This document shows, piece by piece, positions 1 to 64,000 of a stretch of DNA of 64,000 nt (position 1 is the stretch's first letter; each line of letters opens with the position of its first letter). The notes below the pieces were generated by a model that worked only from the letters and a program-made list of their open reading frames with translations, made no database searches and was not told where the DNA came from. Made by a program: the position numbers and the translations under genes. Source of the stretch: Vibrio sp. ED004 (GTDB lineage Bacteria; Pseudomonadota; Gammaproteobacteria; Enterobacterales; Vibrionaceae); the NCBI RefSeq assembly GCF_023206395.1, contig NZ_CP066149.1, positions 2,480,001 to 2,544,000 on the forward strand. The letters run 5' to 3'.

Positions 1-177
1 GAACTGGCACACAGCTCAGTACGTTTCTCATTCGGCCGTTTCACAACGGAAGAAGAAATCGACTACGCGATTGCACAAATCCGTGTAGCGGTAAACAAAT
101 TACGCGACATGTCTCCTCTATGGGATATGTATAAAGAAGGGATTGATTTGAACACTGTTGAGTGGGCTCATCACTAA
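1..177 (+). CDS. iscS: Cysteine desulfurase IscS, C-terminal end (partial)
   Basis: The window opens inside this gene; only the last 58 residues and the stop are present. The tail reads [20 protein letters not shown] and ends in VEWAHH, which matches the C-terminus of IscS as I know it from E. coli. IscS is the PLP-dependent enzyme that takes sulfur from cysteine and passes it to IscU for Fe-S cluster assembly. The active-site cysteine and PLP lysine lie upstream of the window. iscU follows after 33 bases, as in the standard isc operon. Confidence 0.95.
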
Positions 178-210
178 TCTCACGGAAATAGAGGATTCGA
201 GGTAACTATC

Positions 211-588
211 ATGGCATATAGCGAAAAAGTAATTGATCACTACGAAAACCCACGTAACGTAGGTTCGTTTGATAAAGAAGACCCAAGTGTAGGTAGCGGC
301 ATGGTTGGCGCACCGGCTTGTGGTGACGTAATGAAACTGCAAATCAAAGTATCTGCAGAAGGTATTATTGAAGACGCAAAATTCAAGACTTACGGTTGCG
401 GTAGCGCAATCGCTTCTAGCTCACTAGTAACTGAGTGGGTTAAAGGTAAAAGCATTGATGAAGCAGCGGCTATCAAAAACTCTGAAATTGCAGAAGAATT
501 AGAATTGCCACCAGTGAAAGTTCACTGTTCAATTCTTGCTGAAGATGCAATCAAAGCAGCAGTTGCGGATTACAAAAAGAAGCACTAA
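211..588 (+). CDS. iscU: Fe-S cluster assembly scaffold IscU
   Basis: Scaffold on which 2Fe-2S clusters are built from IscS-derived sulfur before HscA/HscB-assisted transfer. The 125-residue length is normal. The three cluster-ligand cysteines are visible at C37 (in GAPACGD), C63 (in TYGCGSA) and C106 (in KVHCSIL), with D39 next to the first. LPPVK at 99-103 is the motif that HscA recognises in this family. It lies between iscS and iscA in the conserved operon. A hairpin without a T-tract follows the gene. Confidence 0.98.
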   Translation: MAYSEKVIDHYENPRNVGSFDKEDPSVGSGMVGAPACGDVMKLQIKVSAEGIIEDAKFKTYGCGSAIASSSLVTEWVKGKSIDEAAAIKNSEIAEELELPPVKVHCSILAEDAIKAAVADYKKKH

Positions 589-627
589 TCGCTTCTACAA
601 GGTAATCACTTCAAAAAAGTAATATTT

Positions 628-648
628 GGGAGCATCCTTTGTGCTCCC
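628..648 (+). other. Intercistronic hairpin between iscU and iscA
   Basis: GGGAGCA and TGCTCCC form a 7-bp stem around a 7-nt loop in the iscU-iscA gap. No T-run follows, so a full terminator is unlikely. It may be a processing or mRNA-stability element that adjusts scaffold levels against downstream genes. That role is inference. Confidence 0.4.
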
Positions 649-686
649 CCTGAGTTCTCAATTTATATAAAACACAAGGTTGTAGT

Positions 687-1010
687 ATGGCCATCACCAT
701 GACAGATACGGCAGCAAGCCGAGTTCAAGCTTTCCTAGATAACCGAGGTAAAGGTATCGGGTTGCGCTTAGCGGTAAAAACTACTGGCTGTTCGGGTATG
801 GCGTATGTACTGGAATTCGTTGACGAGCTTAACGAAGAAGACGAAGTGTTCGAGCATTCAGGTGTTAAGGTCATCATTGATCCAAAGAGCCTAGTTTACC
901 TAGACGGTACTGAGCTTGATTACGTAAAAGAAGGCCTAAACGAAGGTTTTGAATTCAACAACCCGAACGCGAAAGGCGAATGTGGTTGTGGTGAGAGCTT
1001 CAATGTATAA
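687..1010 (+). CDS. iscA: Iron-sulfur cluster assembly / carrier protein IscA
   Basis: A-type Fe-S carrier that accepts clusters from IscU and delivers them to apoproteins. At 107 residues it is the usual length. The three conserved cysteines are C35 (TGCSGM) and C99/C101 in the C-terminal ECGCGE motif. It sits between iscU and hscB as in E. coli. The downstream gap to hscB is 84 bases and carries two hairpins. Confidence 0.97.
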
Positions 1011-1076
1011 ACGCCTCAATCGTTGAGCGTTTATAGTGAGCGAAGAATAAAATTAGGCTCTATTTAAAGAGCCTAA
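1009..1076 (+). other. Two hairpins in the iscA-hscB gap
   Basis: The first hairpin pairs TAAACGC-TCAA with TTGAGCGTTTA (1009-1033) and overlaps the iscA stop. The second pairs TTAGGCTC with GAGCCTAA (1053-1076). Neither has a good T-tract on the plus strand. They may separate expression of the scaffold genes from the chaperone genes; this is inference. Confidence 0.4.
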
Positions 1077-1094
1077 ACTTAGGACCACCGTTAG

Positions 1095-1610
1095 ATGAAT
1101 CATTTCGAATTATTTGGGCTACCACTTCAGTTTCAACTGGATGGTAGCCTTCTTTCTTCTCAGTTTAGAGATCTGCAACGCCAATTCCACCCTGATAAAT
1201 TTGCCACAGCTTCTGAGCGAGATCGCCTATTAGCCGTGCAAAAAGCTGCGCAAATTAACGATGCGTACCAGGTGTTGAAGAATCCAATCAGCCGAGCTGA
1301 ATACCTGTTAGTACAACATGGTGAGGATATTCGCGGCGAGCAGCAGACCATGCAAGATCCTATGTTCCTGATGGAGCAAATGGAATTGCGTGAAGAGCTA
1401 GAAGACATCGCCGACAGTTCTGATCCAGAAGATGCATTGTTTGCATTTGAAGGAAAGGTTAGCAAAATGTATAAACAACAATTAAGCGCTATCCAACAAG
1501 AACTCGACAGCGAAGCTTGGTTAGAAGCTGCAGACCGAGTAAGAAAGCTTAAGTTTATTGCAAAATTAAAGAATGAAATCGAGTTAGTTGAAGATCGTCT
1601 GATCGGCTAG
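1095..1610 (+). CDS. hscB: Co-chaperone HscB (J-protein for HscA)
   Basis: J-type co-chaperone that binds IscU and stimulates the HscA ATPase during cluster transfer. The 171-residue protein has an N-terminal J domain with the HPD signature at 32-34 (RQFHPDKF), followed by a helical C-terminal domain that in the family binds IscU. It is immediately upstream of hscA with 22 bases between them, the normal order. Confidence 0.97.
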
Positions 1611-1632
1611 TTCGTATAACAAGGACACATCC

Positions 1633-3483
1633 ATGGCACTACTTCAGATTGCAGAACCAGGGCAAAGCGCCGCTCCTCACCAGCACAAGCTTGCTGTGGG
1701 TATTGATTTAGGTACAACAAACTCATTGGTTGCGGCAGTGCGCAGTGGTGAGGCGAGCACGCTCGTTGATCAACAAGGTCGCAGTATTCTGCCTTCCGTT
1801 GTTCACTATACGTCAGAGTCGTATACGACTGGTGATGAAGCTCGTGCAAATGCACAGACAGATCCTAAAAATACCATTATCTCGGTGAAGCGATTAATCG
1901 GTCGTTCATTGTCAGATATCCAACAGCGATACCCGTCTCTGCCATATCAGTTTGAAGAAAGTGATAATGGTCTGCCTGTGATTCGCACAGAACAAGGCAA
2001 CAAGAACCCAATTCAAGTATCTGCAGACATTCTGCGAGCGCTAGGTCAACGTGCTGAGTCTACACTAGGTGGCGAACTATCTGGTGCTGTGATTACCGTT
2101 CCTGCGTACTTTGATGATGCACAGCGTGCAGGTACGAAAGACGCGGCGCAACTTGCTGGTCTTCACGTGTTACGTCTTCTTAATGAACCCACTGCGGCAG
2201 CGATTGCCTACGGTTTGGATTCAGGTAAAGAAGGTGTTATCGCGGTTTACGACTTAGGTGGCGGTACGTTTGATATCTCAATCTTGCGCCTATCTAAAGG
2301 TGTTTTTGAAGTTCTAGCAACAGGCGGTGACTCTGCACTAGGCGGCGACGACTTTGACCATCTAGTCGCTGATCACTTCCAAGAGCAAATCGGCTTATCA
2401 GAGCTTACGGCAGAACAGAACCGTATTCTTCTTGATGCAGCAACAGAAGCAAAGATTGGCTTGTCTGAAGCGGAAAGTGTTGATGTTGACGTGCTGGGTT
2501 GGTCTGGTTCATTAACTCGTGAAGAGTTTGAAGACATCATAAAGCCACTTGTAAAGAAAACATTGCTTTCATGCCGTCGTGCTTTGAAAGATGCAGAAGT
2601 TGACGCTGACGAAGTGCTAGAAGTCGTGATGGTGGGTGGTTCTACTCGTACATTGCTTGTACGTGAAATGGTCGGTGACTTCTTTGGTCGCACGCCGTTA
2701 ACCAGCATTAACCCTGATGAAGTGGTTGCGATTGGCGCATCAATTCAAGCGGACATTCTAGTTGGCAACAAGCCAGACTCTGAAATGCTACTTCTGGACG
2801 TTATTCCTTTATCGCTCGGTATCGAAACTATGGGTGGCTTGGTCGAAAAGATCATCCCTCGTAATACCACGATCCCTGTCGCTCGCGCGCAAGAATTTAC
2901 CACGTTCAAAGATGGTCAAACTGCAATGACAGTGCATACCGTTCAAGGCGAACGTGAAATGGTTGACGACTGTCGTTCACTGGCTCGTTTTGCTCTAAAA
3001 GGCATTCCACCAATGGCTGCTGGCGCGGCGCATATTCGAGTGACTTACCAAGTTGATGCTGATGGCTTGCTATCAGTTACGGCGATGGAGAAGAGCACGG
3101 GTGTTCAAGCTGAAATCCAAGTTAAGCCTTCTTACGGCCTAAGCGATGATGAAGTTGCGAACATGCTGAAAGACTCGATGACGTTCGCAAAAGAAGACAT
3201 GCAAGCACGTGCTCTTGCTGAACAGCGTGTAGAAGCGGATCGCGTGATCGAAGGCCTTATTGCTGCGATGCAAGCTGACGGCGACGAACTGCTTAACGAA
3301 CAAGAAAAGCAGCAGCTGCTACAAGCGATTGAAACACTTATCGAAGTGCGCAATGGCGACAGCGCTGATGCCATTGAAGTAGAAATTAAGAATACCGACA
3401 AAGCGAGCCAAGACTTTGCTTCTCGTCGTATGGATAAATCAATTCGTGCTGCACTGTCAGGTCAGTCAGTCGATAATATTTAA
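1633..3483 (+). CDS. hscA: Hsp70-type Fe-S chaperone HscA
   Basis: Specialised Hsp70 that recognises the LPPVK motif of IscU and drives cluster release. The 616 residues comprise an N-terminal nucleotide-binding domain, with the [12 protein letters not shown] phosphate loop near residue 23 and [10 protein letters not shown] near 207. A substrate-binding domain and helical lid follow. Length and the start [10 protein letters not shown] agree with E. coli HscA. It lies between hscB and fdx. Confidence 0.98.
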
Positions 3484-3503
3484 TAGTTAGAGAATAGATA
3501 AAC

Positions 3504-3842
3504 ATGCCAAAGATTATTGTTTTACCTCACGAAGATCTATGTCCAGAAGGCGCTGTTTTAGAAGCAAAAACTGGTGAGACGGTTCTTGATGTTGCATTGA
3601 AGGCCGGTATTGGTATTGAACACGCATGTGAAAAATCGTGTGCATGTACAACATGTCACGTTGTGATTCGTGAAGGCTTCGATTCTTTAGAAGAGAGTGA
3701 TGACCTAGAAGACGACATGCTAGATAAGGCGTGGGGCTTAGAGATGGAATCTCGCCTTGGTTGCCAAGCGAAAGTGGCTAATGAAGATCTTGTAGTAGAG
3801 ATTCCAAAGTACACATTGAACCTAGCGTCTGAAGATCACTAA
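3504..3842 (+). CDS. fdx: 2Fe-2S ferredoxin Fdx (isc operon)
   Basis: Adrenodoxin-type 2Fe-2S ferredoxin that supplies electrons for cluster assembly. The 112-residue sequence carries the ligand set C42-x5-C48-x2-C51 in HACEKSCACTTCH, plus a distal cysteine in RLGCQAK. It is 20 bases downstream of hscA and is followed by a hairpin and iscX. Confidence 0.97.
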   Translation: MPKIIVLPHEDLCPEGAVLEAKTGETVLDVALKAGIGIEHACEKSCACTTCHVVIREGFDSLEESDDLEDDMLDKAWGLEMESRLGCQAKVANEDLVVEIPKYTLNLASEDH

Positions 3843-3853
3843 GAACTTCTCTA

Positions 3854-3879
3854 CAGTCATGGTGGTTTCGCCATGACTG
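3854..3879 (+). other. Hairpin between fdx and iscX
   Basis: CAGTCATGG pairs with CCATGACTG across an 8-nt loop. There is no T-run, so it is a stem-loop of unknown role in the isc transcript, possibly reducing read-through into iscX. Confidence 0.4.
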
Positions 3880-3959
3880 ATATAACGGTTTAACAAAACT
3901 GGCCTAGAATATAGATCATAAAGGTGACCAAGCGTCGCTAATAAATATAAGGAAGTGTT

Positions 3960-4160
3960 ATGAGCTTGAAGTGGATTGATTCGCGAGACATCGCAATTGA
4001 GCTATGTGATTTGTACCCTGATACTGATCCTAAAACGGTACGTTTTACCGATCTGCATCAATGGGTGCTAGACCTTGAAGAGTTTGATGACGAGCCTAAC
4101 CACTCGAATGAAAAAATCTTAGAGGCTATTATTTTGTGCTGGATGGATGAGATGGATTAA
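3960..4160 (+). CDS. iscX: Fe-S cluster assembly protein IscX
   Basis: Small acidic 66-residue protein of the IscX (YfhJ) family, known to bind IscS and iron and to modulate cluster assembly. It starts [17 protein letters not shown] and ends CWMDEMD, typical of the family. It is the last gene of the isc operon and is followed by a strong terminator. A good Shine-Dalgarno sequence (AAGGAAG) precedes the ATG. Confidence 0.95.
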
Positions 4161-4234
4161 TCCTCTCATCTAATGATTTGGTCGCGGGTTGGAACCACTC
4201 CAATATAAAACGCAGCCAAGTTAACAATTCTTAC

Positions 4235-4267
4235 CAAAAAAAGCGGACCTTATGGTCCGTTTTTTTA
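4235..4267 (+). terminator. Rho-independent terminator of the isc operon
   Basis: GCGGACC pairs with GGTCCGT around a TTAT loop, with an A-run before and a T-run after. It can act in both directions and closes the isc operon before pepB. Confidence 0.85.
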
Positions 4268-4366
4268 TCAAAATGACATTTTCCTCCTACATAATGCTAA
4301 CATCAGTGCGCTAATAAAAAATAATCAGAATCACACACTCAAAGTGGTTCGTGACAAGGAGAAATC

Positions 4367-5662
4367 ATGTCTACACAGATGTCAGTATTTTTAAGTCAAG
4401 AAGCTGCCCAGCCTCAGTGGGGAGCAAGAGCTATTTTATCGTTCTCAGAAGCGGGAGCGACAATTCACATTGGTGAAGGCCACGATCTAGGCGCGGTTCA
4501 ACGTGCTGGTCGTACGCTTGACGGACAAGGTATCGCATTCGTTTCACTTCGTGGTGAAGGTTGGGATCTAGAAAGCGTTTGGGCTTTTTACCAAGGCTAC
4601 CGTGGACCAAAGAAAAAGAATGCATTGGAATGGGATGCACTTTCAGAAGCCGACCAAGCTGAGCTAGAAGCTCGCATCCGTGCTACTGATTGGACGCGTG
4701 ACATTATCAACAAAACGGCTGAAGAAGTGGCTCCTCGTCAATTAGCGACGATGGCAGCTGAATACATCAAATCAGTGGCGCCAGCCGGCACAGTAAAAGC
4801 AAAAATCGTTAAAGACAAAGATCTCCTAACTGAAGGTTGGGAAGGCATCTACGCAGTAGGTCGTGGCTCTGAGCGTACATCAGCAATGCTGCAACTGGAC
4901 TTCAACCCAACAGGTGACGAAAACGCACCAGTGTTTGCTTGTCTAGTCGGTAAAGGTATTACGTTTGACTCAGGCGGTTACAGCATCAAACCAGGTCAAT
5001 TCATGACAGCGATGAAGGCTGACATGGGCGGCGCAGCAACCATCACTGGTGGTTTGGGTCTTGCGATTGAACGTGGTCTGAACAAGCGCATCAAGCTTAT
5101 CCTATGTTGTGCAGAGAACATGATCTCTGGTCGTGCATTGAAGCTTGGCGACATCATTACTTACAAAAATGGTAAGACAGTTGAAATCATGAACACCGAT
5201 GCGGAAGGCCGCTTGGTGCTTGCTGATGGTCTGATGTACGCAAGTGCACAAAACCCTGAGCTTATCATCGACTGTGCAACGCTAACTGGCGCCGCTAAAA
5301 ATGCATTAGGTAACGACTACCACGCACTATTAAGCTTCGACGATGAGCTGTCTCACCAAGCGCTAACGGCGGCAAACCAAGAGAAAGAAGGCCTATGGCC
5401 ACTGCCTCTTGCTGATTTCCACCGTGGCATGTTGCCTTCAAACTTTGCTGATCTTTCAAACATCAGCACGGGCGATTACACGCCGGGTGCAAGTACAGCG
5501 GCTGCGTTCCTTTCTTACTTTGTAGATGACTACAAAAAAGGTTGGATTCACATGGATTGCGCAGGTACTTACCGTAAATCAGCAAGTGACAAATGGGCTG
5601 CAGGCGCAACCGGTATGGGCGTTCGTACACTAGCTCGTCTTCTTGTTGACCAAGCAAAATAA
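4367..5662 (+). CDS. pepB: Peptidase B (M17 leucyl aminopeptidase family)
   Basis: Cytosolic broad-specificity aminopeptidase with a two-metal active site. The 431-residue length agrees with E. coli PepB (about 427). Signature segments are [15 protein letters not shown] (metal-binding Lys and Asp) and the M17 motif [14 protein letters not shown] in the C-terminal catalytic domain. The isc-pepB neighbourhood is the conserved enterobacterial and vibrio order. A GACAAGGAG ribosome-binding site precedes the ATG. Confidence 0.95.
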
Positions 5663-5769
5663 TAATAAGAGTGAGCGGTATTTCGGTGTCGCTCATTCCT
5701 AAAACTCAGATCGAAAGATCTCAGTAATTTCAGTATTTAATAACAAAAAAATGAAGTGAAGGAATCCCT

Positions 5770-6204
5770 ATGGCTCTAGAAAGAACGTTCTCAATTGTTA
5801 AGCCAGATGCAGTTAAGCGTAACCTTGTTGGTGAAATCTACCACCGTATCGAAAAAGCAGGCCTAGAAATTATTGCTGCTAAGATGGTTCGCCTTACTGA
5901 AGAGCAAGCGAGTGGCTTCTACGCAGAACATGAAGGTAAAGAATTCTTTGGTCCGTTAAAAGAGTTCATGACTTCTGGTCCTATCATGGTTCAAGTACTT
6001 GAAGGCGAAAACGCAATCGCTCGTTACCGCGAACTTATGGGTAAAACTAACCCAGAAGAAGCGGCGTGCGGCACGATCCGCGCTGATTACGCAATCAGCA
6101 TGCGTTACAACTCAGTACACGGTAGCGACAGCCCTGAATCTGCAGCTCGCGAAATCGAATTCTTCTTCCCAGAATCTGAAATTTGTCCGCGTCCAGCTCA
6201 ATAA
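5770..6204 (+). CDS. ndk: Nucleoside diphosphate kinase
   Basis: Transfers the gamma-phosphate of ATP to other nucleoside diphosphates through a phosphohistidine. The 144-residue protein starts [18 protein letters not shown] and carries the active-site motif NSVHGSDS near residue 118, where the histidine is phosphorylated. It is preceded by a GAAGTGAAGGAAT ribosome-binding region and followed by a clear terminator. It lies between pepB and rlmN as in related genomes. Confidence 0.97.
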
Positions 6205-6224
6205 TCGGCACAGCAAATCATTCT

Positions 6225-6253
6225 AAAGGCTTCACTTCGGTGAGGCCTTTTTT
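6225..6253 (+). terminator. Terminator after ndk
   Basis: AAAGGCTTCAC pairs with GTGAGGCCTTT (one G-T pair) around TTCG, followed by a T-run. Confidence 0.85.
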
Positions 6254-6289
6254 GTATGTGGATTTTACGTTAGAGACAGTTTACCTAGT

Positions 6290-6393
6290 CGTCATTCCCG
6301 ATAGTGACGAAGGAGCGTAATCGGGAATCTCTGTTTGTTATTGGAGATTCCAGATACCTCGTCCCTCGGTTCTGGAATGACGGGCTTTGAGGA
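6290..6393. repeat. Palindromic intergenic repeat, copy 1
   Basis: About 104 bp starting CGTCATTCCCGAT and running through TTCTGGAATGACG. It contains two internal stem-loops: ATTCCCGAT/ATCGGGAAT, and GGAGATTCCAGA facing TTCTGGAATGACG. The outer ends CGTCATTCC/GGAATGACG are also inverted. Copies 2 and 3 follow in this gap and another lies around the IS element at 39.2/40.6 kb. Confidence 0.8.
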
Positions 6394-6441
6394 GTTCATG
6401 ACCTGATGGCTATGAATGGAAAGTTACTGGGTAAATTTTTA

Positions 6442-6545
6442 CGTCATTCTCGATAGCGACGAAGGAGCGTAGTCGGAATCTGAGTTTGTTATTGGAGATT
6501 CCAGATACTTCGTTCCTCAGTTCTGGAATGACGGGATTTGAGGAG
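6442..6545. repeat. Palindromic intergenic repeat, copy 2
   Basis: A second, nearly identical copy of the 104-bp palindromic repeat in direct orientation. It begins CGTCATTCTCGATAGCGACG and ends after TTCTGGAATGACGGGATTTGAG. The spacer between copies also shows similarity, so the array probably grew by duplication. Confidence 0.8.
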
Positions 6546-6621
6546 CTAGTGACCTGGTGACGATGAATTGCGGGGGCTACAATCTCGTAGTAAATCTTAC
6601 CGAGCTGTTGGAGATTATTTA

Positions 6622-6661
6622 CGTCATTCCCGAAAGCGACGGAGGAGAGTAATCGGGAATC
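6622..6661. repeat. Palindromic intergenic repeat, half copy 3
   Basis: Only the left stem-loop is present: CGTCATTCCCGAAAGCGACG through TAATCGGGAAT. The second stem-loop is missing. The rest of this 620-base ndk-rlmN gap holds only the rlmN promoter. Confidence 0.75.
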
Positions 6662-6760
6662 TTTTCTTTAAATTGGGTAATCTCAAGTCGATAAATACAG
6701 TTGTGCAATTTTTAATCGCTTAAGTTTGAATGTCTTAATAAACACAGGGTTTTACAGTGC

Positions 6761-6789
6761 TTGTTGAAGTTGCGTAAAGCCTGTACAAT
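6761..6789 (+). promoter_or_regulatory. Likely sigma-70 promoter of rlmN
   Basis: TTGTTG (6761-6766) and TACAAT (6784-6789) are separated by exactly 17 bases and lie about 40 bases upstream of the rlmN ATG. Call made by eye on hexamer match and spacing. Confidence 0.55.
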
Positions 6790-6827
6790 TCGCGCCCTTA
6801 ATTATTGTTCCGTCATTGAGAGGCATC

Positions 6828-7970
6828 ATGACCACAGCTAAAGTCAATCTACTCGATTTTGATCGTAAAGGTCTTCGTAAATTTTTCACAGAAGAACTGA
6901 ATGAGAAAGCGTTTCGAGCAGAGCAAGTGATGAAGTGGATTTATCACTTCGGTGTCGATGACTTCGAACAGATGAACAACATCAACAAAAAACTGCGTGA
7001 AAAACTTCAACGTCGTTGTGAGATTGTTGCACCTGTTGTTTCTGAAGCTCAACACTCTTCAGATGGCACAATTAAATGGGCGATGAGCGTTGGCGACCAA
7101 GACGTTGAAACGGTATACATCCCAGATGGCGACCGTGCGACGCTGTGTGTATCTTCACAGGTTGGTTGTGCACTTGAATGTAAGTTCTGCTCTACAGCTC
7201 AACAAGGCTTTAACCGTAACCTAAAAGTTTCAGAGATTGTTGGCCAAATCTGGCGTGCATCTCGCGAAATCGGCCTAGAGAAAGAAACTGGTCGTCGTCC
7301 AATTACTAACGTCGTAATGATGGGTATGGGCGAGCCTCTATTGAACATGAAGAACCTAATGCCATCATTAGAAATCATGCTTGATGACCTAGGCTTCGCA
7401 CTGTCTAAGCGTCGTGTAACCGTATCAACTTCTGGTGTTGTTTCTGGCCTTGACCAAATGACTGACAACATCGATGTGGCACTGGCTATTTCTCTACACG
7501 CGCCAAACGATGAACTTCGTAGCCAAATCATGCCGATCAACGATCGTTGGGATATTCAAGACTTCCTAGCGTCTGTTCGTCGTTACATTGCATCTTCAAA
7601 TGCTAACCGCGGTAAAGTGACAGTTGAGTACGTTCTATTGGATCATGTGAATGACGATATGGACCACGCTCGTGAACTTGCTGAGCTAATGAAAGATACG
7701 CCATGTAAGATCAACCTGATTCCATTTAACCCTTACCCGGGTTCGCCATACAAGAAGCCAAGCAACTCTCGTATTGACCGCTTCCAAAAAACACTGATGG
7801 AATACAACTACACAGTAACCGTTCGTAAGACTCGTGGTGATGATATTGATGCCGCATGTGGTCAGTTAGTCGGTGATGTGATTGATAGAACCAAACGTAC
7901 CAAAATGATCAAAGCAGCCTCAGAAGCGAACTTGATTGCCGGTGGTGTGATTGAAGTAAAAGCGGTATAA
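6828..7970 (+). CDS. rlmN: Dual-specificity 23S rRNA / tRNA methyltransferase RlmN
   Basis: Radical-SAM enzyme that methylates C2 of A2503 in 23S rRNA and A37 of some tRNAs. The radical-SAM motif CxxxCxxC is in [13 protein letters not shown], and conserved segments such as [13 protein letters not shown] and [14 protein letters not shown] are present. The ATG at 6828 is chosen over an in-frame TTG at 6816, because the RlmN family starts close to the K-NLLD segment. This gives 380 residues. It is followed by a strong terminator. Confidence 0.96.
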
Positions 7971-8410
7971 AACGCGAATTGAACCTAAACAAGCCAGAAG
8001 TCTTACTTCTGGCTTGTTGCTTTTCTGGGGTATGGTTTTTCTATTTTTGGACTTCTTGCCCACGCTTTCTTACATTTTTCGTCAAATTTTGGACAAAACC
8101 ATGAGCTGACGGTAAATTTTGTTTAAAGTGTTTTTGCCTTGTAATGGCATTAGCTTATGATTAACTAATCTTAAATTAATTTAAGTGCTCGCTTGCTACT
8201 GATCATCAATATGTCTATTTAGGTTGGCTACTTGATAAACTAGCTTCCTGAGAAGGTCATCCATAACACTATGCGTGACGTTCGTCTTTAAGGGTTGATG
8301 ATTTAGGTAACAGGAAAAATTCCACATAAAGTGGGTTGTTAGATTGAGCTTAAACGACAATAAAAACCGCTCTCGTCAACCTGCGATAATACTTTAGAAG
8401 TTCACTCTCT
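7971..8410 (+). other. Intergenic gap rlmN-rodZ: terminator at 7988-8024, otherwise nothing recognised
   Basis: AACAAGCCAGAAGT pairs perfectly with ACTTCTGGCTTGTT (7988-8018), followed by GCTTTT, a clear rlmN terminator. The remaining 380 bases are AT-rich and probably hold the rodZ promoter, but no gene is visible. In pseudomonads pilF/pilW sits between rlmN and rodZ; no trace of it is seen here. Confidence 0.7.
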
Positions 8411-9364
8411 ATGAACACAGAACACGAAACACAAACGCAAGAAACGATTGCTCCTGCTTTAGAAGCTGGAACGCTGCTTAAGAATAAGCGCGAATCTCTT
8501 GGTTTAACGCAAAAGCAGATTTCAGATCGCCTGAAACTTCGTATTACGTTGATCCAGCAAATTGAAGAAAACCAATTCGAATCAGACCAAGTCGCAACGT
8601 TCATGCGTGGCTACATTCGTTCATACGCGAAATACGTCAATCTTGATGAAAAAGTGGTACTGAACGCGCTTCATCATGCTGGTGATGCTCAACATCAAGA
8701 ACAAGAAATGCTGAGCTTCTCTCGTAAAACAAAAACCGAGAAGCACAACAGCCGCATTATGATCCTTACTTGGAGCATTTTTGCTGTGATTGCTGGTATC
8801 TCTTCACTTTGGTGGTGGCAGAACCAACAACAAGACACCCTATCTCAATCTCTAGTGAATACTGAAAGCTCAGAAGAGCTTACCGTAGAAGAGTCACTTG
8901 ATCCTGAATTCGCTTCTTTAGAAGTGATTGAAGCGGAACAAAACGACGCTGCTTCTGCTATTGAAGACACTGAAGGCCTTACTGCAATCAGTGATGCGGC
9001 AGATACTTCAGAGGCTTTAACGCAAACTGATGAGACTGACGCACATTCAGCAACAGAGTCTGAAACCGCAGCTGTAGTTGCTGCTGAGCCAGAAGCGGTT
9101 GAAGCAGACGCTGCTCCTGAAGTTATAGCGAACGAGTTAGTGATGCAGTTCTCTGCTGATTGCTGGATCCAAGTAAAAGATGCAACAGGTAAAACCCTGT
9201 CGACTGGCATCAAAAAAGCAGGTCAGTCATTAAATCTATCAGGAACTGCGCCATATAAAGTGATTCTAGGTGCGCCAGAGGGCGTATCAATGACATTTGC
9301 AAGTGAACCTGTCGACCTTTCTGGGTATACTTCAGGCAAAGTAGCCAGAATAACCTTACCTTAG
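8411..9364 (+). CDS. rodZ: Cytoskeletal cell-shape protein RodZ
   Basis: Inner-membrane bitopic protein that links MreB to the elongation machinery and maintains rod shape. Architecture of the 317 residues: a cytoplasmic helix-turn-helix at about 20-90 ([18 protein letters not shown]), one membrane span at about 115-135 ([19 protein letters not shown]), a long Asp/Glu/Ala-rich periplasmic linker at about 145-235, and a C-terminal beta domain (DUF4115-like). ispG starts 7 bases downstream, so the two are probably cotranscribed. Confidence 0.92.
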
Positions 9365-9371
9365 AGTTAAT

Positions 9372-10493
9372 ATGCAACACGAATCTCCTATTATTCGTCG
9401 CAAATCAACCCGTATTTATGTGGGTGATGTGCCGATCGGTGATGGTGCACCAATTGCTGTGCAATCCATGACCAACACAAGAACAACAGATGTAGCCGCG
9501 ACCGTTGCTCAAATTCGAGCTTTGGAAAAAGTTGGCGCTGATATCGTTCGCGTATCTGTACCGACTATGGATGCCGCTGAAGCCTTTAAGCTAATCAAGC
9601 AGCAGGTTTCTGTTCCTTTGGTTGCTGACATTCACTTCGACTACCGTATTGCTCTTAAAGTGGCAGAGTACGGCGTTGACTGTCTGCGTATCAACCCAGG
9701 TAACATCGGTAACGAAAGCCGTATCCGTTCTGTTGTTGATTGTGCACGCGATATGAATATTCCGATTCGTATTGGTGTTAACGGCGGCTCTCTTGAAAAA
9801 GAGATCCAAGAGAAATACACAGAACCTACAGCAGAAGCACTTGTTGAATCTGCAATGCGTCACGTAGATATCCTAGACCGTCTGAACTTTGATCAATTTA
9901 AAGTCAGCGTTAAGGCGTCTGACGTATTCCTAGCCGTCGGTTCTTACCGTTTGCTGGCTAAGCAGATTGATCAGCCGCTTCACCTTGGTATTACCGAAGC
10001 TGGTGGTGCACGTGCTGGTGCAGTTAAGTCTTCTGTTGGTTTAGGTATGCTTCTTTCTGAAGGTATCGGCGATACGCTACGTATCTCACTAGCCGCTGAT
10101 CCAGTTGAAGAGATCAAAGTTGGTTTTGATATTCTTAAATCTTTGCGCATTCGCTCGCGTGGCATCAACTTCATTGCTTGCCCGAGCTGTTCACGTCAAG
10201 AGTTCGATGTTATTAACACTGTTAATGCCCTTGAAGAGCGCCTAGAAGACGTTATCACCCCAATGGATGTATCAATCATCGGTTGTGTGGTTAACGGCCC
10301 TGGTGAAGCTGAAGTGTCTCACTTAGGCCTAGCGGGTAGTGCACGAAAGAGTGCCTTCTACGAAGACGGTAAGCGTCAGAAAGAGCGTTTTGACAACGAT
10401 GACCTTGTCGACAAGCTTGAAGCAAAGATCCGAGCAAAAGCGTCAGTGCTTGATAAAGCAAATCGCATTGATGTAGAAAACTTAGAAGATTAA
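9372..10493 (+). CDS. ispG: 4-hydroxy-3-methylbut-2-enyl diphosphate synthase (flavodoxin), IspG
   Basis: 4Fe-4S enzyme of the MEP isoprenoid pathway that converts MEcPP to HMBPP. The 373-residue protein begins with the TIM-barrel segment [20 protein letters not shown]. It carries the cluster cysteines in [13 protein letters not shown] and [12 protein letters not shown]. It overlaps no neighbour, but is only 7 bases after rodZ and 70 bases before hisS. Confidence 0.97.
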
Positions 10494-10563
10494 TACAACG
10501 CGATGAGGTGTGATTGTCTATTCGCACTAACACCTGGTCGTGAGAAATTACGGAATAAATACT

Positions 10564-11832
10564 GTGGCTAAAAATATCCAAGCAATTCGAGGCATGAACG
10601 ACTGCCTTCCAACTCAATCACCACTGTGGCAAAAAGTAGAAAGCGCAGTTAAAAACGTGGTGAGCGCATACGGTTACAACGAAGTACGTATGCCAATCGT
10701 TGAAGAAACGAACCTATTTAGCCGTGCGGTTGGTGAAGAAACTGATGTTGTTTCTAAAGAAATGTACACCTTTGATGACCGTAATGGCGATAGCCTAACG
10801 CTACGTCCAGAAGGCACAGCAGGTTGTGTACGTTCATGTATTCAAAACAGCCTTATCAACCGTGATGAACAGCGCCTATGGTACATGGGTCCAATGTTCC
10901 GTCACGAGCGTCCTCAAAAAGGTCGTTACCGTCAATTCCACCAATGTGGTGTGGAAGTGTTTGGCCTAGACGGTCCAGACGTAGACGCAGAACTTATCAT
11001 GATGACAGCACGTCTATGGCGTGAGCTAGGTATCGATAAGCACGTTCGCCTAGAGCTGAACTCAATCGGTTCTCAAGAAGATCGCGTAAGCTACCGCACT
11101 GCGTTAGTGGCATTTCTTGAGCAACACATCGATGTGCTAGATGAAGACTGCAAACGTCGCATGCACACCAACCCGCTTCGTGTACTAGATACTAAGAACC
11201 CAGACGTTCAAGCTATCTTAGGTGACGCACCTCGACTATCTGAATATTTAGGTGAAGAGTCGAAGCAACATTTTGCTGGTTTGTGTGAACTTCTTGACGC
11301 AGTTGGTATCGAATACCAAGTTAATGAGCGTCTAGTACGCGGCCTAGATTACTACAACCGCACAGTATTTGAGTGGATCACTGACAGCCTTGGTGCACAA
11401 GGTACAGTATGTGGCGGTGGCCGTTACGATGGTCTTGTTGAGCAACTAGGCGGCAAAGCAACCAATGCGGTTGGTTTCGCAATGGGTCTAGAGCGTCTGG
11501 TTCTGATGATGGAAACGCTAGAGCTAACAGAAGTTCGCCGTAGCGTTGATGTTTACGTAGTTGCTGCTGGCGAAGGTACTATGATCGCGGGCATGCAGTT
11601 AGCGAATCAATTACGCGACACCGTTGAAGGCGTGCGTGTGATGAACCACTTCGGTGGTGGTAACTTCAAGAAGCAATTCAAACGTGCTGACAAAGTAGGT
11701 GCTGTTGTAGCGCTTGTACTTGGTGAGAACGAAGTTGCTGACAATACCGTAGTGCTAAAAGATTTGGTTGGCGGCGAGCAAGAAACCGTGTCTCAAACGG
11801 AAGTTGCAGAGAAAGTTGCTGCACTAATCTAA
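10564..11832 (+). CDS. hisS: Histidyl-tRNA synthetase
   Basis: Class II aminoacyl-tRNA synthetase that charges tRNA-His. Class II motifs are visible ([17 protein letters not shown] for motif 2), as are the histidine-specific segments [14 protein letters not shown] and CGGGRYDGL, followed by an anticodon-binding C-terminal domain. The start is the GTG at 10564, giving [13 protein letters not shown] as in E. coli and 422 residues. A GTG 24 bases upstream is in frame but adds residues not expected in the family. Confidence 0.96.
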
Positions 11833-11912
11833 TTAGCCCTTGAGCAAACGCTCATAATGAATACTAACGTCAGCACTATGCTGGCGTTTAAAGAATTTAA
11901 AGAGGACAGGAA

Positions 11913-12527
11913 GTGGAACTTTACGATAGCGAAGAGCAACAGGTTGAAGCCATTAAAGATTGGTGGAAAGAGAACGGTAAAGCCGTAATCTTTGGTGCGG
12001 TTATTGGTTTAGGTGGTCTATTTGGCTGGCGCTATTACCAAGATTCAGTAGTTGAAGCGCGTGAAGCCGCTTCAGAAAGCTACACTTCTGTAATTTCAGC
12101 TCTTGATGTTAAGGGTGTTGATGCTCAATCTGATATTCAAGCTTTCATCGACGCAAACAAAGATGCTGAGTACTCAGTACTTGCTGCTATGCAACTAGCA
12201 AAAGTACAAGTACAAGCAGGCGATCTAGCGGCGGCACTTGAACAGCTCGAGTGGGCAAAATCGGCAACTAAGGACGCGGCACTTGCGCCACTACTTACTT
12301 ACCGTGTTGCACGCATCAAAGCTGAACAAGGTGAATTTGACGCAGCATTGACTGACCTTGCGGCAATGACCGACGAATCTTGGAAAGGCCGTGTTGCTGA
12401 ACTACGCGGTGATATTTCACTTCGTAAAGGCGACACTGACGCAGCATACAGTGCTTATACAGAAGCACAGCAAGCTGTTGATGCTAGCCAAACGCTTCAA
12501 ATCAAACTTGACGACCTAGCTAAATAA
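11913..12527 (+). CDS. yfgM: Membrane-anchored TPR protein YfgM
   Basis: Ancillary SecYEG / periplasmic chaperone network protein. It has a short cytoplasmic N-terminus with the family start MELYDSEEQQVEAIKDWWKEN, one membrane span at about 24-41 (AVIFGAVIGLGGLFGWRYY) and a periplasmic TPR-like helical domain. The start codon is GTG with an AAAGAGGACAGGAA ribosome-binding region. It lies between hisS and bamB, its conserved place; bamB starts 10 bases after its stop. Confidence 0.92.
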   Translation: MELYDSEEQQVEAIKDWWKENGKAVIFGAVIGLGGLFGWRYYQDSVVEAREAASESYTSVISALDVKGVDAQSDIQAFIDANKDAEYSVLAAMQLAKVQVQAGDLAAALEQLEWAKSATKDAALAPLLTYRVARIKAEQGEFDAALTDLAAMTDESWKGRVAELRGDISLRKGDTDAAYSAYTEAQQAVDASQTLQIKLDDLAK

Positions 12528-12537
12528 GGCGCTTTGA

Positions 12538-13698
12538 ATGAAGAAGATGTTTCCAAAAGCGGCGTTATGTGCGATTGCTCTTGGCCTACTAGCTGGCTGT
12601 GCAGGTGAAGAAGACACCGTAATCATGGCTCCAGTACCAACAGTAAACAGCGAGTTCACTCCTAAACAGGAATGGTCTACGTCGGTTGGTGATGGTGTTG
12701 GTCACTACTTTTCAAAACTAACGCCTGAATTGGCTTACGACAAAGTGTTTGTTGCAAGCCGCGAAGGTCTCGTTAAGGCGCTTGATCCTGAAACAGGTAA
12801 AGAGCTGTGGAAAGTAGATCTTGAGAAAGAAGTACTGGCTCGTTTGTCTGGCGGCTTAACTGCTGCTTACGGCAAGGTGTTTGTTGGTTCTGAAAATGGC
12901 GAAGTGATCGCGATGGACGAATCGACAGGTGAAGAACTGTGGCGTGTATCAGTGAACGGTGAGGTGCTTGCATCTCCTGCGACTGAAAGCAACATGGTGC
13001 TGATTCACACCAGTCGCGGCATGATGATCGCACTAGACCAAGAAAGCGGTGAACAGAAGTGGACAATCAGCACTGAAGTTCCAAGCCTAACACTGCGTGG
13101 CGACAGCACACCTGTTGCGGTTTCTGGTGGTGTATTCTGGGGCACAGCAAATGGTCGTCTAGCAGCAGCTATCGTAGACCGTGGTCAGCTTATTTGGCAA
13201 CAGCCAGTAGGTACGCCAAAAGGTGCTACGGAAATTGATCGCTTGGTTGATGTTGATGCATCTCCAATTGTTCTTGGCGGCACACTGTATACCGTAGGTA
13301 TCAATGGTCAGCTTATCGCTATCGATCTTCGTTCTGGTAAGCCAGTTTGGAAGCGTAACTACTCGTCTGCGATTGATTTAGCAAGTGACGGTAGTCGTTT
13401 GTTCGTTGTTACCGACAAAGACCATGTGGTAGCGGTTGATGCGCGTAGTGGTACTGAACTTTGGAGCACTCCATTGTTAGAAAACCGCTTACTGACAGCA
13501 CCTGCTATTATTAATGGTTATGTAGTCGTGGGTGACACCGAAGGTTATCTGCACTGGTTAGATCGTTCATCGGGTGAGTTTGTTGCTCAACAGCTGGTCG
13601 ATGATAGCGGCTTTGCGGTTGCACCAATTGAATTACCTGAAGGCTACTTAGTGACGACTCGCAATGGCGATGTAAAGAAACTGACGATTAGCCAATAA
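12538..13698 (+). CDS. bamB: Outer-membrane assembly lipoprotein BamB
   Basis: Beta-propeller lipoprotein of the BAM complex that folds outer-membrane proteins. The N-terminus MKKMFPKAALCAIALGLLAG is a lipoprotein signal ending in the lipobox LLAGC. The remaining sequence has repeated PQQ-type blades such as KALDPETGKELWKVDL and IALDQESGEQKWTIS. At 386 residues it is the expected length. A terminator follows. Confidence 0.96.
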   Translation: MKKMFPKAALCAIALGLLAGCAGEEDTVIMAPVPTVNSEFTPKQEWSTSVGDGVGHYFSKLTPELAYDKVFVASREGLVKALDPETGKELWKVDLEKEVLARLSGGLTAAYGKVFVGSENGEVIAMDESTGEELWRVSVNGEVLASPATESNMVLIHTSRGMMIALDQESGEQKWTISTEVPSLTLRGDSTPVAVSGGVFWGTANGRLAAAIVDRGQLIWQQPVGTPKGATEIDRLVDVDASPIVLGGTLYTVGINGQLIAIDLRSGKPVWKRNYSSAIDLASDGSRLFVVTDKDHVVAVDARSGTELWSTPLLENRLLTAPAIINGYVVVGDTEGYLHWLDRSSGEFVAQQLVDDSGFAVAPIELPEGYLVTTRNGDVKKLTISQ

Positions 13699-13719
13699 AA
13701 GCGTGATATAATTCACAGT

Positions 13720-13759
13720 CGGCTCCTGGTTGGTAACAGCCAGGAGCCGTTTTGTTGTT
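13720..13759 (+). terminator. Terminator after bamB
   Basis: CGGCTCCTGG pairs with CCAGGAGCCG (10 bp), followed by a T-rich tail. It separates bamB from der, which therefore probably has its own promoter in the 100 bases that follow. Confidence 0.85.
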
Positions 13760-13856
13760 AAAAATTAATAAACCGTGTGGTTATAGGTAAGAGTTTAAAC
13801 TTGCGAACAAGTGCTTACCTATAACTACATTTAGAGAAGAAATTGTAGAGGTTGTT

Positions 13857-15338
13857 ATGGTACCTGTTGTTGCTCTAGTAGGGCGTCCGAACGTAGGTAA
13901 ATCTACGTTATTTAACCGATTGACTCGAACTCGTGATGCATTGGTTGCGGATTTCCCTGGCTTAACGCGTGACCGTAAATACGGCCATGCTCATTTTAGC
14001 GAGCATGACTTTATTGTTATTGACACTGGTGGTATCGATGGTACTGAAGAAGGTGTTGAAACTAAAATGGCTGAACAGTCGCTAGCGGCGATTGATGAAG
14101 CTGATGTTGTTCTATTTATGGTAGATGGCCGTGCTGGTCTAACACCATCTGACGTAGCGATTGCTAAGCACCTTCGTCAGCTAGAAAAGCCTTCAATGCT
14201 AGTAGTAAATAAGGTTGACGGTATCGACCCTGATGCTGCAAGTGCTGACTTCTGGCAACTAGGCGTAGAAGACATGTATCAAATCGCAGCTGCGCACGGT
14301 CGTGGTGTAACAGCGCTGATTGATCTTGCTCTTAACCCGTTCGCAGAAGCGCTAAAAGCGGAAAATGGCGAAGTAAGCGATTTAACTGAGTTTGAAGACG
14401 AAGAAGAAGAGCAGGTTGAATTTACAGAAGAAGAAGCTGAAGAAGAATTCAAGCGTCTTCAAGATCAACCAATCAAGCTAGCGATCATTGGTCGTCCTAA
14501 CGTAGGCAAATCAACACTAACTAACCGTATTCTTGGTGAAGAGCGTGTGGTTGTTTACGATATGCCTGGTACGACTCGTGACTCTATCTACATTCCAATG
14601 CAGCGTGACGAGCGTGAATACGTTCTAATCGATACTGCGGGTGTTCGTCGTCGTAAGAACATCAACGAAACAGTAGAGAAATTCTCAGTAGTTAAAACAC
14701 TGAAAGCGATTGAAGATGCGAACGTTGTATTACTGCTTATTGATGCTCGTGAAAACATCTCTGATCAAGATCTAAGCTTGTTAGGCTTTGCGTTGAACGC
14801 AGGTCGTTCAATCGTGATTGCGGTAAACAAGTGGGATGGCCTAGATAACGACGTTAAAGAGCGCGTTAAGAAAGAGCTAGACCGTCGTTTAGGTTTCGTT
14901 GATTTCGCACGTATTCACTTCATCTCTGCACTTCACGGTACAGGTGTTGGCCACTTGTTTGAGTCTGTTCAAGAAGCTTACAAGTCAGCGACGACTCGTG
15001 TTGGTACTTCTGTTCTAACTCGTATCATGAAGATGGCAACTGATGATCACCAACCGCCTATGGTTCGTGGCCGTCGTGTGAAACTGAAATACGCGCACGC
15101 TGGTGGCTACAACCCACCGATTATCGTTATCCACGGTAACCAAGTACGTAACTTGCCAGATTCATACAAACGATTCTTGATGAACTACTACCGTCGTTCA
15201 CTAGAGATTATGGGTACACCAATTCGCATTCAATTCCAGAACAGCGAGAACCCATTTGAAGCTAAGACTAACAAGCTGACAATCTCTCAAGAGCGTAAAC
15301 GTAAGCGTATGATGAGCATGGTTAAAGGCCGTAAATAG
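13857..15338 (+). CDS. der: Ribosome-associated GTPase Der (EngA)
   Basis: Tandem-GTPase needed for 50S subunit maturation. The 493 residues contain two G domains, with P-loops [14 protein letters not shown] near residue 9 and [14 protein letters not shown] near 212. NKVDG and NKWDG specificity motifs are also present. The G domains are joined by an acidic linker (about 175-200, Glu-rich) and followed by a KH-like RNA-binding domain with a basic C-terminus. It has its own terminator. Confidence 0.97.
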
Positions 15339-15356
15339 TCCTTTCCAATAGATTTG

Positions 15357-15385
15357 ATACCCGAGCCTGTCTCGGGTATTTTTTT
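15357..15385 (+). terminator. Terminator after der
   Basis: ATACCCGAG pairs with CTCGGGTAT around CCTGT, followed by a T-run of seven. Confidence 0.88.
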
Positions 15386-15471
15386 AAGCAAAATTCACGT
15401 TAATCCATCACGACACATTTTTGTTTCGCTGTGGCTTAACGAATCAGACTAGATTTCAAAAGAAGAACAAT

Positions 15472-16374
15472 ATGACCACTAGCGATTTGATTACACAAGC
15501 TGAAGCAATCACGCCAACCATTACTCAATTCTGTCATCAAGCGTGGCAACTGACGGCGAAAGCGTTGTATGTAGAAAGCGACAGCAGTAAAACCTACCTG
15601 ATCACTGATGTGACACCTTTTCACCCTGTAAGTCATATTTGGCCTGATCACCCGGCAGACCAAGGTTTTGTGACTGTTGGTGACGTTCAATATTCAGTGG
15701 AAGAGTGCCTTGTTGGTGCAATAGAACAATCTACTGGCAAGCTTCATATCGCAGCAGATATTCCTGTTAAGCGTGATACGGAAGGTTGGGCGTTTGTGGT
15801 TGTCCACCAACTACCTGTATCTGCTTCTATGATTAATGTTAACGACGAAGTGGTGTTGTCGGTAGATAAAGAGTATCAAGCAAGCTTGAGTCGTGGTCAC
15901 AGTGCGGGTCACATTGCTTTCTTAGCGTTGAATAAAGTATTGGCTGAGAGCTACTGGCGCAAAGATGCCGACAGAAAAGATCCGCTCGGAAGTTACGACT
16001 TTAATAGCTACGCACAAGTGACCAGCTTTGTGACTCCTGAGCTATGTACTGATAAGTATCGTTTGGGTAAAACTCTGAAGAAGCGCGGCTTGAACGTTGC
16101 AGATATGCTTGCAAACCTTGAAGGTATCGAAGCCGACATTAACCAGATGATTTCAGGCTGGCTAGCACAGTCGACTCCAGTCGCAATGAGACTGGAAGGT
16201 GAGGCACTCACTGACTCTCGTTACTGGGAATGGCAACTGGATGCTGAGACGTTGGTGTCGATTCCGTGTGGTGGTACTCACATCGATAACACCTCAGAGC
16301 TTAATGCATTATCGGTTAAATTAACCCAGTTAGATGACCAACACATTGAAATGCTGACGCATGTAATTCGATGA
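15472..16374 (+). CDS. AlaX-like alanyl-tRNA editing protein
   Basis: Probable trans-editing domain that hydrolyses mischarged alanyl-type tRNA. It has the two zinc-ligand motifs of the AlaRS/ThrRS second additional domain: HxxxH in RGHSAGHIAF and CxxxH in IPCGGTHID. There is no synthetase catalytic core. The ATG at 15472 follows AGAAGAA and gives 300 residues; an in-frame TTG 51 bases upstream is less likely. The substrate cannot be read from sequence. It is monocistronic, between two terminated units. Confidence 0.75.
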   Translation: MTTSDLITQAEAITPTITQFCHQAWQLTAKALYVESDSSKTYLITDVTPFHPVSHIWPDHPADQGFVTVGDVQYSVEECLVGAIEQSTGKLHIAADIPVKRDTEGWAFVVVHQLPVSASMINVNDEVVLSVDKEYQASLSRGHSAGHIAFLALNKVLAESYWRKDADRKDPLGSYDFNSYAQVTSFVTPELCTDKYRLGKTLKKRGLNVADMLANLEGIEADINQMISGWLAQSTPVAMRLEGEALTDSRYWEWQLDAETLVSIPCGGTHIDNTSELNALSVKLTQLDDQHIEMLTHVIR

Positions 16375-16663
16375 TTTAGGTTACAGATCGAAATGACTTG
16401 TGCTGTTTATTTTGTTTTTTGATGTCACTTTCAATACAAATGACTATTTAAAATTGAAATGCAGCACATGTAACTTATGCTTTCGGTGTGTGGTGATATA
16501 AATATTCTTTTTGGGGTAGATCGCTGATCAAAATAGATAAAGCGAAAGATCAACCTATGATCTTCGGTTGTGTGTGGTACTAACTTAGTGTGTTATTATT
16601 AACCAATAACAAGCTTGCATAAGAACAGGCTGTACCCAATTACATAATTGAAAGCTTTAGTGA

Positions 16664-17665
16664 ATGGAACAACAATTTTTATTAGAAGGCCACCGAGCAG
16701 TCAATAGTTTGCTTCGGAAGCTTGCCCTTGGGATGGATCGCAAGGACTTAAACCACAAGATCATTCAGCTTACTGAGCAGCTTTTTGGTCAGCGTATGGC
16801 TTCAATCTTACTGCTCAACTCCGAGTCAAATACTCTGCATCTTGAATATGCCCCAAATCTACCTGATTTTTATAATCAACAGATAGAAGGAGTCGGCATT
16901 GGTGCCGGGATTGGTTCTTGTGGTGAGGCGGCGGCACTCAAAAAAGCCGTTATGATCTCCAATATTAATACACACCCAAACTGGGCACCTTTCTTAGCCT
17001 TAACCAATCAAGCCAATCTTCATGCGTGCTGGTCAGTGCCAATCATCTCTTCACATGGTCATGTGCTAGGTACCTTCGCGATTTACAGCCAATATGTTTC
17101 TGAGCCGCATGAGTTTGAACTAGAGATCTTAGAGCTATTAGCGTCTCTGTATTCAGTCGCACTAGAAAAGTATGAGTTGGAGAATCAACTCAACTTCTTT
17201 GCCAACCGCGACTCTCTGACACACTGTTTGAATCGTCGAGCCTTATTGAGAGAAGCCGAGCAAGTGTTAACCAAGCGCTGTTTTGGGCAAAAGGTGATGG
17301 CGTGCTTGTTTGTTGATGTCGATAAATTCAAATCAATCAACGATACCTATGGTCATAGCTTTGGTGATGATGTGCTGTTAGCGGTTGCCAAAGTGCTTGA
17401 TGAGGCGACAACAGCCTGTGCCAAGATAGGGCGTTATGGTGGTGATGAATTTGTGGTGTTCTCTTGCTTTGACGATCAAGAAAGCGTGCTTAATTTTTAT
17501 CGAAGCTTAGAAAGAACCTTGGAACAGGCTCTTTATATCAACGACACTCAATTTGCGGTCAGTGTAGGGCTTTCTTACGAAAAAGATCCTGAGTCGTTAG
17601 AAGCTTTGATCGCACAAGCTGATAAGAACATGTACCAAATCAAGCAAGCTAAGTCTCAGCAGTAG
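16664..17665 (+). CDS. GAF-GGDEF diguanylate cyclase
   Basis: Probably makes cyclic di-GMP. The 333 residues show a GAF-type sensor at about 20-165 (IGAGIGSCGEAAALKKAVMI) and a GGDEF domain at about 175-330. The active site reads RYGGDEFVVF and the metal/substrate segment FVDVDKFKSINDTYGHSFGD is intact, so activity is expected. No RxxD inhibitory I-site is visible just upstream of GGDEF, so product feedback may be absent. No transmembrane segment: cytoplasmic. Confidence 0.9.
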   Translation: MEQQFLLEGHRAVNSLLRKLALGMDRKDLNHKIIQLTEQLFGQRMASILLLNSESNTLHLEYAPNLPDFYNQQIEGVGIGAGIGSCGEAAALKKAVMISNINTHPNWAPFLALTNQANLHACWSVPIISSHGHVLGTFAIYSQYVSEPHEFELEILELLASLYSVALEKYELENQLNFFANRDSLTHCLNRRALLREAEQVLTKRCFGQKVMACLFVDVDKFKSINDTYGHSFGDDVLLAVAKVLDEATTACAKIGRYGGDEFVVFSCFDDQESVLNFYRSLERTLEQALYINDTQFAVSVGLSYEKDPESLEALIAQADKNMYQIKQAKSQQ

Positions 17666-17701
17666 TAGATTGTAAAAATAGTAGTGAATTAGGAAATGCT
17701 A

Positions 17702-17929
17702 ATGAGTGAAAATATCTGCCCTAAGTGCCAGTCAGAGCTAGGCTGGGATGGTAAGTATCACTGTGAAAGTTGTCGGGCTCATTTTACCAAAGTTGGGTTC
17801 TGCCCAGAGTGCAACAGTCAGTTAGAGAAGCTTCAAGCCTGTGGTGCTGCGAGCTATTTTTGTAATGGTGGCTGTAACGAGCTTAAATCTAAGTCGAGAG
17901 TAAAATTCGAATTCCAAGCTGCGGACTAG
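17702..17929 (+). CDS. yfgJ: Zinc-ribbon protein YfgJ
   Basis: Small (75-residue) protein with four CxxC pairs or near-pairs: CPKC, CESC, CPEC and CNGGC. It matches E. coli YfgJ, including the LQACGAASYFC segment, and in E. coli is also close to der. Function unknown. The ATG at 17702 is preferred over 17696, because the AGGA at 17691-17694 is then 7 bases away rather than 1. Confidence 0.85.
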   Translation: MSENICPKCQSELGWDGKYHCESCRAHFTKVGFCPECNSQLEKLQACGAASYFCNGGCNELKSKSRVKFEFQAAD

Positions 17930-17975
17930 CTTGAAAGCGATAAGATTCAGTATCGAAATCTATACTATTTAATAG

Positions 17976-18006
17976 AGGCTTAATACCTATGTATTGGGCC
18001 TTTTTT
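17976..18006 (+). terminator. Terminator after yfgJ
   Basis: AGGCTTAATAC pairs with GTATTGGGCCT (with wobble/mismatch pairs) around CTAT, followed by six T. Confidence 0.65.
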
Positions 18007-18054
18007 GTATCCATTGTTCGGTTATGTCTCATCTTGGTTCATTCTTATCGTCGC

Positions 18055-18105
18055 TGCACCAGTATGAAACATAGTTACATGATTGCTATGCACGCTATTG
18101 GTGTG
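18055..18105 (+). promoter_or_regulatory. Probable NtrC-binding sites upstream of urtA
   Basis: TGCACGCTATTGGTGTG (18089-18105) is close to the NtrC dyad TGCACCA-N3-TGGTGCA. A half-site TGCACCA lies at 18055-18061. The full site lies about 60-75 bp upstream of a good sigma-54 promoter, the usual enhancer arrangement. Read by eye. Confidence 0.6.
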
Positions 18106-18165
18106 AATGGTTTTTTAGTTCCATTAAAACAATAACTTACAATTTTAATGGTTAATTTTTAAGTT

Positions 18166-18181
18166 TGGCACTCTTCTTGTA
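18166..18181 (+). promoter_or_regulatory. Probable sigma-54 (-24/-12) promoter of the urea operon
   Basis: TGGCACTCTTCTTGTA matches the sigma-54 consensus TGGCAC-N5-TTGCW except for one base in the -12 element. It sits 43 bases before the urtA ATG. Together with the upstream NtrC-like dyad it implies nitrogen-limitation control. Confidence 0.65.
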
Positions 18182-18224
18182 ACTCTGTAATTGAATAACA
18201 AAAATACAATTATGGAGTACTATC

Positions 18225-19511
18225 ATGAACAAGGTGTTCAATTTATCGCTAGCTGCACTGTGTACAACACTTTCATTTTCTTCTGCATCAGTGCTTGCGG
18301 CTGACGAGACCATTAAGGTCGGCGTTTTACATTCACTGTCTGGCACCATGGCGATCAGTGAAACCACGCTAAAAGATACCGTGCTAATGCTCATCGAAGA
18401 GCAGAATAAAAAGGGCGGTTTGCTAGGTAAAAAGCTAGAGCCTGTGGTTGTTGACCCAGCATCTAACTGGCCGCTGTTTGCAGAAAAAGCGCGTGAGCTG
18501 ATCGAAAAAGAGAAGGTCGATGTGGTCTTCGGTGGTTGGACATCGGTATCGCGTAAATCCATGTTGCCAGTATTTGAAGAGCTCAACAGCATCCTCTTCT
18601 ACCCAGTTCAGTATGAAGGTGAAGAGTCGTCGAAAAACGTTTTCTACACTGGCGCTGCGCCAAACCAACAGGCGATTCCTGCAGTGGATTACTTGATGGA
18701 AGAGCTTGAAGTGGAACGTTGGGTACTAGCAGGCACCGATTACGTTTACCCACGCACGACCAACAAGATCCTTGAGGCTTACCTAAAAGATAAAGGTGTC
18801 GCAGAAGAAGACATCATGATCAACTACACACCATTTGGTCACTCTGATTGGCAGTCTATTGTTTCAGACATCAAAAAGTTCGGCGAAGCAGGTAAGAAAA
18901 CCGCAGTGGTTTCTACTGTGAACGGCGATGCGAACGTACCTTTCTACAAAGAGCTTGGCGCTCAAGGCATTTCATCTGAAGACATTCCAGTTATTGCATT
19001 CTCTGTTGGTGAAGAAGAACTGTCAGGTATGGATACTGAACCACTGGTTGGTCATCTAGCGGCTTGGAACTACTTCATGAGTGTTGATACCGAAGCCAAT
19101 GAAGAGTTTGTTGAAACGTGGCAGTCATTCATCAAGAGTGAAAAGCGTGTCACCAACGATCCAATGGAAGCGCACTATGTTGGCTTCAACATGTGGGCGC
19201 AAGCGGTAACCAACGCGGGCACAACCGATCCTGAATCTGTACAAGATGCCTTGATCGGCGTGTCTGTTCCTAACCTTTCTGGCGGTTACTCAACCATGCT
19301 GCCAAACCACCACATCACTAAACCTGTCCTGATCGGTGAAATCCAAGACGATGGTCAATTCGATATCGTTTGGGAAACCACGGGTCTTGTTGCGGGTGAT
19401 GCTTGGTCGAGCTATTTACCTGAATCAGCGAAGCTGTTCTCTAGTTGGTCTAAGCCATTCTCATGTGGTGCGTTTAACGTCGAAACCAAGAAGTGTTCTG
19501 GCGGTAACTAG
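18225..19511 (+). CDS. urtA: Urea ABC transporter, substrate-binding protein UrtA
   Basis: Periplasmic high-affinity urea receptor of the HAAT-type ABC importer. The 428 residues start with a Sec signal (cleavage after SVLAADE). The mature protein begins IKVGVLHSLSGTMAISE, typical of Leu/amide-binding periplasmic proteins of the UrtA type. It is the first gene of the urea operon, behind a sigma-54 promoter, and is separated from urtB by a long hairpin that may favour excess receptor over permease. Confidence 0.95.
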   Translation: MNKVFNLSLAALCTTLSFSSASVLAADETIKVGVLHSLSGTMAISETTLKDTVLMLIEEQNKKGGLLGKKLEPVVVDPASNWPLFAEKARELIEKEKVDVVFGGWTSVSRKSMLPVFEELNSILFYPVQYEGEESSKNVFYTGAAPNQQAIPAVDYLMEELEVERWVLAGTDYVYPRTTNKILEAYLKDKGVAEEDIMINYTPFGHSDWQSIVSDIKKFGEAGKKTAVVSTVNGDANVPFYKELGAQGISSEDIPVIAFSVGEEELSGMDTEPLVGHLAAWNYFMSVDTEANEEFVETWQSFIKSEKRVTNDPMEAHYVGFNMWAQAVTNAGTTDPESVQDALIGVSVPNLSGGYSTMLPNHHITKPVLIGEIQDDGQFDIVWETTGLVAGDAWSSYLPESAKLFSSWSKPFSCGAFNVETKKCSGGN

Positions 19512-19530
19512 AACGTTAATTTAGGAATAT

Positions 19531-19590
19531 TGAGCCTTCTTGTTTGGGAAGATCGCCTCTGTTTAAGAGGTGAAGCAAGCGGAAGGCTCA
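19531..19590 (+). other. Large stem-loop in the urtA-urtB gap
   Basis: TGAGCCTTC pairs with GAAGGCTCA at the base, with an inner GCCTCT/AGAGGT-type stem, and no T-run. Structures like this often stabilise the upstream mRNA of a binding-protein gene; that role here is inferred. Confidence 0.45.
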
Positions 19591-19671
19591 TCGTTTCAAC
19601 TAACAATAATTCTCCACATGTCCACTGAGCAAAAATAACAATATCTAGTTAGGTGGATTAAGGAAGCAGGG

Positions 19672-21300
19672 ATGAAAAACGTATTGAACGTATTTAAGGC
19701 GCTATTGCTTATGGCAGTCAGTGCTCAGTTGGCTTTTGCTGGAATAACGGATGAAGCTAGCTTTACCAAGGCGCTAGTTGGTAAGAAAACATCGGATAAA
19801 GAATTGGCTATCGATTGGGTTATTGAGGCGCAAACGGGAGACGTGTCGAAACCTATTTTGGATGGCTGGTTAAACGGAAATCTCTATTACTTTAATGACA
19901 AACAAAGCGAGCAATACAAACAGCTCTACCTGATTCAAAGCATTAAAACGGCAACCTTGGCTCAGTCGGTTTGGGATGAATCAAGTCTCAGTATCGAGAA
20001 TGCTAGACAGTTCAAAAAAGTTCGCGTGAATAACAAGCTTCGCGGGATCTTGCGTGGAGAAATTGCCTCGATTGGCCTGAACAGCAGTAACCCAGACGTG
20101 CGTTATAAAGCGGTTGTGGATCTGCTCGGTACCAAAGATTCTGACATTATCGATCGTTTAGCTGTACTCAGAACCAGTGAATCAGAGAGCAAAGTCGCTG
20201 AGTTGATGGACTTGTCGCTAGCCATTTTCACCTCTCTTGATAAGAGTGCCACGGTTGAAGATCGTGTGGCTTCGATTGACCGAGTTGGTGACTTCAAACA
20301 TTCAGTGGTACTCAAAACCTTAAATCAATTGCTCAACAGCGAACAAGACCCAAAAATATTGGCAGCGGCAGAGCGTGCGATGGACGATTATCAACAGAGC
20401 CAAGCACTTTACTCGGGTGTTGAGACTGTGTTCTTTGGCTTGAGCTTAGGCTCTGTCTTGGTGTTGGCAGGCATAGGCTTGGCGATCACTTTTGGTGTGA
20501 TGGGCGTAATCAACATGGCCCATGGCGAGCTGATCATGATTGGCGCTTACACCACCTATGTATTGCAACTGTTAATGCCGAACCACATCGGTTTAGCGTT
20601 GATTCTCTCTATTCCGGCGGCATTTATTGTGTCTGGCTTAGTGGGCATTGCGATAGAGCGAAGCGTAATTCGTCACCTTTATGGCCGCCCACTGGAAACC
20701 TTGCTCGCGACCTTCGGTATCAGCTTGATCTTGCAACAAGCCGTTCGCTCTATCTTCTCTCCACTTAACCGTTCAGTAAGCACACCTGAATGGATGTCTG
20801 GCGCACTTCAATTGAACCCAATGTTGTCTCTGACCTACAACCGCTTATACATCATCTTGTTCTGTGGTTTGGTGTTTATGGGCTTGTTGATGGTTTTGAA
20901 AAAGACACCACTAGGTTTACAGGTTCGTGCCGTTTCTCAAAACCGTGGCATGGCGCGTGCGATGGGTATTCGATCTGAACGAGTTGATGCGATGACCTTT
21001 GGTTTAGGTTCTGGCGTGGCGGGTGTCGCAGGTGTGGCACTGTCTCAATTGACTAACGTTGGCCCTAATATGGGGCAAGCGTACATCATCGATTCTTTCA
21101 TGGTGGTGGTGTTCGGCGGAGTCGGCAACTTGTGGGGAACATTAGTCGCAGGTCTGAGTCTTGGCTTGTTCAATAAGATCTTAGAGCCATGGGCTGGCGC
21201 AGTACTCGCCAAGATTCTAGTGCTGGTTTTCATCATTCTATTTATTCAAAAACGCCCACGCGGACTGTTCCCGCAACGTGGTCGTGCGGCTGAAGGTTAA
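19672..21300 (+). CDS. urtB: Urea ABC transporter permease UrtB
   Basis: Inner-membrane permease of the urea importer. The 542-residue protein has a signal sequence (MKNVLNVFKALLLMAVSAQL), then a roughly 200-residue hydrophilic domain with repeat-like helices, seen in long UrtB proteins. A LivH-type membrane domain follows from about residue 255 (GLSLGSVLVLAGIGLAITFG). It pairs with UrtC and the two ATPases downstream. The gap to urtC is 10 bases. Confidence 0.93.
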   Translation: MKNVLNVFKALLLMAVSAQLAFAGITDEASFTKALVGKKTSDKELAIDWVIEAQTGDVSKPILDGWLNGNLYYFNDKQSEQYKQLYLIQSIKTATLAQSVWDESSLSIENARQFKKVRVNNKLRGILRGEIASIGLNSSNPDVRYKAVVDLLGTKDSDIIDRLAVLRTSESESKVAELMDLSLAIFTSLDKSATVEDRVASIDRVGDFKHSVVLKTLNQLLNSEQDPKILAAAERAMDDYQQSQALYSGVETVFFGLSLGSVLVLAGIGLAITFGVMGVINMAHGELIMIGAYTTYVLQLLMPNHIGLALILSIPAAFIVSGLVGIAIERSVIRHLYGRPLETLLATFGISLILQQAVRSIFSPLNRSVSTPEWMSGALQLNPMLSLTYNRLYIILFCGLVFMGLLMVLKKTPLGLQVRAVSQNRGMARAMGIRSERVDAMTFGLGSGVAGVAGVALSQLTNVGPNMGQAYIIDSFMVVVFGGVGNLWGTLVAGLSLGLFNKILEPWAGAVLAKILVLVFIILFIQKRPRGLFPQRGRAAEG

Positions 21301-21310
21301 GGACAACATC

Positions 21311-22483
21311 ATGCAGTCTAAATCATTTGTACTTTCGGCGATGCGTGGTGATAAGGGGGGGCAACTGACCATCCTTGCCATTCTTGCGGCCGTGATTCTT
21401 ATCCCACTGGCTAATACTATGTTGCCAAGTGGGCATCCGCTTCATGTTGAGACTTTCACTATCTCACTGATGGGCAAATACCTGAGCTACGCAATGTTGG
21501 CGCTGGCACTCGATCTTGTATGGGGCTATCTCGGAATACTGAGCCTAGGCCACGGAGCTTTCTTTGCGCTTGGCGGTTATGCCATGGGCATGTATCTGAT
21601 GCGTCAGATCGGTGACCGTGGGGTTTATGGTGATCCAATCCTGCCTGACTTAATGGTGTTCCTTGATTGGTCAGCATTGCCGTGGTTCTGGCAGGGCTTT
21701 GATCAGTTCTGGTTTGCTTGTCTGATGGTGGTGTTGGTGCCGGGCGCATTGGCTTATTTGTTCGGTTATCTGGCTTTTCGCTCTCGTGTGTCAGGGGTTT
21801 ACCTTTCGATCATGACTCAAGCGCTAACTTACGCCTTGATGTTGGCATTCTTCCGCAACGAAATGGGCTTTGGTGGTAACAACGGACTGACGGATTTTAA
21901 AGATATCATCGGCCTGAGCTTGCAGAGTGATGCGGTCAAGATTGGTCTGTTTGTCGCGACGGGTATCTCGCTCATCCTAAGCTACATCGCGTGTCGAATG
22001 GTAGTGACCAGTCGATTAGGGCGTGTGGCACTAGCGATTCGTGATACCGAGTCACGCACACGCTTTATGGGTTACGACGTCGATGGTATCAAGCTGTGGG
22101 TCTTTGTTCTGTCTGCAGTGATCGCGGGTATTGCTGGTGCTTTATATGTTCCCCAAGTCGGCATTATTAATCCGGGAGAGTTTGCTCCTCTTAACTCGAT
22201 TGAGATTGTGGTTTGGGTTGCCTTGGGCGGTCGTGCCACTCTGTTTGGTGCTATTGTCGGGGCGCTGATCATCAACTACGCCAAGAGTTGGTTTACCGTT
22301 GAGTTCCCTGAGGTGTGGTTATTTGCTTTGGGTGGTCTATTTGTTCTCTCGACTATGTACTTCCCACAAGGTGTGATTGGCTTTGTTAGCGAAAAATGGC
22401 AACAGCTGCGTAAGGCATCGACTTCAAAAGGCGAAGGACAAGATAAGGATGATCAGCATAAAGCCAAGGAGGTAATCGCATGA
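21311..22483 (+). CDS. urtC: Urea ABC transporter permease UrtC
   Basis: Second, LivM-type permease of the urea importer. It has about ten hydrophobic segments and the LivM-like signature LSLGHGAFFALGGYAMGMY near residue 79. The ATG at 21311 (MQSKSFVLSAMRG, 390 residues) is chosen because the alternative upstream start would overlap the urtB end. Its stop overlaps the urtD start (ATGA), indicating translational coupling. Confidence 0.92.
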   Translation: MQSKSFVLSAMRGDKGGQLTILAILAAVILIPLANTMLPSGHPLHVETFTISLMGKYLSYAMLALALDLVWGYLGILSLGHGAFFALGGYAMGMYLMRQIGDRGVYGDPILPDLMVFLDWSALPWFWQGFDQFWFACLMVVLVPGALAYLFGYLAFRSRVSGVYLSIMTQALTYALMLAFFRNEMGFGGNNGLTDFKDIIGLSLQSDAVKIGLFVATGISLILSYIACRMVVTSRLGRVALAIRDTESRTRFMGYDVDGIKLWVFVLSAVIAGIAGALYVPQVGIINPGEFAPLNSIEIVVWVALGGRATLFGAIVGALIINYAKSWFTVEFPEVWLFALGGLFVLSTMYFPQGVIGFVSEKWQQLRKASTSKGEGQDKDDQHKAKEVIA

Positions 22484-23322
22484 CCACATTCAATAGCGTA
22501 AAGGAATCGGTTCAGTCGTTCACTCGTCGAGACGAAGTTTTCGATTACCTTAAACCCGATGTTCATCCCGCCATCGATACCCGTCATAACGTTTTGTTGT
22601 ATATAGAAGGCGTTAATAAAAGCTTCGATGGTTTCCAAGCGATAAACGATCTCAATCTCTATATCAAAGAGGGCGAACTGCGATGCATCATTGGTCCTAA
22701 TGGTGCCGGTAAAACGACCATGATGGACATCATCACCGGGAAGACTAAGCCAGACACTGGTGAAGTGTGGCTAGGTTCGAACATCAATCTACTTAAGATG
22801 AATGAAGCTGAAATTGCTAATGCAGGTGTTGGGCGTAAGTTCCAAAAGCCGACCGTAATTGAATGTTTAACCGTGTGGCAGAATCTTGAATTAGCGATGG
22901 CGGGTGATCGCTCGGTGTGGGCAACTTTCACAGCTGTGATGTCTGACGAGCAGAAAGACAAACTGACCTCGGTACTAGAGCTGATTCACCTCAAAGACGA
23001 AGCCGCCAACTTGGCTGGCAATCTCTCTCACGGACAAAAGCAGTGGTTAGAGATCGGCATGTTATTGATGCAAAACCCCAAGCTGTTGCTGGTGGATGAG
23101 CCCGTTGCAGGTATGACTCACCAAGAGATGGACCGTACCTCTGAACTACTCAATTCATTGGCAGGTAAGCACTCGGTGGTCGTGGTTGAACACGATATGG
23201 ATTTCGTTCGTTCGATTGCTAGCCATGTCACTGTGCTCCATCAAGGTCACGTGTTGGCAGAAGGCACCATGGACCAAGTGCAGGCTCACCCTGAAGTTAA
23301 ACAAGTTTATCTCGGAGAATAG
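22480..23322 (+). CDS. urtD: Urea ABC transporter ATP-binding protein UrtD
   Basis: LivG-type ATPase of the urea importer. It has a Walker A motif GPNGAGKTTMMDII near residue 73, ABC signature LSHGQKQWLEIG, Walker B LLLVDEPVAG and a switch His in VVVVEHDMDF. The 280 residues include a roughly 40-residue N-terminal extension seen in UrtD. It overlaps urtC by 4 bases, and urtE starts one base after its stop. Confidence 0.94.
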   Translation: MTTFNSVKESVQSFTRRDEVFDYLKPDVHPAIDTRHNVLLYIEGVNKSFDGFQAINDLNLYIKEGELRCIIGPNGAGKTTMMDIITGKTKPDTGEVWLGSNINLLKMNEAEIANAGVGRKFQKPTVIECLTVWQNLELAMAGDRSVWATFTAVMSDEQKDKLTSVLELIHLKDEAANLAGNLSHGQKQWLEIGMLLMQNPKLLLVDEPVAGMTHQEMDRTSELLNSLAGKHSVVVVEHDMDFVRSIASHVTVLHQGHVLAEGTMDQVQAHPEVKQVYLGE

Positions 23323-23323
23323 G

Positions 23324-24019
23324 ATGTTAGAGGTTAAATCAGTTAATCAATATTACGGTGAGAGCCACACCTTGTGGGACTTAGATATGCAGATCCCTGA
23401 GGGTAAATGCACGGTATTAATGGGGCGCAATGGCGTCGGTAAAACTACCCTGCTGCAATGCATCATGGGGCTGGTTAAGGTTGAAAGTGGTGACATCTCT
23501 TTATCGGGCGAGTCGCTACTGAAAACCGATGCCGAAGATCGTTCTCGCCAAGGGATCGGTTATGTGCCGCAAGGTCGTCAGATATTCCCAATGCTCACCG
23601 TTCAAGAAAATCTAGAAGTAGGTTTACCTATTCGCGAAAAGGGCGACCGAAAGATCCCCGAATTCATCTTCGATATATTCCCAGTGTTAAAAGAGATGCT
23701 GCATCGTCGCGGTGGCGACTTATCCGGTGGTCAACAGCAGCAACTCGCGATTGGGCGTGCGCTGGTAGTCAATCCCAAGCTATTGATCTTGGATGAACCG
23801 ACTGAAGGTATTCAGCCCAATATCGTGCAAGAGATTGGTGACATCATTCGTATGCTTAACGAGAAGATGGGACTCACCGTTCTGCTTGTTGAACAGAAGC
23901 TGCCGTTTGCAAGAAAGGTCGGTGACCGATTTTGCATTCTCGACCGTGGTCGTCAGGTAGCAGAAGGTGAAATGACGGGGCTCGATGAGTCCTTGATTAA
24001 GGAGTACCTAACCGTATGA
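23324..24019 (+). CDS. urtE: Urea ABC transporter ATP-binding protein UrtE
   Basis: LivF-type ATPase of the urea importer. Walker A is MGRNGVGKTTLLQC, the signature is LSGGQQQQLAIGRAL and Walker B is LLILDEPTEGIQPN. The ATG at 23324 gives 231 residues, the family length; earlier in-frame starts would run deep into urtD. Its stop overlaps the ureD start (ATGA), so the transporter and urease genes are coupled in one operon. Confidence 0.95.
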   Translation: MLEVKSVNQYYGESHTLWDLDMQIPEGKCTVLMGRNGVGKTTLLQCIMGLVKVESGDISLSGESLLKTDAEDRSRQGIGYVPQGRQIFPMLTVQENLEVGLPIREKGDRKIPEFIFDIFPVLKEMLHRRGGDLSGGQQQQLAIGRALVVNPKLLILDEPTEGIQPNIVQEIGDIIRMLNEKMGLTVLLVEQKLPFARKVGDRFCILDRGRQVAEGEMTGLDESLIKEYLTV

Positions 24020-24963
24020 ATTCTCTCTTTTCTCCGAATGAAGTAAGGAACGCTTCTTTAGTCGAAGCATTATCTCTGAATGAGACCATCGAACAAGATA
24101 TTCGAAACGGTTGGCAAGCGAGCTTAAACCTCACTTTTGTCGACCGTGGTGACAAAACCGTATTAAAGAATCGTCAGCAGTCTGGTCCGCTTGCGGTGCA
24201 ACGCCCCCTGTATCCTGATGGGGAAACGTGTCACACCTACTTACTCCATCCCCCCGGCGGAGTGGTGGGTGGTGACACTCTCAATATTGAGGCAACCGTA
24301 GAAAGCGGTGCTCATACGCTGATCACCACACCCGGTGCGACCAAGTTTTATCGTTCTAACAACAAGTACGCCAAGCAAAAGCAGACCCTTCGAGTGAAGA
24401 AAGGTGCGCGCTTGGAATGGATGCCACAAGAGAACATCTTTTTCCCCAATGCACACGTTCGTTTAGACACTGAAATTCGCCTTGAAAAGGGTGCACAGTT
24501 TTGGGGTTGGGAGATGCACTGTTTTGGGCGGCCTGCACAGAATGAGGGATTTGAGCGTGGTCACCTGGTTGGGAAGACGGAAATCTACCTTGATAATCAA
24601 AGGCTTCTGACTGAAGGTTTTAATTTTCACGGTGGTGATAAGTTGATGATAAATATGGGGTTACTTGATTTTTCAATGATGGGTACCTTTTATCTCACCT
24701 CAAATGAGAAGCAAGATTTAGAGTTGGTACAGAGCTTGCTCTTATCTATTACACAGCAAGCTTCACAGCAATCAGTTACATCAAAAACGTCGAGTGAACC
24801 CACATTAATATTGGGTGCGACGCAGATAGAAGGATTGATTGTGGTGCGAGCCTTGGGTTATTGGAGTGAAGACATCCTCCAAGCCTTTGGTCAGATATGG
24901 CAAGCAACTCGCTCTCATTTATGTGGTACGACTCCTGATTTACCAAGGATTTGGGCGACTTAG
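24016..24963 (+). CDS. ureD: Urease accessory protein UreD
   Basis: Urease maturation scaffold that works with UreF and UreG to load nickel into the apo-enzyme. The 315 residues include the UreD segments HPPGGVVGGDTLNI and LITTPGATKFYRSN. The C-terminal part is slightly extended compared with shorter family members. It begins within the urtE stop codon and is followed by a strong hairpin before ureA. Confidence 0.94.
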   Translation: MNSLFSPNEVRNASLVEALSLNETIEQDIRNGWQASLNLTFVDRGDKTVLKNRQQSGPLAVQRPLYPDGETCHTYLLHPPGGVVGGDTLNIEATVESGAHTLITTPGATKFYRSNNKYAKQKQTLRVKKGARLEWMPQENIFFPNAHVRLDTEIRLEKGAQFWGWEMHCFGRPAQNEGFERGHLVGKTEIYLDNQRLLTEGFNFHGGDKLMINMGLLDFSMMGTFYLTSNEKQDLELVQSLLLSITQQASQQSVTSKTSSEPTLILGATQIEGLIVVRALGYWSEDILQAFGQIWQATRSHLCGTTPDLPRIWAT

Positions 24964-24975
24964 CGATTAGCCCTA

Positions 24976-25016
24976 TTTGTACCGAGGGCGACTTCCGGCC
25001 CTCGGTACATTTTTTC
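24976..25016 (+). terminator. Strong terminator-like hairpin between ureD and ureA
   Basis: TGTACCGAGGGC pairs perfectly with GCCCTCGGTACA, followed by six T. It looks like a genuine terminator inside the urt-ure gene run. Either the structural genes have their own promoter in the next 80 bases, or read-through sets the transporter-to-enzyme ratio. Confidence 0.8.
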
Positions 25017-25096
25017 AAGCTTGCTGTGATTGAATCCCACTTATTGCTCATGCGTTTCTGAGTAATAAGAAAACAACACTAACAGCGGGCGGCTAA

Positions 25097-25399
25097 ATGG
25101 AATTAACACCAAGAGAAAAAGATAAGCTACTTATCTTCTGCGCAGGAATGCTGGCACAGCAGCGTAAACAGAAAGGCTTAAAACTCAACTATCCAGAATC
25201 TATTGCGCTGATCAGCAGTGCCATTCTTGAAGGTGCCCGTGAGGGTAAAACCGTTTCGGAATTGATGGATTTTGGACGAACACTGCTTACCGTCGATGAC
25301 GTTATGGAGGGGATTCCTTCCATGATCCCAGATGTACAAGTCGAAGCTACTTTTCCTGATGGCACCAAGTTGGTGACCGTTCATGAACCTATCGTGTAG
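25097..25399 (+). CDS. ureA: Urease gamma subunit UreA
   Basis: Smallest structural subunit of urease (100 residues, normal length). It starts [20 protein letters not shown] and contains [22 protein letters not shown], both characteristic of the gamma subunit. It is 11 bases upstream of ureB. Confidence 0.97.
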
Positions 25400-25410
25400 G
25401 GAGAAGAAAT

Positions 25411-25746
25411 ATGGCTGGTTCCACCAAACAATATTCAGGCTTAGTTCCCGGAAAAGTAGAAACCGCTCCCGGTGACATCACTCTAAACGAAGGCCGAGAC
25501 ACGACGTCCGTAAAAGTTCAAAACATTGGCGATCGTCCTGTTCAAATTGGCTCTCATTACCACTTCTATGAAGCAAACCCTTCGCTGCTCTTTGACCGTG
25601 AAGCCACTAAAGGTTTTCGACTCAATATCCCAGCAGGCACCGCTACTCGTTTTGAACCGGGTCAGTCTCGCAGCGTCGAGTTGGTGCGTTACGCAGGTAA
25701 GTTAGAGATCTACGGCTTCCAAGGGAAAGTGATGGGCAAGCTCTAA
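25411..25746 (+). CDS. ureB: Urease beta subunit UreB
   Basis: Beta structural subunit (111 residues), with family segments [35 protein letters not shown] and the C-terminal [10 protein letters not shown]. The separate ureA, ureB and ureC genes indicate a three-subunit bacterial urease rather than the fused Helicobacter type. Confidence 0.97.
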
Positions 25747-25784
25747 GCGCTCTCACGGAATAATAAAATAACAAAGGATTGAAC

Positions 25785-27488
25785 ATGGCGAAGATATCCA
25801 GACAGGCTTATGCCGAAATGTTTGGGCCAACAGTCGGTGACCGAGTGCGTCTTGCTGACACCGATTTGTGGCTAGAAGTTGAAAAGGATTACACCGAATA
25901 CGGTGACGAAGTGAAATTCGGCGGCGGTAAAGTGATTCGTGATGGGCAAGGGCAAAGCCAGCGTCCAAGTGCCGAAACTCCAGATTTGGTGATCACCAAC
26001 GCGATTGTTTTGGACTACTGGGGAATTGTAAAAGCCGACGTCGCCATCAAAGACGGCCGAGTTCAAGCGTTGGGTAAAGCGGGTAACCCAGACGTTCAAC
26101 CAGGTGTCGATATTGTGATCGGTCCGGGCACGGAAATTTTGGCCGGCGAAGGTTCGATCCTCACGGCGGGTGGTATCGATTCACACATTCATTTCATCTG
26201 CCCGCAACAGATTGAAGAAGCGTTGGCGTCGGGTGTGACGACCATGATAGGTGGTGGCACGGGGCCAAATACGGGGACTAACGCAACCACATGTACACCG
26301 GGTCCGTGGAACATGCACCGTATGTTGGAATCACTCGATCAATTCCCAATGAACTTTGGTTTGCTAGGCAAGGGTAATGCGAGTCAACCTGAAGCATTGC
26401 GTGAGCAAGTAGCAGCCGGAGCCGTTGGCTTGAAGTTGCATGAAGACTGGGGAACAACACCTGCATCAATTGATACTTGCTTGAGTGTTGCCGATGAGAT
26501 GGACGTACAAGTTGCGATTCACACCGATACGCTAAATGAATCGGGTTTTGTTGAATCTACACTTGGCGCCATCGGTGATCGTGTTATTCATACCTACCAC
26601 ACCGAAGGTGCGGGCGGAGGTCATGCTCCGGATATTATTCGTGCTGCAGGTGAGCCGAACGTTCTGCCTTCTTCTACCAACCCGACACGACCTTACACCG
26701 TCAATACGGTCGATGAGCACTTGGATATGTTGATGGTGTGTCATCACCTGTCCCCATCGATTGCTGAAGATGTCGCGTTCGCTGAATCGCGTATTCGTCG
26801 TGAAACCATTGCCGCAGAAGACATTCTTCATGACTTAGGCGCATTCTCGATGATCGCTTCGGATTCACAAGCAATGGGTCGCGTAGGCGAGGTAGTAACA
26901 CGCACTTGGCAAACCGCACACAAGATGAAAGTGCAGCGTGGCAGCCTAAAAGAAGATTCCGACTATAGCGATAACTTCCGCCTAAGACGTTATGTCGCTA
27001 AGTACACCATCAATCCTGCGATTACGCACGGCATGGCACATGAAATCGGCTCCATCGAAGCTGGAAAGCTCGCGGATCTAGTGCTGTGGAAACCAGCCTT
27101 CTTTGGTGTGAAACCGAGTGTGATTTTAAAAGGCGGTATGATCGCTATGGCGCCAATGGGTGATCCAAACGCTTCAATTCCAACACCTCAGCCCGTTCAC
27201 TATCGTTCTATGTTTGGTAGCTATGGCAAGGCGTGCCAAAACACATCGATGTTGTTTGTTTCCAAGGAAGCCAAAGCACAGAACATCGATAAACAATTGG
27301 GCTTACAGAGTTTGATTGGCGTAGTCAGCAACTGCCGAAACATCAGCAAAGCCGACATGAAGCTTAACGACTGGATGCCAAAGATCGAGGTCGATTCTCA
27401 GACTTATCAAGTGCGTGCTGATGGTGAACTGCTTACGTGTGAGCCTGCTGAAGAACTGCCAATGGCTCAAAGGTATTTTCTATTTTAA
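25785..27488 (+). CDS. ureC: Urease alpha (catalytic) subunit UreC
   Basis: Catalytic subunit that hydrolyses urea to ammonia and carbamate at a dinuclear nickel centre. With the ATG at 25785 (AAAGGA ribosome-binding site) the protein is 567 residues. The active-site residues then fall at H134 and H136 (SHIHF), carbamylated K217 (GLKLHEDWG), and C319/H320 of the mobile flap (MVCHHLSP), as in Klebsiella numbering. All are intact, so active enzyme is expected. Confidence 0.98.
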
Positions 27489-27492
27489 TAGC

Positions 27493-27567
27493 TCGGCTGA
27501 AGACTCTTATTTTAGTCCTTTAGCTGAAGCTCCAATTTTAGATCTTGGCTGAAGGCTCTTATTTTGA
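27493..27567 (+). repeat. Short imperfect direct repeats between ureC and ureE
   Basis: Three related units of about 26 bp share the pattern GGCTGAAG-x-CTCTTATTTT: near 27494, near 27521 (diverged) and near 27546. They fill most of the 115-base gap. No function is evident. Confidence 0.6.
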
Positions 27568-27603
27568 AAGTTATAAATCTCACAAGGAGATTGAGGTAAT
27601 AGC

Positions 27604-28056
27604 ATGATTGAACTTACTCAAATTCAAGCCGAATTGAACACGGCTCCAGATGGCTTCCTAAGCCTACCGATCGATAGCCGCATCAAAAGCCGTCTTAAAG
27701 TGACATTGGATGATGGTCGAGATGCAGGGCTGTTTCTACCACGAGGTCATATCTTGCGTGGCGGAGAACAATTAACTAGTGAGTGTGGCTTAACTGTTGA
27801 AGTGAAAGCAGCACCGGAAACCGTGTCGACTGTTTACTGTGATGACTCGCATCTGTTAACTCGTGTTGCTTACCACCTTGGTAATCGACATGTTCCGCTG
27901 CAAGTCGAAGCTGGCTGGGTGCGCTATCAACACGACCATGTTTTGGATGAAATGGTTGAAGGTTTAGGCGCGACAGTGACGACCGAAAAACAACCTTTTG
28001 AACCTGAAGGTGGCGCTTATGGCGGTCGCTCGGGCGGTCATCATCACCATCATTAA
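27604..28056 (+). CDS. ureE: Urease accessory protein / nickel metallochaperone UreE
   Basis: Binds nickel and delivers it through UreG to apo-urease. The 150 residues show the UreE peptide-binding N-terminal domain and the metal-binding C-terminal domain (AYHLGNRHVPLQVEAG). The tail is Gly- and His-rich and ends in five consecutive histidines, a natural nickel-storage feature of the family. It lies in the conserved maturation gene block. Confidence 0.95.
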   Translation: MIELTQIQAELNTAPDGFLSLPIDSRIKSRLKVTLDDGRDAGLFLPRGHILRGGEQLTSECGLTVEVKAAPETVSTVYCDDSHLLTRVAYHLGNRHVPLQVEAGWVRYQHDHVLDEMVEGLGATVTTEKQPFEPEGGAYGGRSGGHHHHH

Positions 28057-28081
28057 TCGAGTCATTGATGGCTCACTAAAC

Positions 28082-28125
28082 GATTTATATAACAACGATA
28101 TTAGATTTATATAACAACGATATTA
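28082..28125 (+). repeat. Perfect 22-bp tandem duplication upstream of ureJ
   Basis: A 22-bp unit beginning GATTTATATAACAACG occurs twice without spacing (28082-28103 and 28104-28125) in the ureE-ureJ gap. It is likely a recent slippage duplication. Confidence 0.85.
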
Positions 28126-28151
28126 ATAGCTATAAACGCAAGGAACTCGCG

Positions 28152-28748
28152 ATGAACTTTAAAACAGCTGCAGGCTTATGCACTTTCACACTAGCTTCTC
28201 TAACAACATCGACATTGGCTTTAGCTCACCCGGGGCACGGTTCGCATTCGGTTCATGAGTCTCACTCATTTATGTCTGGCTTAACTCACCCAGTGACAGG
28301 CATGGATCATCTGATCATGTTGATCGCTTTCGGCTTATTAATTGGCGCACTGTCGTTTTCAACCAAGATAAAAGCCGCTTTGATTGGTGGTGGATTGGCT
28401 TCATTGGTCGTTGGGCTTATCGCAGGCCAAGCCTTGGGTTTCTCTGTGATTGTTGAACCAGCAATCATCGCTTCTCTGTTCGTCGTCAGTTTATGTCTAT
28501 GGCACGTATTCTCACCTTCAACTAAGCGTGTAAACAGCGTATTAGTCGCTTCTATTGCTATGTTGTTTTTCCATGGTTATGCACACGGCGTTGAAGCTGC
28601 AAATAACCTAACTCAATTTGCAACAGGCATGAGCATCACTGCTGTGGCATTAATGGTTTTCGGTACGTTTGTTGGGCGCGCAGTTTACTCTAAATGGTTG
28701 TCAGTAGGCGTGGCTTCAGCAAGCGCATTATTACTGTTAGGCGCGTAA
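28152..28748 (+). CDS. ureJ: HupE/UreJ-family membrane protein (putative nickel transporter)
   Basis: Probable inner-membrane nickel permease or metal-supply protein for urease. The 198 residues have a signal sequence, a His-rich segment right after it (AHPGHGSHSVHESHSF), the family motif LTHPVTGMDHLIMLIAFG with conserved H and D, and about six hydrophobic spans. The setting inside the urease accessory genes supports the UreJ assignment; direct transport activity is inferred from the family. Confidence 0.88.
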   Translation: MNFKTAAGLCTFTLASLTTSTLALAHPGHGSHSVHESHSFMSGLTHPVTGMDHLIMLIAFGLLIGALSFSTKIKAALIGGGLASLVVGLIAGQALGFSVIVEPAIIASLFVVSLCLWHVFSPSTKRVNSVLVASIAMLFFHGYAHGVEAANNLTQFATGMSITAVALMVFGTFVGRAVYSKWLSVGVASASALLLLGA

Positions 28749-28788
28749 GCTCTCGAGCTTTCGATTTTAGAAGACAGAGAGCAAGAGT

Positions 28789-29469
28789 ATGACCAAAACA
28801 GGAAATGTCGCGATTTATCGTCTGTTCCAATTGATCAGCCCGTCGTTGCCGATTGGTGGTTTCACTTATTCGCAAGGGCTAGAGCTGGCGGTTGAGGCTG
28901 GGTGGGTGACCAATCGCGATAGCATGGAACAGTGGCTCAATACCATTGTTAGTTCCAGTGTCGCGACCTTGGAATTACCTATCTTAGAGCGTCTTTATCA
29001 TGCTCTAGAAAAAGGTGAACTCGATGAGATTGAGCATTGGTGTAATTACTTGTACTCGAGCCGTGAAACCAGTGAATTACGAGCAGAAGAGAAGCAACGC
29101 GGGCATGCATTGAATACTTTGTTGAAGCGCTTAGATATCGATATTTCGCTGGTGGATTCTGTTGATAGTCACCCAAACCAATTGTTGGGTATGTGTATCG
29201 CAGCTCAACATTGGGACATTGATTTAGAAAGCCTCAAGCAGGGCTACCTATGGAGCTGGCTTGAAAATATCGTTACTGCAGGTGTAAAGCTGGTGCCTTT
29301 AGGCCAAACCGATGGGCAGTTGGCGCTGATTAATATCACTAACACCTTTCCCGAGGTGATTGAGAAAGCAAACACGATAGAAGATTGGATGATAGGCAGC
29401 TTTTCGCCTTCGATGGCATTAGCGAGCTCACTGCACGAAACACAATACACGAGACTATTTCGTTCGTAG
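28789..29469 (+). CDS. ureF: Urease accessory protein UreF
   Basis: Part of the UreD-UreF-UreG maturation complex, where it gates the UreG GTPase. The 226 residues contain the family motif LISPSLPIGGFTYSQGLE near the N-terminus and an all-helical sequence afterwards. It is followed after 48 bases by ureG. Confidence 0.95.
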   Translation: MTKTGNVAIYRLFQLISPSLPIGGFTYSQGLELAVEAGWVTNRDSMEQWLNTIVSSSVATLELPILERLYHALEKGELDEIEHWCNYLYSSRETSELRAEEKQRGHALNTLLKRLDIDISLVDSVDSHPNQLLGMCIAAQHWDIDLESLKQGYLWSWLENIVTAGVKLVPLGQTDGQLALINITNTFPEVIEKANTIEDWMIGSFSPSMALASSLHETQYTRLFRS

Positions 29470-29517
29470 CGATCAGCGCGAACGAGGTAGCAAGAAAAGA
29501 ATATAAGGAAGTAGACA

Positions 29518-30156
29518 ATGGAAAGTTATAAGCAACCACTTCGAATTGGTATCGGTGGCCCGGTTGGGTCTGGTAAAACTGCACTCTTGGAAGTGTTGTG
29601 TAAGGCGATTCGCGACAAGCTAAACATTGCCGTAGTAACCAACGACATCTACACCCAAGAAGACGCCAAGATACTCACGCGAGCTGAAGCTCTGGAACCG
29701 GATCGCATCATTGGTGTAGAAACAGGCGGTTGCCCACATACTGCGATTCGTGAAGATGCGTCGATGAACCTTGCGGCAGTCGAAGAGCTAGCAAAACAAC
29801 ACAAGAACCTTGATGTGGTATTCGTTGAAAGTGGTGGTGATAACCTGAGTGCGACCTTCAGCCCAGAGCTTGCAGACCTGACCATCTATGTGATTGATGT
29901 AGCGGAAGGGGAGAAGATCCCACGCAAAGGTGGTCCGGGTATTACACGCTCTGATCTGTTGGTTATCAATAAAATCGATTTGGCACCGTATGTTGGCGCG
30001 TCACTTGAGGTGATGGAGCAAGACACACAGCGTATGCGTCCAACTAAGCCTTACGTGTTCACCAATCTCAAAGAGAGCCAAGGCTTAGACTTCATTATCA
30101 ACTTTATTTTGACGGAAGGGATGCTAACCATGAAGGAACCTTCTACTGCTGAGTAG
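29518..30156 (+). CDS. ureG: Urease accessory GTPase UreG
   Basis: SIMIBI GTPase that couples GTP hydrolysis to nickel insertion. It has a P-loop GPVGSGKT at 14-21, the metal-binding CPH motif in [12 protein letters not shown], and NKIDL for guanine specificity. The 212 residues are the normal length. It is the last gene of the urea operon and is followed by a terminator. Confidence 0.97.
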
Positions 30157-30197
30157 GGTTGGAATAAGTTAGTTTTTTGAAAGCGTTAGATACTAAA

Positions 30198-30226
30198 AAG
30201 CCCTGTCGATTATTGATAGGGCTTTC
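30198..30226. terminator. Bidirectional terminator between ureG and xseA
   Basis: AAAGCCCTGTC pairs with GATAGGGCTTT (one wobble). The convergent genes ureG and xseA both end here; T-tracts are short on both strands. Confidence 0.7.
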
Positions 30227-30250
30227 TGGTTTGAAACGTGCGAGTCGAAC

Positions 30251-31597
30251 TTAAAGCTCGCTCTTAGCAACTCTTGTGGTCACTTGCGACTCAATCACAC
30301 CATCTTCAACTTGAGTGGTAATCACTTCGCCCACCTCGACATCGTTAATTGATGACACAGTTTTGCTCGATGCGGAATGAGTAATGCTGTAGCCGCGCTT
30401 TAGGGTTGCCAGTGGGCTCACTGTCTCTAATTTCTCGGCAGCCATCGCGAGCTGGTGACGAGTGGTTAGCAGGGTTTTATCCATCGCATCTAATAGCTTT
30501 TGCTCTGAACGTTGCAGATGCAGTTTCTGTTCGTTAAGGCGCTTCACTGGTAAGTTCAATTGAAGCTGGTGCTGCTTGCGTTCGACACGCTGTGCATGCT
30601 GCTTTAGGTATTGAGTCATACCACGACGCAAACGCATATCTAGGTCATCAAGCTGCTGACTCTGTTTTTGCAGTTGGTAGCTCGGGTGTTGTTTCTCTAA
30701 GCGGTATTTCAACGTTTGAGTTGATTGCGCTTGTTTGATTAACACATGACGAATTGCACTGACCAAGCGAGCACGTTTAGAGGCAAAAGCTTGCTCTTTA
30801 TGACTGTTGTCACGGCTAACCAATTCAGCGGCTGCTGATGGCGTTGGAGCGCGCATATCTGCGACGAAATCGGCGATAGTGACGTCAACCTCGTGGCCAA
30901 CTGCACTGATAATCGGGATTTGGCTTGCTGCGATTGTGCGAGCTACGATCTCGTTATTGAAGCACCATAGGTCTTCTAACGAACCGCCGCCACGACCCAC
31001 GATCAACACATCACACTCATTGCGCTCATTGGCACGGCCAATCGCTTGAGCAATCTGAATAGCCGCTTCCTCCCCTTGAACCATGGTCGGGTAAACCACC
31101 ACAGGCAGTGAAGGATCGCGTCTTTTCAGGACATCAAGAATATCAAACAGCGCCGCACCGGTTTTAGATGTGATAACGCCAACGCGTTTTGGGTGCTCAG
31201 GAAGCGGTTGCTTACTCGATTGAGCAAACAGCCCTTCTGCGGCGAGGTTCATCTTCAGCTTTTCGAACTCTTGCTGAAGCTTACCGTCACCTTCTGGCTG
31301 CATGCTTTCGATGATCAGTTGGTAGTCACCGCGTGGCTCATAAAGAGATAGGCGAGCTTTGACTAAAACTTGATTGCCGTTTTGAGGCTTAAAGGTGACT
31401 CGTCGGTTATTGCCACGAAACATGGCGCACTTGACTTGAGCGCGAGAGTCTTTAAGCGTGAGGTACCAGTGACCAGAGACAGGTGAAGAGAAGTTTGAGA
31501 TTTCACCAACGAGCCAGACTATTCCCATTTCGTTTTCTAATAGGAGACGAACCTCTGAGTTGAGGCGAGAAACAGTAAAGATGTTTGGATTGGTCAT
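30251..31597 (-). CDS. xseA: Exodeoxyribonuclease VII large subunit
   Basis: Catalytic subunit of ExoVII, a single-strand DNA exonuclease acting from both ends. The 448 residues have an N-terminal OB-fold (VWLVGEISNFSSPVSGHWYLTLKD), a catalytic domain with VGRGGGSLEDLWCFN and ISAVGHEVDVTIADFVADMRAPTPSAAAE, and a long coiled-coil region at about 265-400 rich in Gln, Leu and Lys. It is divergent from guaB, a common Vibrio arrangement. Confidence 0.96.
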   Translation of the reverse strand: MTNPNIFTVSRLNSEVRLLLENEMGIVWLVGEISNFSSPVSGHWYLTLKDSRAQVKCAMFRGNNRRVTFKPQNGNQVLVKARLSLYEPRGDYQLIIESMQPEGDGKLQQEFEKLKMNLAAEGLFAQSSKQPLPEHPKRVGVITSKTGAALFDILDVLKRRDPSLPVVVYPTMVQGEEAAIQIAQAIGRANERNECDVLIVGRGGGSLEDLWCFNNEIVARTIAASQIPIISAVGHEVDVTIADFVADMRAPTPSAAAELVSRDNSHKEQAFASKRARLVSAIRHVLIKQAQSTQTLKYRLEKQHPSYQLQKQSQQLDDLDMRLRRGMTQYLKQHAQRVERKQHQLQLNLPVKRLNEQKLHLQRSEQKLLDAMDKTLLTTRHQLAMAAEKLETVSPLATLKRGYSITHSASSKTVSSINDVEVGEVITTQVEDGVIESQVTTRVAKSEL

Positions 31598-31743
31598 AGA
31601 AGCACTATCTTTCCTTCAAGGAAGGTCTTTCTTGGAATCTCACAGGGCGTGAGTATGGAAGATAGCGGCAATATAATACATATCAAGGGGGTAAATGCAA
31701 ATTAAAAATACAAAAATGTGTAGCCAAGCGATTTCGCCGTGCG

Positions 31744-31749
31744 TATAAT
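31744..31749 (+). promoter_or_regulatory. Probable -10 element of the guaB promoter
   Basis: TATAAT lies 93 bases upstream of the guaB ATG in the divergent xseA-guaB region. The corresponding -35 position has no good match. I do not see a convincing PurR operator here. Confidence 0.4.
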
Positions 31750-31841
31750 CCGTCTGCAATATCAAATCCAAATCACTTTATTATGCGAAACGATAAAGTT
31801 GGGTTTACTCCTTTTAACACCTTTGTTGTGAGATATTGCAA

Positions 31842-33305
31842 ATGCTACGAATCGCAAAAGAAGCTTTAACTTTTGATGACGTTTTACTCGTCCCAGCACA
31901 CTCAACCGTTCTTCCGAACACAGCTGATCTTCGCACTCAGTTAACGAAAAACATTTCTTTAAACATCCCAATGATCTCTGCATCGATGGATACTGTTACG
32001 GAAGCACGCCTAGCAATTGCCCTTGCGCAAGAAGGTGGTATTGGCTTTATTCACAAGAATATGTCAATCGAGCAGCAAGCTGAAATGGTTCGCCAGGTTA
32101 AAATTTACGAAGCTGGTGTGGTTTCTCACCCAGTAACTGTAAGCCCTGACGCGACAATCGCTGATGTTGTAGCCCTTACTCAAAAACACGGCTTTGCCGG
32201 TTTCCCTGTTGTTACTGAAACAAACGAATTGGTTGGTATCATTACTGGCCGTGACGTTCGCTTTGTTACTGACCTTTCTAAGAAAGTTGATGTAGTAATG
32301 ACGCCTAAAGCTCGCCTTGCTTCTGTTAAAGAAGGTGCAACTCGTGAAGAAGTTCAAGAGAAAATGCACGAAGCGCGTGTTGAAAAAGTTCTTGTTGTAA
32401 ATGATGACTTCCAACTGACTGGAATGATCACTGCAAAAGATTTCCACAAAGCAGAACGCAAACCAAACGCTTGTAAAGATGAGCGCGGCAGCCTACGTGT
32501 AGGTGCAGCTGTTGGTGCTGGTGCTGGTAACGAAGAGCGCGTTGCTGCTCTTGTTGAAGCTGGCGTAGACGTTCTACTTATCGACTCTTCACACGGTCAC
32601 TCTGAAGGCGTACTTAACCGTATCCGCGAAACTCGCGCTGCATACCCTGATCTACAAATCATCGGTGGTAACGTAGCAACGGGTGCTGGCGCTCGTGCTC
32701 TTATCGAAGCAGGTGTTAGTGCAGTTAAAGTGGGTATCGGCCCTGGTTCAATCTGTACGACTCGTATCGTTACTGGTGTTGGTGTTCCTCAAGTAACAGC
32801 AATCGCAGACGCAGCTGAAGTTGCAAACGAATACGGTATTCCAGTAATCGCAGATGGCGGCATCCGTTTCTCTGGCGATATCTGTAAAGCTATCGTTGCT
32901 GGCGCGTCTTGTGTGATGGTTGGTTCAATGTTCGCTGGTACTGAAGAAGCACCGGGTGAAGTTATTCTTTACAACGGTCGTTCTTACAAGTCTTACCGTG
33001 GTATGGGTTCTCTTGGCGCTATGTCTCAAGGTTCTTCTGACCGTTACTTCCAATCTGACAACGCTGCAGACAAGCTTGTTCCAGAAGGTATTGAAGGTCG
33101 TATCGCATATAAAGGTCGTCTAAAAGAGATCGTTCACCAACAGATGGGCGGTCTACGCTCAAGCATGGGCCTAACGGGTTCTGCAACTGTTGAAGACATG
33201 CGTACTAAAGCTGAGTTTGTTCGTATCTCTGGTGCGGGCATGAAAGAATCTCACGTACACGATGTTCAAATCACGAAAGAAGCACCTAACTACCGTTTAG
33301 GTTAA
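31842..33305 (+). CDS. guaB: Inosine-5'-monophosphate dehydrogenase
   Basis: Oxidises IMP to XMP, the committed step of GMP synthesis. The 487 residues comprise a TIM barrel with the catalytic cysteine in [13 protein letters not shown], two CBS domains at about 93-205, and the flap region near [10 protein letters not shown]. The ATG at 31842 gives [16 protein letters not shown], as in E. coli; an in-frame TTG 6 bases upstream is rejected. guaA follows after a gap that contains a palindromic repeat. Confidence 0.97.
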
Positions 33306-33356
33306 TAATACGTCCAAACGTTTGAATAATGTGCTGATTTAGTCGGCACATTACTA

Positions 33357-33516
33357 TACCAATCGTAGTAAATAACTGGTCATCCTAGCTTGTTAAAAAA
33401 CTCGATAACTTCGTTAGAATTTTTGATTGTAGAATAACTACTTATCAGAAAATTCTGCCTTGTTCTCAAGCTTTTTTCCTACGCTATTCCTGAACACTTA
33501 CTTACTGTGATTGGTA
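33357..33516. repeat. 160-bp palindromic, MITE-like element between guaB and guaA
   Basis: The ends TACCAATCGTAGTAAATAA and, inverted, TACCAATCACAGTAAGTAAG match at most positions over about 26 bp. The interior is also self-complementary around two AGAATTTT/AAAATTCT-type arms, so the whole unit can fold as one long hairpin. There is no coding capacity. This has the shape of a non-autonomous mobile element. Confidence 0.75.
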
Positions 33517-33580
33517 TTCTATCTACCGTCTGTTTTGATGAACGTATGATTTTTGCAAAACATCGACTTACAGATAACCA

Positions 33581-33596
33581 ACGAAAACGTTTGCTT
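33581..33596 (+). promoter_or_regulatory. PurR-like operator upstream of guaA
   Basis: ACGAAAACGTTTGCTT matches 14 of 16 positions of the PurR consensus ACGCAAACGTTTGCGT. It lies 75 bases upstream of the guaA ATG, suggesting that guaA has a purine-repressed promoter separate from guaB. Confidence 0.6.
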
Positions 33597-33670
33597 TATT
33601 TCTTGAAGAGTTAATCAGAGGTGAGTAAACTCGCCTCCGTTTTATCACATAGCCAATAAGACTGCTTACA

Positions 33671-35224
33671 ATGACTAAAAATATTCATGACCAACGTATT
33701 CTCATTCTGGACTTCGGTTCTCAATACACACAGCTAGTAGCTCGTCGTATTCGTGAGATCGGTGTTTACTGTGAACTTTGGAGCTGGGACGTAGAAGAAG
33801 CGGATATTCGTGAATTCAATCCAGACGGTATCATCCTATCTGGTGGCCCTGAAAGTGTAACGGAAGAGAACTCTCCACGTGCACCTCAGTACGTATTTGA
33901 TTCAGGTGTTCCTGTATTCGGTATCTGCTACGGCATGCAAACTATGGCTGAACAACTTGGCGGTAAAGTAGCAACGTCTACTGAGCGTGAGTTCGGCTAC
34001 GCTGCTGTACAAGTTACTGGTGAGTCTGCACTTTTCGCTGACCTTGAGTCTACTCAAGATGTTTGGATGAGCCACGGCGACAAAGTAGTTGAGATTCCAG
34101 CTGATTTCACAAAGATCGCTGAAACAGACACTTGCCCATACGCTGCAATGGCAAACGAAGAGAAGAAGTACTTCGGTGTTCAATTCCACCCAGAAGTAAC
34201 GCACACTAAAAACGGCCTGAAAATGCTTGAGAACTTCGTTCTTAACGTATGTGGTTGTGAAGGTCTGTGGACTTCAGCTTCAATCATTGAAGATGCAGTT
34301 GCACGTATTAAAGAACAAGTAGGTGACGACGAAGTTATCCTTGGCCTTTCTGGTGGTGTTGATTCATCTGTAGTAGCGATGCTTGCTCACCGCGCTATCG
34401 GCGACAAACTAACATGTGTATTTGTTGATAACGGCCTTCTTCGTCTAAACGAAGCTGAGCAGGTTATGGATATGTTTGGTGACCAGTTCGGCCTAAACAT
34501 CATCAAAGTAGATGCAGAAGATCGTTTCCTTAAAGCTCTGGAAGGCGAAGCTGAACCAGAAGCTAAGCGTAAGATCATCGGTCACGTATTCGTAGATATC
34601 TTCGATGAAGAGTCTAAGAAACTGTCTAATGCTAAATGGCTTGCTCAGGGTACTATCTACCCAGACGTAATCGAGTCTGCAGCATCTAAGACAGGTAAAG
34701 CACACGTAATTAAATCTCACCACAACGTTGGTGGCCTTCCTGATGATATGGAAATGGGTCTTGTTGAGCCTCTACGTGAGCTGTTTAAAGATGAAGTACG
34801 TAAGATCGGTCTAGAGCTTGGTCTTCCATACAACATGCTTTACCGCCACCCATTCCCGGGTCCAGGTCTAGGTGTTCGTGTTCTTGGCGAAATCAAGAAA
34901 GAGTACTGTGATCTACTGCGTCGCGCAGATGCTATCTTCATTGAAGAGCTTCACGCTGCTGACCTTTACCACAAAGTATCTCAAGCATTCACGGTTTTCC
35001 TACCAGTACGTTCAGTTGGCGTAATGGGCGATGGCCGTAAGTACGATTGGGTTGTATCTCTACGTGCTGTAGAAACTATCGACTTCATGACCGCTCACTG
35101 GGCACACCTACCATACGACTTCCTAGGTAAGGTATCTAACCGTATTATCAACGAAGTTAACGGCATTTCACGTGTTGTTTACGATATTTCTGGTAAGCCA
35201 CCAGCAACTATCGAGTGGGAATAA
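33671..35224 (+). CDS. guaA: GMP synthase (glutamine-hydrolysing)
   Basis: Aminates XMP to GMP. The 517 residues have an N-terminal class I amidotransferase with the catalytic Cys in [13 protein letters not shown] and His/Glu in [12 protein letters not shown]. An ATP-pyrophosphatase domain ([15 protein letters not shown]) and a C-terminal dimerisation domain ending KPPATIEWE follow. It lies downstream of guaB but is separated by 365 bases. Confidence 0.98.
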
Positions 35225-35524
35225 TCTTTTAGAGATTTAACCAGCTTTGATTAAGATCTTAAGCCTCGAACTCAGTTCGGGGCTTTTTCTTTTAGCTTCA
35301 TTACATTGAACCATTGGATTAAAGGCCTGTGAGCAACACCTAGAAACCAAATCGGTTGGAAACTAGATATCAGCTCAAGAAAGTATGAGACGTGTTGTTA
35401 CGTTTAACTATACATAAAACTATCACTCGCACTTTTTATAAATTCATACCGCAACAGCTAGGCTATTTCCCACGTGCCACATACTCTTTGATGGACTTAT
35501 TAAGGACAGATAAGAGAATCCATC
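35225..35524 (+). other. Gap guaA-chitinase: terminator at 35261-35289, rest unrecognised
   Basis: AAGCCTCGAAC pairs with GTTCGGGGCTT around TCA, followed by a T-run: the guaA terminator. The remaining 230 bases probably hold the chitinase promoter. A ribosome-binding sequence TAAGGACAG lies about 23 bases before the ATG, so the leader is not typical. Confidence 0.7.
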
Positions 35525-37252
35525 ATGTTAAAAATCAAATATTTGGCGACAGTACTGGGCTGCACTTTGGCAGCACAAAGTCATGCGTCTTTGAACATTC
35601 AACCTGATCCGCAAAACCCGAATGGTTACCTTGTTGAAAAGTCGGCATTACAAGCCGCTGAACAAGCAAAAACCTCGGATCCTATTTACGCGATCTGGTC
35701 ACAGGCTCTACAAACTCGTTCGAACACCATCGTTGAAGCGATTGAACCCGGTTCACCTTCCAACCCTGAAAACGTAAAACGGGTTGAGCGTGTATTCCCT
35801 CAATCTGAATGGGATTTCCTTACTCAGATGGCGGCACCAGAATACACTTACACTCGTTTCTTACTTGCGATTGGTAAATTCCCTGCGTTCTGTGGAGAGT
35901 ACACTGATGGCCGTGATTCTGATGCCATCTGTAAGAAATCCATAATCACCGCTTTTGCTCATTTCTCTCAAGAAACAGGCGGTCACATCGCGATAGATAA
36001 CACCTCTGATAACCCATTAGCTCTCGAAGAGTGGCAGCAAGCGCTGGTGCATGTTCGTGAAATGGGGTGGTCAGAAGGGCAAGAAGGCTACACCACTGGT
36101 TGTGGTCAGAACGATTGGCAAAATGCACGCTGGCCATGTGCCGCGGGGCATGGCTACTTCGGTCGTGGTGCTAAACAGCTTTCTTACCACTTTAACTACG
36201 GTGCCTTCTCTGAGGTGATGTTCGATGGTGACGCGACGGTACTATTGAATAATCCGGGCTTAGTGGCTGATTCATGGTTGAACTTAGCTTCAGCTATCTG
36301 GTTCTTCTTAACACCGCAAGCGCCTAAACCTGCCATGCTGCATGTTATCGACCGTACATGGACGCCTTCTCAACGTGAACTGGAGGCGGGTATTGGCTAT
36401 GGCTTTGGTACCACAATCAACGTGATCAACGGTGGTATTGAGTGTGGTGAACAGAATAAAGACAAAGGCCAACCAGTTAACCGCATTCGTTACTGGGAAG
36501 GGCTAGCGGCGCACTATGAAATTCCTGTAGAGGCAGATGAAGCGAATACCTGTTGGCAGCAAACACCTTACGGAAGCTTGAACCTCAATGGCACAACTGA
36601 CGTGCTGTACACCAACTGGGATGGTAACTGGAAATACTACGCAGATCGCCCTGAAGGCTATTCATTTGAATGTGAGCTTGTTGGGTTCCAAACGGCTTAT
36701 TCCGCGCTAGTGTCGGGCGATTACGAGAAGTGTGTGACCAACTTCTATGGCTCTCATGCGAGTTGGCCTGAAGTAAAGGTAGTCGATAAGCTTGATCCGG
36801 TAGACCCAGGAACCGATCCTGGTGGCAACGGTTGGAACGCGATTAAGGTTTACAACGCTGGTGATCAAGTGACCCACAACGGTGCAACCTACGAAGCGAA
36901 ATGGTGGACACAAGGGGATGACCCTGCCAATGGCGGCCCTTGGAAATTAGTGGCGGGTGAGCCAACACCACCCGTAATGACTGATCCTGCTCCGGTAGAC
37001 CCTACACCAGTTGAACCACCTGTTACCGAGCCGCCAGTAACTGAGCCACCTGTTACCGAGCCGCCAGTAACTGAGCCACCTGTTGTTGTTGACCCATCGG
37101 TGTTTATCACATGGGAAGCGGGCGTTAGCCAAGTAAGTAACGGTGACAAAGTGACACATAACGGCAAGTGCTTCGTGGCTAAAAATGGTCCAGGTGTTTG
37201 GGAGAGTCCTGTTCAGTCGAATTGGTTCTGGGATGAAATCAGTTGTAAATAA
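35525..37252 (+). CDS. Secreted GH19 chitinase with C-terminal chitin-binding modules
   Basis: Extracellular endo-chitinase, fitting a marine vibrio. The 575 residues are a Sec signal (about 1-22, ending QSHA), a GH19 domain at about 90-340 with catalytic E150 in FAHFSQETGGH and the conserved GYFGRGAKQLSYHFNYG, a CBM5/12-type module at about 437-477 (YNAGDQVTHNGATYEAKWW), a Pro-Thr-Glu linker at about 480-520 built from tandem repeats, and a second CBM-like domain at about 527-575. Monocistronic with its own terminator. Confidence 0.92.
   Translation: MLKIKYLATVLGCTLAAQSHASLNIQPDPQNPNGYLVEKSALQAAEQAKTSDPIYAIWSQALQTRSNTIVEAIEPGSPSNPENVKRVERVFPQSEWDFLTQMAAPEYTYTRFLLAIGKFPAFCGEYTDGRDSDAICKKSIITAFAHFSQETGGHIAIDNTSDNPLALEEWQQALVHVREMGWSEGQEGYTTGCGQNDWQNARWPCAAGHGYFGRGAKQLSYHFNYGAFSEVMFDGDATVLLNNPGLVADSWLNLASAIWFFLTPQAPKPAMLHVIDRTWTPSQRELEAGIGYGFGTTINVINGGIECGEQNKDKGQPVNRIRYWEGLAAHYEIPVEADEANTCWQQTPYGSLNLNGTTDVLYTNWDGNWKYYADRPEGYSFECELVGFQTAYSALVSGDYEKCVTNFYGSHASWPEVKVVDKLDPVDPGTDPGGNGWNAIKVYNAGDQVTHNGATYEAKWWTQGDDPANGGPWKLVAGEPTPPVMTDPAPVDPTPVEPPVTEPPVTEPPVTEPPVTEPPVVVDPSVFITWEAGVSQVSNGDKVTHNGKCFVAKNGPGVWESPVQSNWFWDEISCK
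37018..37080 (+). repeat. 30-bp tandem repeat encoding the chitinase linker
   Basis: A 30-bp unit (CCACCTGTTACCGAGCCGCC followed by AGTAACTGAG) occurs twice in a row plus a partial third, encoding repeated PPVTEPPVTE. Copy number is likely to vary between strains by slippage without breaking the frame. Confidence 0.85.
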
Positions 37253-37287
37253 TTAATTATATAATTCAGTGTTTTAACTGATAAATC

Positions 37288-37316
37288 AAAGCCGAAAGTG
37301 ATTGCTTTCGGCTTTT
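37288..37316 (+). terminator. Terminator after the chitinase gene
   Basis: AAAGCCGAAAG pairs with CTTTCGGCTTT around TGATTG, followed by a short T-run. Confidence 0.8.
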
Positions 37317-37474
37317 GCGTTTCTGCTCTGCGCTCCTCGATGATCTAACGCGAAACTTCTTAGCTGAATGCTAATTTTTCATTTAGAGAATAAAGTCCTG
37401 TACAAATGTTTATTGTGAATTTATATTCACTTTTAAATTATACTTATTCTTTATTTTAGGGTTAAGGGTTACCT

Positions 37475-39025
37475 ATGGAACAGACAGATATCACGTCACT
37501 CATCCCCATTGTGATTACTTTGGTGTTGTCGTTGGCGACAAGGAATGTTGTGATTGGCCTTTTTGCTGGCTTACTCAGTGGTGTGGCTATGCTCACCGGA
37601 ATGTTTAGTGAACTAAACCCTCTTGATACCTTTGGAACCATGGTCAAAGGCTACTTAGTCCCTCAACTTACCGACAGCTATAACGCTGGCGTGATTATGC
37701 TGTTGGTGTTCATCGGAGGCTTTGTTGCCTTGATGGAGAAATCGGGCGGTGGCGTTGCGTTTGCCAAGCGTGTTACCCAGTGGGTAAGTAATAAATGCCA
37801 AGCTCAAATCTCTGCATGGTTTGGTGGAATCGTTATATTTTTCTCAGACTTAGGCACTCCTTTAATCGTTGGCCCTGTTTTTCGTCCTCTTTTCGATAAA
37901 CTGAAACTTTCGAGACAGAAGCTAGCATTCATTATTGATTCAACCTCATCGCCAGTTGCGATCCTGATTCCTTTCATTGGATGGGGCGTTTACATCATGA
38001 GCCTAATTCAAAAAGAGTTCACGGCCTTGAATGTCAATATGTCTGACTGGGATGCCTTCATCGGTGCGATTCCTTTTCAGTTCTACGCATTCCTAGCGAT
38101 TTTCATCGTTCCTTTGGTTTCATTTAAAGGCTTAGATTTCGGCCCGATGGCAAAAGCCGAGCGTGATTGCCAGGCGGGAATCAACTCTGGCGTGAATAGC
38201 GAATCACTCAATCCGTTCTCGCATAAAAATGCAAAGGCCTCTTTTGTTTGGGCTCCGTTGTTAGTGATGTTGGTGGTACTGTGTGCCATGTTAGTCCCAC
38301 AAGGCTTCCCATTCCAAAAGGTTGCAGGCTCTTCATTCAGAGCGGCTTTATCTTCGGCTTACTTCTTTGCTGCGATTACCTTGATCTCGTTGATGGCTTA
38401 CTACGGTGTGAGAAAACTGTCGGATGGTGTTTCTGTATACCTAAAAGGCATGGGTAACATGATGCCAGTAGCGATTATCTTGGTACTGGCGTGGGCATTA
38501 AGCACGATTGGTAAAGAGTTAGGTGCGGCCGCTTATATTGCAGAGCAAGCGCAGAGCGGTTTCCCTTACTGGTTAGTGCCTGCCGTAGCCTTTTTACTGT
38601 CGGCTATCATCTCATTCGCAACGGGCTCTTCATGGGGAACCTTCGCTATCATGATGCCATTGGTTATCCCAACCGCGATCGCGATTGATGCGCCGCTTCT
38701 GGTAGCGATTGGCGCTGTACTTTCTGGTGGCTTGTTTGGTGATCACTGCTCACCGATCTCTGAAACCACTATTCTCTCTTCGACAGGTGCCGGGTGTGAC
38801 CAGTTTGAGCACTTTAAGACACAGCTGCCTTACGCATTGATGAACGGCTCTATAGCTTTAGTGAGTTTTGTAGTGGCTGGTTTTACTGGCAGCTCGTTGG
38901 TTGTGTTAGGTGCGCTTGTTGCTCAGTTGGTTGTGGTAACACTGCTAGCCAAGCGTGATGAGAGTAAAAACGCTACTTCAGAAGTTCAGTCTCAAGTGTC
39001 TGACTCTAAAGCTCAACAAGCGTAA
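37475..39025 (+). CDS. NhaC-family Na+/H+ antiporter-like transporter
   Basis: Integral membrane protein of 516 residues with about 11-12 hydrophobic segments. Characteristic NhaC-superfamily stretches include GGFVALMEKSGGGVAFAKR, FFSDLGTPLIVGPVFRPL, DSTSSPVAILIPFIGWGVYI and GGLFGDHCSPISETTILSSTGAG. It probably exchanges sodium (or an amino or organic acid coupled to it) across the inner membrane; the exact substrate cannot be read. The C-terminal 20 residues are hydrophilic. It stands alone, followed by repeats and an IS remnant. Confidence 0.8.
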   Translation: MEQTDITSLIPIVITLVLSLATRNVVIGLFAGLLSGVAMLTGMFSELNPLDTFGTMVKGYLVPQLTDSYNAGVIMLLVFIGGFVALMEKSGGGVAFAKRVTQWVSNKCQAQISAWFGGIVIFFSDLGTPLIVGPVFRPLFDKLKLSRQKLAFIIDSTSSPVAILIPFIGWGVYIMSLIQKEFTALNVNMSDWDAFIGAIPFQFYAFLAIFIVPLVSFKGLDFGPMAKAERDCQAGINSGVNSESLNPFSHKNAKASFVWAPLLVMLVVLCAMLVPQGFPFQKVAGSSFRAALSSAYFFAAITLISLMAYYGVRKLSDGVSVYLKGMGNMMPVAIILVLAWALSTIGKELGAAAYIAEQAQSGFPYWLVPAVAFLLSAIISFATGSSWGTFAIMMPLVIPTAIAIDAPLLVAIGAVLSGGLFGDHCSPISETTILSSTGAGCDQFEHFKTQLPYALMNGSIALVSFVVAGFTGSSLVVLGALVAQLVVVTLLAKRDESKNATSEVQSQVSDSKAQQA

Positions 39026-39063
39026 TTTAAGATGACAAATGAGGGATGAGGAGCGAGAGACTA

Positions 39064-39104
<41 letters not shown>

Positions 39105-39227
39105 AGTAATCGAGTAACGAAAAGATCGCCCTATTATTACTCGTGTTTGCTATTTATTTTCTCGCTTACTCAACCTGAACGCGCTGTTCGCATCCCGCAT
39201 CTCGTTACCCGCATCTACATACACCAC

Positions 39228-39252
39228 CGTCATTCCCTACAGTGAGGAACGT
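39228..39252. repeat. Left part of a palindromic repeat interrupted by the IS
   Basis: CGTCATTCCCTACAGTGAGG followed by AACGT is the left end of the same repeat family as at 6.3 kb. Joined to 40603-40692 it restores TTCCCTA...TAGGGAA, the first stem-loop. Confidence 0.7.
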
Positions 39253-40602
39253 ATATGGACTCCCCTAGTATTGCAAGGAAACGAGTAAAGGTACGCAAGT
39301 GCACGTATATTCGGTTTCTTTATGGGGAGCTACCCCGAACCTCTATGGCTTAATCCACTCAGCAAAAGTTCTTATCGAGCGTGTGGTGTATTATCACCTT
39401 CGTCCCTCTCAGAGTTTCTCTTGCTTGCTATGCTCACTCTTTACCATAATTTACTTGCTTACATGGGGGATTGATGTCTCCCTTAACCTTATAAAATCAA
39501 TTGTTAAGCGAGTAACGTTTCATTATAAGACCGATTGCTCTTCAGCATGGCACAAGCCATTCTGATCGTTTTGTTAGCAAGGGCGACAACTACTTGGTTA
39601 AACGACTTTCTTTCTAACAAGTTTCGTATCCAGCAACTTAAGCGATCTTCTTTATCTCGGATATTCGCTACCACTGCTCTTGCTCCATGAACGACAAGAG
39701 AGCGTAAGGTTTTATCACCTGATTTACTTATTCCGTGGTTTTTGTTCTTACCACCACTGCCAGTATGAGCCGGAACTAAACCTAAGCTCGCACTAGCCCC
39801 TCGCCCATTTCTATAGGCCGAAGCGTCACCTAGGCGGGAAAAATGGCACTTGCAATCACCCAACGTACACCTCGTAAAGTGATTAATAACTGGCAAGCGG
39901 GTATTTGCTTTGCAAAGTCTATAAGTTGCGATTCAACTCTCTCGATAGGCTCATCAAGACTTAGTAGCTGAGCATGTAATTCTCGGAGAAACGAATCGAG
40001 TTGTCAGTGTTAATTCATTCTCTGCATCTTCGATAACGAGAGGGAGCAGTTCTCGCAGTTTATTGGCTCCTTGTGGGAAGGTAATTCCACATTCCGCTGC
40101 ATAGCCACGGATCCGTAGACTTACTGCTGTGCGTTGTTTTATATAGCTTTGTCTTAAACTCAGCAGCATAGCGATATCTTGCTGCTCAGGTGTTTTTACT
40201 GGTACCGCATGAATATCGGAGCGTAAGGAAGCTTCGTAAATCGCGATAGCATCATTAGCATCGTTCTTATTACCACAGCGATATGGCTTCACTTTTTGGG
40301 AGGTATCATTTTGACGGTATGACCACGGCTTTGAAACGTTCGTCCCCAATAATGAGATGCCGCACAGGCCTCTATGCAAATGGTCGCGCCAGGTGTTGGC
40401 TGATGACCGTTAGCATTTTCTTTTAGACATAGCTTGGTTCAACTTACGCTTTCCATGGCGGTTAAATACCGCGACTTGAAAGACGGATTTGGCTAAATCA
40501 ATCGAGATTGTGTTAAATTTATTCATAGTATGGGCTCCTGTTTTGGTTCGCACCTGTAACTTTAGCTGACACTGTCAGTTAAGGTGGGGAGTCCATACCA
40601 TT
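39253..40602. mobile_element. Decayed IS1111-type (IS110 family) insertion sequence
   Basis: A 1.35-kb element with subterminal 12-bp perfect inverted repeats TATGGACTCCCC (39254-39265) and GGGGAGTCCATA (40586-40597). GAACGT occurs at both junctions (39247-39252 and 40603-40608). It contains a broken minus-strand DEDD transposase gene. Subterminal rather than terminal inverted repeats are typical of the IS1111 subgroup. Exact ends are inferred from reconstruction of the target. Confidence 0.75.
39504..40524 (-). pseudogene. IS110-family transposase, multiply frameshifted
   Basis: Transposase remnant. The N-terminus reads MNKFNTISIDLAKSVFQVAV (from the ATG at 40524), then shifts frame near 40424. 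It continues as PGATICIEACAASHYWGRTF in another frame, shifts again near 40290 into KVKPYRCGNKNDANDAIAIY, and breaks again between 39954 and 39896. The C-terminal Tnp_20-like domain keeps SLGLVPAHTGSGGKNKNHG and the segment ISKSGDKTLRSLVVHGA. At least three disruptions make it non-functional. Confidence 0.85.
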
Positions 40603-40692
40603 GAACGTGATAGGGAATCTCTCTAGTGTGTCGAAAGTGTTTATATCTGAGAGGAGATTCCAGATACCTCGTTCCTCGATTCTGGAATGACG
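40603..40692. repeat. Right part of the IS-interrupted palindromic repeat
   Basis: From GAACGTGATAGGGAATCTC through GGAGATTCCAGATACCTCG to TTCTGGAATGACG. It contains the second half of stem 1 and the complete stem 2 of the repeat family. Up to the satP start at 40980 the remaining gap holds only a further CCCGCATCTCGTTAC-type word and the satP leader. Confidence 0.75.
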
Positions 40693-40979
40693 ATTCAATC
40701 GAGACCTGCTCCTCGTATCCCGCTTACTTGAATCTAAAGACGCTTTTCTCATCCCGCATCTCGTTACTCACATCTTTTTTATAGCGTGATAGGGAATCTG
40801 CTCATTGATAGTTTCTGTGAATCAATACAGCTTGTTATGAAACTAATTTTCCATGTGATCATTTCAACAACCTTAGTTTTCGATAACTGGATTACCCCAA
40901 AAGCGATTTATCAATTAAAATTTTCTTACAATTTTTATTGGTTTTTTTTAACCCCCTATTTGATAAAGGTAAATTCGCA

Positions 40980-41573
40980 ATGTCGACCAAACTAGCTAAC
41001 CCAGCGCCGTTAGGCTTAATGGGTTTCGGTATGACCACTATTCTTCTTAATATCCACAACGCAGGTTTCTTTCCACTAGATTCAATGATCCTTGCAATGG
41101 GTATTTTTTACGGTGGTTTAAGCCAAGTTATCGTTGGCACAATGTGTTTCAAACGTGGTGACACGTTCGGTACAACTGCATTTACCTCTTACGGCCTATT
41201 CTGGTTGTCTCTAGTTGGTCTAATCGTAATGCCTTACATGGGCCTACCAGCAAGCCCAGCAGCATTCATGGGTTGGTACCTACTTCTATGGGGCATCTTC
41301 ACAGGCTTCATGTTCATCGGTTCTCTATGCTACCCAGTAGCGAAGCAAGTAGTATTCGGCTCACTAACTATCTTGTTCTTCCTACTTGCAGCTCGTGATT
41401 TCACAGGTAGCCAATTGATCGGCACTATCGCTGGTTTCGAAGGCATCTTCTGTGGTGCTTCTGCTATTTACTTCGCAATGGCACAAGTAATCAACAACGA
41501 ATACGGCCGCACAGTACTGCCAATCGGTGAGAAGAAAGCACCTCAAATGGCAACACAAGAAATCGCTGCATAA
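40980..41573 (+). CDS. satP: GPR1/FUN34/YaaH-family acetate/succinate transporter (SatP-like)
   Basis: Inner-membrane monocarboxylate transporter family with six spans. The 197 residues begin with the signature [19 protein letters not shown] near residue 7 and contain [20 protein letters not shown], both diagnostic. The ATG at 40980 is preferred to an upstream GTG/ATG in frame because the family motif is then near the N-terminus. A TGTGATCATTTCAACA half-palindrome at 40854 might be a CRP site, but this is weak. Confidence 0.88.
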
Positions 41574-41596
41574 TCTCGCGTTTCTTAGAAATATAA

Positions 41597-41625
41597 AAAA
41601 AGGGTTAGCCATGGCTAACCCTTTT
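41597..41625. terminator. Bidirectional terminator between satP and the AGCS symporter gene
   Basis: AAAAAGGGTTAGCC pairs perfectly with GGCTAACCCTTTTT around AT. A-run and T-run on the two sides let it serve both convergent genes. Confidence 0.9.
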
Positions 41626-41692
41626 TGGCATTTGCTCTAAAGAAAAACAGAATCTAGAGCAACTTATCGTTCAAAAGCTGTAATTGAAGGCC

Positions 41693-43240
41693 TTACGCTG
41701 AAGGCTGTTCTACTGGCTTGCTATTTGCCACTTCAGCTTCTGGCGACTTACCCGTCTTACGCTTGTACTTCTCTTCCCAGTAAGTTGCACCTTTGATGCC
41801 TAGTTTTACAGGGTTGAACGTGTACTCGGTTACGCCTTTACTCTGTTGCTCTTCGTAGTCAGCCAAAGCTTTAAGCGCAGGCTTAGACATGAAGAAGATG
41901 ATCAGAATACCAACGATGTTTAACCATGCCATCAAGCCAACACCAACGTCACCCATTGCCCATGCAAGGTTCGCTGTTTTAACTGTGCCATAGAAAACCG
42001 CAGTGATAAGAACAAGCTTAAGTACGAACATCATGCCAGGGATCTTGATGGTACGACGTAGGTAAGCAATATTCGTTTCTGCAATGTAGTAGTAAGCAAG
42101 AATCGTTGTAAATGCGAAGAAGAACAGAGCAAATGCGATGAATGGCTTACCAACACCTGGTAGTGCGCTTTCAATCGCTAGCTGTGTAAATACAGGGCCG
42201 TTTGCACCAACGTTTGCTGCTAGGTTTTGTACAAGGAATACGCCTTCTGCGCCACCGTGAACGTTGTAAGCACCAGTGATGATGATCATGAACGCCGTAG
42301 CAGAACAAACTAGCAGTGTATCGATGTAGATAGAGAATGATTGAACCAAACCTTGCTGAGCTGGGTGATCAACACTTGCTGCCGCAGCTGCGTGAGGACC
42401 AGTACCTTGACCCGCTTCGTTTGAGTAAACACCACGTTTAACACCCCAACCAATCGCAGCGCCGAAGCCTGCCATAGGTGTGAATGCATCACCAACAATC
42501 ATAGAGAACACAACAGGAACTTGGCTGATGTTTAGTAGGATGATAACGAACGCGATGATGATGTAAGCCAATGCCATGAATGGAACAACGATTTGCGTGA
42601 AGTTCGCAATACGTTTAACACCACCGAAGATGATGAAACCAAGGATGATAGCGACAACAGTACCAGTGAAAATTTTAGCGAAACTGAATGTACCGACAGC
42701 TGTTTCGATCATTGCACCTGAGCCAAATGCAGCTTCTACAGCGTTACCGATACTGTTTGACTGAACACCTGGAAGTAAAATACCACAAGCAAAAATCGTC
42801 GCGATTGCAAAGATCCATGCGTACCACTTCTGACCCATCGCTTTTTCGATGTAGTAAGCCGGACCACCACGGAACTGGCCTTCGTCTTCTTCTTTGTAGA
42901 TTTGCGCTAGCGTAGATTCTGCAAACGCAGTTGCTGCACCAAAGAAGGCTACAACCCACATCCAGAATACTGCACCAGGGCCACCGAAACCGATAGCAGC
43001 AGCAACACCTGCAATGTTACCTGTACCTACACGGCCAGATAGCGAAACAGCAAGTGCTTGGAAAGATGAGATACCTTTATTCGAACTTTTACCAGATAGT
43101 AACAAACGCCACATTTCAAAAAAGTGACGAATTTGTACAAATCGAGTCATGACCGAGTAGAACAAACCAGCACCTAAACATAGATAGATAAGTACTGGAC
43201 TCCAGATTATTCCATTCAAAAAATCAACGAATGACTGCAT
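41693..43240 (-). CDS. Sodium:alanine/glycine symporter (AGCS family)
   Basis: Inner-membrane Na+-coupled amino-acid symporter. The 515 residues have about 11 spans and AGCS hallmarks GRVGTGNIAGVAAAIGFGGPGAVFWMW and GVKRGVYSNEAGQGTGPHAAAAA. The start at 43240 (MQSFVDFLNGIIWSP) follows AGGGAAA; an in-frame TTG 48 bases upstream adds a polar segment not typical of the family. The C-terminal 50 residues are hydrophilic. Alanine or glycine is the expected substrate. No glycine riboswitch was found in its leader. Confidence 0.9.
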   Translation of the reverse strand: MQSFVDFLNGIIWSPVLIYLCLGAGLFYSVMTRFVQIRHFFEMWRLLLSGKSSNKGISSFQALAVSLSGRVGTGNIAGVAAAIGFGGPGAVFWMWVVAFFGAATAFAESTLAQIYKEEDEGQFRGGPAYYIEKAMGQKWYAWIFAIATIFACGILLPGVQSNSIGNAVEAAFGSGAMIETAVGTFSFAKIFTGTVVAIILGFIIFGGVKRIANFTQIVVPFMALAYIIIAFVIILLNISQVPVVFSMIVGDAFTPMAGFGAAIGWGVKRGVYSNEAGQGTGPHAAAAASVDHPAQQGLVQSFSIYIDTLLVCSATAFMIIITGAYNVHGGAEGVFLVQNLAANVGANGPVFTQLAIESALPGVGKPFIAFALFFFAFTTILAYYYIAETNIAYLRRTIKIPGMMFVLKLVLITAVFYGTVKTANLAWAMGDVGVGLMAWLNIVGILIIFFMSKPALKALADYEEQQSKGVTEYTFNPVKLGIKGATYWEEKYKRKTGKSPEAEVANSKPVEQPSA

Positions 43241-43696
43241 GAGTATTTTCCCTGTTAGTTTTACTTGTGATTGTTTTTCGAACAACACAATACTTCACTT
43301 GTAACCTGAGTGTTAAATTATTTAACTGCGCATTCGGATTACTGTGACATAAAGCATGTTATGGGAGCGAATTGTTAACGCTTAGTGCTATTTCGATAAT
43401 TGTTCTATTTAAAATTAAATGCAACTGGTTGCTTTTGGTTGGGTTTTGCAAAGTGCATAAATAGTGATTAATACAAAAGTGTGAATTGCTTGAAGGATAA
43501 AGAATGGGCAGAGACCGAAAATTGCTCATTTAGCCGATTGGAAGTAATGGCTGTAACTAGGTGGATGTTATAAGTAGGTTAGAATATATCACCTCCATTT
43601 AGAGTTCTGGTAGCTTTAAGAGGAGGTCTTCTTTAAAGGAAGGATATAGCAAGAGGGCACGCGACATCCGCAGCTGTGCCCAGTTAAAAGCCTGTT
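43241..43696. other. Intergenic gap without recognised gene
   Basis: This 456-base gap between the AGCS symporter and the metallo-hydrolase gene is AT-rich. It holds the symporter promoter region, which is not resolved by eye. A stem GGGCAC/GTGCCC near 43655-43681 may terminate the metallo-hydrolase transcript, but its minus-strand T-tract is poor. Confidence 0.5.
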
Positions 43697-45052
43697 TTAA
43701 ACAACATTGAATCCCTGTTTTACCAACTCTTGAGCGAATTCAGACTGGGTATCTGGTTCGCCATGAATCAAATGTACTTCTTTGGGTACCACAGGAATGC
43801 CAGCAATAAAGCGCTTGAGATCTTCTTGGTCGGCGTGAGCAGAGTAGCCAGACATGCCATGAATTTGAGCATTCACCTCCACTTGTTTGTTGTCGATTGA
43901 TACCTGCATTTCACCTTGTTGAAGCTCTCTCCCTAGCGTGCCGTGCGCTTGGTAGCCCGCTAAAATCACATCGGTTCGTTTATCTGGCAGTAAGGCGGAT
44001 AAGTAGTTCATGATTCTGCCTCCCTGACACATACCGGAAGCCGCGACCACAATGGCAGGCTCACCAGTTGAACGCAGTCTATTGACGATTTTCTTATGCA
44101 TCCTATGCCCGTCGACAGTTATGCATTGCTCAAATGCCAGTGGATGACGTTTCAGTTCAAGCCGTTGTTTTGCCTCTTGGCCCCAGAGTTCCTTAAAGCG
44201 CCGATAAGATCGGGTGACTTTCAGAGCCATCGGTGAATCAAGAATGATAGGAATGTTGGCACTGAGTTGATGCTCAAAGATCAATTGCTCAATATCAAAC
44301 AGGAGTTCTTGTGTGCGGCCAATACTGAATGCCGGGATCAAGATGACACCACCATCGAGTAGCGAACGATCGATGATCGCTTTAAGGCGCTCGGCTCGTG
44401 TCGCAATATCATCGTGGATGCTAGTGCCATAGGTCGATTCGATAAACAGGTAGTCGGCCTTTTGAGGAGGCATAGGGTCAGGCAGTAACGGTGTATTACT
44501 TGGCCCTAAGTCCCCAGAAAACACCACCACTTGCTAATTAGGTAACTTTATCTCGATATAGGCAGAGCCTAAGATATGCCCAGCAGGTTGAAAACGAACA
44601 TACAGAGTATTTGGCCTACTATGATCCTTTCCGTTATTTTGCTGTTTGGCAGCGATAGGAAACCACTCTCCATAAGGCTTGGGAACAATCAATGAGTGGA
44701 GCTTTTTCAGTATTAGCTTTGCTTGTTTATGGCTTAGTCCTTGCAGCTTTAAGCCATCTTCAATCATTAAAGGGGCAAGTTCAGCGGTGGCTTGAGTGCA
44801 ATAAATCGGTTGGTTGAACCCGGTGGCAAGCAACCAAGGCAGTCGCCCGATATGGTCTATGTGAGTATGAGTTAACAGTAGGGCATTGAGGTGGGATGTT
44901 TCGAAATCGATATCAAGAGGGCGACTGTCTCTACCTTGAACCTCTTTACCTTGAAATAAGCCACAATCGATAAGTACGGCTTGGCCGGAATCTCTTAGCT
45001 CGTGACAAGATCCTGTGACCGTATGTTTACCGCCATGGTGAATCACTTCCAT
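43697..45052 (-). pseudogene. Beta-CASP metallo-beta-lactamase-fold RNA hydrolase, one in-frame stop
   Basis: Family of zinc-dependent RNA-processing exonucleases/endonucleases (Ysh1/CPSF-like). Read through, the frame has 451 codons. It has the zinc motif HTHIDH at 62-67 and HILGSAYIEI near 160, then the beta-CASP half with FIESTYGTSIHDD, IPAFSIGRTQELLFDIE and a terminal HGEP motif. Codon 173 (44534-44536) is TAG in the context KLPN-stop-QVVVFSGD, in the same frame on both sides. It is therefore a single nonsense change, a suppressor context, or a base error. Confidence 0.8.
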
Positions 45053-45194
45053 CGTTTACTCCCATTGTTCTTTGCCGTATCCCGCGTTTTATTTTGCGGA
45101 TAACCGTCGGCAAGTAAAACAAGAACAATGAGAGTTGCGATCGTAAGGTCTCTTTTTGGGTAACTGAGCGATAACTCAATGTTTTCGCTGCGAG

Positions 45195-45962
45195 TTAGCT
45201 CGTAGAAGAACGATCAGAATCAAGCTCTGGGTTTTGCTGTGATTCCAATCTAGCAACTTCGACATCAAGCTCCGCAATCTTCTCAGCCATTAAAGTATGG
45301 CAGTGATTCGCCAGTTCTCTTGCTTCACTCAGCTTGTAGTCAGATACATCAATAGGTTCAAGCATCTCGGTAATCACAATGCCGTTGTTTAATCGGTTAA
45401 AGTCGATTTTGTTGTGAGTGGTGCTCGTGCACATAGGGGTGATAGGCACACCTGCCTCAATTGCCATTCGGAAAGCGCCCGTTTTGAAAGGCAATAGCCC
45501 GCGGCCTTTACTACGAGTTCCTTCAGGGTAAACCCACACAGACAGATCTCGTTGATGAATCGCTTCTGCCACTTGTTTAATGGTATCGCGCGCTTTCGAC
45601 TTGTCTTCACGGTTGATCAAAATGTTCCCCGTGATCCAATACAGAAGCCCAAAAAACGGCACCACTAACAAATCGCGCTTTCCTAAAGAAACGGTGCGTG
45701 GTCTTAGCATTCCAGGGTCGGTGACAAAGTCCAATATGCTTTGGTGGTTAGAGATATACACGCTTTTTTCTGGTGTTGGCGCATTCTCTAGGCCGCGCTG
45801 AACCAGTTTTACACCAACTATCTTTTGTAGTTGATTGAACCAGCGACAGAAAACGTACACATGCTTAGGGTTCTTGGGGCTAAACAAGCAGTAAACAAAA
45901 GCACATAGAGTGGTGAAAATAATAAACACCGTAGCCAAGATAATACGAAGAACAGCAAGCAC
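45195..45962 (-). CDS. plsC: 1-acyl-sn-glycerol-3-phosphate acyltransferase
   Basis: Makes phosphatidic acid from lysophosphatidate at the inner membrane. The 255 residues have an N-terminal hydrophobic anchor (about 5-28), the acyltransferase motif NHQSILD at 72-78 (NHxxxxD), and PEGTRSKGRG with EGTR at 147-150. The last 25 residues are acidic and polar. It is upstream of, and co-oriented with, the metallo-hydrolase gene, with 142 bases between. Confidence 0.9.
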   Translation of the reverse strand: MLAVLRIILATVFIIFTTLCAFVYCLFSPKNPKHVYVFCRWFNQLQKIVGVKLVQRGLENAPTPEKSVYISNHQSILDFVTDPGMLRPRTVSLGKRDLLVVPFFGLLYWITGNILINREDKSKARDTIKQVAEAIHQRDLSVWVYPEGTRSKGRGLLPFKTGAFRMAIEAGVPITPMCTSTTHNKIDFNRLNNGIVITEMLEPIDVSDYKLSEARELANHCHTLMAEKIAELDVEVARLESQQNPELDSDRSSTS

Positions 45963-46153
45963 AACTCACTCCTTACTCACTGCAAGGAGGCAGCGATTAA
46001 ATAGTTTTAGATAGTTGAAGTTTTCACTCTATTTAACCGAATTGCAACAATTAACTGTGCTAGAGGCCTTTTTTTAGATCTTTATATAAAACAATGACTA
46101 ACAATAGGTATTAGACGCGCATATCGAGCTTACACGTGTTCACCAGTAATGGT

Positions 46154-47098
46154 TCATGGTAACCAAAACTGTTTATTTGGGTCGGATTGTTCTACCCATT
46201 CAGGATCTTGGCGCGCCTCTAAATAGAGTTGCAGACCATTATAAGACATGAAAGCCGCAGGGCCACCAAGGTGCTCGAAATAGTCAAAATAGTCATCTTC
46301 AAGCGCACATAGGAGAGCTAAGTCTTCCACCTTGTTTACGATTGCCCATTGAATCGCAAACACTGGAGCTGTTGAACCTGCAACCGAGACTTCTTCGATA
46401 TCTGGATTGAACATCGCATTAGCCTGTTCCAGCAAAATCTCTTGTTGTTCAGACTCTTGCTGCAACACCTCGTCGATGATCGCCAAGCGCTTGGTATTAG
46501 AGACATTCTTATTCAGCTTCGCAATTCTCAGTGCGTAGCTAAACCTTTCTGATGAAATAATATTGACCAGCTCCGATAGCAGTTCTTTGTCTACGCCTGC
46601 AGCCTTGGTGAAATAGTCGATACAAGAGTGGATTGAAGCATAACGAGTGCCTTCAAATTCAAAGCCACTGGTTTCGTCATATGCCTCAATGGCGGTGGTA
46701 TCAACCGACAAAGGCCAGCCTTGATACTCGACTCGTTGCTTGGCGATTTGATACATCTTCCAAGCGCTGCGCCCAAAGCCGCCAAGTGTCGAGCCTGTAA
46801 ACTCGCTGTCTATCAGCTCTTGCTCAGTCCAGTTCTCACCAATACCTAGGTGCTTGGCATACTTATCAATGAGCGCATGCTTTATCTGGTCGCGCACCGC
46901 CCAAATCGAAGTTAGGTCTTTCGCATATTTCACACTCGCGCACTCTTTACACGCTGGTAATGCTATCGGTGCATGACCAACCTTGGCAAAAAGCGAAGCG
47001 GTTTTAGGAAACTCAACGCTGTGATTAGAAGGTTCACCACAAAACCAACAGGTGTGGCGTAGGTTGAATGGGATGTCTATGTATAAGTATTGAGTCAT
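46154..47098 (-). CDS. Conserved hypothetical protein with N-terminal Cys4 motif
   Basis: I do not recognise a named family. The 314 residues begin with a likely zinc site: CWFC at 17-20 and CKEC at 50-53. The rest is mostly helical and acidic. There is an aromatic/acidic stretch near 270-290 (LLCALEDDYFDYFEHLGG) and no signal or membrane span, so it is cytoplasmic. The Cys pairs resemble those of HNH/zinc-ribbon proteins, but no HNH catalytic His is evident. It is divergent from the methyltransferase-HNH gene. Confidence 0.7.
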   Translation of the reverse strand: MTQYLYIDIPFNLRHTCWFCGEPSNHSVEFPKTASLFAKVGHAPIALPACKECASVKYAKDLTSIWAVRDQIKHALIDKYAKHLGIGENWTEQELIDSEFTGSTLGGFGRSAWKMYQIAKQRVEYQGWPLSVDTTAIEAYDETSGFEFEGTRYASIHSCIDYFTKAAGVDKELLSELVNIISSERFSYALRIAKLNKNVSNTKRLAIIDEVLQQESEQQEILLEQANAMFNPDIEEVSVAGSTAPVFAIQWAIVNKVEDLALLCALEDDYFDYFEHLGGPAAFMSYNGLQLYLEARQDPEWVEQSDPNKQFWLP

Positions 47099-47390
47099 TG
47101 AACGTCTATCGGCTGGGTATTGAGGTTAGGGGTATTATTGTAAAAGTAATTATCTCTGTTCGAGTGTCGCCTTGCACCTGGTTTGTTTCACTTTTCCTTT
47201 GAACATGGTTTTTGGTTTTTGGTACTTGGTTTTAGGTACTTATCTCGGGGATGGTTAGGTAGAGATATGTTGATATAAAACAGCCACTAATAGTGAATGT
47301 TGATGTGAGTGGCTGAACCGATATGTGCCGCTAGTAATCCTGTAAGGTCACTATTACTATAGGGTTAGTCTCCTTACTCCATTAGCGCAT

Positions 47391-49103
47391 ATGTCCTCAT
47401 CGATTCCTTTTTACGATAAAAATGCTCACACACTATGTCAGCAGTACAACTCTGTGGATTTCGAAGCAGTGCATAAAAGTTGGCAAGCCTATTGGCCTTT
47501 AGAGGGCGATAAGGTGCTAGATGTGGGGGCGGGAAGTGGTCGTGATGCGTTATGGATGCAAAAGGCTGGCGCTGAAGTCATCGCGATAGAACCTAGTGTG
47601 TCATTACGTGAGCAAGGCTCTGAATATACTGGGCCAAGTGTTACATGGTTAGATGATTCACTCCCATCATTGAGCCGTACTGAAAACCTCGGAATGCGTT
47701 TTGACCTGATACTGGTGAGTGCGGTGTGGATGCACCTTGCACCATCATATCGAGAGCGAGCATTCAGAAAGTTATCTAACTTACTCGCTCCAAATGGCAA
47801 GTTGGTGATTACGCTACGTCACGGAGAGTTTCATGACGACCGAGAGGGCTATGAGGTCTCGGTTGAAGAGCTTGAGCGTTTATCGAAGAACAGTGCTTTA
47901 TTGGTGCGTCATGTTGATGACAGCCAAGACACATTGAAGCGCAGTGAGGTTTGGTGGCAAACCGTAGTGATGACGTTGCAAGATGATGGTTCGGGTGACT
48001 TAAACAAGGTGCGCCACATTATTGTGAATGACAATAAGTCGGCCACGTACAAATTGGCATTGTTAAGAACCTTACTACGAATCGCAGATGCCCATTCAGG
48101 TGCTGTGATTGATCGAACCGATGGCAAAATATCTCTACCAGTGGGCTTGGTTGCTCTGTATTGGGTTAGGCAATTTAAGCGTCTAATTGATATCGATATA
48201 GAAGGCGTTGGGATTCAGCAAAATAGCAACACGAGTAAAGGCCTAGGCTTTGTAAAAGACGATGGCTGGAACAAGCTAAAGCATCTCAGTGCTGATGATT
48301 TAGCGATAGGCACGCTGTTTATTGGTGATGAAGCCAAAGCACTGCAGAAGTTGTTTTCACAGACGATCAGCACCATTAAATCGGGCCCAGTGACCTTTAT
48401 TTATCAAGGTTCCAAAGAGAATAAGTTGTTTGAGATACTCCCACCTCAACAGCGACGAAAGAGTCGAGAATCACTAGTTATCGACAGCGAGTTCTTAGCA
48501 AGCTTTGGTTACTTCACACTGGATGAAAGCTTATGGGAATGTTTCAGAATCTATCACTCTTGGATTGAGCCGTTAGTCGTGAATCAATGGGTGATGGAGA
48601 TGCAGCGTTTTGAGTTAAATCGACAGCGCAACATTTCACTACAGACCTATCATGACTGCTTAGTCTGGATTGACCGAAACCACGATACTCGTGACGTACG
48701 CAAAAGAGTTGAGCAACTTAGAGCCGAACATGCAGACATTGTCAGCGTTTGGAGTGGAAAGTCGTTTAAAAATGAGTATCACGTTGATCATTGCCTGCCT
48801 TTTGCTCACTGGCCGAATAACGATAAGTGGAACCTTTTTCCAACCACAAGCAAAGAGAACTTAAGCAAAAGTGACAAAGTGCCTACCGCTGAAAAACTTC
48901 GCGCGTCTAAACCTCGTATTCTCGAATGGTGGCAATTGGCGTGGAGTGATTCGGCTCATTTTGAACAGCAGTTCTTTTCTGAAGCAGCACTTTCTTTACC
49001 CAATATTCCACCACAGTGTCGAGATTTCGAAGAGGTGTTTGACGCAATGGGTCTGCAGGTACGTGGTGTGAAAAGTCGACTGTTAATCAATGAGTGGCAT
49101 TGA
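47391..49103 (+). CDS. Methyltransferase-HNH endonuclease fusion protein
   Basis: An unusual two-enzyme protein of 570 residues. Residues about 1-190 form a class I SAM-dependent methyltransferase with motif I DVGAGSG at 44-50 and an acidic residue after strand 2 (AIEPS). The middle (about 205-440) is of unknown fold and contains LPVGLVALYWVRQFKRLID. The C-terminus is an HNH-type nuclease: H464, D466-H467 in HVDHCLPF, N481 in KWNLFP and N490 in the segment ENLSKSDK. Modification of DNA or RNA plus cleavage is plausible; the substrate is unknown. Confidence 0.75.
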   Translation: MSSSIPFYDKNAHTLCQQYNSVDFEAVHKSWQAYWPLEGDKVLDVGAGSGRDALWMQKAGAEVIAIEPSVSLREQGSEYTGPSVTWLDDSLPSLSRTENLGMRFDLILVSAVWMHLAPSYRERAFRKLSNLLAPNGKLVITLRHGEFHDDREGYEVSVEELERLSKNSALLVRHVDDSQDTLKRSEVWWQTVVMTLQDDGSGDLNKVRHIIVNDNKSATYKLALLRTLLRIADAHSGAVIDRTDGKISLPVGLVALYWVRQFKRLIDIDIEGVGIQQNSNTSKGLGFVKDDGWNKLKHLSADDLAIGTLFIGDEAKALQKLFSQTISTIKSGPVTFIYQGSKENKLFEILPPQQRRKSRESLVIDSEFLASFGYFTLDESLWECFRIYHSWIEPLVVNQWVMEMQRFELNRQRNISLQTYHDCLVWIDRNHDTRDVRKRVEQLRAEHADIVSVWSGKSFKNEYHVDHCLPFAHWPNNDKWNLFPTTSKENLSKSDKVPTAEKLRASKPRILEWWQLAWSDSAHFEQQFFSEAALSLPNIPPQCRDFEEVFDAMGLQVRGVKSRLLINEWH

Positions 49104-49154
49104 GCGCCAGGTTTACCCGCAAATTTAATCCTTTAAACAACGGTAGAGTAAACA

Positions 49155-49883
49155 ATGAAATACATCGGAATTGATGGCTGTAAGGCGGGATGGATCGCTT
49201 GGATTGTCTCTGATAATCAGGCCCCTGTGTTTAAAGTGGTAAAGGCGCTTGATGAGCTAGCGAGTGATCTTGTCGGTTCTACGGCACTTATTGATATGCC
49301 GATTGGTTTCAGTGACGCGCAAACTCCAGATCGTTTATGCGACAAAGCAGCAAGGCGTTTTCTAACCAGCAAACGCGGTTCTTCGGTGTTTCCTGTGCCG
49401 TGTCGCGAGGCGGTTTACCAAACCGATTACATTGCGGCGTGTAATGCCAATGTGCAGCGGCTTGGTAAGAAGTTCTCTAAGCAAACTTGGGGGATTGTTC
49501 CTAAAATCCGAGAGCTAGATAAACTCATCGACGATCACCCGAACTTATCGATCAGAGAGTCCCACCCTGAGGTGGTGTTCGCGGCCTTGAAAGGGGAACC
49601 GCTTACGTTTTCTAAGCGAACTCAAGAGGGCAAAGAGGAAAGGCTTTCGATTATTCAGCAACTCGCCCCGCAATGGGGTGAGGTTGTGGCGTTAGCTATC
49701 TCAAACACCAAGCGTAAAGATGTCGCGATAGATGATATTTATGACGCATTCATATTGATGTTGATTGCGTATCACGCTCCAATATTGTCGTGCTTGCCTG
49801 AACTTACTGAGATTGGCGGAAAAGCTGATAAGGATCAGAATGGTCGAATTCGCGAAATCGTTTATTGGAAGAAAATGCATTAG
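49155..49883 (+). CDS. DUF429 family protein (predicted RNase H-like nuclease)
   Basis: The 242-residue protein starts MKYIGIDGCKAGWIAWIV, the GIDGCKxGW signature of DUF429. It has the acidic and motif-bearing segments STALIDMPIGFSD, SVFPVPCREAVY, ESHPEVVFAAL and a C-terminal DDIYDAFILML. The family is predicted to have an RNase H-like fold, but its biochemical role is not established. It lies 51 bases after the methyltransferase-HNH gene in the same orientation, so cotranscription is possible. Confidence 0.85.
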   Translation: MKYIGIDGCKAGWIAWIVSDNQAPVFKVVKALDELASDLVGSTALIDMPIGFSDAQTPDRLCDKAARRFLTSKRGSSVFPVPCREAVYQTDYIAACNANVQRLGKKFSKQTWGIVPKIRELDKLIDDHPNLSIRESHPEVVFAALKGEPLTFSKRTQEGKEERLSIIQQLAPQWGEVVALAISNTKRKDVAIDDIYDAFILMLIAYHAPILSCLPELTEIGGKADKDQNGRIREIVYWKKMH

Positions 49884-49962
49884 CAAAGTATGCGCTCTGT
49901 TAGGTTGAGTGTGTTACTTTCCATCTCTTGTTTTTTTACTCTTACTGTTTTTGAGCCTTGAT

Positions 49963-50772
49963 ATGAAACGTTTAATTGTTGGTTTGCTGGCAACCTTGAT
50001 CAGTGCGGCGAGTTACGGCCAAGTTGCGCCTGTTTCTCAGTGGCAATGCGACATGATGAAAAAGAACAAGGTATTGAATAGTGGAGCGCCTGTTGGCTGT
50101 GACCGACTATCCAAAGTGGACTTTGATTTCGTTAACTTTAAGGGCGAAACGCAACAGGGGAGCATGATCGTGCTTGATGTTATCGCCCCTTCTGTTGAAC
50201 AAATCTTTTTAGAACTCAAACAGCGTAACTTCCCACTGCATTCTGCGCGCCTAATGCGAGAGTTCAACGGTGATGATAACGCCTCGATGGAAGCGAACAA
50301 CAGCAGTGCGTTTAATGCTCGGCCTATCACAGGCGGAGGAGGTTGGTCGAAGCATGCTTACGGTGTGGCAATCGACATCAATCCAGTTCAAAACCCTTTC
50401 TTAGCGTTCGATAGCAACGGGACCATTACGGTCAAGCCACCACAATCGGCAACCAGCTATGTAAACAGAACTCGCTTTCGTGCTCGCAATGACATTGAGC
50501 GCCGAGGCATGGCGGAAGATGTGGTCGAGCTTTTTGCACATCATGGTTTCATGATCTGGGGAGGAGACTGGAATACCCCAATCGATACTCAGCATTTCGA
50601 GGTCGGTTCGAGAAAGTTCGTTAATCAACTGCTCTCTAAACCACAACCTGAAGCCAAAGTACTATTTGAGCGATACGTCGAATCTTACCGCCAATGTTTT
50701 AATAAAAATAAAGGTGAGGGTGCAGAAAAAGCTCGTGCTGTCTGTGCAAAGAAAACGGTCGGGACTTTTTAG
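49963..50772 (+). CDS. M15-family peptidase (D-Ala-D-Ala carboxypeptidase / endolysin type)
   Basis: Probable secreted or periplasmic zinc peptidase acting on peptidoglycan cross-bridges. With the ATG at 49963 it has 269 residues and a signal peptide (MKRLIVGLLATLISAASYGQ). The metal-binding pattern of M15 enzymes is visible: SKHAYGVAIDINP (H and D ligands) and WGGDWNTPIDTQHFEVG (distal H). A C-terminal Cys-containing basic tail follows. An earlier in-frame start exists but would place a hydrophobic run before the signal. Confidence 0.85.
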   Translation: MKRLIVGLLATLISAASYGQVAPVSQWQCDMMKKNKVLNSGAPVGCDRLSKVDFDFVNFKGETQQGSMIVLDVIAPSVEQIFLELKQRNFPLHSARLMREFNGDDNASMEANNSSAFNARPITGGGGWSKHAYGVAIDINPVQNPFLAFDSNGTITVKPPQSATSYVNRTRFRARNDIERRGMAEDVVELFAHHGFMIWGGDWNTPIDTQHFEVGSRKFVNQLLSKPQPEAKVLFERYVESYRQCFNKNKGEGAEKARAVCAKKTVGTF

Positions 50773-51075
50773 TGCTATGTTTATCTAGAACCGTTTGTGT
50801 TTTAGCAAGTTAAACTCGCTTCAGGTGTGTTTTGAATAGCTAAGGTCAGCGCTCGTCGTTGGTCTTTTTTGTATTCATTTCTTCAATAGAACGCCGAGTA
50901 TTGAAAGGTTATTGGGTATCCATTAGTCAATAATCGATAAGCGAATGCAGCGCAAAGTCATCGGTTTGTCATTGAAAAAGTCATAGCGTAAACGTTATGT
51001 GAGAACCATCGCTGGTGGGGAACTTCTTGCCTATTCGCCAGTATTATTAGTGAACTGATCACAACGGACCAACTA
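50773..51075 (+). other. Intergenic gap without recognised gene
   Basis: These 303 bases lie between the M15 peptidase and the retropepsin-like gene. No gene, clear terminator hairpin or operator stands out; it probably carries the promoter of the downstream gene. Confidence 0.4.
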
Positions 51076-52956
51076 ATGAAAAAGATACCTTTGGCTCTAA
51101 CTCTTTTAAGCACTCTACTTTTTTCACAATATTCTTTGGCTACAGATACTTCACACACCACGCAAAATCCGACTTATGAACTCGATGGTAAGGCGGTATT
51201 AGGCCGCACTGAGAATGTGTACCTATCGAGCGTTCAAGGGCTAAAAGACGTTCCTTTCATTGGCAAAATCGACACCGGTGCAGAAACCACCTCTATGCAT
51301 GCGGAAGACATTCATGTGAAGAGCACGAATGCCAATTATAAGAATCTTAAAGACAAAGAGTTGATGGCGGCGTTAACCGAAGATGTGTTGAACAATAGCG
51401 ATGTTGATTACGATGATTGGGAAGGCAGCACCTTTGCAAAATATGAAGCGGTGGTCTCTTTCAAGGTTCAAAACCCACGTACGGGTGAGATGGTATTGAT
51501 TGAGGCGCCATTAGAGCGTGTCAGCATGATTCGCAGCCGTACCAGCAGCACGCCTTTGCTTCGCCCGACGATTAAAATGTCTCTGACCATTGCAGACCAA
51601 GAGCTAAAAACCGACGTTAACCTGACAGACAGAAGCCACTTCTCTGCGCCTGTATTGATCGGCAAAACCTTCCTTGCAGATAACGCGTTAGTGTTTGCTG
51701 GCTACGACTATTTGCAAGAGCAAGAGAACGCAACAGTGGTTGGCCGTAAAGAGGTAGTGTCTATCTCGGGTATGGCGATGAACGCGACTTTCTCTTTAAA
51801 GAACCGCTACAGTATTTTGCATGCAAAAAATATCGACGTAGACAAAAAGAACAACGAAGTGACGTTTGATATGTTCGATAACGATGGCAAGCAGAAAGAG
51901 ATGACATTGCCATTGGTGCGCATGTTAAGCGTAAGTGGAAACAAGAGACCATTAGTGTATGTACCTGTTCAACTTGATGAGAATACGACTAAAGATGTTC
52001 TCGTGTACTTACGTGACCGTTCAAGCAGTAGCTCACAGCTTAGGTTGGGAACCAACACCGCCAGCGAACTCTTCATGATTGATACCAATGCTGAGAATAT
52101 TCTTTCAGAAGGCTCAGAGAGCTTTAGTGATGTGGCTGAGGCCAGTGAACCGTTGATCATTTCGCCGGAAGAAGATATTACCATCGACAACTTCCCACTT
52201 AAGGCTGTGGCTTCTTTCACGGTAAATACACCTCTGTTGAAGGTCGATAGTTTTGAGATTATTGGCAAGGGCAAAGATGAATCTGTTGAGTTCTACCTAA
52301 CTGACGTCAATGGCGAAAAGCAGAAGGTGACCAAGCCAATTATTAAAAAGCTGAAAGTAGGGGAAGATACTCGCCCGGTTGTAAGCGGTGAGTTCTCGGT
52401 TTCTGGCAAAGTTCGCCAACAAGACTTCGCGATTGATGTGTTAGACAGCAATGAAAAAGAGGCCTACTTCATCCTTGGTAAGAAGATGGCGAAAGAGGGT
52501 GTTTACGTGAACACGCGTTCTGATTATCTATTGAAAGCCGAGCCTTTGTTTAAAGTCGGGCACATTGAAGTGGTTGAAGTGAACGGCATGACATTCCCTG
52601 CCAAGCTAGATACCGGTGCTGACGTTAGCTCTATGAACGCGGTGAACATCAAGCGATTCAAGAAAGATGGCCAAGACATGGTGACCTTTACTTATCAAAA
52701 CAATCAAGGCGATAAACAAGAGTTTACCAAGCCAGTGATTGATGTGATGCGTATTAAAGCGAAGAAAGGCGAAAAGGTGAACATTCGCCCTGTCGTCGAA
52801 ATGAACGTTAAGCTAGGCGACCTAGAGAAGAAGGTGAGAGTTAACCTTCAAGATCGTTCACGCTTCGAGTACAGCATGATTCTGGGTAAGAACTTCCTGA
52901 AGCACGGCGCGGTAGTAAGTAGCGATGAAGATTACGTATTAGGGAAAATGGAGTAA
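51076..52956 (+). CDS. Periplasmic retropepsin-like (PF05618-type) protein with two DTGA motifs
   Basis: Putative exported aspartic-protease-like protein of the group annotated as ATP-dependent zinc protease / RimK-associated. The 626 residues have a signal peptide (about 1-22, cleavage after YSLA). A first domain has FIGKIDTGAETTSMHA at D66-A69, and a last domain has FPAKLDTGADVSSMNA at D512-A515. The middle contains degenerate repeats of the same fold that lack DTG (around residues 220-345 and 380-480). Each module ends in an LQDRS/LxDRS plus ILGKxFL pattern. Internal duplication is evident. Confidence 0.75.
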   Translation: MKKIPLALTLLSTLLFSQYSLATDTSHTTQNPTYELDGKAVLGRTENVYLSSVQGLKDVPFIGKIDTGAETTSMHAEDIHVKSTNANYKNLKDKELMAALTEDVLNNSDVDYDDWEGSTFAKYEAVVSFKVQNPRTGEMVLIEAPLERVSMIRSRTSSTPLLRPTIKMSLTIADQELKTDVNLTDRSHFSAPVLIGKTFLADNALVFAGYDYLQEQENATVVGRKEVVSISGMAMNATFSLKNRYSILHAKNIDVDKKNNEVTFDMFDNDGKQKEMTLPLVRMLSVSGNKRPLVYVPVQLDENTTKDVLVYLRDRSSSSSQLRLGTNTASELFMIDTNAENILSEGSESFSDVAEASEPLIISPEEDITIDNFPLKAVASFTVNTPLLKVDSFEIIGKGKDESVEFYLTDVNGEKQKVTKPIIKKLKVGEDTRPVVSGEFSVSGKVRQQDFAIDVLDSNEKEAYFILGKKMAKEGVYVNTRSDYLLKAEPLFKVGHIEVVEVNGMTFPAKLDTGADVSSMNAVNIKRFKKDGQDMVTFTYQNNQGDKQEFTKPVIDVMRIKAKKGEKVNIRPVVEMNVKLGDLEKKVRVNLQDRSRFEYSMILGKNFLKHGAVVSSDEDYVLGKME

Positions 52957-52967
52957 AGTTTTTCTTT

Positions 52968-52992
52968 GAGCACAACAGTTGCTGTTGTGCTC
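52968..52992. other. Stem-loop downstream of the retropepsin-like gene
   Basis: GAGCACAACAG pairs perfectly with CTGTTGTGCTC, a strong stem between convergent genes. There is no T-run on either 3' side, so it is a weak candidate terminator. Confidence 0.5.
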
Positions 52993-53090
52993 TGAAGAAG
53001 AAATGGCATGCGCCTATCTCTGTGAATAGAATCGGCGTTGCTCAAATATTCCTGGCGGGTTAATGCTTATTAGTTTGCCTTTTGACTTGT

Positions 53091-54212
53091 TTAAAATGCG
53101 TAAGACAGGCTAAGGAAGTGCAGTCTATGTGTGGTCATTTTGCCCACGTAATCGTTGCCACCAGTAAATGAGTAAGTCACATCAGGGGTTCCCAAATCAC
53201 GATACTCATAGGCTAGGCCAATTCTATGTTTGTTTGTGAGAGTGTATTCCAAGCCAGCTCCAATAGCCCATTGGTCTACCAGTGGTAGGTCTGGTTTTGC
53301 ATCGTAGTCATTCATCGCTTTACTATCGTATCGAGCACCCACTTGATACTTCCATGAGCCTTGGGTGTAGTTTACCGCGCCACCTAAATGGTAGGTATTC
53401 TTCATGGTACGGTCATCAGCCTTGCCGTACGCTTTCCACTCTTCAAAGCCAGTCTGCAATTTTACTCCCCATTGCTCATCAATTTGATGACTTAATCCAA
53501 CCGTTAATATACTTGGCCATTTGAATTCTTTATTGAATCTGTAGTCATCAATATTGAGCTTTAGTTTGTGCTCTGTGGCGTGTTTGTAATTGATAGCTAA
53601 GTACGTGGAAGGGCTGAAATCGTACATTGCAGACAGCATAAAGGAGGCGCGTGTTGAATCGTCGTCGCTGTTCATGATTAATGGAATATCAAGTTCTGCA
53701 CTTAAGTTTTGTACAATGAGAGCTCCACCTAAAGACAGCTTTTCATTCAGTTGATAGGCTGCACCTAGATGTAAGTTTGCGATCTCTACAGATTGTTCCC
53801 TATATATTCCCCCTCCCATTAAGCCATTGTTGTATTTCATTCCAAGGCCGCCTTCACCGTGCAATGACGCACCTAATACAATCTTGTCTGTTAGGCGCTG
53901 AGCTATGGCTGCACTGGGTAGTACCGTGCGTTTTTTCCCTCGAGTTGTCGTATGTTCACCATAAAGGTCACCATCATGCGCAGAAGCTGCATCAAGGTAC
54001 TGGATACCAATAGATAGGCTTAGGTCTTCTATGGCAGATAAACCTGCAGGGCTGGTGATCATGGCAGAGGCATCCGTGCGATTCGTTGAGTTGGCAATCC
54101 CTGCCGAAGAAACACTATCAAACGTTGCCACTTCGGGAAGTGCAATTGCGCCAGCAACTACGCTACCCGTAAAAAAAGTGGACATAATGAGAGCTGTCTT
54201 GGAGATCTTCAT
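53091..54212 (-). CDS. FadL/OmpP1/TodX-family outer-membrane channel
   Basis: Outer-membrane beta-barrel for uptake of hydrophobic molecules. The 373 residues have a signal peptide (MKISKTALIMSTFFTGSVVA). The N-terminal plug region is typical of the family (SSAGIANSTNRTDASAMITSPAGLSAI, broken here as ANSTNRTDAS then AMITSPAGL). Many alternating beta strands and a terminal aromatic (SLSYAF) follow. A shared 30-bp motif lies 85 bases upstream of the start. Its position next to a LysR gene and dehydrogenases suggests it imports their substrate. Confidence 0.88.
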   Translation of the reverse strand: MKISKTALIMSTFFTGSVVAGAIALPEVATFDSVSSAGIANSTNRTDASAMITSPAGLSAIEDLSLSIGIQYLDAASAHDGDLYGEHTTTRGKKRTVLPSAAIAQRLTDKIVLGASLHGEGGLGMKYNNGLMGGGIYREQSVEIANLHLGAAYQLNEKLSLGGALIVQNLSAELDIPLIMNSDDDSTRASFMLSAMYDFSPSTYLAINYKHATEHKLKLNIDDYRFNKEFKWPSILTVGLSHQIDEQWGVKLQTGFEEWKAYGKADDRTMKNTYHLGGAVNYTQGSWKYQVGARYDSKAMNDYDAKPDLPLVDQWAIGAGLEYTLTNKHRIGLAYEYRDLGTPDVTYSFTGGNDYVGKMTTHRLHFLSLSYAF

Positions 54213-54296
54213 CGAAACTTCCTCTTAATCTTTGGTGTTGATATACAGAAATGGATTTTCAGCGCACCAAGATTAAGGGAAGAGTTCGGTTTAGAA

Positions 54297-54326
54297 ACAG
54301 GAAACCCAAGATTTACCATTCTGGTT
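54297..54326 (-). promoter_or_regulatory. Shared regulon motif, site 5 (fadL-like gene)
   Basis: On the minus strand the site reads AACCAGAATGGTAAA, then TCTTGGG, then TTTCCTGT. GTAAA-TCTTGGG-TTTCCT is nearly identical to site 4 in front of the second SDR gene. The left arm is diverged. Confidence 0.6.
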
Positions 54327-54350
54327 TCTTAGGTTTTCGGGAAGATCGGC

Positions 54351-55223
54351 TTATTTTAAAACCGACGATATGGTGTTAAACAACCATTGGTTTAGAGGAT
54401 CGTTTTTCTGTGCACGCCTACAGCTCATAACATAGGTGATATCAAACCCTTGAACGTTAGGTAAGTCGATAACTCGGCAGCCTTTTGGAACGTTGTCAGT
54501 CATGGTTAACCCGAAATGATCGGATTGGAGAACGATTTTATGACTCATTACTGGGTGTTCAACTTCAACCTTCGGCTCAATGTGGTAGCCAACATTGCTG
54601 AGTCTCTCTAGCATATGGTATCTATGATCGTTCCATCCAGGTGTCTTTAGTACGACCATTGGATATTTGACTAGCGCTTTTATATCTTGCGCGGGGTGAT
54701 CTTCTCTAACGAAAAATACCGCTTTATCTTCGCCGATTTCTCTTTGGGCAATAGATTGAGGAAGTGCGTCATCGAAGCTATGGATCGCGACAGATTTTTC
54801 TCCATCAATCATGTTGTTTTTGGCGCTGTTGTCCCAGCGAAGGAAAGAAAACTTTGCATTCGGCGCGTCTTGAATTAATGCCAGGTACAGTTTGTCGCCA
54901 AACCTATCCCAAAACAGTGTATTGGCATAAATATGGACCGGCTCTCGTAATGATTGAGGAGCGAATTCACGGTGTTTAATAGAATCCGCATAACTCAAAA
55001 TATTCTCAAAGTTATCCATGTTTGCTTCAACAAACGCTGTGGGTTCAAAGCCTTGTTTTGTTTGGATAAATAAAGGGTCATCAAGCTGAGACTTTAGTTT
55101 TGTTAGGTTTTTGCTGATTGCCCCTGATGTTTTTCCAAGCTCTTCAGCAACCAGTTTTACGTTGCGCAGCTCATACATTTTTTTTAGTACGATGATGTTT
55201 TGAAGATCTAAGTTGAGGTTCAT
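54351..55223 (-). CDS. LysR-family transcriptional regulator
   Basis: The 290 residues (start at the ATG 55223, with GGAGAAG 6-7 bases upstream) have an N-terminal winged HTH at about 18-60 (VKLVAEELGKTSGAISKNLTKL) and a LysR substrate-binding domain. Longer in-frame starts upstream lack a ribosome-binding site. It is divergent from the first dehydrogenase and convergent with nothing; fadL-like gene follows in the same direction after 138 bases. It is the obvious candidate to bind the 30-bp motif shared by five promoters here. Confidence 0.9.
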   Translation of the reverse strand: MNLNLDLQNIIVLKKMYELRNVKLVAEELGKTSGAISKNLTKLKSQLDDPLFIQTKQGFEPTAFVEANMDNFENILSYADSIKHREFAPQSLREPVHIYANTLFWDRFGDKLYLALIQDAPNAKFSFLRWDNSAKNNMIDGEKSVAIHSFDDALPQSIAQREIGEDKAVFFVREDHPAQDIKALVKYPMVVLKTPGWNDHRYHMLERLSNVGYHIEPKVEVEHPVMSHKIVLQSDHFGLTMTDNVPKGCRVIDLPNVQGFDITYVMSCRRAQKNDPLNQWLFNTISSVLK

Positions 55224-55331
55224 TTTAAACTTCTCCAAATTCGACTGTTTCATCATAGCGCTATTCTTCATTTGAAATAAATAAAATTTAAACAATGAGA
55301 TAGAAGCGACAAATATTATAATTCAACGCAA

Positions 55332-55364
55332 TTTCCAATTTGGAAACGTCGCCTTTAGTCGCTA
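55332..55364 (+). promoter_or_regulatory. Shared regulon motif, site 1 (LysR box before dehydrogenase A)
   Basis: TTTCCAATTTGGAAA is a perfect dyad containing a T-N11-A LysR box. After 7 bases comes TTTAGTCGCTA. It lies in the lysR-dehydrogenase intergenic region, 94 bases from the downstream ATG. Confidence 0.65.
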
Positions 55365-55458
55365 AATCCATCATAAGTTTATAGATTGAATCCAACGCGA
55401 AATACACCGATTTGGTGTCGATTGCATAACGTTAGAGTTCCAGGTTAGAGAGGTTCCT

Positions 55459-56643
55459 ATGAGCAATAAAAGAGTACTAATTACAGGTGTTGGTGGCGTA
55501 GGTGTATTTGCTGCGCATTTGGTGGCTGCATTGCCGGGTGTTGATTTGTTCTTGGGAGATATTCGCGAGAATTTCATTAAGCATAAGGCTTGCTGCATTA
55601 AAGATAATGCGATGTGGTCTAATCCTGAAAAACCATACCCTAACGTGACTCCTGTCGTGATGGATCTAATGGATGTGGAGTCGACAACGTCACAATTGCA
55701 TGAGATCAAACCTGATGTAGTGATTCATCTTGCTAGCTTATTGGCGGCAGGAAAGATTCGAACAGCTGTTCCTCTTGAGATAGCAAAAACTATTTATGAT
55801 GCCAACCCTGTCGGTACTGGGTTACGTCCATGGGCTCCTGGACATGCCGTGTTGCTCGTAAACCTGATGAAATCACTTCATGCTGCAGGCTTAGAAGAGA
55901 CAAAAGTTATCAACGGTTCTGGCTGTGATTTCTTACATGTAGCGCTAAAGTCTCGTGGCCTTGCCCCTACTTGTGGCCTCGGTGATTTTGCTTTAGGTGA
56001 GCCAGCGTTAAAGCGTATCATCTCTCGAAAATACGGCGTTGAACAAAGTGATGTTCGTATCCATTTAGCAGGGCATCATTCATTGATTATGCCGTTAATG
56101 TTTGTGGGTACGAATCAAAATATCCCTTATTACATTGATGTGGCTGTGCTAGGCCGTAATGTCACGGCAGAGCTTGATTTTGAAAACGATATCTTCCCAC
56201 TGATGATTGATGAGAATACGTGGCCTGCGGAAGTTGGGCTTTCAGATCAAGAGCAGACTGCAGCACATGGCGTAGCGATAGCTCGAGCTATTTTGTTTGA
56301 TACTAATGAAGTCATGAATGTCCCAGCACCACAAGGTTTACCGGGCTGCTACCCAGCAAGGGTTAATGCAAACGGTGTTGAGGTGATTGTTCCAGAAGGG
56401 ACCAGCCTTGAAGAGATGGTTGAAGTAAACCGAGCTGGTAATGTTGCTGAAGGTTTCAAAGAAATTCGTGAAGATGGCACTATGGTTGCGACGGATTTGA
56501 CGGTAGAGATCATCGAAAGAACGTTCGGTATTGAATGGAAATACAAAGCATTCACACCAGACAATGCTTTTGAAGCATTTAAAGAGATCAATACAGCATT
56601 CAATCGTTTCGTTGAAGATTATCACGCAAATAATCCAGCGTAA
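55459..56643 (+). CDS. Rossmann-fold NAD(P)-dependent dehydrogenase A (tandem paralogue 1)
   Basis: The 394-residue protein begins with a dinucleotide-binding motif GVGGVGVFAAHLV near residue 10. It has an acidic residue after strand 2 (FLGDIRE) and an extended-SDR-like KPDVVIHLASLLAAGKI. The C-terminal domain contains GLGDFAL, AGHHSLIMPL and PAPQGLPGCYPARV. I cannot name the family with confidence. It is cytoplasmic, with no signal or membrane span. It has its own promoter motif and terminator, and is about two-thirds identical by eye to the next gene. Confidence 0.7.
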   Translation: MSNKRVLITGVGGVGVFAAHLVAALPGVDLFLGDIRENFIKHKACCIKDNAMWSNPEKPYPNVTPVVMDLMDVESTTSQLHEIKPDVVIHLASLLAAGKIRTAVPLEIAKTIYDANPVGTGLRPWAPGHAVLLVNLMKSLHAAGLEETKVINGSGCDFLHVALKSRGLAPTCGLGDFALGEPALKRIISRKYGVEQSDVRIHLAGHHSLIMPLMFVGTNQNIPYYIDVAVLGRNVTAELDFENDIFPLMIDENTWPAEVGLSDQEQTAAHGVAIARAILFDTNEVMNVPAPQGLPGCYPARVNANGVEVIVPEGTSLEEMVEVNRAGNVAEGFKEIREDGTMVATDLTVEIIERTFGIEWKYKAFTPDNAFEAFKEINTAFNRFVEDYHANNPA

Positions 56644-56660
56644 CGAATTCTGTACTTTTT

Positions 56661-56691
56661 AAAAAGCAGGCTGTCATAGCCTGCTTTTTTT
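56661..56691 (+). terminator. Terminator after dehydrogenase A
   Basis: AAAAAGCAGGCT pairs with AGCCTGCTTTTT around GTCAT, followed by further T residues. Confidence 0.9.
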
Positions 56692-56708
56692 GTTGCTGAC
56701 GGGTTGGA

Positions 56709-56741
56709 TTTCCTAGTTAGAAATCTTGCATTTAGTCGCTA
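56709..56741 (+). promoter_or_regulatory. Shared regulon motif, site 2 (before dehydrogenase B)
   Basis: TTTCCTAGTTAGAAA, then TCTTGCA, then TTTAGTCGCTA. The 15-bp dyad, the 7-base spacing and the 11-base distal word match site 1. It is 100 bases before the downstream ATG. Confidence 0.65.
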
Positions 56742-56841
56742 TGACTCGAAGATATTAAGACAATGATTACGTCGATATGGATCGTCATTTTTTCTATGGA
56801 TAAGGATCTCGCTATCCAATTTAGCTACTGAGGAATAAGTT

Positions 56842-58038
56842 ATGAGCAATAAAAGAGTATTGATTACAGGTGTTGGTGGTGTTGGTGTTTTTGCTTCTCA
56901 TTTAGTTGGTGCGTTACCTGGTGTAGAGTTATATCTCGGCGACATTCGTGAAGACTACATCACATTTAAAGCGAATAGCGTTAAAGATAACGCGTTTTAT
57001 TCAAATGACGGTTCAACGTATCCGGTCGTTGAACCAGTAAAAATGAACTTAATGGATGTAGAAGAAACAACTAAACAGTTAGAAGAGATTCGTCCAGATG
57101 TCATTATTCATTTAGCAAGCTTACTCGCCGCCCAAAAAATTCGTGAGCGCTTACCTGTGGATATAGCCAAGACGATTTATGATCCAAATCCTGTAGGAAC
57201 AGGTTTACGACCATGGGCGCCGGGCCATGCTGTATTGCTAACAAATCTAATGCGATCTGTAAAAGCAAGTGGAATCAAAACGCATGTAATCAATGGTTCT
57301 GGCTGTGACTTCCTTCATGTGGCGCTAAGTAAATATGGGTTAGAGCCAACGTGTGGTTTAGGAGACTTTGCTCTGATTGAGCCGTCGGTAACTCGTATTT
57401 TAGCTAAGCAATTTAATGTATCACCGCGCGATATTTCAATGCGTATGGCTGGGCACCACTCTATCGTTATGCCTCTGAGCTTCTTCGGAGAAACCTCGGG
57501 GGTGCCTTATTATATTGATGTCACTGTAAATGGTCGAAACGTAAGTAACGAGATCGACTTTGAGAAAGACGTATTCCCTCATATCCCGAAAGAAACATCA
57601 TGGCCGACCAATGCCCAAGCTAGTGATCAAGAACAAACTGCCGCTCACGCTGTCCGAATTGCGAAAGCGATATTGTTTGATTCTCAAGAAATGCTCAACG
57701 TTCCGGCTCCTCAAGGTCTGCCAGGCTGCTATCCAGCAAGAGTTGGAGCAAATGGCGTTGAAGTGGTGATTCCTGCAGGAACGACATTGGAAGAACTTGT
57801 TGCTATCAACAATGAGGGAAATGTTGCTGAAGGCTTCCAAGAAATTAGAGAGGACGGGACCATGGTTGCAACAGCTCGAACAGTCGAATTAGTCGAACAA
57901 ACTTTTGGTATTGATTGGAAATACAAAGAGTTCACTCCGGATAACGCGCAAGAGGCGTTCAATGAAATAAACAGTGCTTTCTGGCACTTCATTGAAAAGT
58001 TTGAAGCCGAGCAAGTAAAAGAAAATGTGAGCGCTTAA
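56842..58038 (+). CDS. Rossmann-fold NAD(P)-dependent dehydrogenase B (tandem paralogue 2)
   Basis: The 398-residue paralogue of the preceding gene has the same start (MSNKRVLITGVGGVGVFA), the same RPDVIIHLASLLAAQKI and GTGLRPWAPGHAVLL segments and the same C-terminal PAPQGLPGCYPARVGANGVE. Differences cluster in surface-like stretches and the last 15 residues. Separate promoter motif and terminators suggest both copies are kept active, perhaps for related substrates or as a hetero-oligomer; this is inference. Confidence 0.7.
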   Translation: MSNKRVLITGVGGVGVFASHLVGALPGVELYLGDIREDYITFKANSVKDNAFYSNDGSTYPVVEPVKMNLMDVEETTKQLEEIRPDVIIHLASLLAAQKIRERLPVDIAKTIYDPNPVGTGLRPWAPGHAVLLTNLMRSVKASGIKTHVINGSGCDFLHVALSKYGLEPTCGLGDFALIEPSVTRILAKQFNVSPRDISMRMAGHHSIVMPLSFFGETSGVPYYIDVTVNGRNVSNEIDFEKDVFPHIPKETSWPTNAQASDQEQTAAHAVRIAKAILFDSQEMLNVPAPQGLPGCYPARVGANGVEVVIPAGTTLEELVAINNEGNVAEGFQEIREDGTMVATARTVELVEQTFGIDWKYKEFTPDNAQEAFNEINSAFWHFIEKFEAEQVKENVSA

Positions 58039-58065
58039 GAGAATAATGCGTCATAAAACCGTAAC

Positions 58066-58092
58066 CAAAGCCAGCTTAGATAGCTGGCTTTG
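58066..58092 (+). terminator. Terminator after dehydrogenase B
   Basis: CAAAGCCAGCT pairs perfectly with AGCTGGCTTTG around TAGAT, followed by a T-rich stretch. Confidence 0.85.
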
Positions 58093-58120
58093 TTCTTTTA
58101 AATCAATCGAATAAAAGTAG

Positions 58121-58150
58121 TTTCTGGTTGGTAAATACTGGCTTTCCTCG
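58121..58150 (+). promoter_or_regulatory. Shared regulon motif, site 3 (before SDR 1)
   Basis: TTTCTGGTTGGTAAA, then TACTGGC, then TTTCCTCG. It shares TGGTAAAT and TTTCCTCG with site 4 at identical spacing. It is 65 bases before the ATG. Confidence 0.6.
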
Positions 58151-58215
58151 TTTATTGCTATGCCGATGATTAAGATGAATTTAGTTTAAAAATACATCAA
58201 CAGTGAGGATAAATT

Positions 58216-58967
58216 ATGACTCTACTAACAAACAAAATTGCCATTATCACTGGTGCAGCATCTGGTATAGGCCTTGATTGTGTTCGCCTTTTTTTGGATG
58301 AAGGGGCTCAAGTTATTGCCGGTGATATTAACATCTCTCCAGAGATTCTTTCTATCAGCGAAGAAAGCAGCCGTTGCTTTTTACGACCGCGGATGTGACA
58401 TCTGAAAGTGATCATCAAAAGATGGTTGAGCTAGCGATTGAAAAATTCGGCAAAGTAGATATTTGTTTTAATAATGCGGGCATTATTGGTGATACGGGTA
58501 GTTTAGGCGCTGATCAAGATATGAACTTATTCGATACAGTATTTAACGTGAATGTTCGTGGCGTGGCATTGGCAATGAATACGCAGATCAAATATTTCTT
58601 ATCAGCTGGGATTAAAAACCCAGCGATCATTAATACTTCGTCAATTGCTGGTCAAGCTGCAGTCCCAGGTTGTGCTCCTTATATTGCTTCTAAGCATGCG
58701 GTGGTCGGGTTAACTAAAACTTATGCAGTGGATTATGCGAAGTATGGCATTCGCATCAATATGGTAGCTCCTGGTGTGATTGCCACCCCAATGATAACCG
58801 AAGATGCGGATGAAGAGCGAGCGGCTGCTACATTGGCTGCACATCCAATTGGCCGCATTGGAGAGCCTCGTGAAATCAGTGAGCTAGTCGCATTCCTAGG
58901 TTCAGATCGAGCAGGATTCATCAACGGTGCTTATTATAACGTGGATGGTGGTTATTTAGCTATTTAA
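58216..58967 (+). pseudogene. Short-chain dehydrogenase/reductase 1, single-base frameshift
   Basis: Classical SDR of about 250 residues if corrected. It has the cofactor motif TGAASGIG at 12-19, NNAGII, and the active-site Y-x3-K in PYIASKHAVVGLTK. The reading frame is lost in a T5 run at 58378-58382: adding one T joins SSRCF to FTTADVTSES and restores the whole protein. As written, the first frame stops at 58398 after 60 codons. It is either a true lesion, a slippage-prone switch, or a homopolymer base-calling error. Confidence 0.85.
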
Positions 58968-59021
58968 AAATCTATTGTTATGGTCTCCTATTTTTCATAA
59001 CGAGCGTTTATTCGCTTCTTT

Positions 59022-59050
59022 GGCCAGCCGTCGGGGCTGGTCTTTTTTTT
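59022..59050 (+). terminator. Terminator after SDR 1
   Basis: GGCCAGCC pairs with GGGCTGGTC (wobble) around GTCG, followed by eight T. Confidence 0.8.
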
Positions 59051-59057
59051 GTTTTCA

Positions 59058-59665
59058 GCCCTAAACCACCTACTTCAATAGGTGGTTATCATTCAGTTTG
59101 GCTTTGCCTGTAGTTCTACCCATGTTAAATGCTCCCTTGATTTTTAGCGAAGTCAAAGAGGACAAATAACATGAGCAGATATAATCAAGCTTCCCACGTA
59201 TTTTGGAGATGTCAATATCACATAGTGTGGACACCAAAGTATCGATTTAGGATTTTGAAAAACAATGTAGGTAAAGAAGTTTATCGATGTATAAACGTTT
59301 ACTGTAATCAACTTGGATGTGAAGTCGTTGAATTAAACGTTCAAGTTGACCACGTGCACTTGGTAGTAAAAGTTCCGCCTAAGTTATCGATATCCAAGTT
59401 GATGGGCGTATTGAAAGGCAAAATAGCTTTAAAACTCTTTAGTAAATTTCCATATTTAAGGAGAAACAAACTCTGGGGTAACCACTTTTGGCAAAGGGGC
59501 TATTTTGTCGATAGCGTAGGGGTTAATGAAGAAATCATTCGACGCTATGTAAGACATCAAGAGAAAAAAGAGCGCGTGGAGCAGCAGCAATTGGCGTTGG
59601 ACTAAACAAAGGCCCCCTTTTAGGGGGCTCACATAAAGCCACCTTCTTTAGAAGGTGGTAATTTA
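59058..59665 (+). mobile_element. IS200-type insertion sequence (tnpA only)
   Basis: Ends are marked by stem-loops rather than inverted terminal repeats. The left is AACCACCTA/TAGGTGGTT (59064-59087) and the right is CCACCTTCT/AGAAGGTGG (59639-59658), as in Y1-transposase elements. A GCCCCC/GGGGGC hairpin follows the tnpA stop (59612-59628). No tnpB/IscB-type accessory gene is present. Exact cleavage ends cannot be fixed by eye. Confidence 0.8.
59171..59605 (+). CDS. tnpA: IS200/IS605-family Y1 transposase TnpA
   Basis: Single-strand 'peel-and-paste' transposase. The 144 residues show the HUH metal motif H61-V-H63 (QVDHVHLVV), the catalytic tyrosine Y126 in RRYVRHQEKK, and the N-terminal YHIVWTPKYRF typical of IS200. 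All catalytic residues are intact, so the element may be active. It sits between the frameshifted SDR and a small exported protein. Confidence 0.93.
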   Translation: MSRYNQASHVFWRCQYHIVWTPKYRFRILKNNVGKEVYRCINVYCNQLGCEVVELNVQVDHVHLVVKVPPKLSISKLMGVLKGKIALKLFSKFPYLRRNKLWGNHFWQRGYFVDSVGVNEEIIRRYVRHQEKKERVEQQQLALD

Positions 59666-59703
59666 CTTATATCTTTGGATATGAGTGAGGTGAAGGTGAT
59701 GAA

Positions 59704-60024
59704 ATGAAAAAAGTATTTCTCTCTATAGTTGTTTTGTATGGGATGTCAATCGGTCAGGTGAGTGCCTTGAGCTTATTCTTGGAGTCATCACAAAAGGACA
59801 TCGGTCACCGGTACTTCAACCACTTTGTTGAGGCCTACAGTGAGCCTGTGGACTCACAAAAGAAGAGCAGGTCGCTTAGGTGCTCTGAATATGATGAGGC
59901 TTTCTTCAGTACGCACCCTCCTCACCTTTACGTATCTCAAGACAGTACAGTGGCCACTACTCAATTTACTTCAAAATTGCAATATCCAGCCTCGTGTTAT
60001 TTCCCCTTCGTACTTGATGAATAA
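59704..60024 (+). CDS. Small exported protein of unknown function
   Basis: 106 residues with a plausible signal peptide (MKKVFLSIVVLYGMSIGQVSA, cleavage near residue 21). Two cysteines in the mature part (in LRCSEYDEAF and ASCYFPFV) could form a disulfide. No family recognised. It starts about 40 bases after the IS200 right end, so its original upstream region may have been displaced by the insertion. It could also be a truncated remnant. Confidence 0.5.
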   Translation: MKKVFLSIVVLYGMSIGQVSALSLFLESSQKDIGHRYFNHFVEAYSEPVDSQKKSRSLRCSEYDEAFFSTHPPHLYVSQDSTVATTQFTSKLQYPASCYFPFVLDE

Positions 60025-60031
60025 TGAGTTA

Positions 60032-60061
60032 CTTCCATCTGGTAAATCTTGAGTTTCCTCG
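60032..60061 (+). promoter_or_regulatory. Shared regulon motif, site 4 (before SDR 2)
   Basis: CTTCCATCTGGTAAA, then TCTTGAG, then TTTCCTCG, with the same geometry as sites 1-3. It is 79 bases before the SDR 2 ATG and would also control the MFS gene. Confidence 0.65.
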
Positions 60062-60140
60062 CCCACCGTGAGGCTAAAAATTACGATAACAACATCAATC
60101 AGTCATTCATTTTTCTTCATCCATATGCGAGGACAATATT

Positions 60141-60893
60141 ATGAAAATGCTAAACGATAAAGTTGCAGTGGTTACAGGTGCGGGTTCAGGGATTGGACGA
60201 AGCATTGCTATTGATTACGCCCAACAAGGTGCGAAAATCGTAGTCTCTGATATTAACGAACAAGGCGGTATGGATACTGTAAACCACATTGTGGCGTTTG
60301 GTGGAACTGCGTGTTTCCAATATGCGAATGTGGCGAGCTTAGAAGATAATTTAGCGTTGGTGGAGCGTGCGGTTGCTGAATATGGTCACTTGGACATCGC
60401 ATGTAATAACGCAGGTGTAAGTCATGAGCTGCATCAAACTGGTGATATTTCTGTTGAGAGCTGGAAGTTTGTTATGGATGTGAACTTAACTGGCGTGTTC
60501 TATGGAATGAAAGCGCAAATAGAGCAGATGAGGAAAAGTGGCGGTGGCAGTATTGTGAATATCGGTTCTGTACTTAGTCAGCGTGGATTTCAAGGTGCAG
60601 GCGCCTATGTTGCAACTAAGCATGCAGTCGTTGGTTTGACTAAAAATGCTGCGTTGGATCATGCAGCTGAAGGCATCCGTGTAAATTGTGTTGGGCCTGC
60701 ATATGTGAATACACCGTTAGTTACTGCTGCACTCAATGAACAACAAGTCGAAGGCTTAAAAGCGCTTCATGCGATGGGACGTTTAGGAGAAGAACAAGAG
60801 ATCGCAGATCTGGTGACTTTTGTCAGCTCAGACAAGGCTAGCTTCATCACTGGCGAATACTATGCAGCAGATGGAGGCTACCTCATCCGCTGA
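60141..60893 (+). CDS. Short-chain dehydrogenase/reductase 2
   Basis: Classical SDR, 250 residues, intact. It has TGAGSGIG at 12-19, an acidic residue after strand 2 (VVSDINE) suggesting NAD preference, NNAGVS, a Ser in VNIGSVLSQRG, and Y156-x3-K160 in GAYVATKHAVVGLTK. It probably oxidises or reduces an alcohol/ketone; the substrate is unknown. It is followed after 67 bases by the MFS gene and is probably cotranscribed with it. Confidence 0.9.
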   Translation: MKMLNDKVAVVTGAGSGIGRSIAIDYAQQGAKIVVSDINEQGGMDTVNHIVAFGGTACFQYANVASLEDNLALVERAVAEYGHLDIACNNAGVSHELHQTGDISVESWKFVMDVNLTGVFYGMKAQIEQMRKSGGGSIVNIGSVLSQRGFQGAGAYVATKHAVVGLTKNAALDHAAEGIRVNCVGPAYVNTPLVTAALNEQQVEGLKALHAMGRLGEEQEIADLVTFVSSDKASFITGEYYAADGGYLIR

Positions 60894-60960
60894 TATTGGT
60901 TCTAGCTTGTATTCAGTGCCGCAGTTGCGGCACATTTTTCTTAAAATAAAGAGGCTTGTT

Positions 60961-62598
60961 ATGAAATCTACTACGCTCGCACCTTCAGAAAACACGGGGC
61001 TAAAAAAGTGGTTTCCGTTGTTTGTTCTGCTTGCTGCACAGTTTTCTACAATGTCAGACAATGCAGGGCTGGCAGTATCTACAGAAGCTATGATCGCATT
61101 ATTCAACGCATCCATGGCTGAAATTCAAATGGCAAATGCGATTTATCCACTGGTGGCTGCAGCCGGGATGATAACAGGCGGCTTAACAGGCCTAATAATC
61201 GGTTGGAAACGCCAAATGTTGTTAGGAGCTGCTTTAATGGCGAGCTCAGCATTTGTTAGTGCTGTCGCACCCAATATGATGGTGTTAAATACGGTTGCTC
61301 GATTTTCCTGTGGGGTTGCTGGTTGTCTTCTAATACCTGCGGTACTTGCAAATGTGGCAGGTATTTATAAAGGAAAAGATCAGGCAATTGCATTTGCTGC
61401 TATTGCTGCATTTCTTGGTGTAGCTAGTGCTCTAGCGCCTGTCATTTTTGGTGTGATGATTGATATAGCAGGCTTTAGAGCAGCGTTTGCAGTGCAAGGT
61501 ATTTACTGTGCCGTTTTGACAGCCGCTGTGTTTATAATTATTCCAAATATTGATTCTGATAAGTTTAAAGGAAGAGTTGATTTCGTTGGTATTGCTGCGG
61601 CTGCGATTGGTTTAGCTTTCTTTGTGACAGGGTTGTTGAAGGTATCAGAGTGGGGGCTTGTTGACCCTATAGGTGATTTCCAACTATTTGGAATTTCCCC
61701 GGCTTTACCTAGTGTATTGCTTGGTGTGGCTATTTTGATTGGCCTGATCAAGTGGGAAAAGCACTTTGAACTCACTGGTGGTACGCCATTGCTACCCCAA
61801 ATTTTTATTACTAATCAACAGGTCCTACGTGGTCTATATCTTTGTGCGACGGTATTTTTGTTGTTTGGCTTCACATCGTTTGTCAATGTAAGCTACATGC
61901 AGTTAGTCGCTGGCTTTAACGCCATTGAGTCTGCATCTGCATTAGTGTGCTTTGCGGCGGGTATGATTATCGGTTCAATCTCGACAACAAAAGCACTAAG
62001 TCACCTATCTTGCAAACGAGTAACCCAATTAGGATTTGTTTTAGTTTCTGTGGGTATACTGTTGATGTTTTTTGGCTTCTCGGTCGAAGGTATTACAGCG
62101 TGGCAGTATGTTTCATTGCTCATTTTTGGCACTGGGTGCGGCATTGTCGCTTCCCAATCATCTTTGGTGGTGACTAATGCATTACCAGAAAAAGAAGCGA
62201 GACAGTCGGGGGGGATTCAAGCAACGTTCCGTAATTTCGGACAAGCGATGGGAGTGGCGATTCTAGGTTCTATTATGCTGTTCTCATTTACGGGCGAAAT
62301 TCAAAAGGGTTCAATCCAGGACTCAATGCTATCACCACAGACACAACAAGTTATATCAGAGCAAAAGCTTATCCCATTTTCATCGAATGAGATGATTGTG
62401 GATATGATGAAGAATAGTGTCATTGAGAAATCTGAATGGCAGCCTGTCTTAGATATTGTTGCGGATTCAAGGCTTGCATCGGTTCAATACACAATGTTTG
62501 TACTTTTAGTATGGATGTCTCTTTCTATCTTTGTTTGTAATGGGTTGCCTAATTACTCGTTGATGCAAGACCGGAAAAAAGAACCGGTCGAGTTGTAA
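60961..62598 (+). CDS. EmrB/QacA-type MFS transporter (DHA2, 14-TM)
   Basis: Inner-membrane proton-coupled transporter, 545 residues with about 14 hydrophobic spans. The ATG at 60961 has AAGAGG upstream; earlier in-frame starts would overlap the SDR gene. Family-like segments are NAIYPLVAAAGMITGGLTGLIIGWKR and SGGIQATFRNFGQAMGVAILGSI. It may import the pathway substrate or export a product. Two terminators follow. Confidence 0.85.
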   Translation: MKSTTLAPSENTGLKKWFPLFVLLAAQFSTMSDNAGLAVSTEAMIALFNASMAEIQMANAIYPLVAAAGMITGGLTGLIIGWKRQMLLGAALMASSAFVSAVAPNMMVLNTVARFSCGVAGCLLIPAVLANVAGIYKGKDQAIAFAAIAAFLGVASALAPVIFGVMIDIAGFRAAFAVQGIYCAVLTAAVFIIIPNIDSDKFKGRVDFVGIAAAAIGLAFFVTGLLKVSEWGLVDPIGDFQLFGISPALPSVLLGVAILIGLIKWEKHFELTGGTPLLPQIFITNQQVLRGLYLCATVFLLFGFTSFVNVSYMQLVAGFNAIESASALVCFAAGMIIGSISTTKALSHLSCKRVTQLGFVLVSVGILLMFFGFSVEGITAWQYVSLLIFGTGCGIVASQSSLVVTNALPEKEARQSGGIQATFRNFGQAMGVAILGSIMLFSFTGEIQKGSIQDSMLSPQTQQVISEQKLIPFSSNEMIVDMMKNSVIEKSEWQPVLDIVADSRLASVQYTMFVLLVWMSLSIFVCNGLPNYSLMQDRKKEPVEL

Positions 62599-62662
62599 AA
62601 ATACACAATCACGAGTTTTAACCTAGTAGTTATACTTTGGAGCCCGGTTTGCGTGCTTTGAT

Positions 62663-62695
62663 AGGCCTTGTCACATAAAGCGACAAGGCCTTTTT
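62663..62695 (+). terminator. Terminator after the MFS gene
   Basis: AGGCCTTGTC pairs perfectly with GACAAGGCCT around ACATAAAGC, followed by a T-run. Confidence 0.88.
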
Positions 62696-62717
62696 AACTC
62701 GTATTGGAGAACGCCCC

Positions 62718-62749
62718 CACCATTGTATTTTAATACAATGGTGTTTTTT
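62718..62749 (+). terminator. Second perfect hairpin-T terminator
   Basis: CACCATTGTATT pairs perfectly with AATACAATGGTG around TT, followed by six T, 23 bases after the first terminator. No gene lies between them. Confidence 0.85.
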
Positions 62750-62878
62750 AACTAGAGTAGTACAGCATATTCACGCGTGTTTTATGAGATCTTGAGCGCT
62801 TGGAAATAGGAGCTTTCCTCTTCAATGTGAGAGTGTGTAGATAAACTGGTTGCACATTAAAGTTGAAGGAGAAGCCCT

Positions 62879-63427
62879 ATGAATGTTTGTACTCATTTCC
62901 CTAAAAGTAGCCTAACTAAAAAAGCACAGTTTGCTTACGGTGTTGGTGAAGAGCAACGTGAAGTTTTGATTGATAAAGTCATTGTGGATTACATCGAAGA
63001 ACATTGCTCTCCGTTGTTAAATCCTAAGCGAACTATTGAACTTATTCTCTTAGAAAATGTTCACTTTATTGAACATGCCAGGCAGAAAACTCAGAAAAAA
63101 GATGCACTTGAAGATTATGTCGTTAATGCTATTTCTGCATCGTTGATGAACGTCACTCCAGTTTCTTATGACGCAAACCAAGTTGTTGACGTGAAGTTTG
63201 ATAATTTGGTTTTTCAATGTGGAAAGTTAGTGTCGAAAACGATCAAAATTCCACAGTTCATACTTTGTATGATGAGGGAGCAAGACGTCATTCAAATCGT
63301 TGAGGATGAAGTTATCAATATTGAGGCTAAAAACTTCGATTTTGCGCTCTTTGTCGATTATATCCGTGGTGTTTTATTCTCCACATTATTTGAGCATAAA
63401 GTGGAAGCTGATAATTGGGTCCATTGA
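62879..63427 (+). CDS. Conserved hypothetical protein, 182 residues
   Basis: I do not recognise the family. It has no signal peptide or membrane span and is mixed helical/acidic. Segments such as VDYIEEHCSPLLNPKRTIELILLEN and VDVKFDNLVFQCGKLVSKTIKIPQF (each read as two parts) are not diagnostic. It has a good GAAGGAG ribosome-binding site and is bounded by terminators on both sides, so it is a separate unit. Confidence 0.65.
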   Translation: MNVCTHFPKSSLTKKAQFAYGVGEEQREVLIDKVIVDYIEEHCSPLLNPKRTIELILLENVHFIEHARQKTQKKDALEDYVVNAISASLMNVTPVSYDANQVVDVKFDNLVFQCGKLVSKTIKIPQFILCMMREQDVIQIVEDEVINIEAKNFDFALFVDYIRGVLFSTLFEHKVEADNWVH

Positions 63428-63432
63428 CTATA

Positions 63433-63459
63433 AAAGCCACGTATCCCATACGTGGCTTT
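63433..63459 (+). terminator. Hairpin after the 182-residue gene
   Basis: AAAGCCACGTA pairs perfectly with TACGTGGCTTT around TCCCA; the T-tract is short. Confidence 0.75.
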
Positions 63460-63638
63460 GTTGTAAATTCGATATGGTGGTCAATCAGAGAATGATAAAT
63501 AAAGAAGTGTACGGTCAGAATTTGAGATTCAGGCTTTTGATAGTAGGTATATAGAGCTAGGGGGAGAACCAAGTTAGCTCGATAACCTGAGGGGTAAGAG
63601 CTATAGGCTTATCTATGATTTTCATGACACAGATACAA

Positions 63639-63686
63639 AAACAGCGCATTACCAGAAAGCGTTAACTAACTGATAATACGCTGTTT
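63639..63686 (-). terminator. Minus-strand terminator, probably that of tmRNA
   Basis: AAACAGCGCATTA faces TAATACGCTGTTT (12 of 13 pair), and on the minus strand a TTTTTG tract follows the stem. It sits just 3' of an 18-nt tmRNA end, as a native ssrA terminator would. Confidence 0.65.
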
Positions 63687-63695
63687 CCAAACGTT

Positions 63696-63713
63696 TGGTG
63701 GAGCTGGCGGGAG
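63696..63713 (-). other. tmRNA (ssrA) 3'-end fragment: probable attachment site of an integrated island
   Basis: On the minus strand this is CTCCCGCCAGCTCCACCA, the exact 3' terminus of bacterial tmRNA, including CCA. The rest of the T-arm sequence is absent beyond 63713, so this is not a whole ssrA gene. Short ssrA 3'-end duplications are the usual trace of tyrosine-integrase insertion. The island should extend to the right. Confidence 0.7.
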
Positions 63714-63843
63714 GTGCTTCCAAAGTCTTCTATTATTGGTTAGCTCGGGTTTAGATTAATACCAATGCTTGTTTTTGGTGTGCTCTACTGCATGAGTTTT
63801 GAGCTGAGTGCTCAATAAACACATCAAGCTCTATCTTCTCGAT

Positions 63844-64000
63844 CTAATTCTTGCTCAAATTTAATTTGTTAAGCATAGCAATAGAGTTATCAAAGATAGC
63901 TTCGGTTATGTGTTTTGGGAAACCTTCAGGTAAGCGGGCAGCGAGGCGCTCAATTGCTTTAGGTAATTCAGTTTGCATGTCATCTAATATGGTTTGCATG
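63844..64000 (-). CDS. HipA-like toxin C-terminus (partial, runs off the window)
   Basis: Only the last 52 codons of a minus-strand frame are present, ending at the TAG at 63844. The visible sequence contains LPKAIERLAARLPEGFPKHI and ends LNKLNLSKN. The LPxxFPxxI pattern resembles the C-terminal helices of HipA-family serine/threonine kinases, but the evidence is thin. It lies on the island side of the ssrA attachment site. Confidence 0.4.
   Translation of the reverse strand, partial: MQTILDDMQTELPKAIERLAARLPEGFPKHITEAIFDNSIAMLNKLNLSKN

Follow-up and report, generated by a model that had tools for sequence, protein, structure and literature searches.

Introduction

The closest described promoters are LTTR promoters with an RBS and an ABS, such as those of the pnp genes, bound by PnpM and PnpR (PMC5603801); according to that paper, a conserved motif had not been recognized for the ABS. 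With the LTTR promoters described there, the locus analyzed here shares an upstream T-N11-A dyad, a second site by the -35 and a regulator gene near its targets, an agreement in layout which supports reading the element presented below as an operator. It differs from them in that the proximal arm, TTTCCTCG, is conserved and lies at a fixed distance from a -10-like box. Within the genus Vibrio, the nearest system is the VPA0252 family (NF052666) with its neighboring LysR gene, which has the element, the LysR clade and the -10 distance in common with our cluster; a search restricted to CC0, CC BY and CC BY-SA articles in PMC found no paper on VPA0252 or VPA0253. The core VPA0252 system has one small secreted protein as its target, whereas the targets in the cluster are island genes for transport and redox functions. 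The locus resembles tmRNA (ssrA)-associated genomic islands in having additional DNA at the 3' end of this gene and a tyrosine integrase, and it differs from them in that its cargo includes a metabolic cluster.

Genomic setting and gene content of the cluster

The analyzed stretch of 64,000 nucleotides of Vibrio sp. ED004 (hereafter, the window) contains the cluster within ~37 kb of extra DNA, bounded by a protease-like gene and the tmRNA 3' end and absent from both relatives compared, and a tyrosine integrase lies next to this DNA; the cluster thus lies on a tmRNA-associated island. The counterpart cluster of Vibrio sp. D404a was not placed at tmRNA, since a tRNA/tmRNA scan of five D404a stretches (L009, L128 and L133-L135) detected none.

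The cluster begins with a FadL-like outer membrane channel gene (53091-54212, minus strand; PF03349, 80.8 bits, cut-off 29.7), followed by lysR (54351-55295, minus strand), whose product is of LysR type, with HTH_1 and LysR_substrate domains both above cut-off (PF00126, 35.6, cut-off 26.6; PF03466, 32.4, cut-off 28) and, from alignment to relatives, a likely start near 55223. The remaining genes lie on the plus strand: dehA (55459-56643) and dehB (56842-58038), encoding LDH/MDH-fold enzymes of a rare family that are 68% identical to each other; SDR1 (58217-58967); the short-chain dehydrogenase gene SDR2 (60141-60893; PF13561 and PF00106 above cut-off); and an MFS transporter gene (60961-62598; PF07690 above cut-off). 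The frame of SDR1 is broken, with 60 codons from the ATG at 58217 and the rest open at 58374-58967, whereas its D404a counterpart is open along the full length; an adh_short domain scores above cut-off in SDR2 and in the open piece of SDR1. An IS200-type transposase gene (59171-59605, plus strand; PF01797 and NF033573 above cut-off) is located between SDR1 and SDR2. Both clusters also have a small ORF, similarly placed between these two genes (here 59704-60024), whose kinship is not claimed because 9 of 500 shuffles scored equally high.

A 30-bp element at five promoters

A fixed-spacing element, aligning without gaps over all 30 bp, was confirmed at the five promoters for which a common motif had been predicted: those of fadL (54297-54326, minus strand), dehA (55332-55361), dehB (56709-56738), SDR1 (58121-58150) and SDR2-MFS (60032-60061), the last four on the plus strand. 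It consists of a distal TTTCC-N5-GGNAA dyad and the proximal TTTCCTCG arm, which repeats the first pentamer 22 bp on. As predicted, the T-N11-A dyad in the lysR-dehA intergenic region is perfect (TTTCC-N5-GGAAA), both in the window and in D404a, and it is imperfect at the remaining sites. The predicted equality of arm spacing holds in the ungapped alignment, but loosely for the fadL site, because its distal arm is degenerate. The distances from element end to start codon, 84 (fadL), 97 (dehA), 103 (dehB), 65 (SDR1) and 79 nt (SDR2), are close to the 65-100 bases originally given.

A -10-like box starts 21 nt past the element end, reading TTAATC for fadL (~54271-54276), TAGATT for dehA (55382-55387), GACAAT for dehB (56759-56764), TAAGAT for SDR1 (58171-58176) and TACGAT for SDR2-MFS (60082-60087). 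The whole forms a LysR-type promoter layout, with a distal dyad, the proximal TTTCCTCG, a poor -35 and a fixed -10. The -10 score is maximal at offset 21 in the five window sites (2.6), in the five D404a sites (0.70) and in 36 other sites (3.73), and drawing offsets at random 20000 times for the ten cluster sites never gave a mean as high as the one observed. The D404a peak is small (0.70 vs -0.11), with the fadL box shifted by one base, and the -10 of fadL in the window is poor (score -1.51).

A tentative sixth element (62792-62821, plus strand), with TAAACT at offset 21, lies 57 nt upstream of the ATG of an ORF at 62879-63427; its score falls inside the simulated range and it is absent from the listing of model R1 at E<=10. 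The ORF has no Pfam or NCBIfam match, and none was found in eight relatives including D404a, a weak result from a search without positive control. Like the -10-like box, the SDR1 frame break and the IS200 transposase gene, this possible site was not part of the original prediction.

Conservation in D404a and across Vibrio genomes

Vibrio sp. D404a has counterpart genes in a different order, and conservation of the motif in a counterpart vibrio cluster, proposed as a check of the original prediction, was found at five of its promoters despite the rearrangement (the fadL counterpart at L009:8644). A matrix built from the D404a sites alone ranked four window sites 1-4 (30.9, 25.7, 22.6 and 19.4 bits; top score in 40 simulations, mean 13.2, maximum 20.4), with the fadL site at rank 8 (8.8 bits, not significant). 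Conversely, a window-only matrix placed the counterpart sites of D404a stretch L009 at ranks 1-4 and 6 (top score in 100 simulations, mean 10.2, maximum 18.1); rank 5 was a match within the dehA coding sequence, and rank 6, the dehA site, scored 14.4 bits, inside the simulated range. A 21-nt core pattern, picked from the window sites themselves, had three matches with up to three mismatches in the 64 kb (fadL, SDR1 and SDR2) and none in 100 shuffles.

Among 227 Vibrio genomes, one per species, the element was detected in 49 and the LysR clade in 57; both occur together in 48, against 12.3 expected, an excess inflated by genome kinship. In all 48 the site lies 52-260 bp from the LysR match, and in the 49th site-bearing genome (G688) a LysR remnant is found at the site; in nine further genomes the LysR is present but the element was not detected at E<=0.01. 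The LysR beside the element usually faces a small secreted protein of the VPA0252 family, which is present in 42 of the 49 site-bearing genomes and in 46/227 overall, four of them without the site; second copies of VPA0252 may carry the site without an adjacent LysR match (L027). Of 58 site loci inspected, 18 stem from weak R1 matches (E ~0.05 or worse); none of these lies beside a LysR, VPA0252 or cluster gene, and they were counted as noise. The shuffles, the independent matrices and the co-occurrence with LysR across Vibrio genomes rule out a chance motif. A motif private to the cluster is likewise ruled out by its recurrence beside LysR-VPA0252 pairs in other Vibrio genomes.

Probable regulator of the element

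Sequence comparison establishes the element, its spacing, its -10-like box, its conservation, its link to the LysR clade and its island setting, and a regulon with a common operator is well supported at this level. We consider it likely, with a probability of about 0.8, that a LysR-type regulator uses the five elements as operators, and that these belong to a wider Vibrio operator tied to one LysR clade. We infer LysR binding, activation rather than repression, and an inducer: a LysR tetramer would bind the distal TTTCC-N5-GGNAA dyad and, at a distance of two helical turns, the proximal TTTCCTCG abutting the poor -35, and with inducer present would recruit RNA polymerase to the -10 box. Since the island carries its own LysR of the operator-linked clade, this protein would switch the FadL channel, the two LDH-fold enzymes, the SDRs and the MFS transporter together.

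That a different transcription factor binds the element, LysR proximity being incidental, is very improbable: LysR binding is a prediction from sequence and a second copy of VPA0252 can have a site without an adjacent LysR match (L027), but a LysR lies within 260 bp in 48 of 49 site-bearing genomes and a remnant persists in G688. The source genome also has a core LysR-VPA0252 pair outside the cluster (core VPA0252 protein: NCBIfam NF052666, 143.9 bits, cut-off 100), and its best R1 site falls between these two genes. The core LysR is ~60% identical to the cluster LysR, with a like helix-turn-helix, a region in which GKT-N4-SK is kept by 10 of 10 aligned LysRs. It might accordingly be the core LysR that mainly governs the cluster, the island plugging into a host operator and its own LysR being redundant or specialized. 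We regard this as unlikely, as lysR adjoins dehA in both known clusters with the element between them each time, and in the LysR tree the cluster LysRs and three further LysRs form a moderately supported group (82/85) separate from the core LysRs. The proposed LysR regulon is thus upheld by retention of the element in D404a and its place beside a same-clade LysR, but it is not restricted to the cluster, and a single regulator is not secured because a second LysR of the clade adjoins the best-scoring site of the genome. With a ~60% identical core LysR beside the element in the source genome, the two paralogues may share one operator, and the cluster genes, under the island LysR, may additionally answer to the core paralogue.

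The DehA/DehB family and the task of the cluster

DehA and DehB have no Pfam match, and their family occurs in 2/227 Vibrio genomes. An AlphaFold2 model (mean pLDDT 91.2) has the lactate/malate dehydrogenase fold (Foldseek, VIA-align 2), at ~20% identity to these enzymes. In LDH, H195 is the catalytic His, D168 the Asp paired with it and R171 the Arg that binds the substrate. In a profile alignment to 4plh the catalytic His aligns with H207, and D168 and R171 are replaced by G180 and A183; on the modelled fold, DehA and DehB are therefore fold kin of LDH/MDH with an altered active site, rather than lactate or malate dehydrogenases. Relatives are rare: GTDB contigs yielded them in Vibrio sp. 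D404a only, viral contigs yielded none, and, besides the source genome, a phylum sample had them in 4 of 398 genomes (25-28% identity) and a class sample in 1 of 369 (E 7e-28). Plasmids gave 17 records, all <60% identical, 13 of them from Rhizobium, Sinorhizobium, Mesorhizobium or Martelella; three neighborhoods, two with alanine racemase and a DMT transporter and one with AroM and creatininase, gave no function for DehA/B.

The specific uptake-oxidation-transport pathway originally proposed was not supported, given that the best matches of the MFS transporter are efflux pumps (below cut-off), SDR1 is broken and no substrate is implied. The task of the cluster may be oxidizing, reducing or exporting a hydrophobic compound. 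Whether such a compound is detoxified and exported, rather than used as food, is close to an even call, leaning slightly against: the best NCBIfam matches of the MFS transporter are efflux pumps such as SmvA, and no CoA ligase, oxygenase or thiolase family was found among the cluster genes scanned, but these efflux matches are all far below cut-off (67.7 vs 701 bits for SmvA), FadL-type channels usually serve uptake, and multiple dehydrogenases are equally compatible with catabolism.

Significance

Tentatively, the locus could reflect a so far unnamed LysR-clade system, with a conserved proximal arm and a fixed -10, whose usual target is a small secreted protein and whose operator is also used by a tmRNA island. 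On this view, the island would encode an undescribed pathway, a new LDH-fold family would act in it on a hydrophobic compound, and the paralogues would cross-talk at common sites. An uncharacterized Vibrio LysR clade gains a concrete operator, together with a promoter arrangement and targets of two kinds, which makes its inducer and function testable in laboratory strains. One switch would connect a rare metabolic island with a small secreted protein present in 46/227 Vibrio genomes, and the island draws attention to a small family of LDH-fold enzymes that Pfam does not cover.

An element shared by the cluster promoters

In the genome of Vibrio sp. ED004 (G000; 5.83 Mb, two contigs), the window spans G000:C1:2480001-2544000, and the cluster is composed of fadL (minus strand), lysR (minus strand), dehA, dehB, SDR1, an IS200-type transposase gene, SDR2 and an MFS gene, in that order. 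As originally predicted, five of its promoters have a 30-bp motif in common: the elements upstream of fadL, dehA, dehB, SDR1 and SDR2 align without gaps and, together with five sites of the relative Vibrio sp. D404a, yield the consensus TTTCC-N5-GTAAATCTTG-N2-TTTCCTCG, with an information content of about 35 bits (uncorrected for small sample). When the DNA 3' of the element was scored with a -10 weight matrix at successive offsets, the maximum fell 21 nt after the element end in all three sets: the five window sites (2.6; runner-up -0.79), the five D404a sites (0.70; runner-up -0.11) and a further 36 non-redundant sites (3.73; runner-up -0.71). The mean score of the ten cluster sites was matched by none of 20,000 random-offset draws, and the poor -10 boxes were those of the fadL sites in both genomes. 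At the usual 17-bp distance the predicted -35 box, TCG plus three variable bases, is poor, and thus an activator seems to be needed. The layout is that described for LysR-type promoters in PMC5603801, with a T-N11-A site (RBS) upstream and a second site (ABS) near -35. Unusually, given that the paper states that a conserved ABS motif had not been identified, the element has a conserved proximal arm that repeats the first-arm pentamer 22 bp on. A possible sixth element (window 62792-62821; score by itself not significant) has TAAACT at the same 21-nt offset, and a 182-aa ORF without family match (62879-63427) begins 57 nt after it.

Conservation in Vibrio sp. D404a

Vibrio sp. D404a (locus L009) was the sole carrier found in the GTDB contig scan, and the dehydrogenase family occurs in two of 227 Vibrio genomes, ED004 and G695, taken as D404a. 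Its counterparts are ordered differently: MFS(-), SDR2(-), SDR1(-), dehydrogenase(+), fadL(-), lysR(-) and dehA(+). The first of these dehydrogenases is 56-59% identical to DehA and DehB alike, and is therefore a counterpart but not clearly a dehB orthologue. The motif conservation in another vibrio's cluster that the original prediction proposed to look for was found, the element being present at five D404a promoters. A matrix built from the window sites alone ranked these 1-4 and 6, rank 5 being a match within the dehA coding sequence; the dehA site (rank 6, 14.4 bits) lies inside the simulated range (highest 18.1). Conversely, a D404a-only matrix placed four window sites at ranks 1-4 and the fadL site 8th (8.8 bits versus a simulated top averaging 13.2), so that support for the latter comes from its core, with two mismatches to a pattern itself derived from the sites, and from its counterpart in D404a, to which the window matrix gave 19.3 bits. 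Between lysR and dehA, D404a has another element (L009:9751-9780), a weaker one with TTTCCAATTGGTAAA and no proximal arm, which perhaps serves lysR itself.

In ED004, SDR1 (window 58217-58967) has a broken reading frame: translation from the ATG would end after 60 codons, and the remainder is open only in a different frame, whereas SDR1 of D404a is uninterrupted. The break, together with the IS200 gene, may be a sign of decay in ED004; alternatively, a sequencing error may have produced the break. A 106-aa ORF with a signal-like start (window 59704-60024) lies between the IS200 gene and SDR2; its kinship with a 114-aa D404a ORF at a like place was unsupported (9/500 shuffles scored as high).

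As to the proposed uptake, oxidation and transport of a hydrophobic compound, FadL, the redox enzymes and the MFS protein, whose closest families are of the efflux type, may serve either its use or its disposal, the two readings being about equally probable. Two different DehA relatives (P0005 and P0008) each come from a JGI contig of 3838 bases; this may be a single contig on which they lie in tandem, as dehA and dehB do.

Distribution of the element and its regulators

The genome-wide scan envisaged in the original prediction, run on ED004 with a sequence-only model of the ten sites, recovered the five cluster sites and three more, of which one, at C1:96381, scored better (E 7.8e-6) and the others were weak (E 0.84 and 1.98). 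The C1:96381 site lies between a second LysR gene, whose product is 58-61% identical to the cluster LysR, and a gene for a 79-aa VPA0252-family protein; the element is thus wider than the cluster. With E<=0.01 and filters that miss weak matches, sites were found in 49 of 227 Vibrio genomes, and LysRs of the motif-linked clade in 57 (E<=1e-60; some as fragments only). Both occurred in 48 genomes (expected 12.3), always 52-260 bp apart; in the remaining site-bearing genome, G688, a LysR remnant of 43 residues adjoins the site. VPA0252 occurred in 46 genomes, 42 of them site-bearing (expected 9.9), with the site 63-123 bp upstream in all 42. The co-occurrence P values (9e-39 and 1e-33) overstate the association, because related species are not independent. 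At this threshold, nine genomes had the LysR and four had VPA0252 without a site. Three of the seven site-bearing genomes lacking VPA0252 (G136, G690 and G707) encode in its place a different small protein, of 80-87 aa and likewise beginning with a signal-like stretch. In G621 (L115) and G176 (L119), sites at corresponding loci adjoin a small lipoprotein-like gene; the LysR is cut to 156 aa in G176, and no LysR match was seen at the G621 site locus.

In a tree of LysRs from the loci compared and five other LysRs of ED004, the 36 motif-linked proteins formed a single clade (96/97) separate from those five. Within it, the ED004 and D404a cluster LysRs grouped with those of G621, G130 and G176 (82/85), and 23 LysRs of the VPA0252-adjacent type formed another group (94/96). 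GKT-N4-SK in the helix-turn-helix region is invariant over ten aligned LysRs (GKTSxAISK in seven), a conservation that, at the level of sequence, fits a shared operator. The proposal of one regulator is plausible as to the clade, a member of which lies beside the site in 48 of the 49 site-bearing genomes, but less secure as to a single protein, given the second LysR at C1:96381; both paralogues may act on both site sets.

The cluster lies on an island at tmRNA

Homology to the Vibrio genomes G652 and G591, in which tmRNA lies about 200 bp beyond a protease-like gene, extends as far as that gene's stop codon (window 52956). In ED004, homology to G652 restarts at the tmRNA 3' end (G000:C1:2570302), which leaves about 37.3 kb of extra DNA. 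GC is about 0.45 ahead of the boundary and 0.40-0.44 past it. The extra DNA contains a tyrosine integrase adjoining tmRNA, a resolvase, two IS21-like genes (judged by eye), two HipA-type proteins and, with these, a TOTE-type primase-helicase (L125:5767-6765, 7932-9275 and 11709-14081). It also holds the anti-phage set HmaABC (PADLOC; L129:77-8279 = G000:C1:2559076-2567278), although in the listed ORF the HmaA match spans positions 409-1174 of the 1176-position profile. The island would have carried in its own regulator, drawn from an already existing LysR clade.
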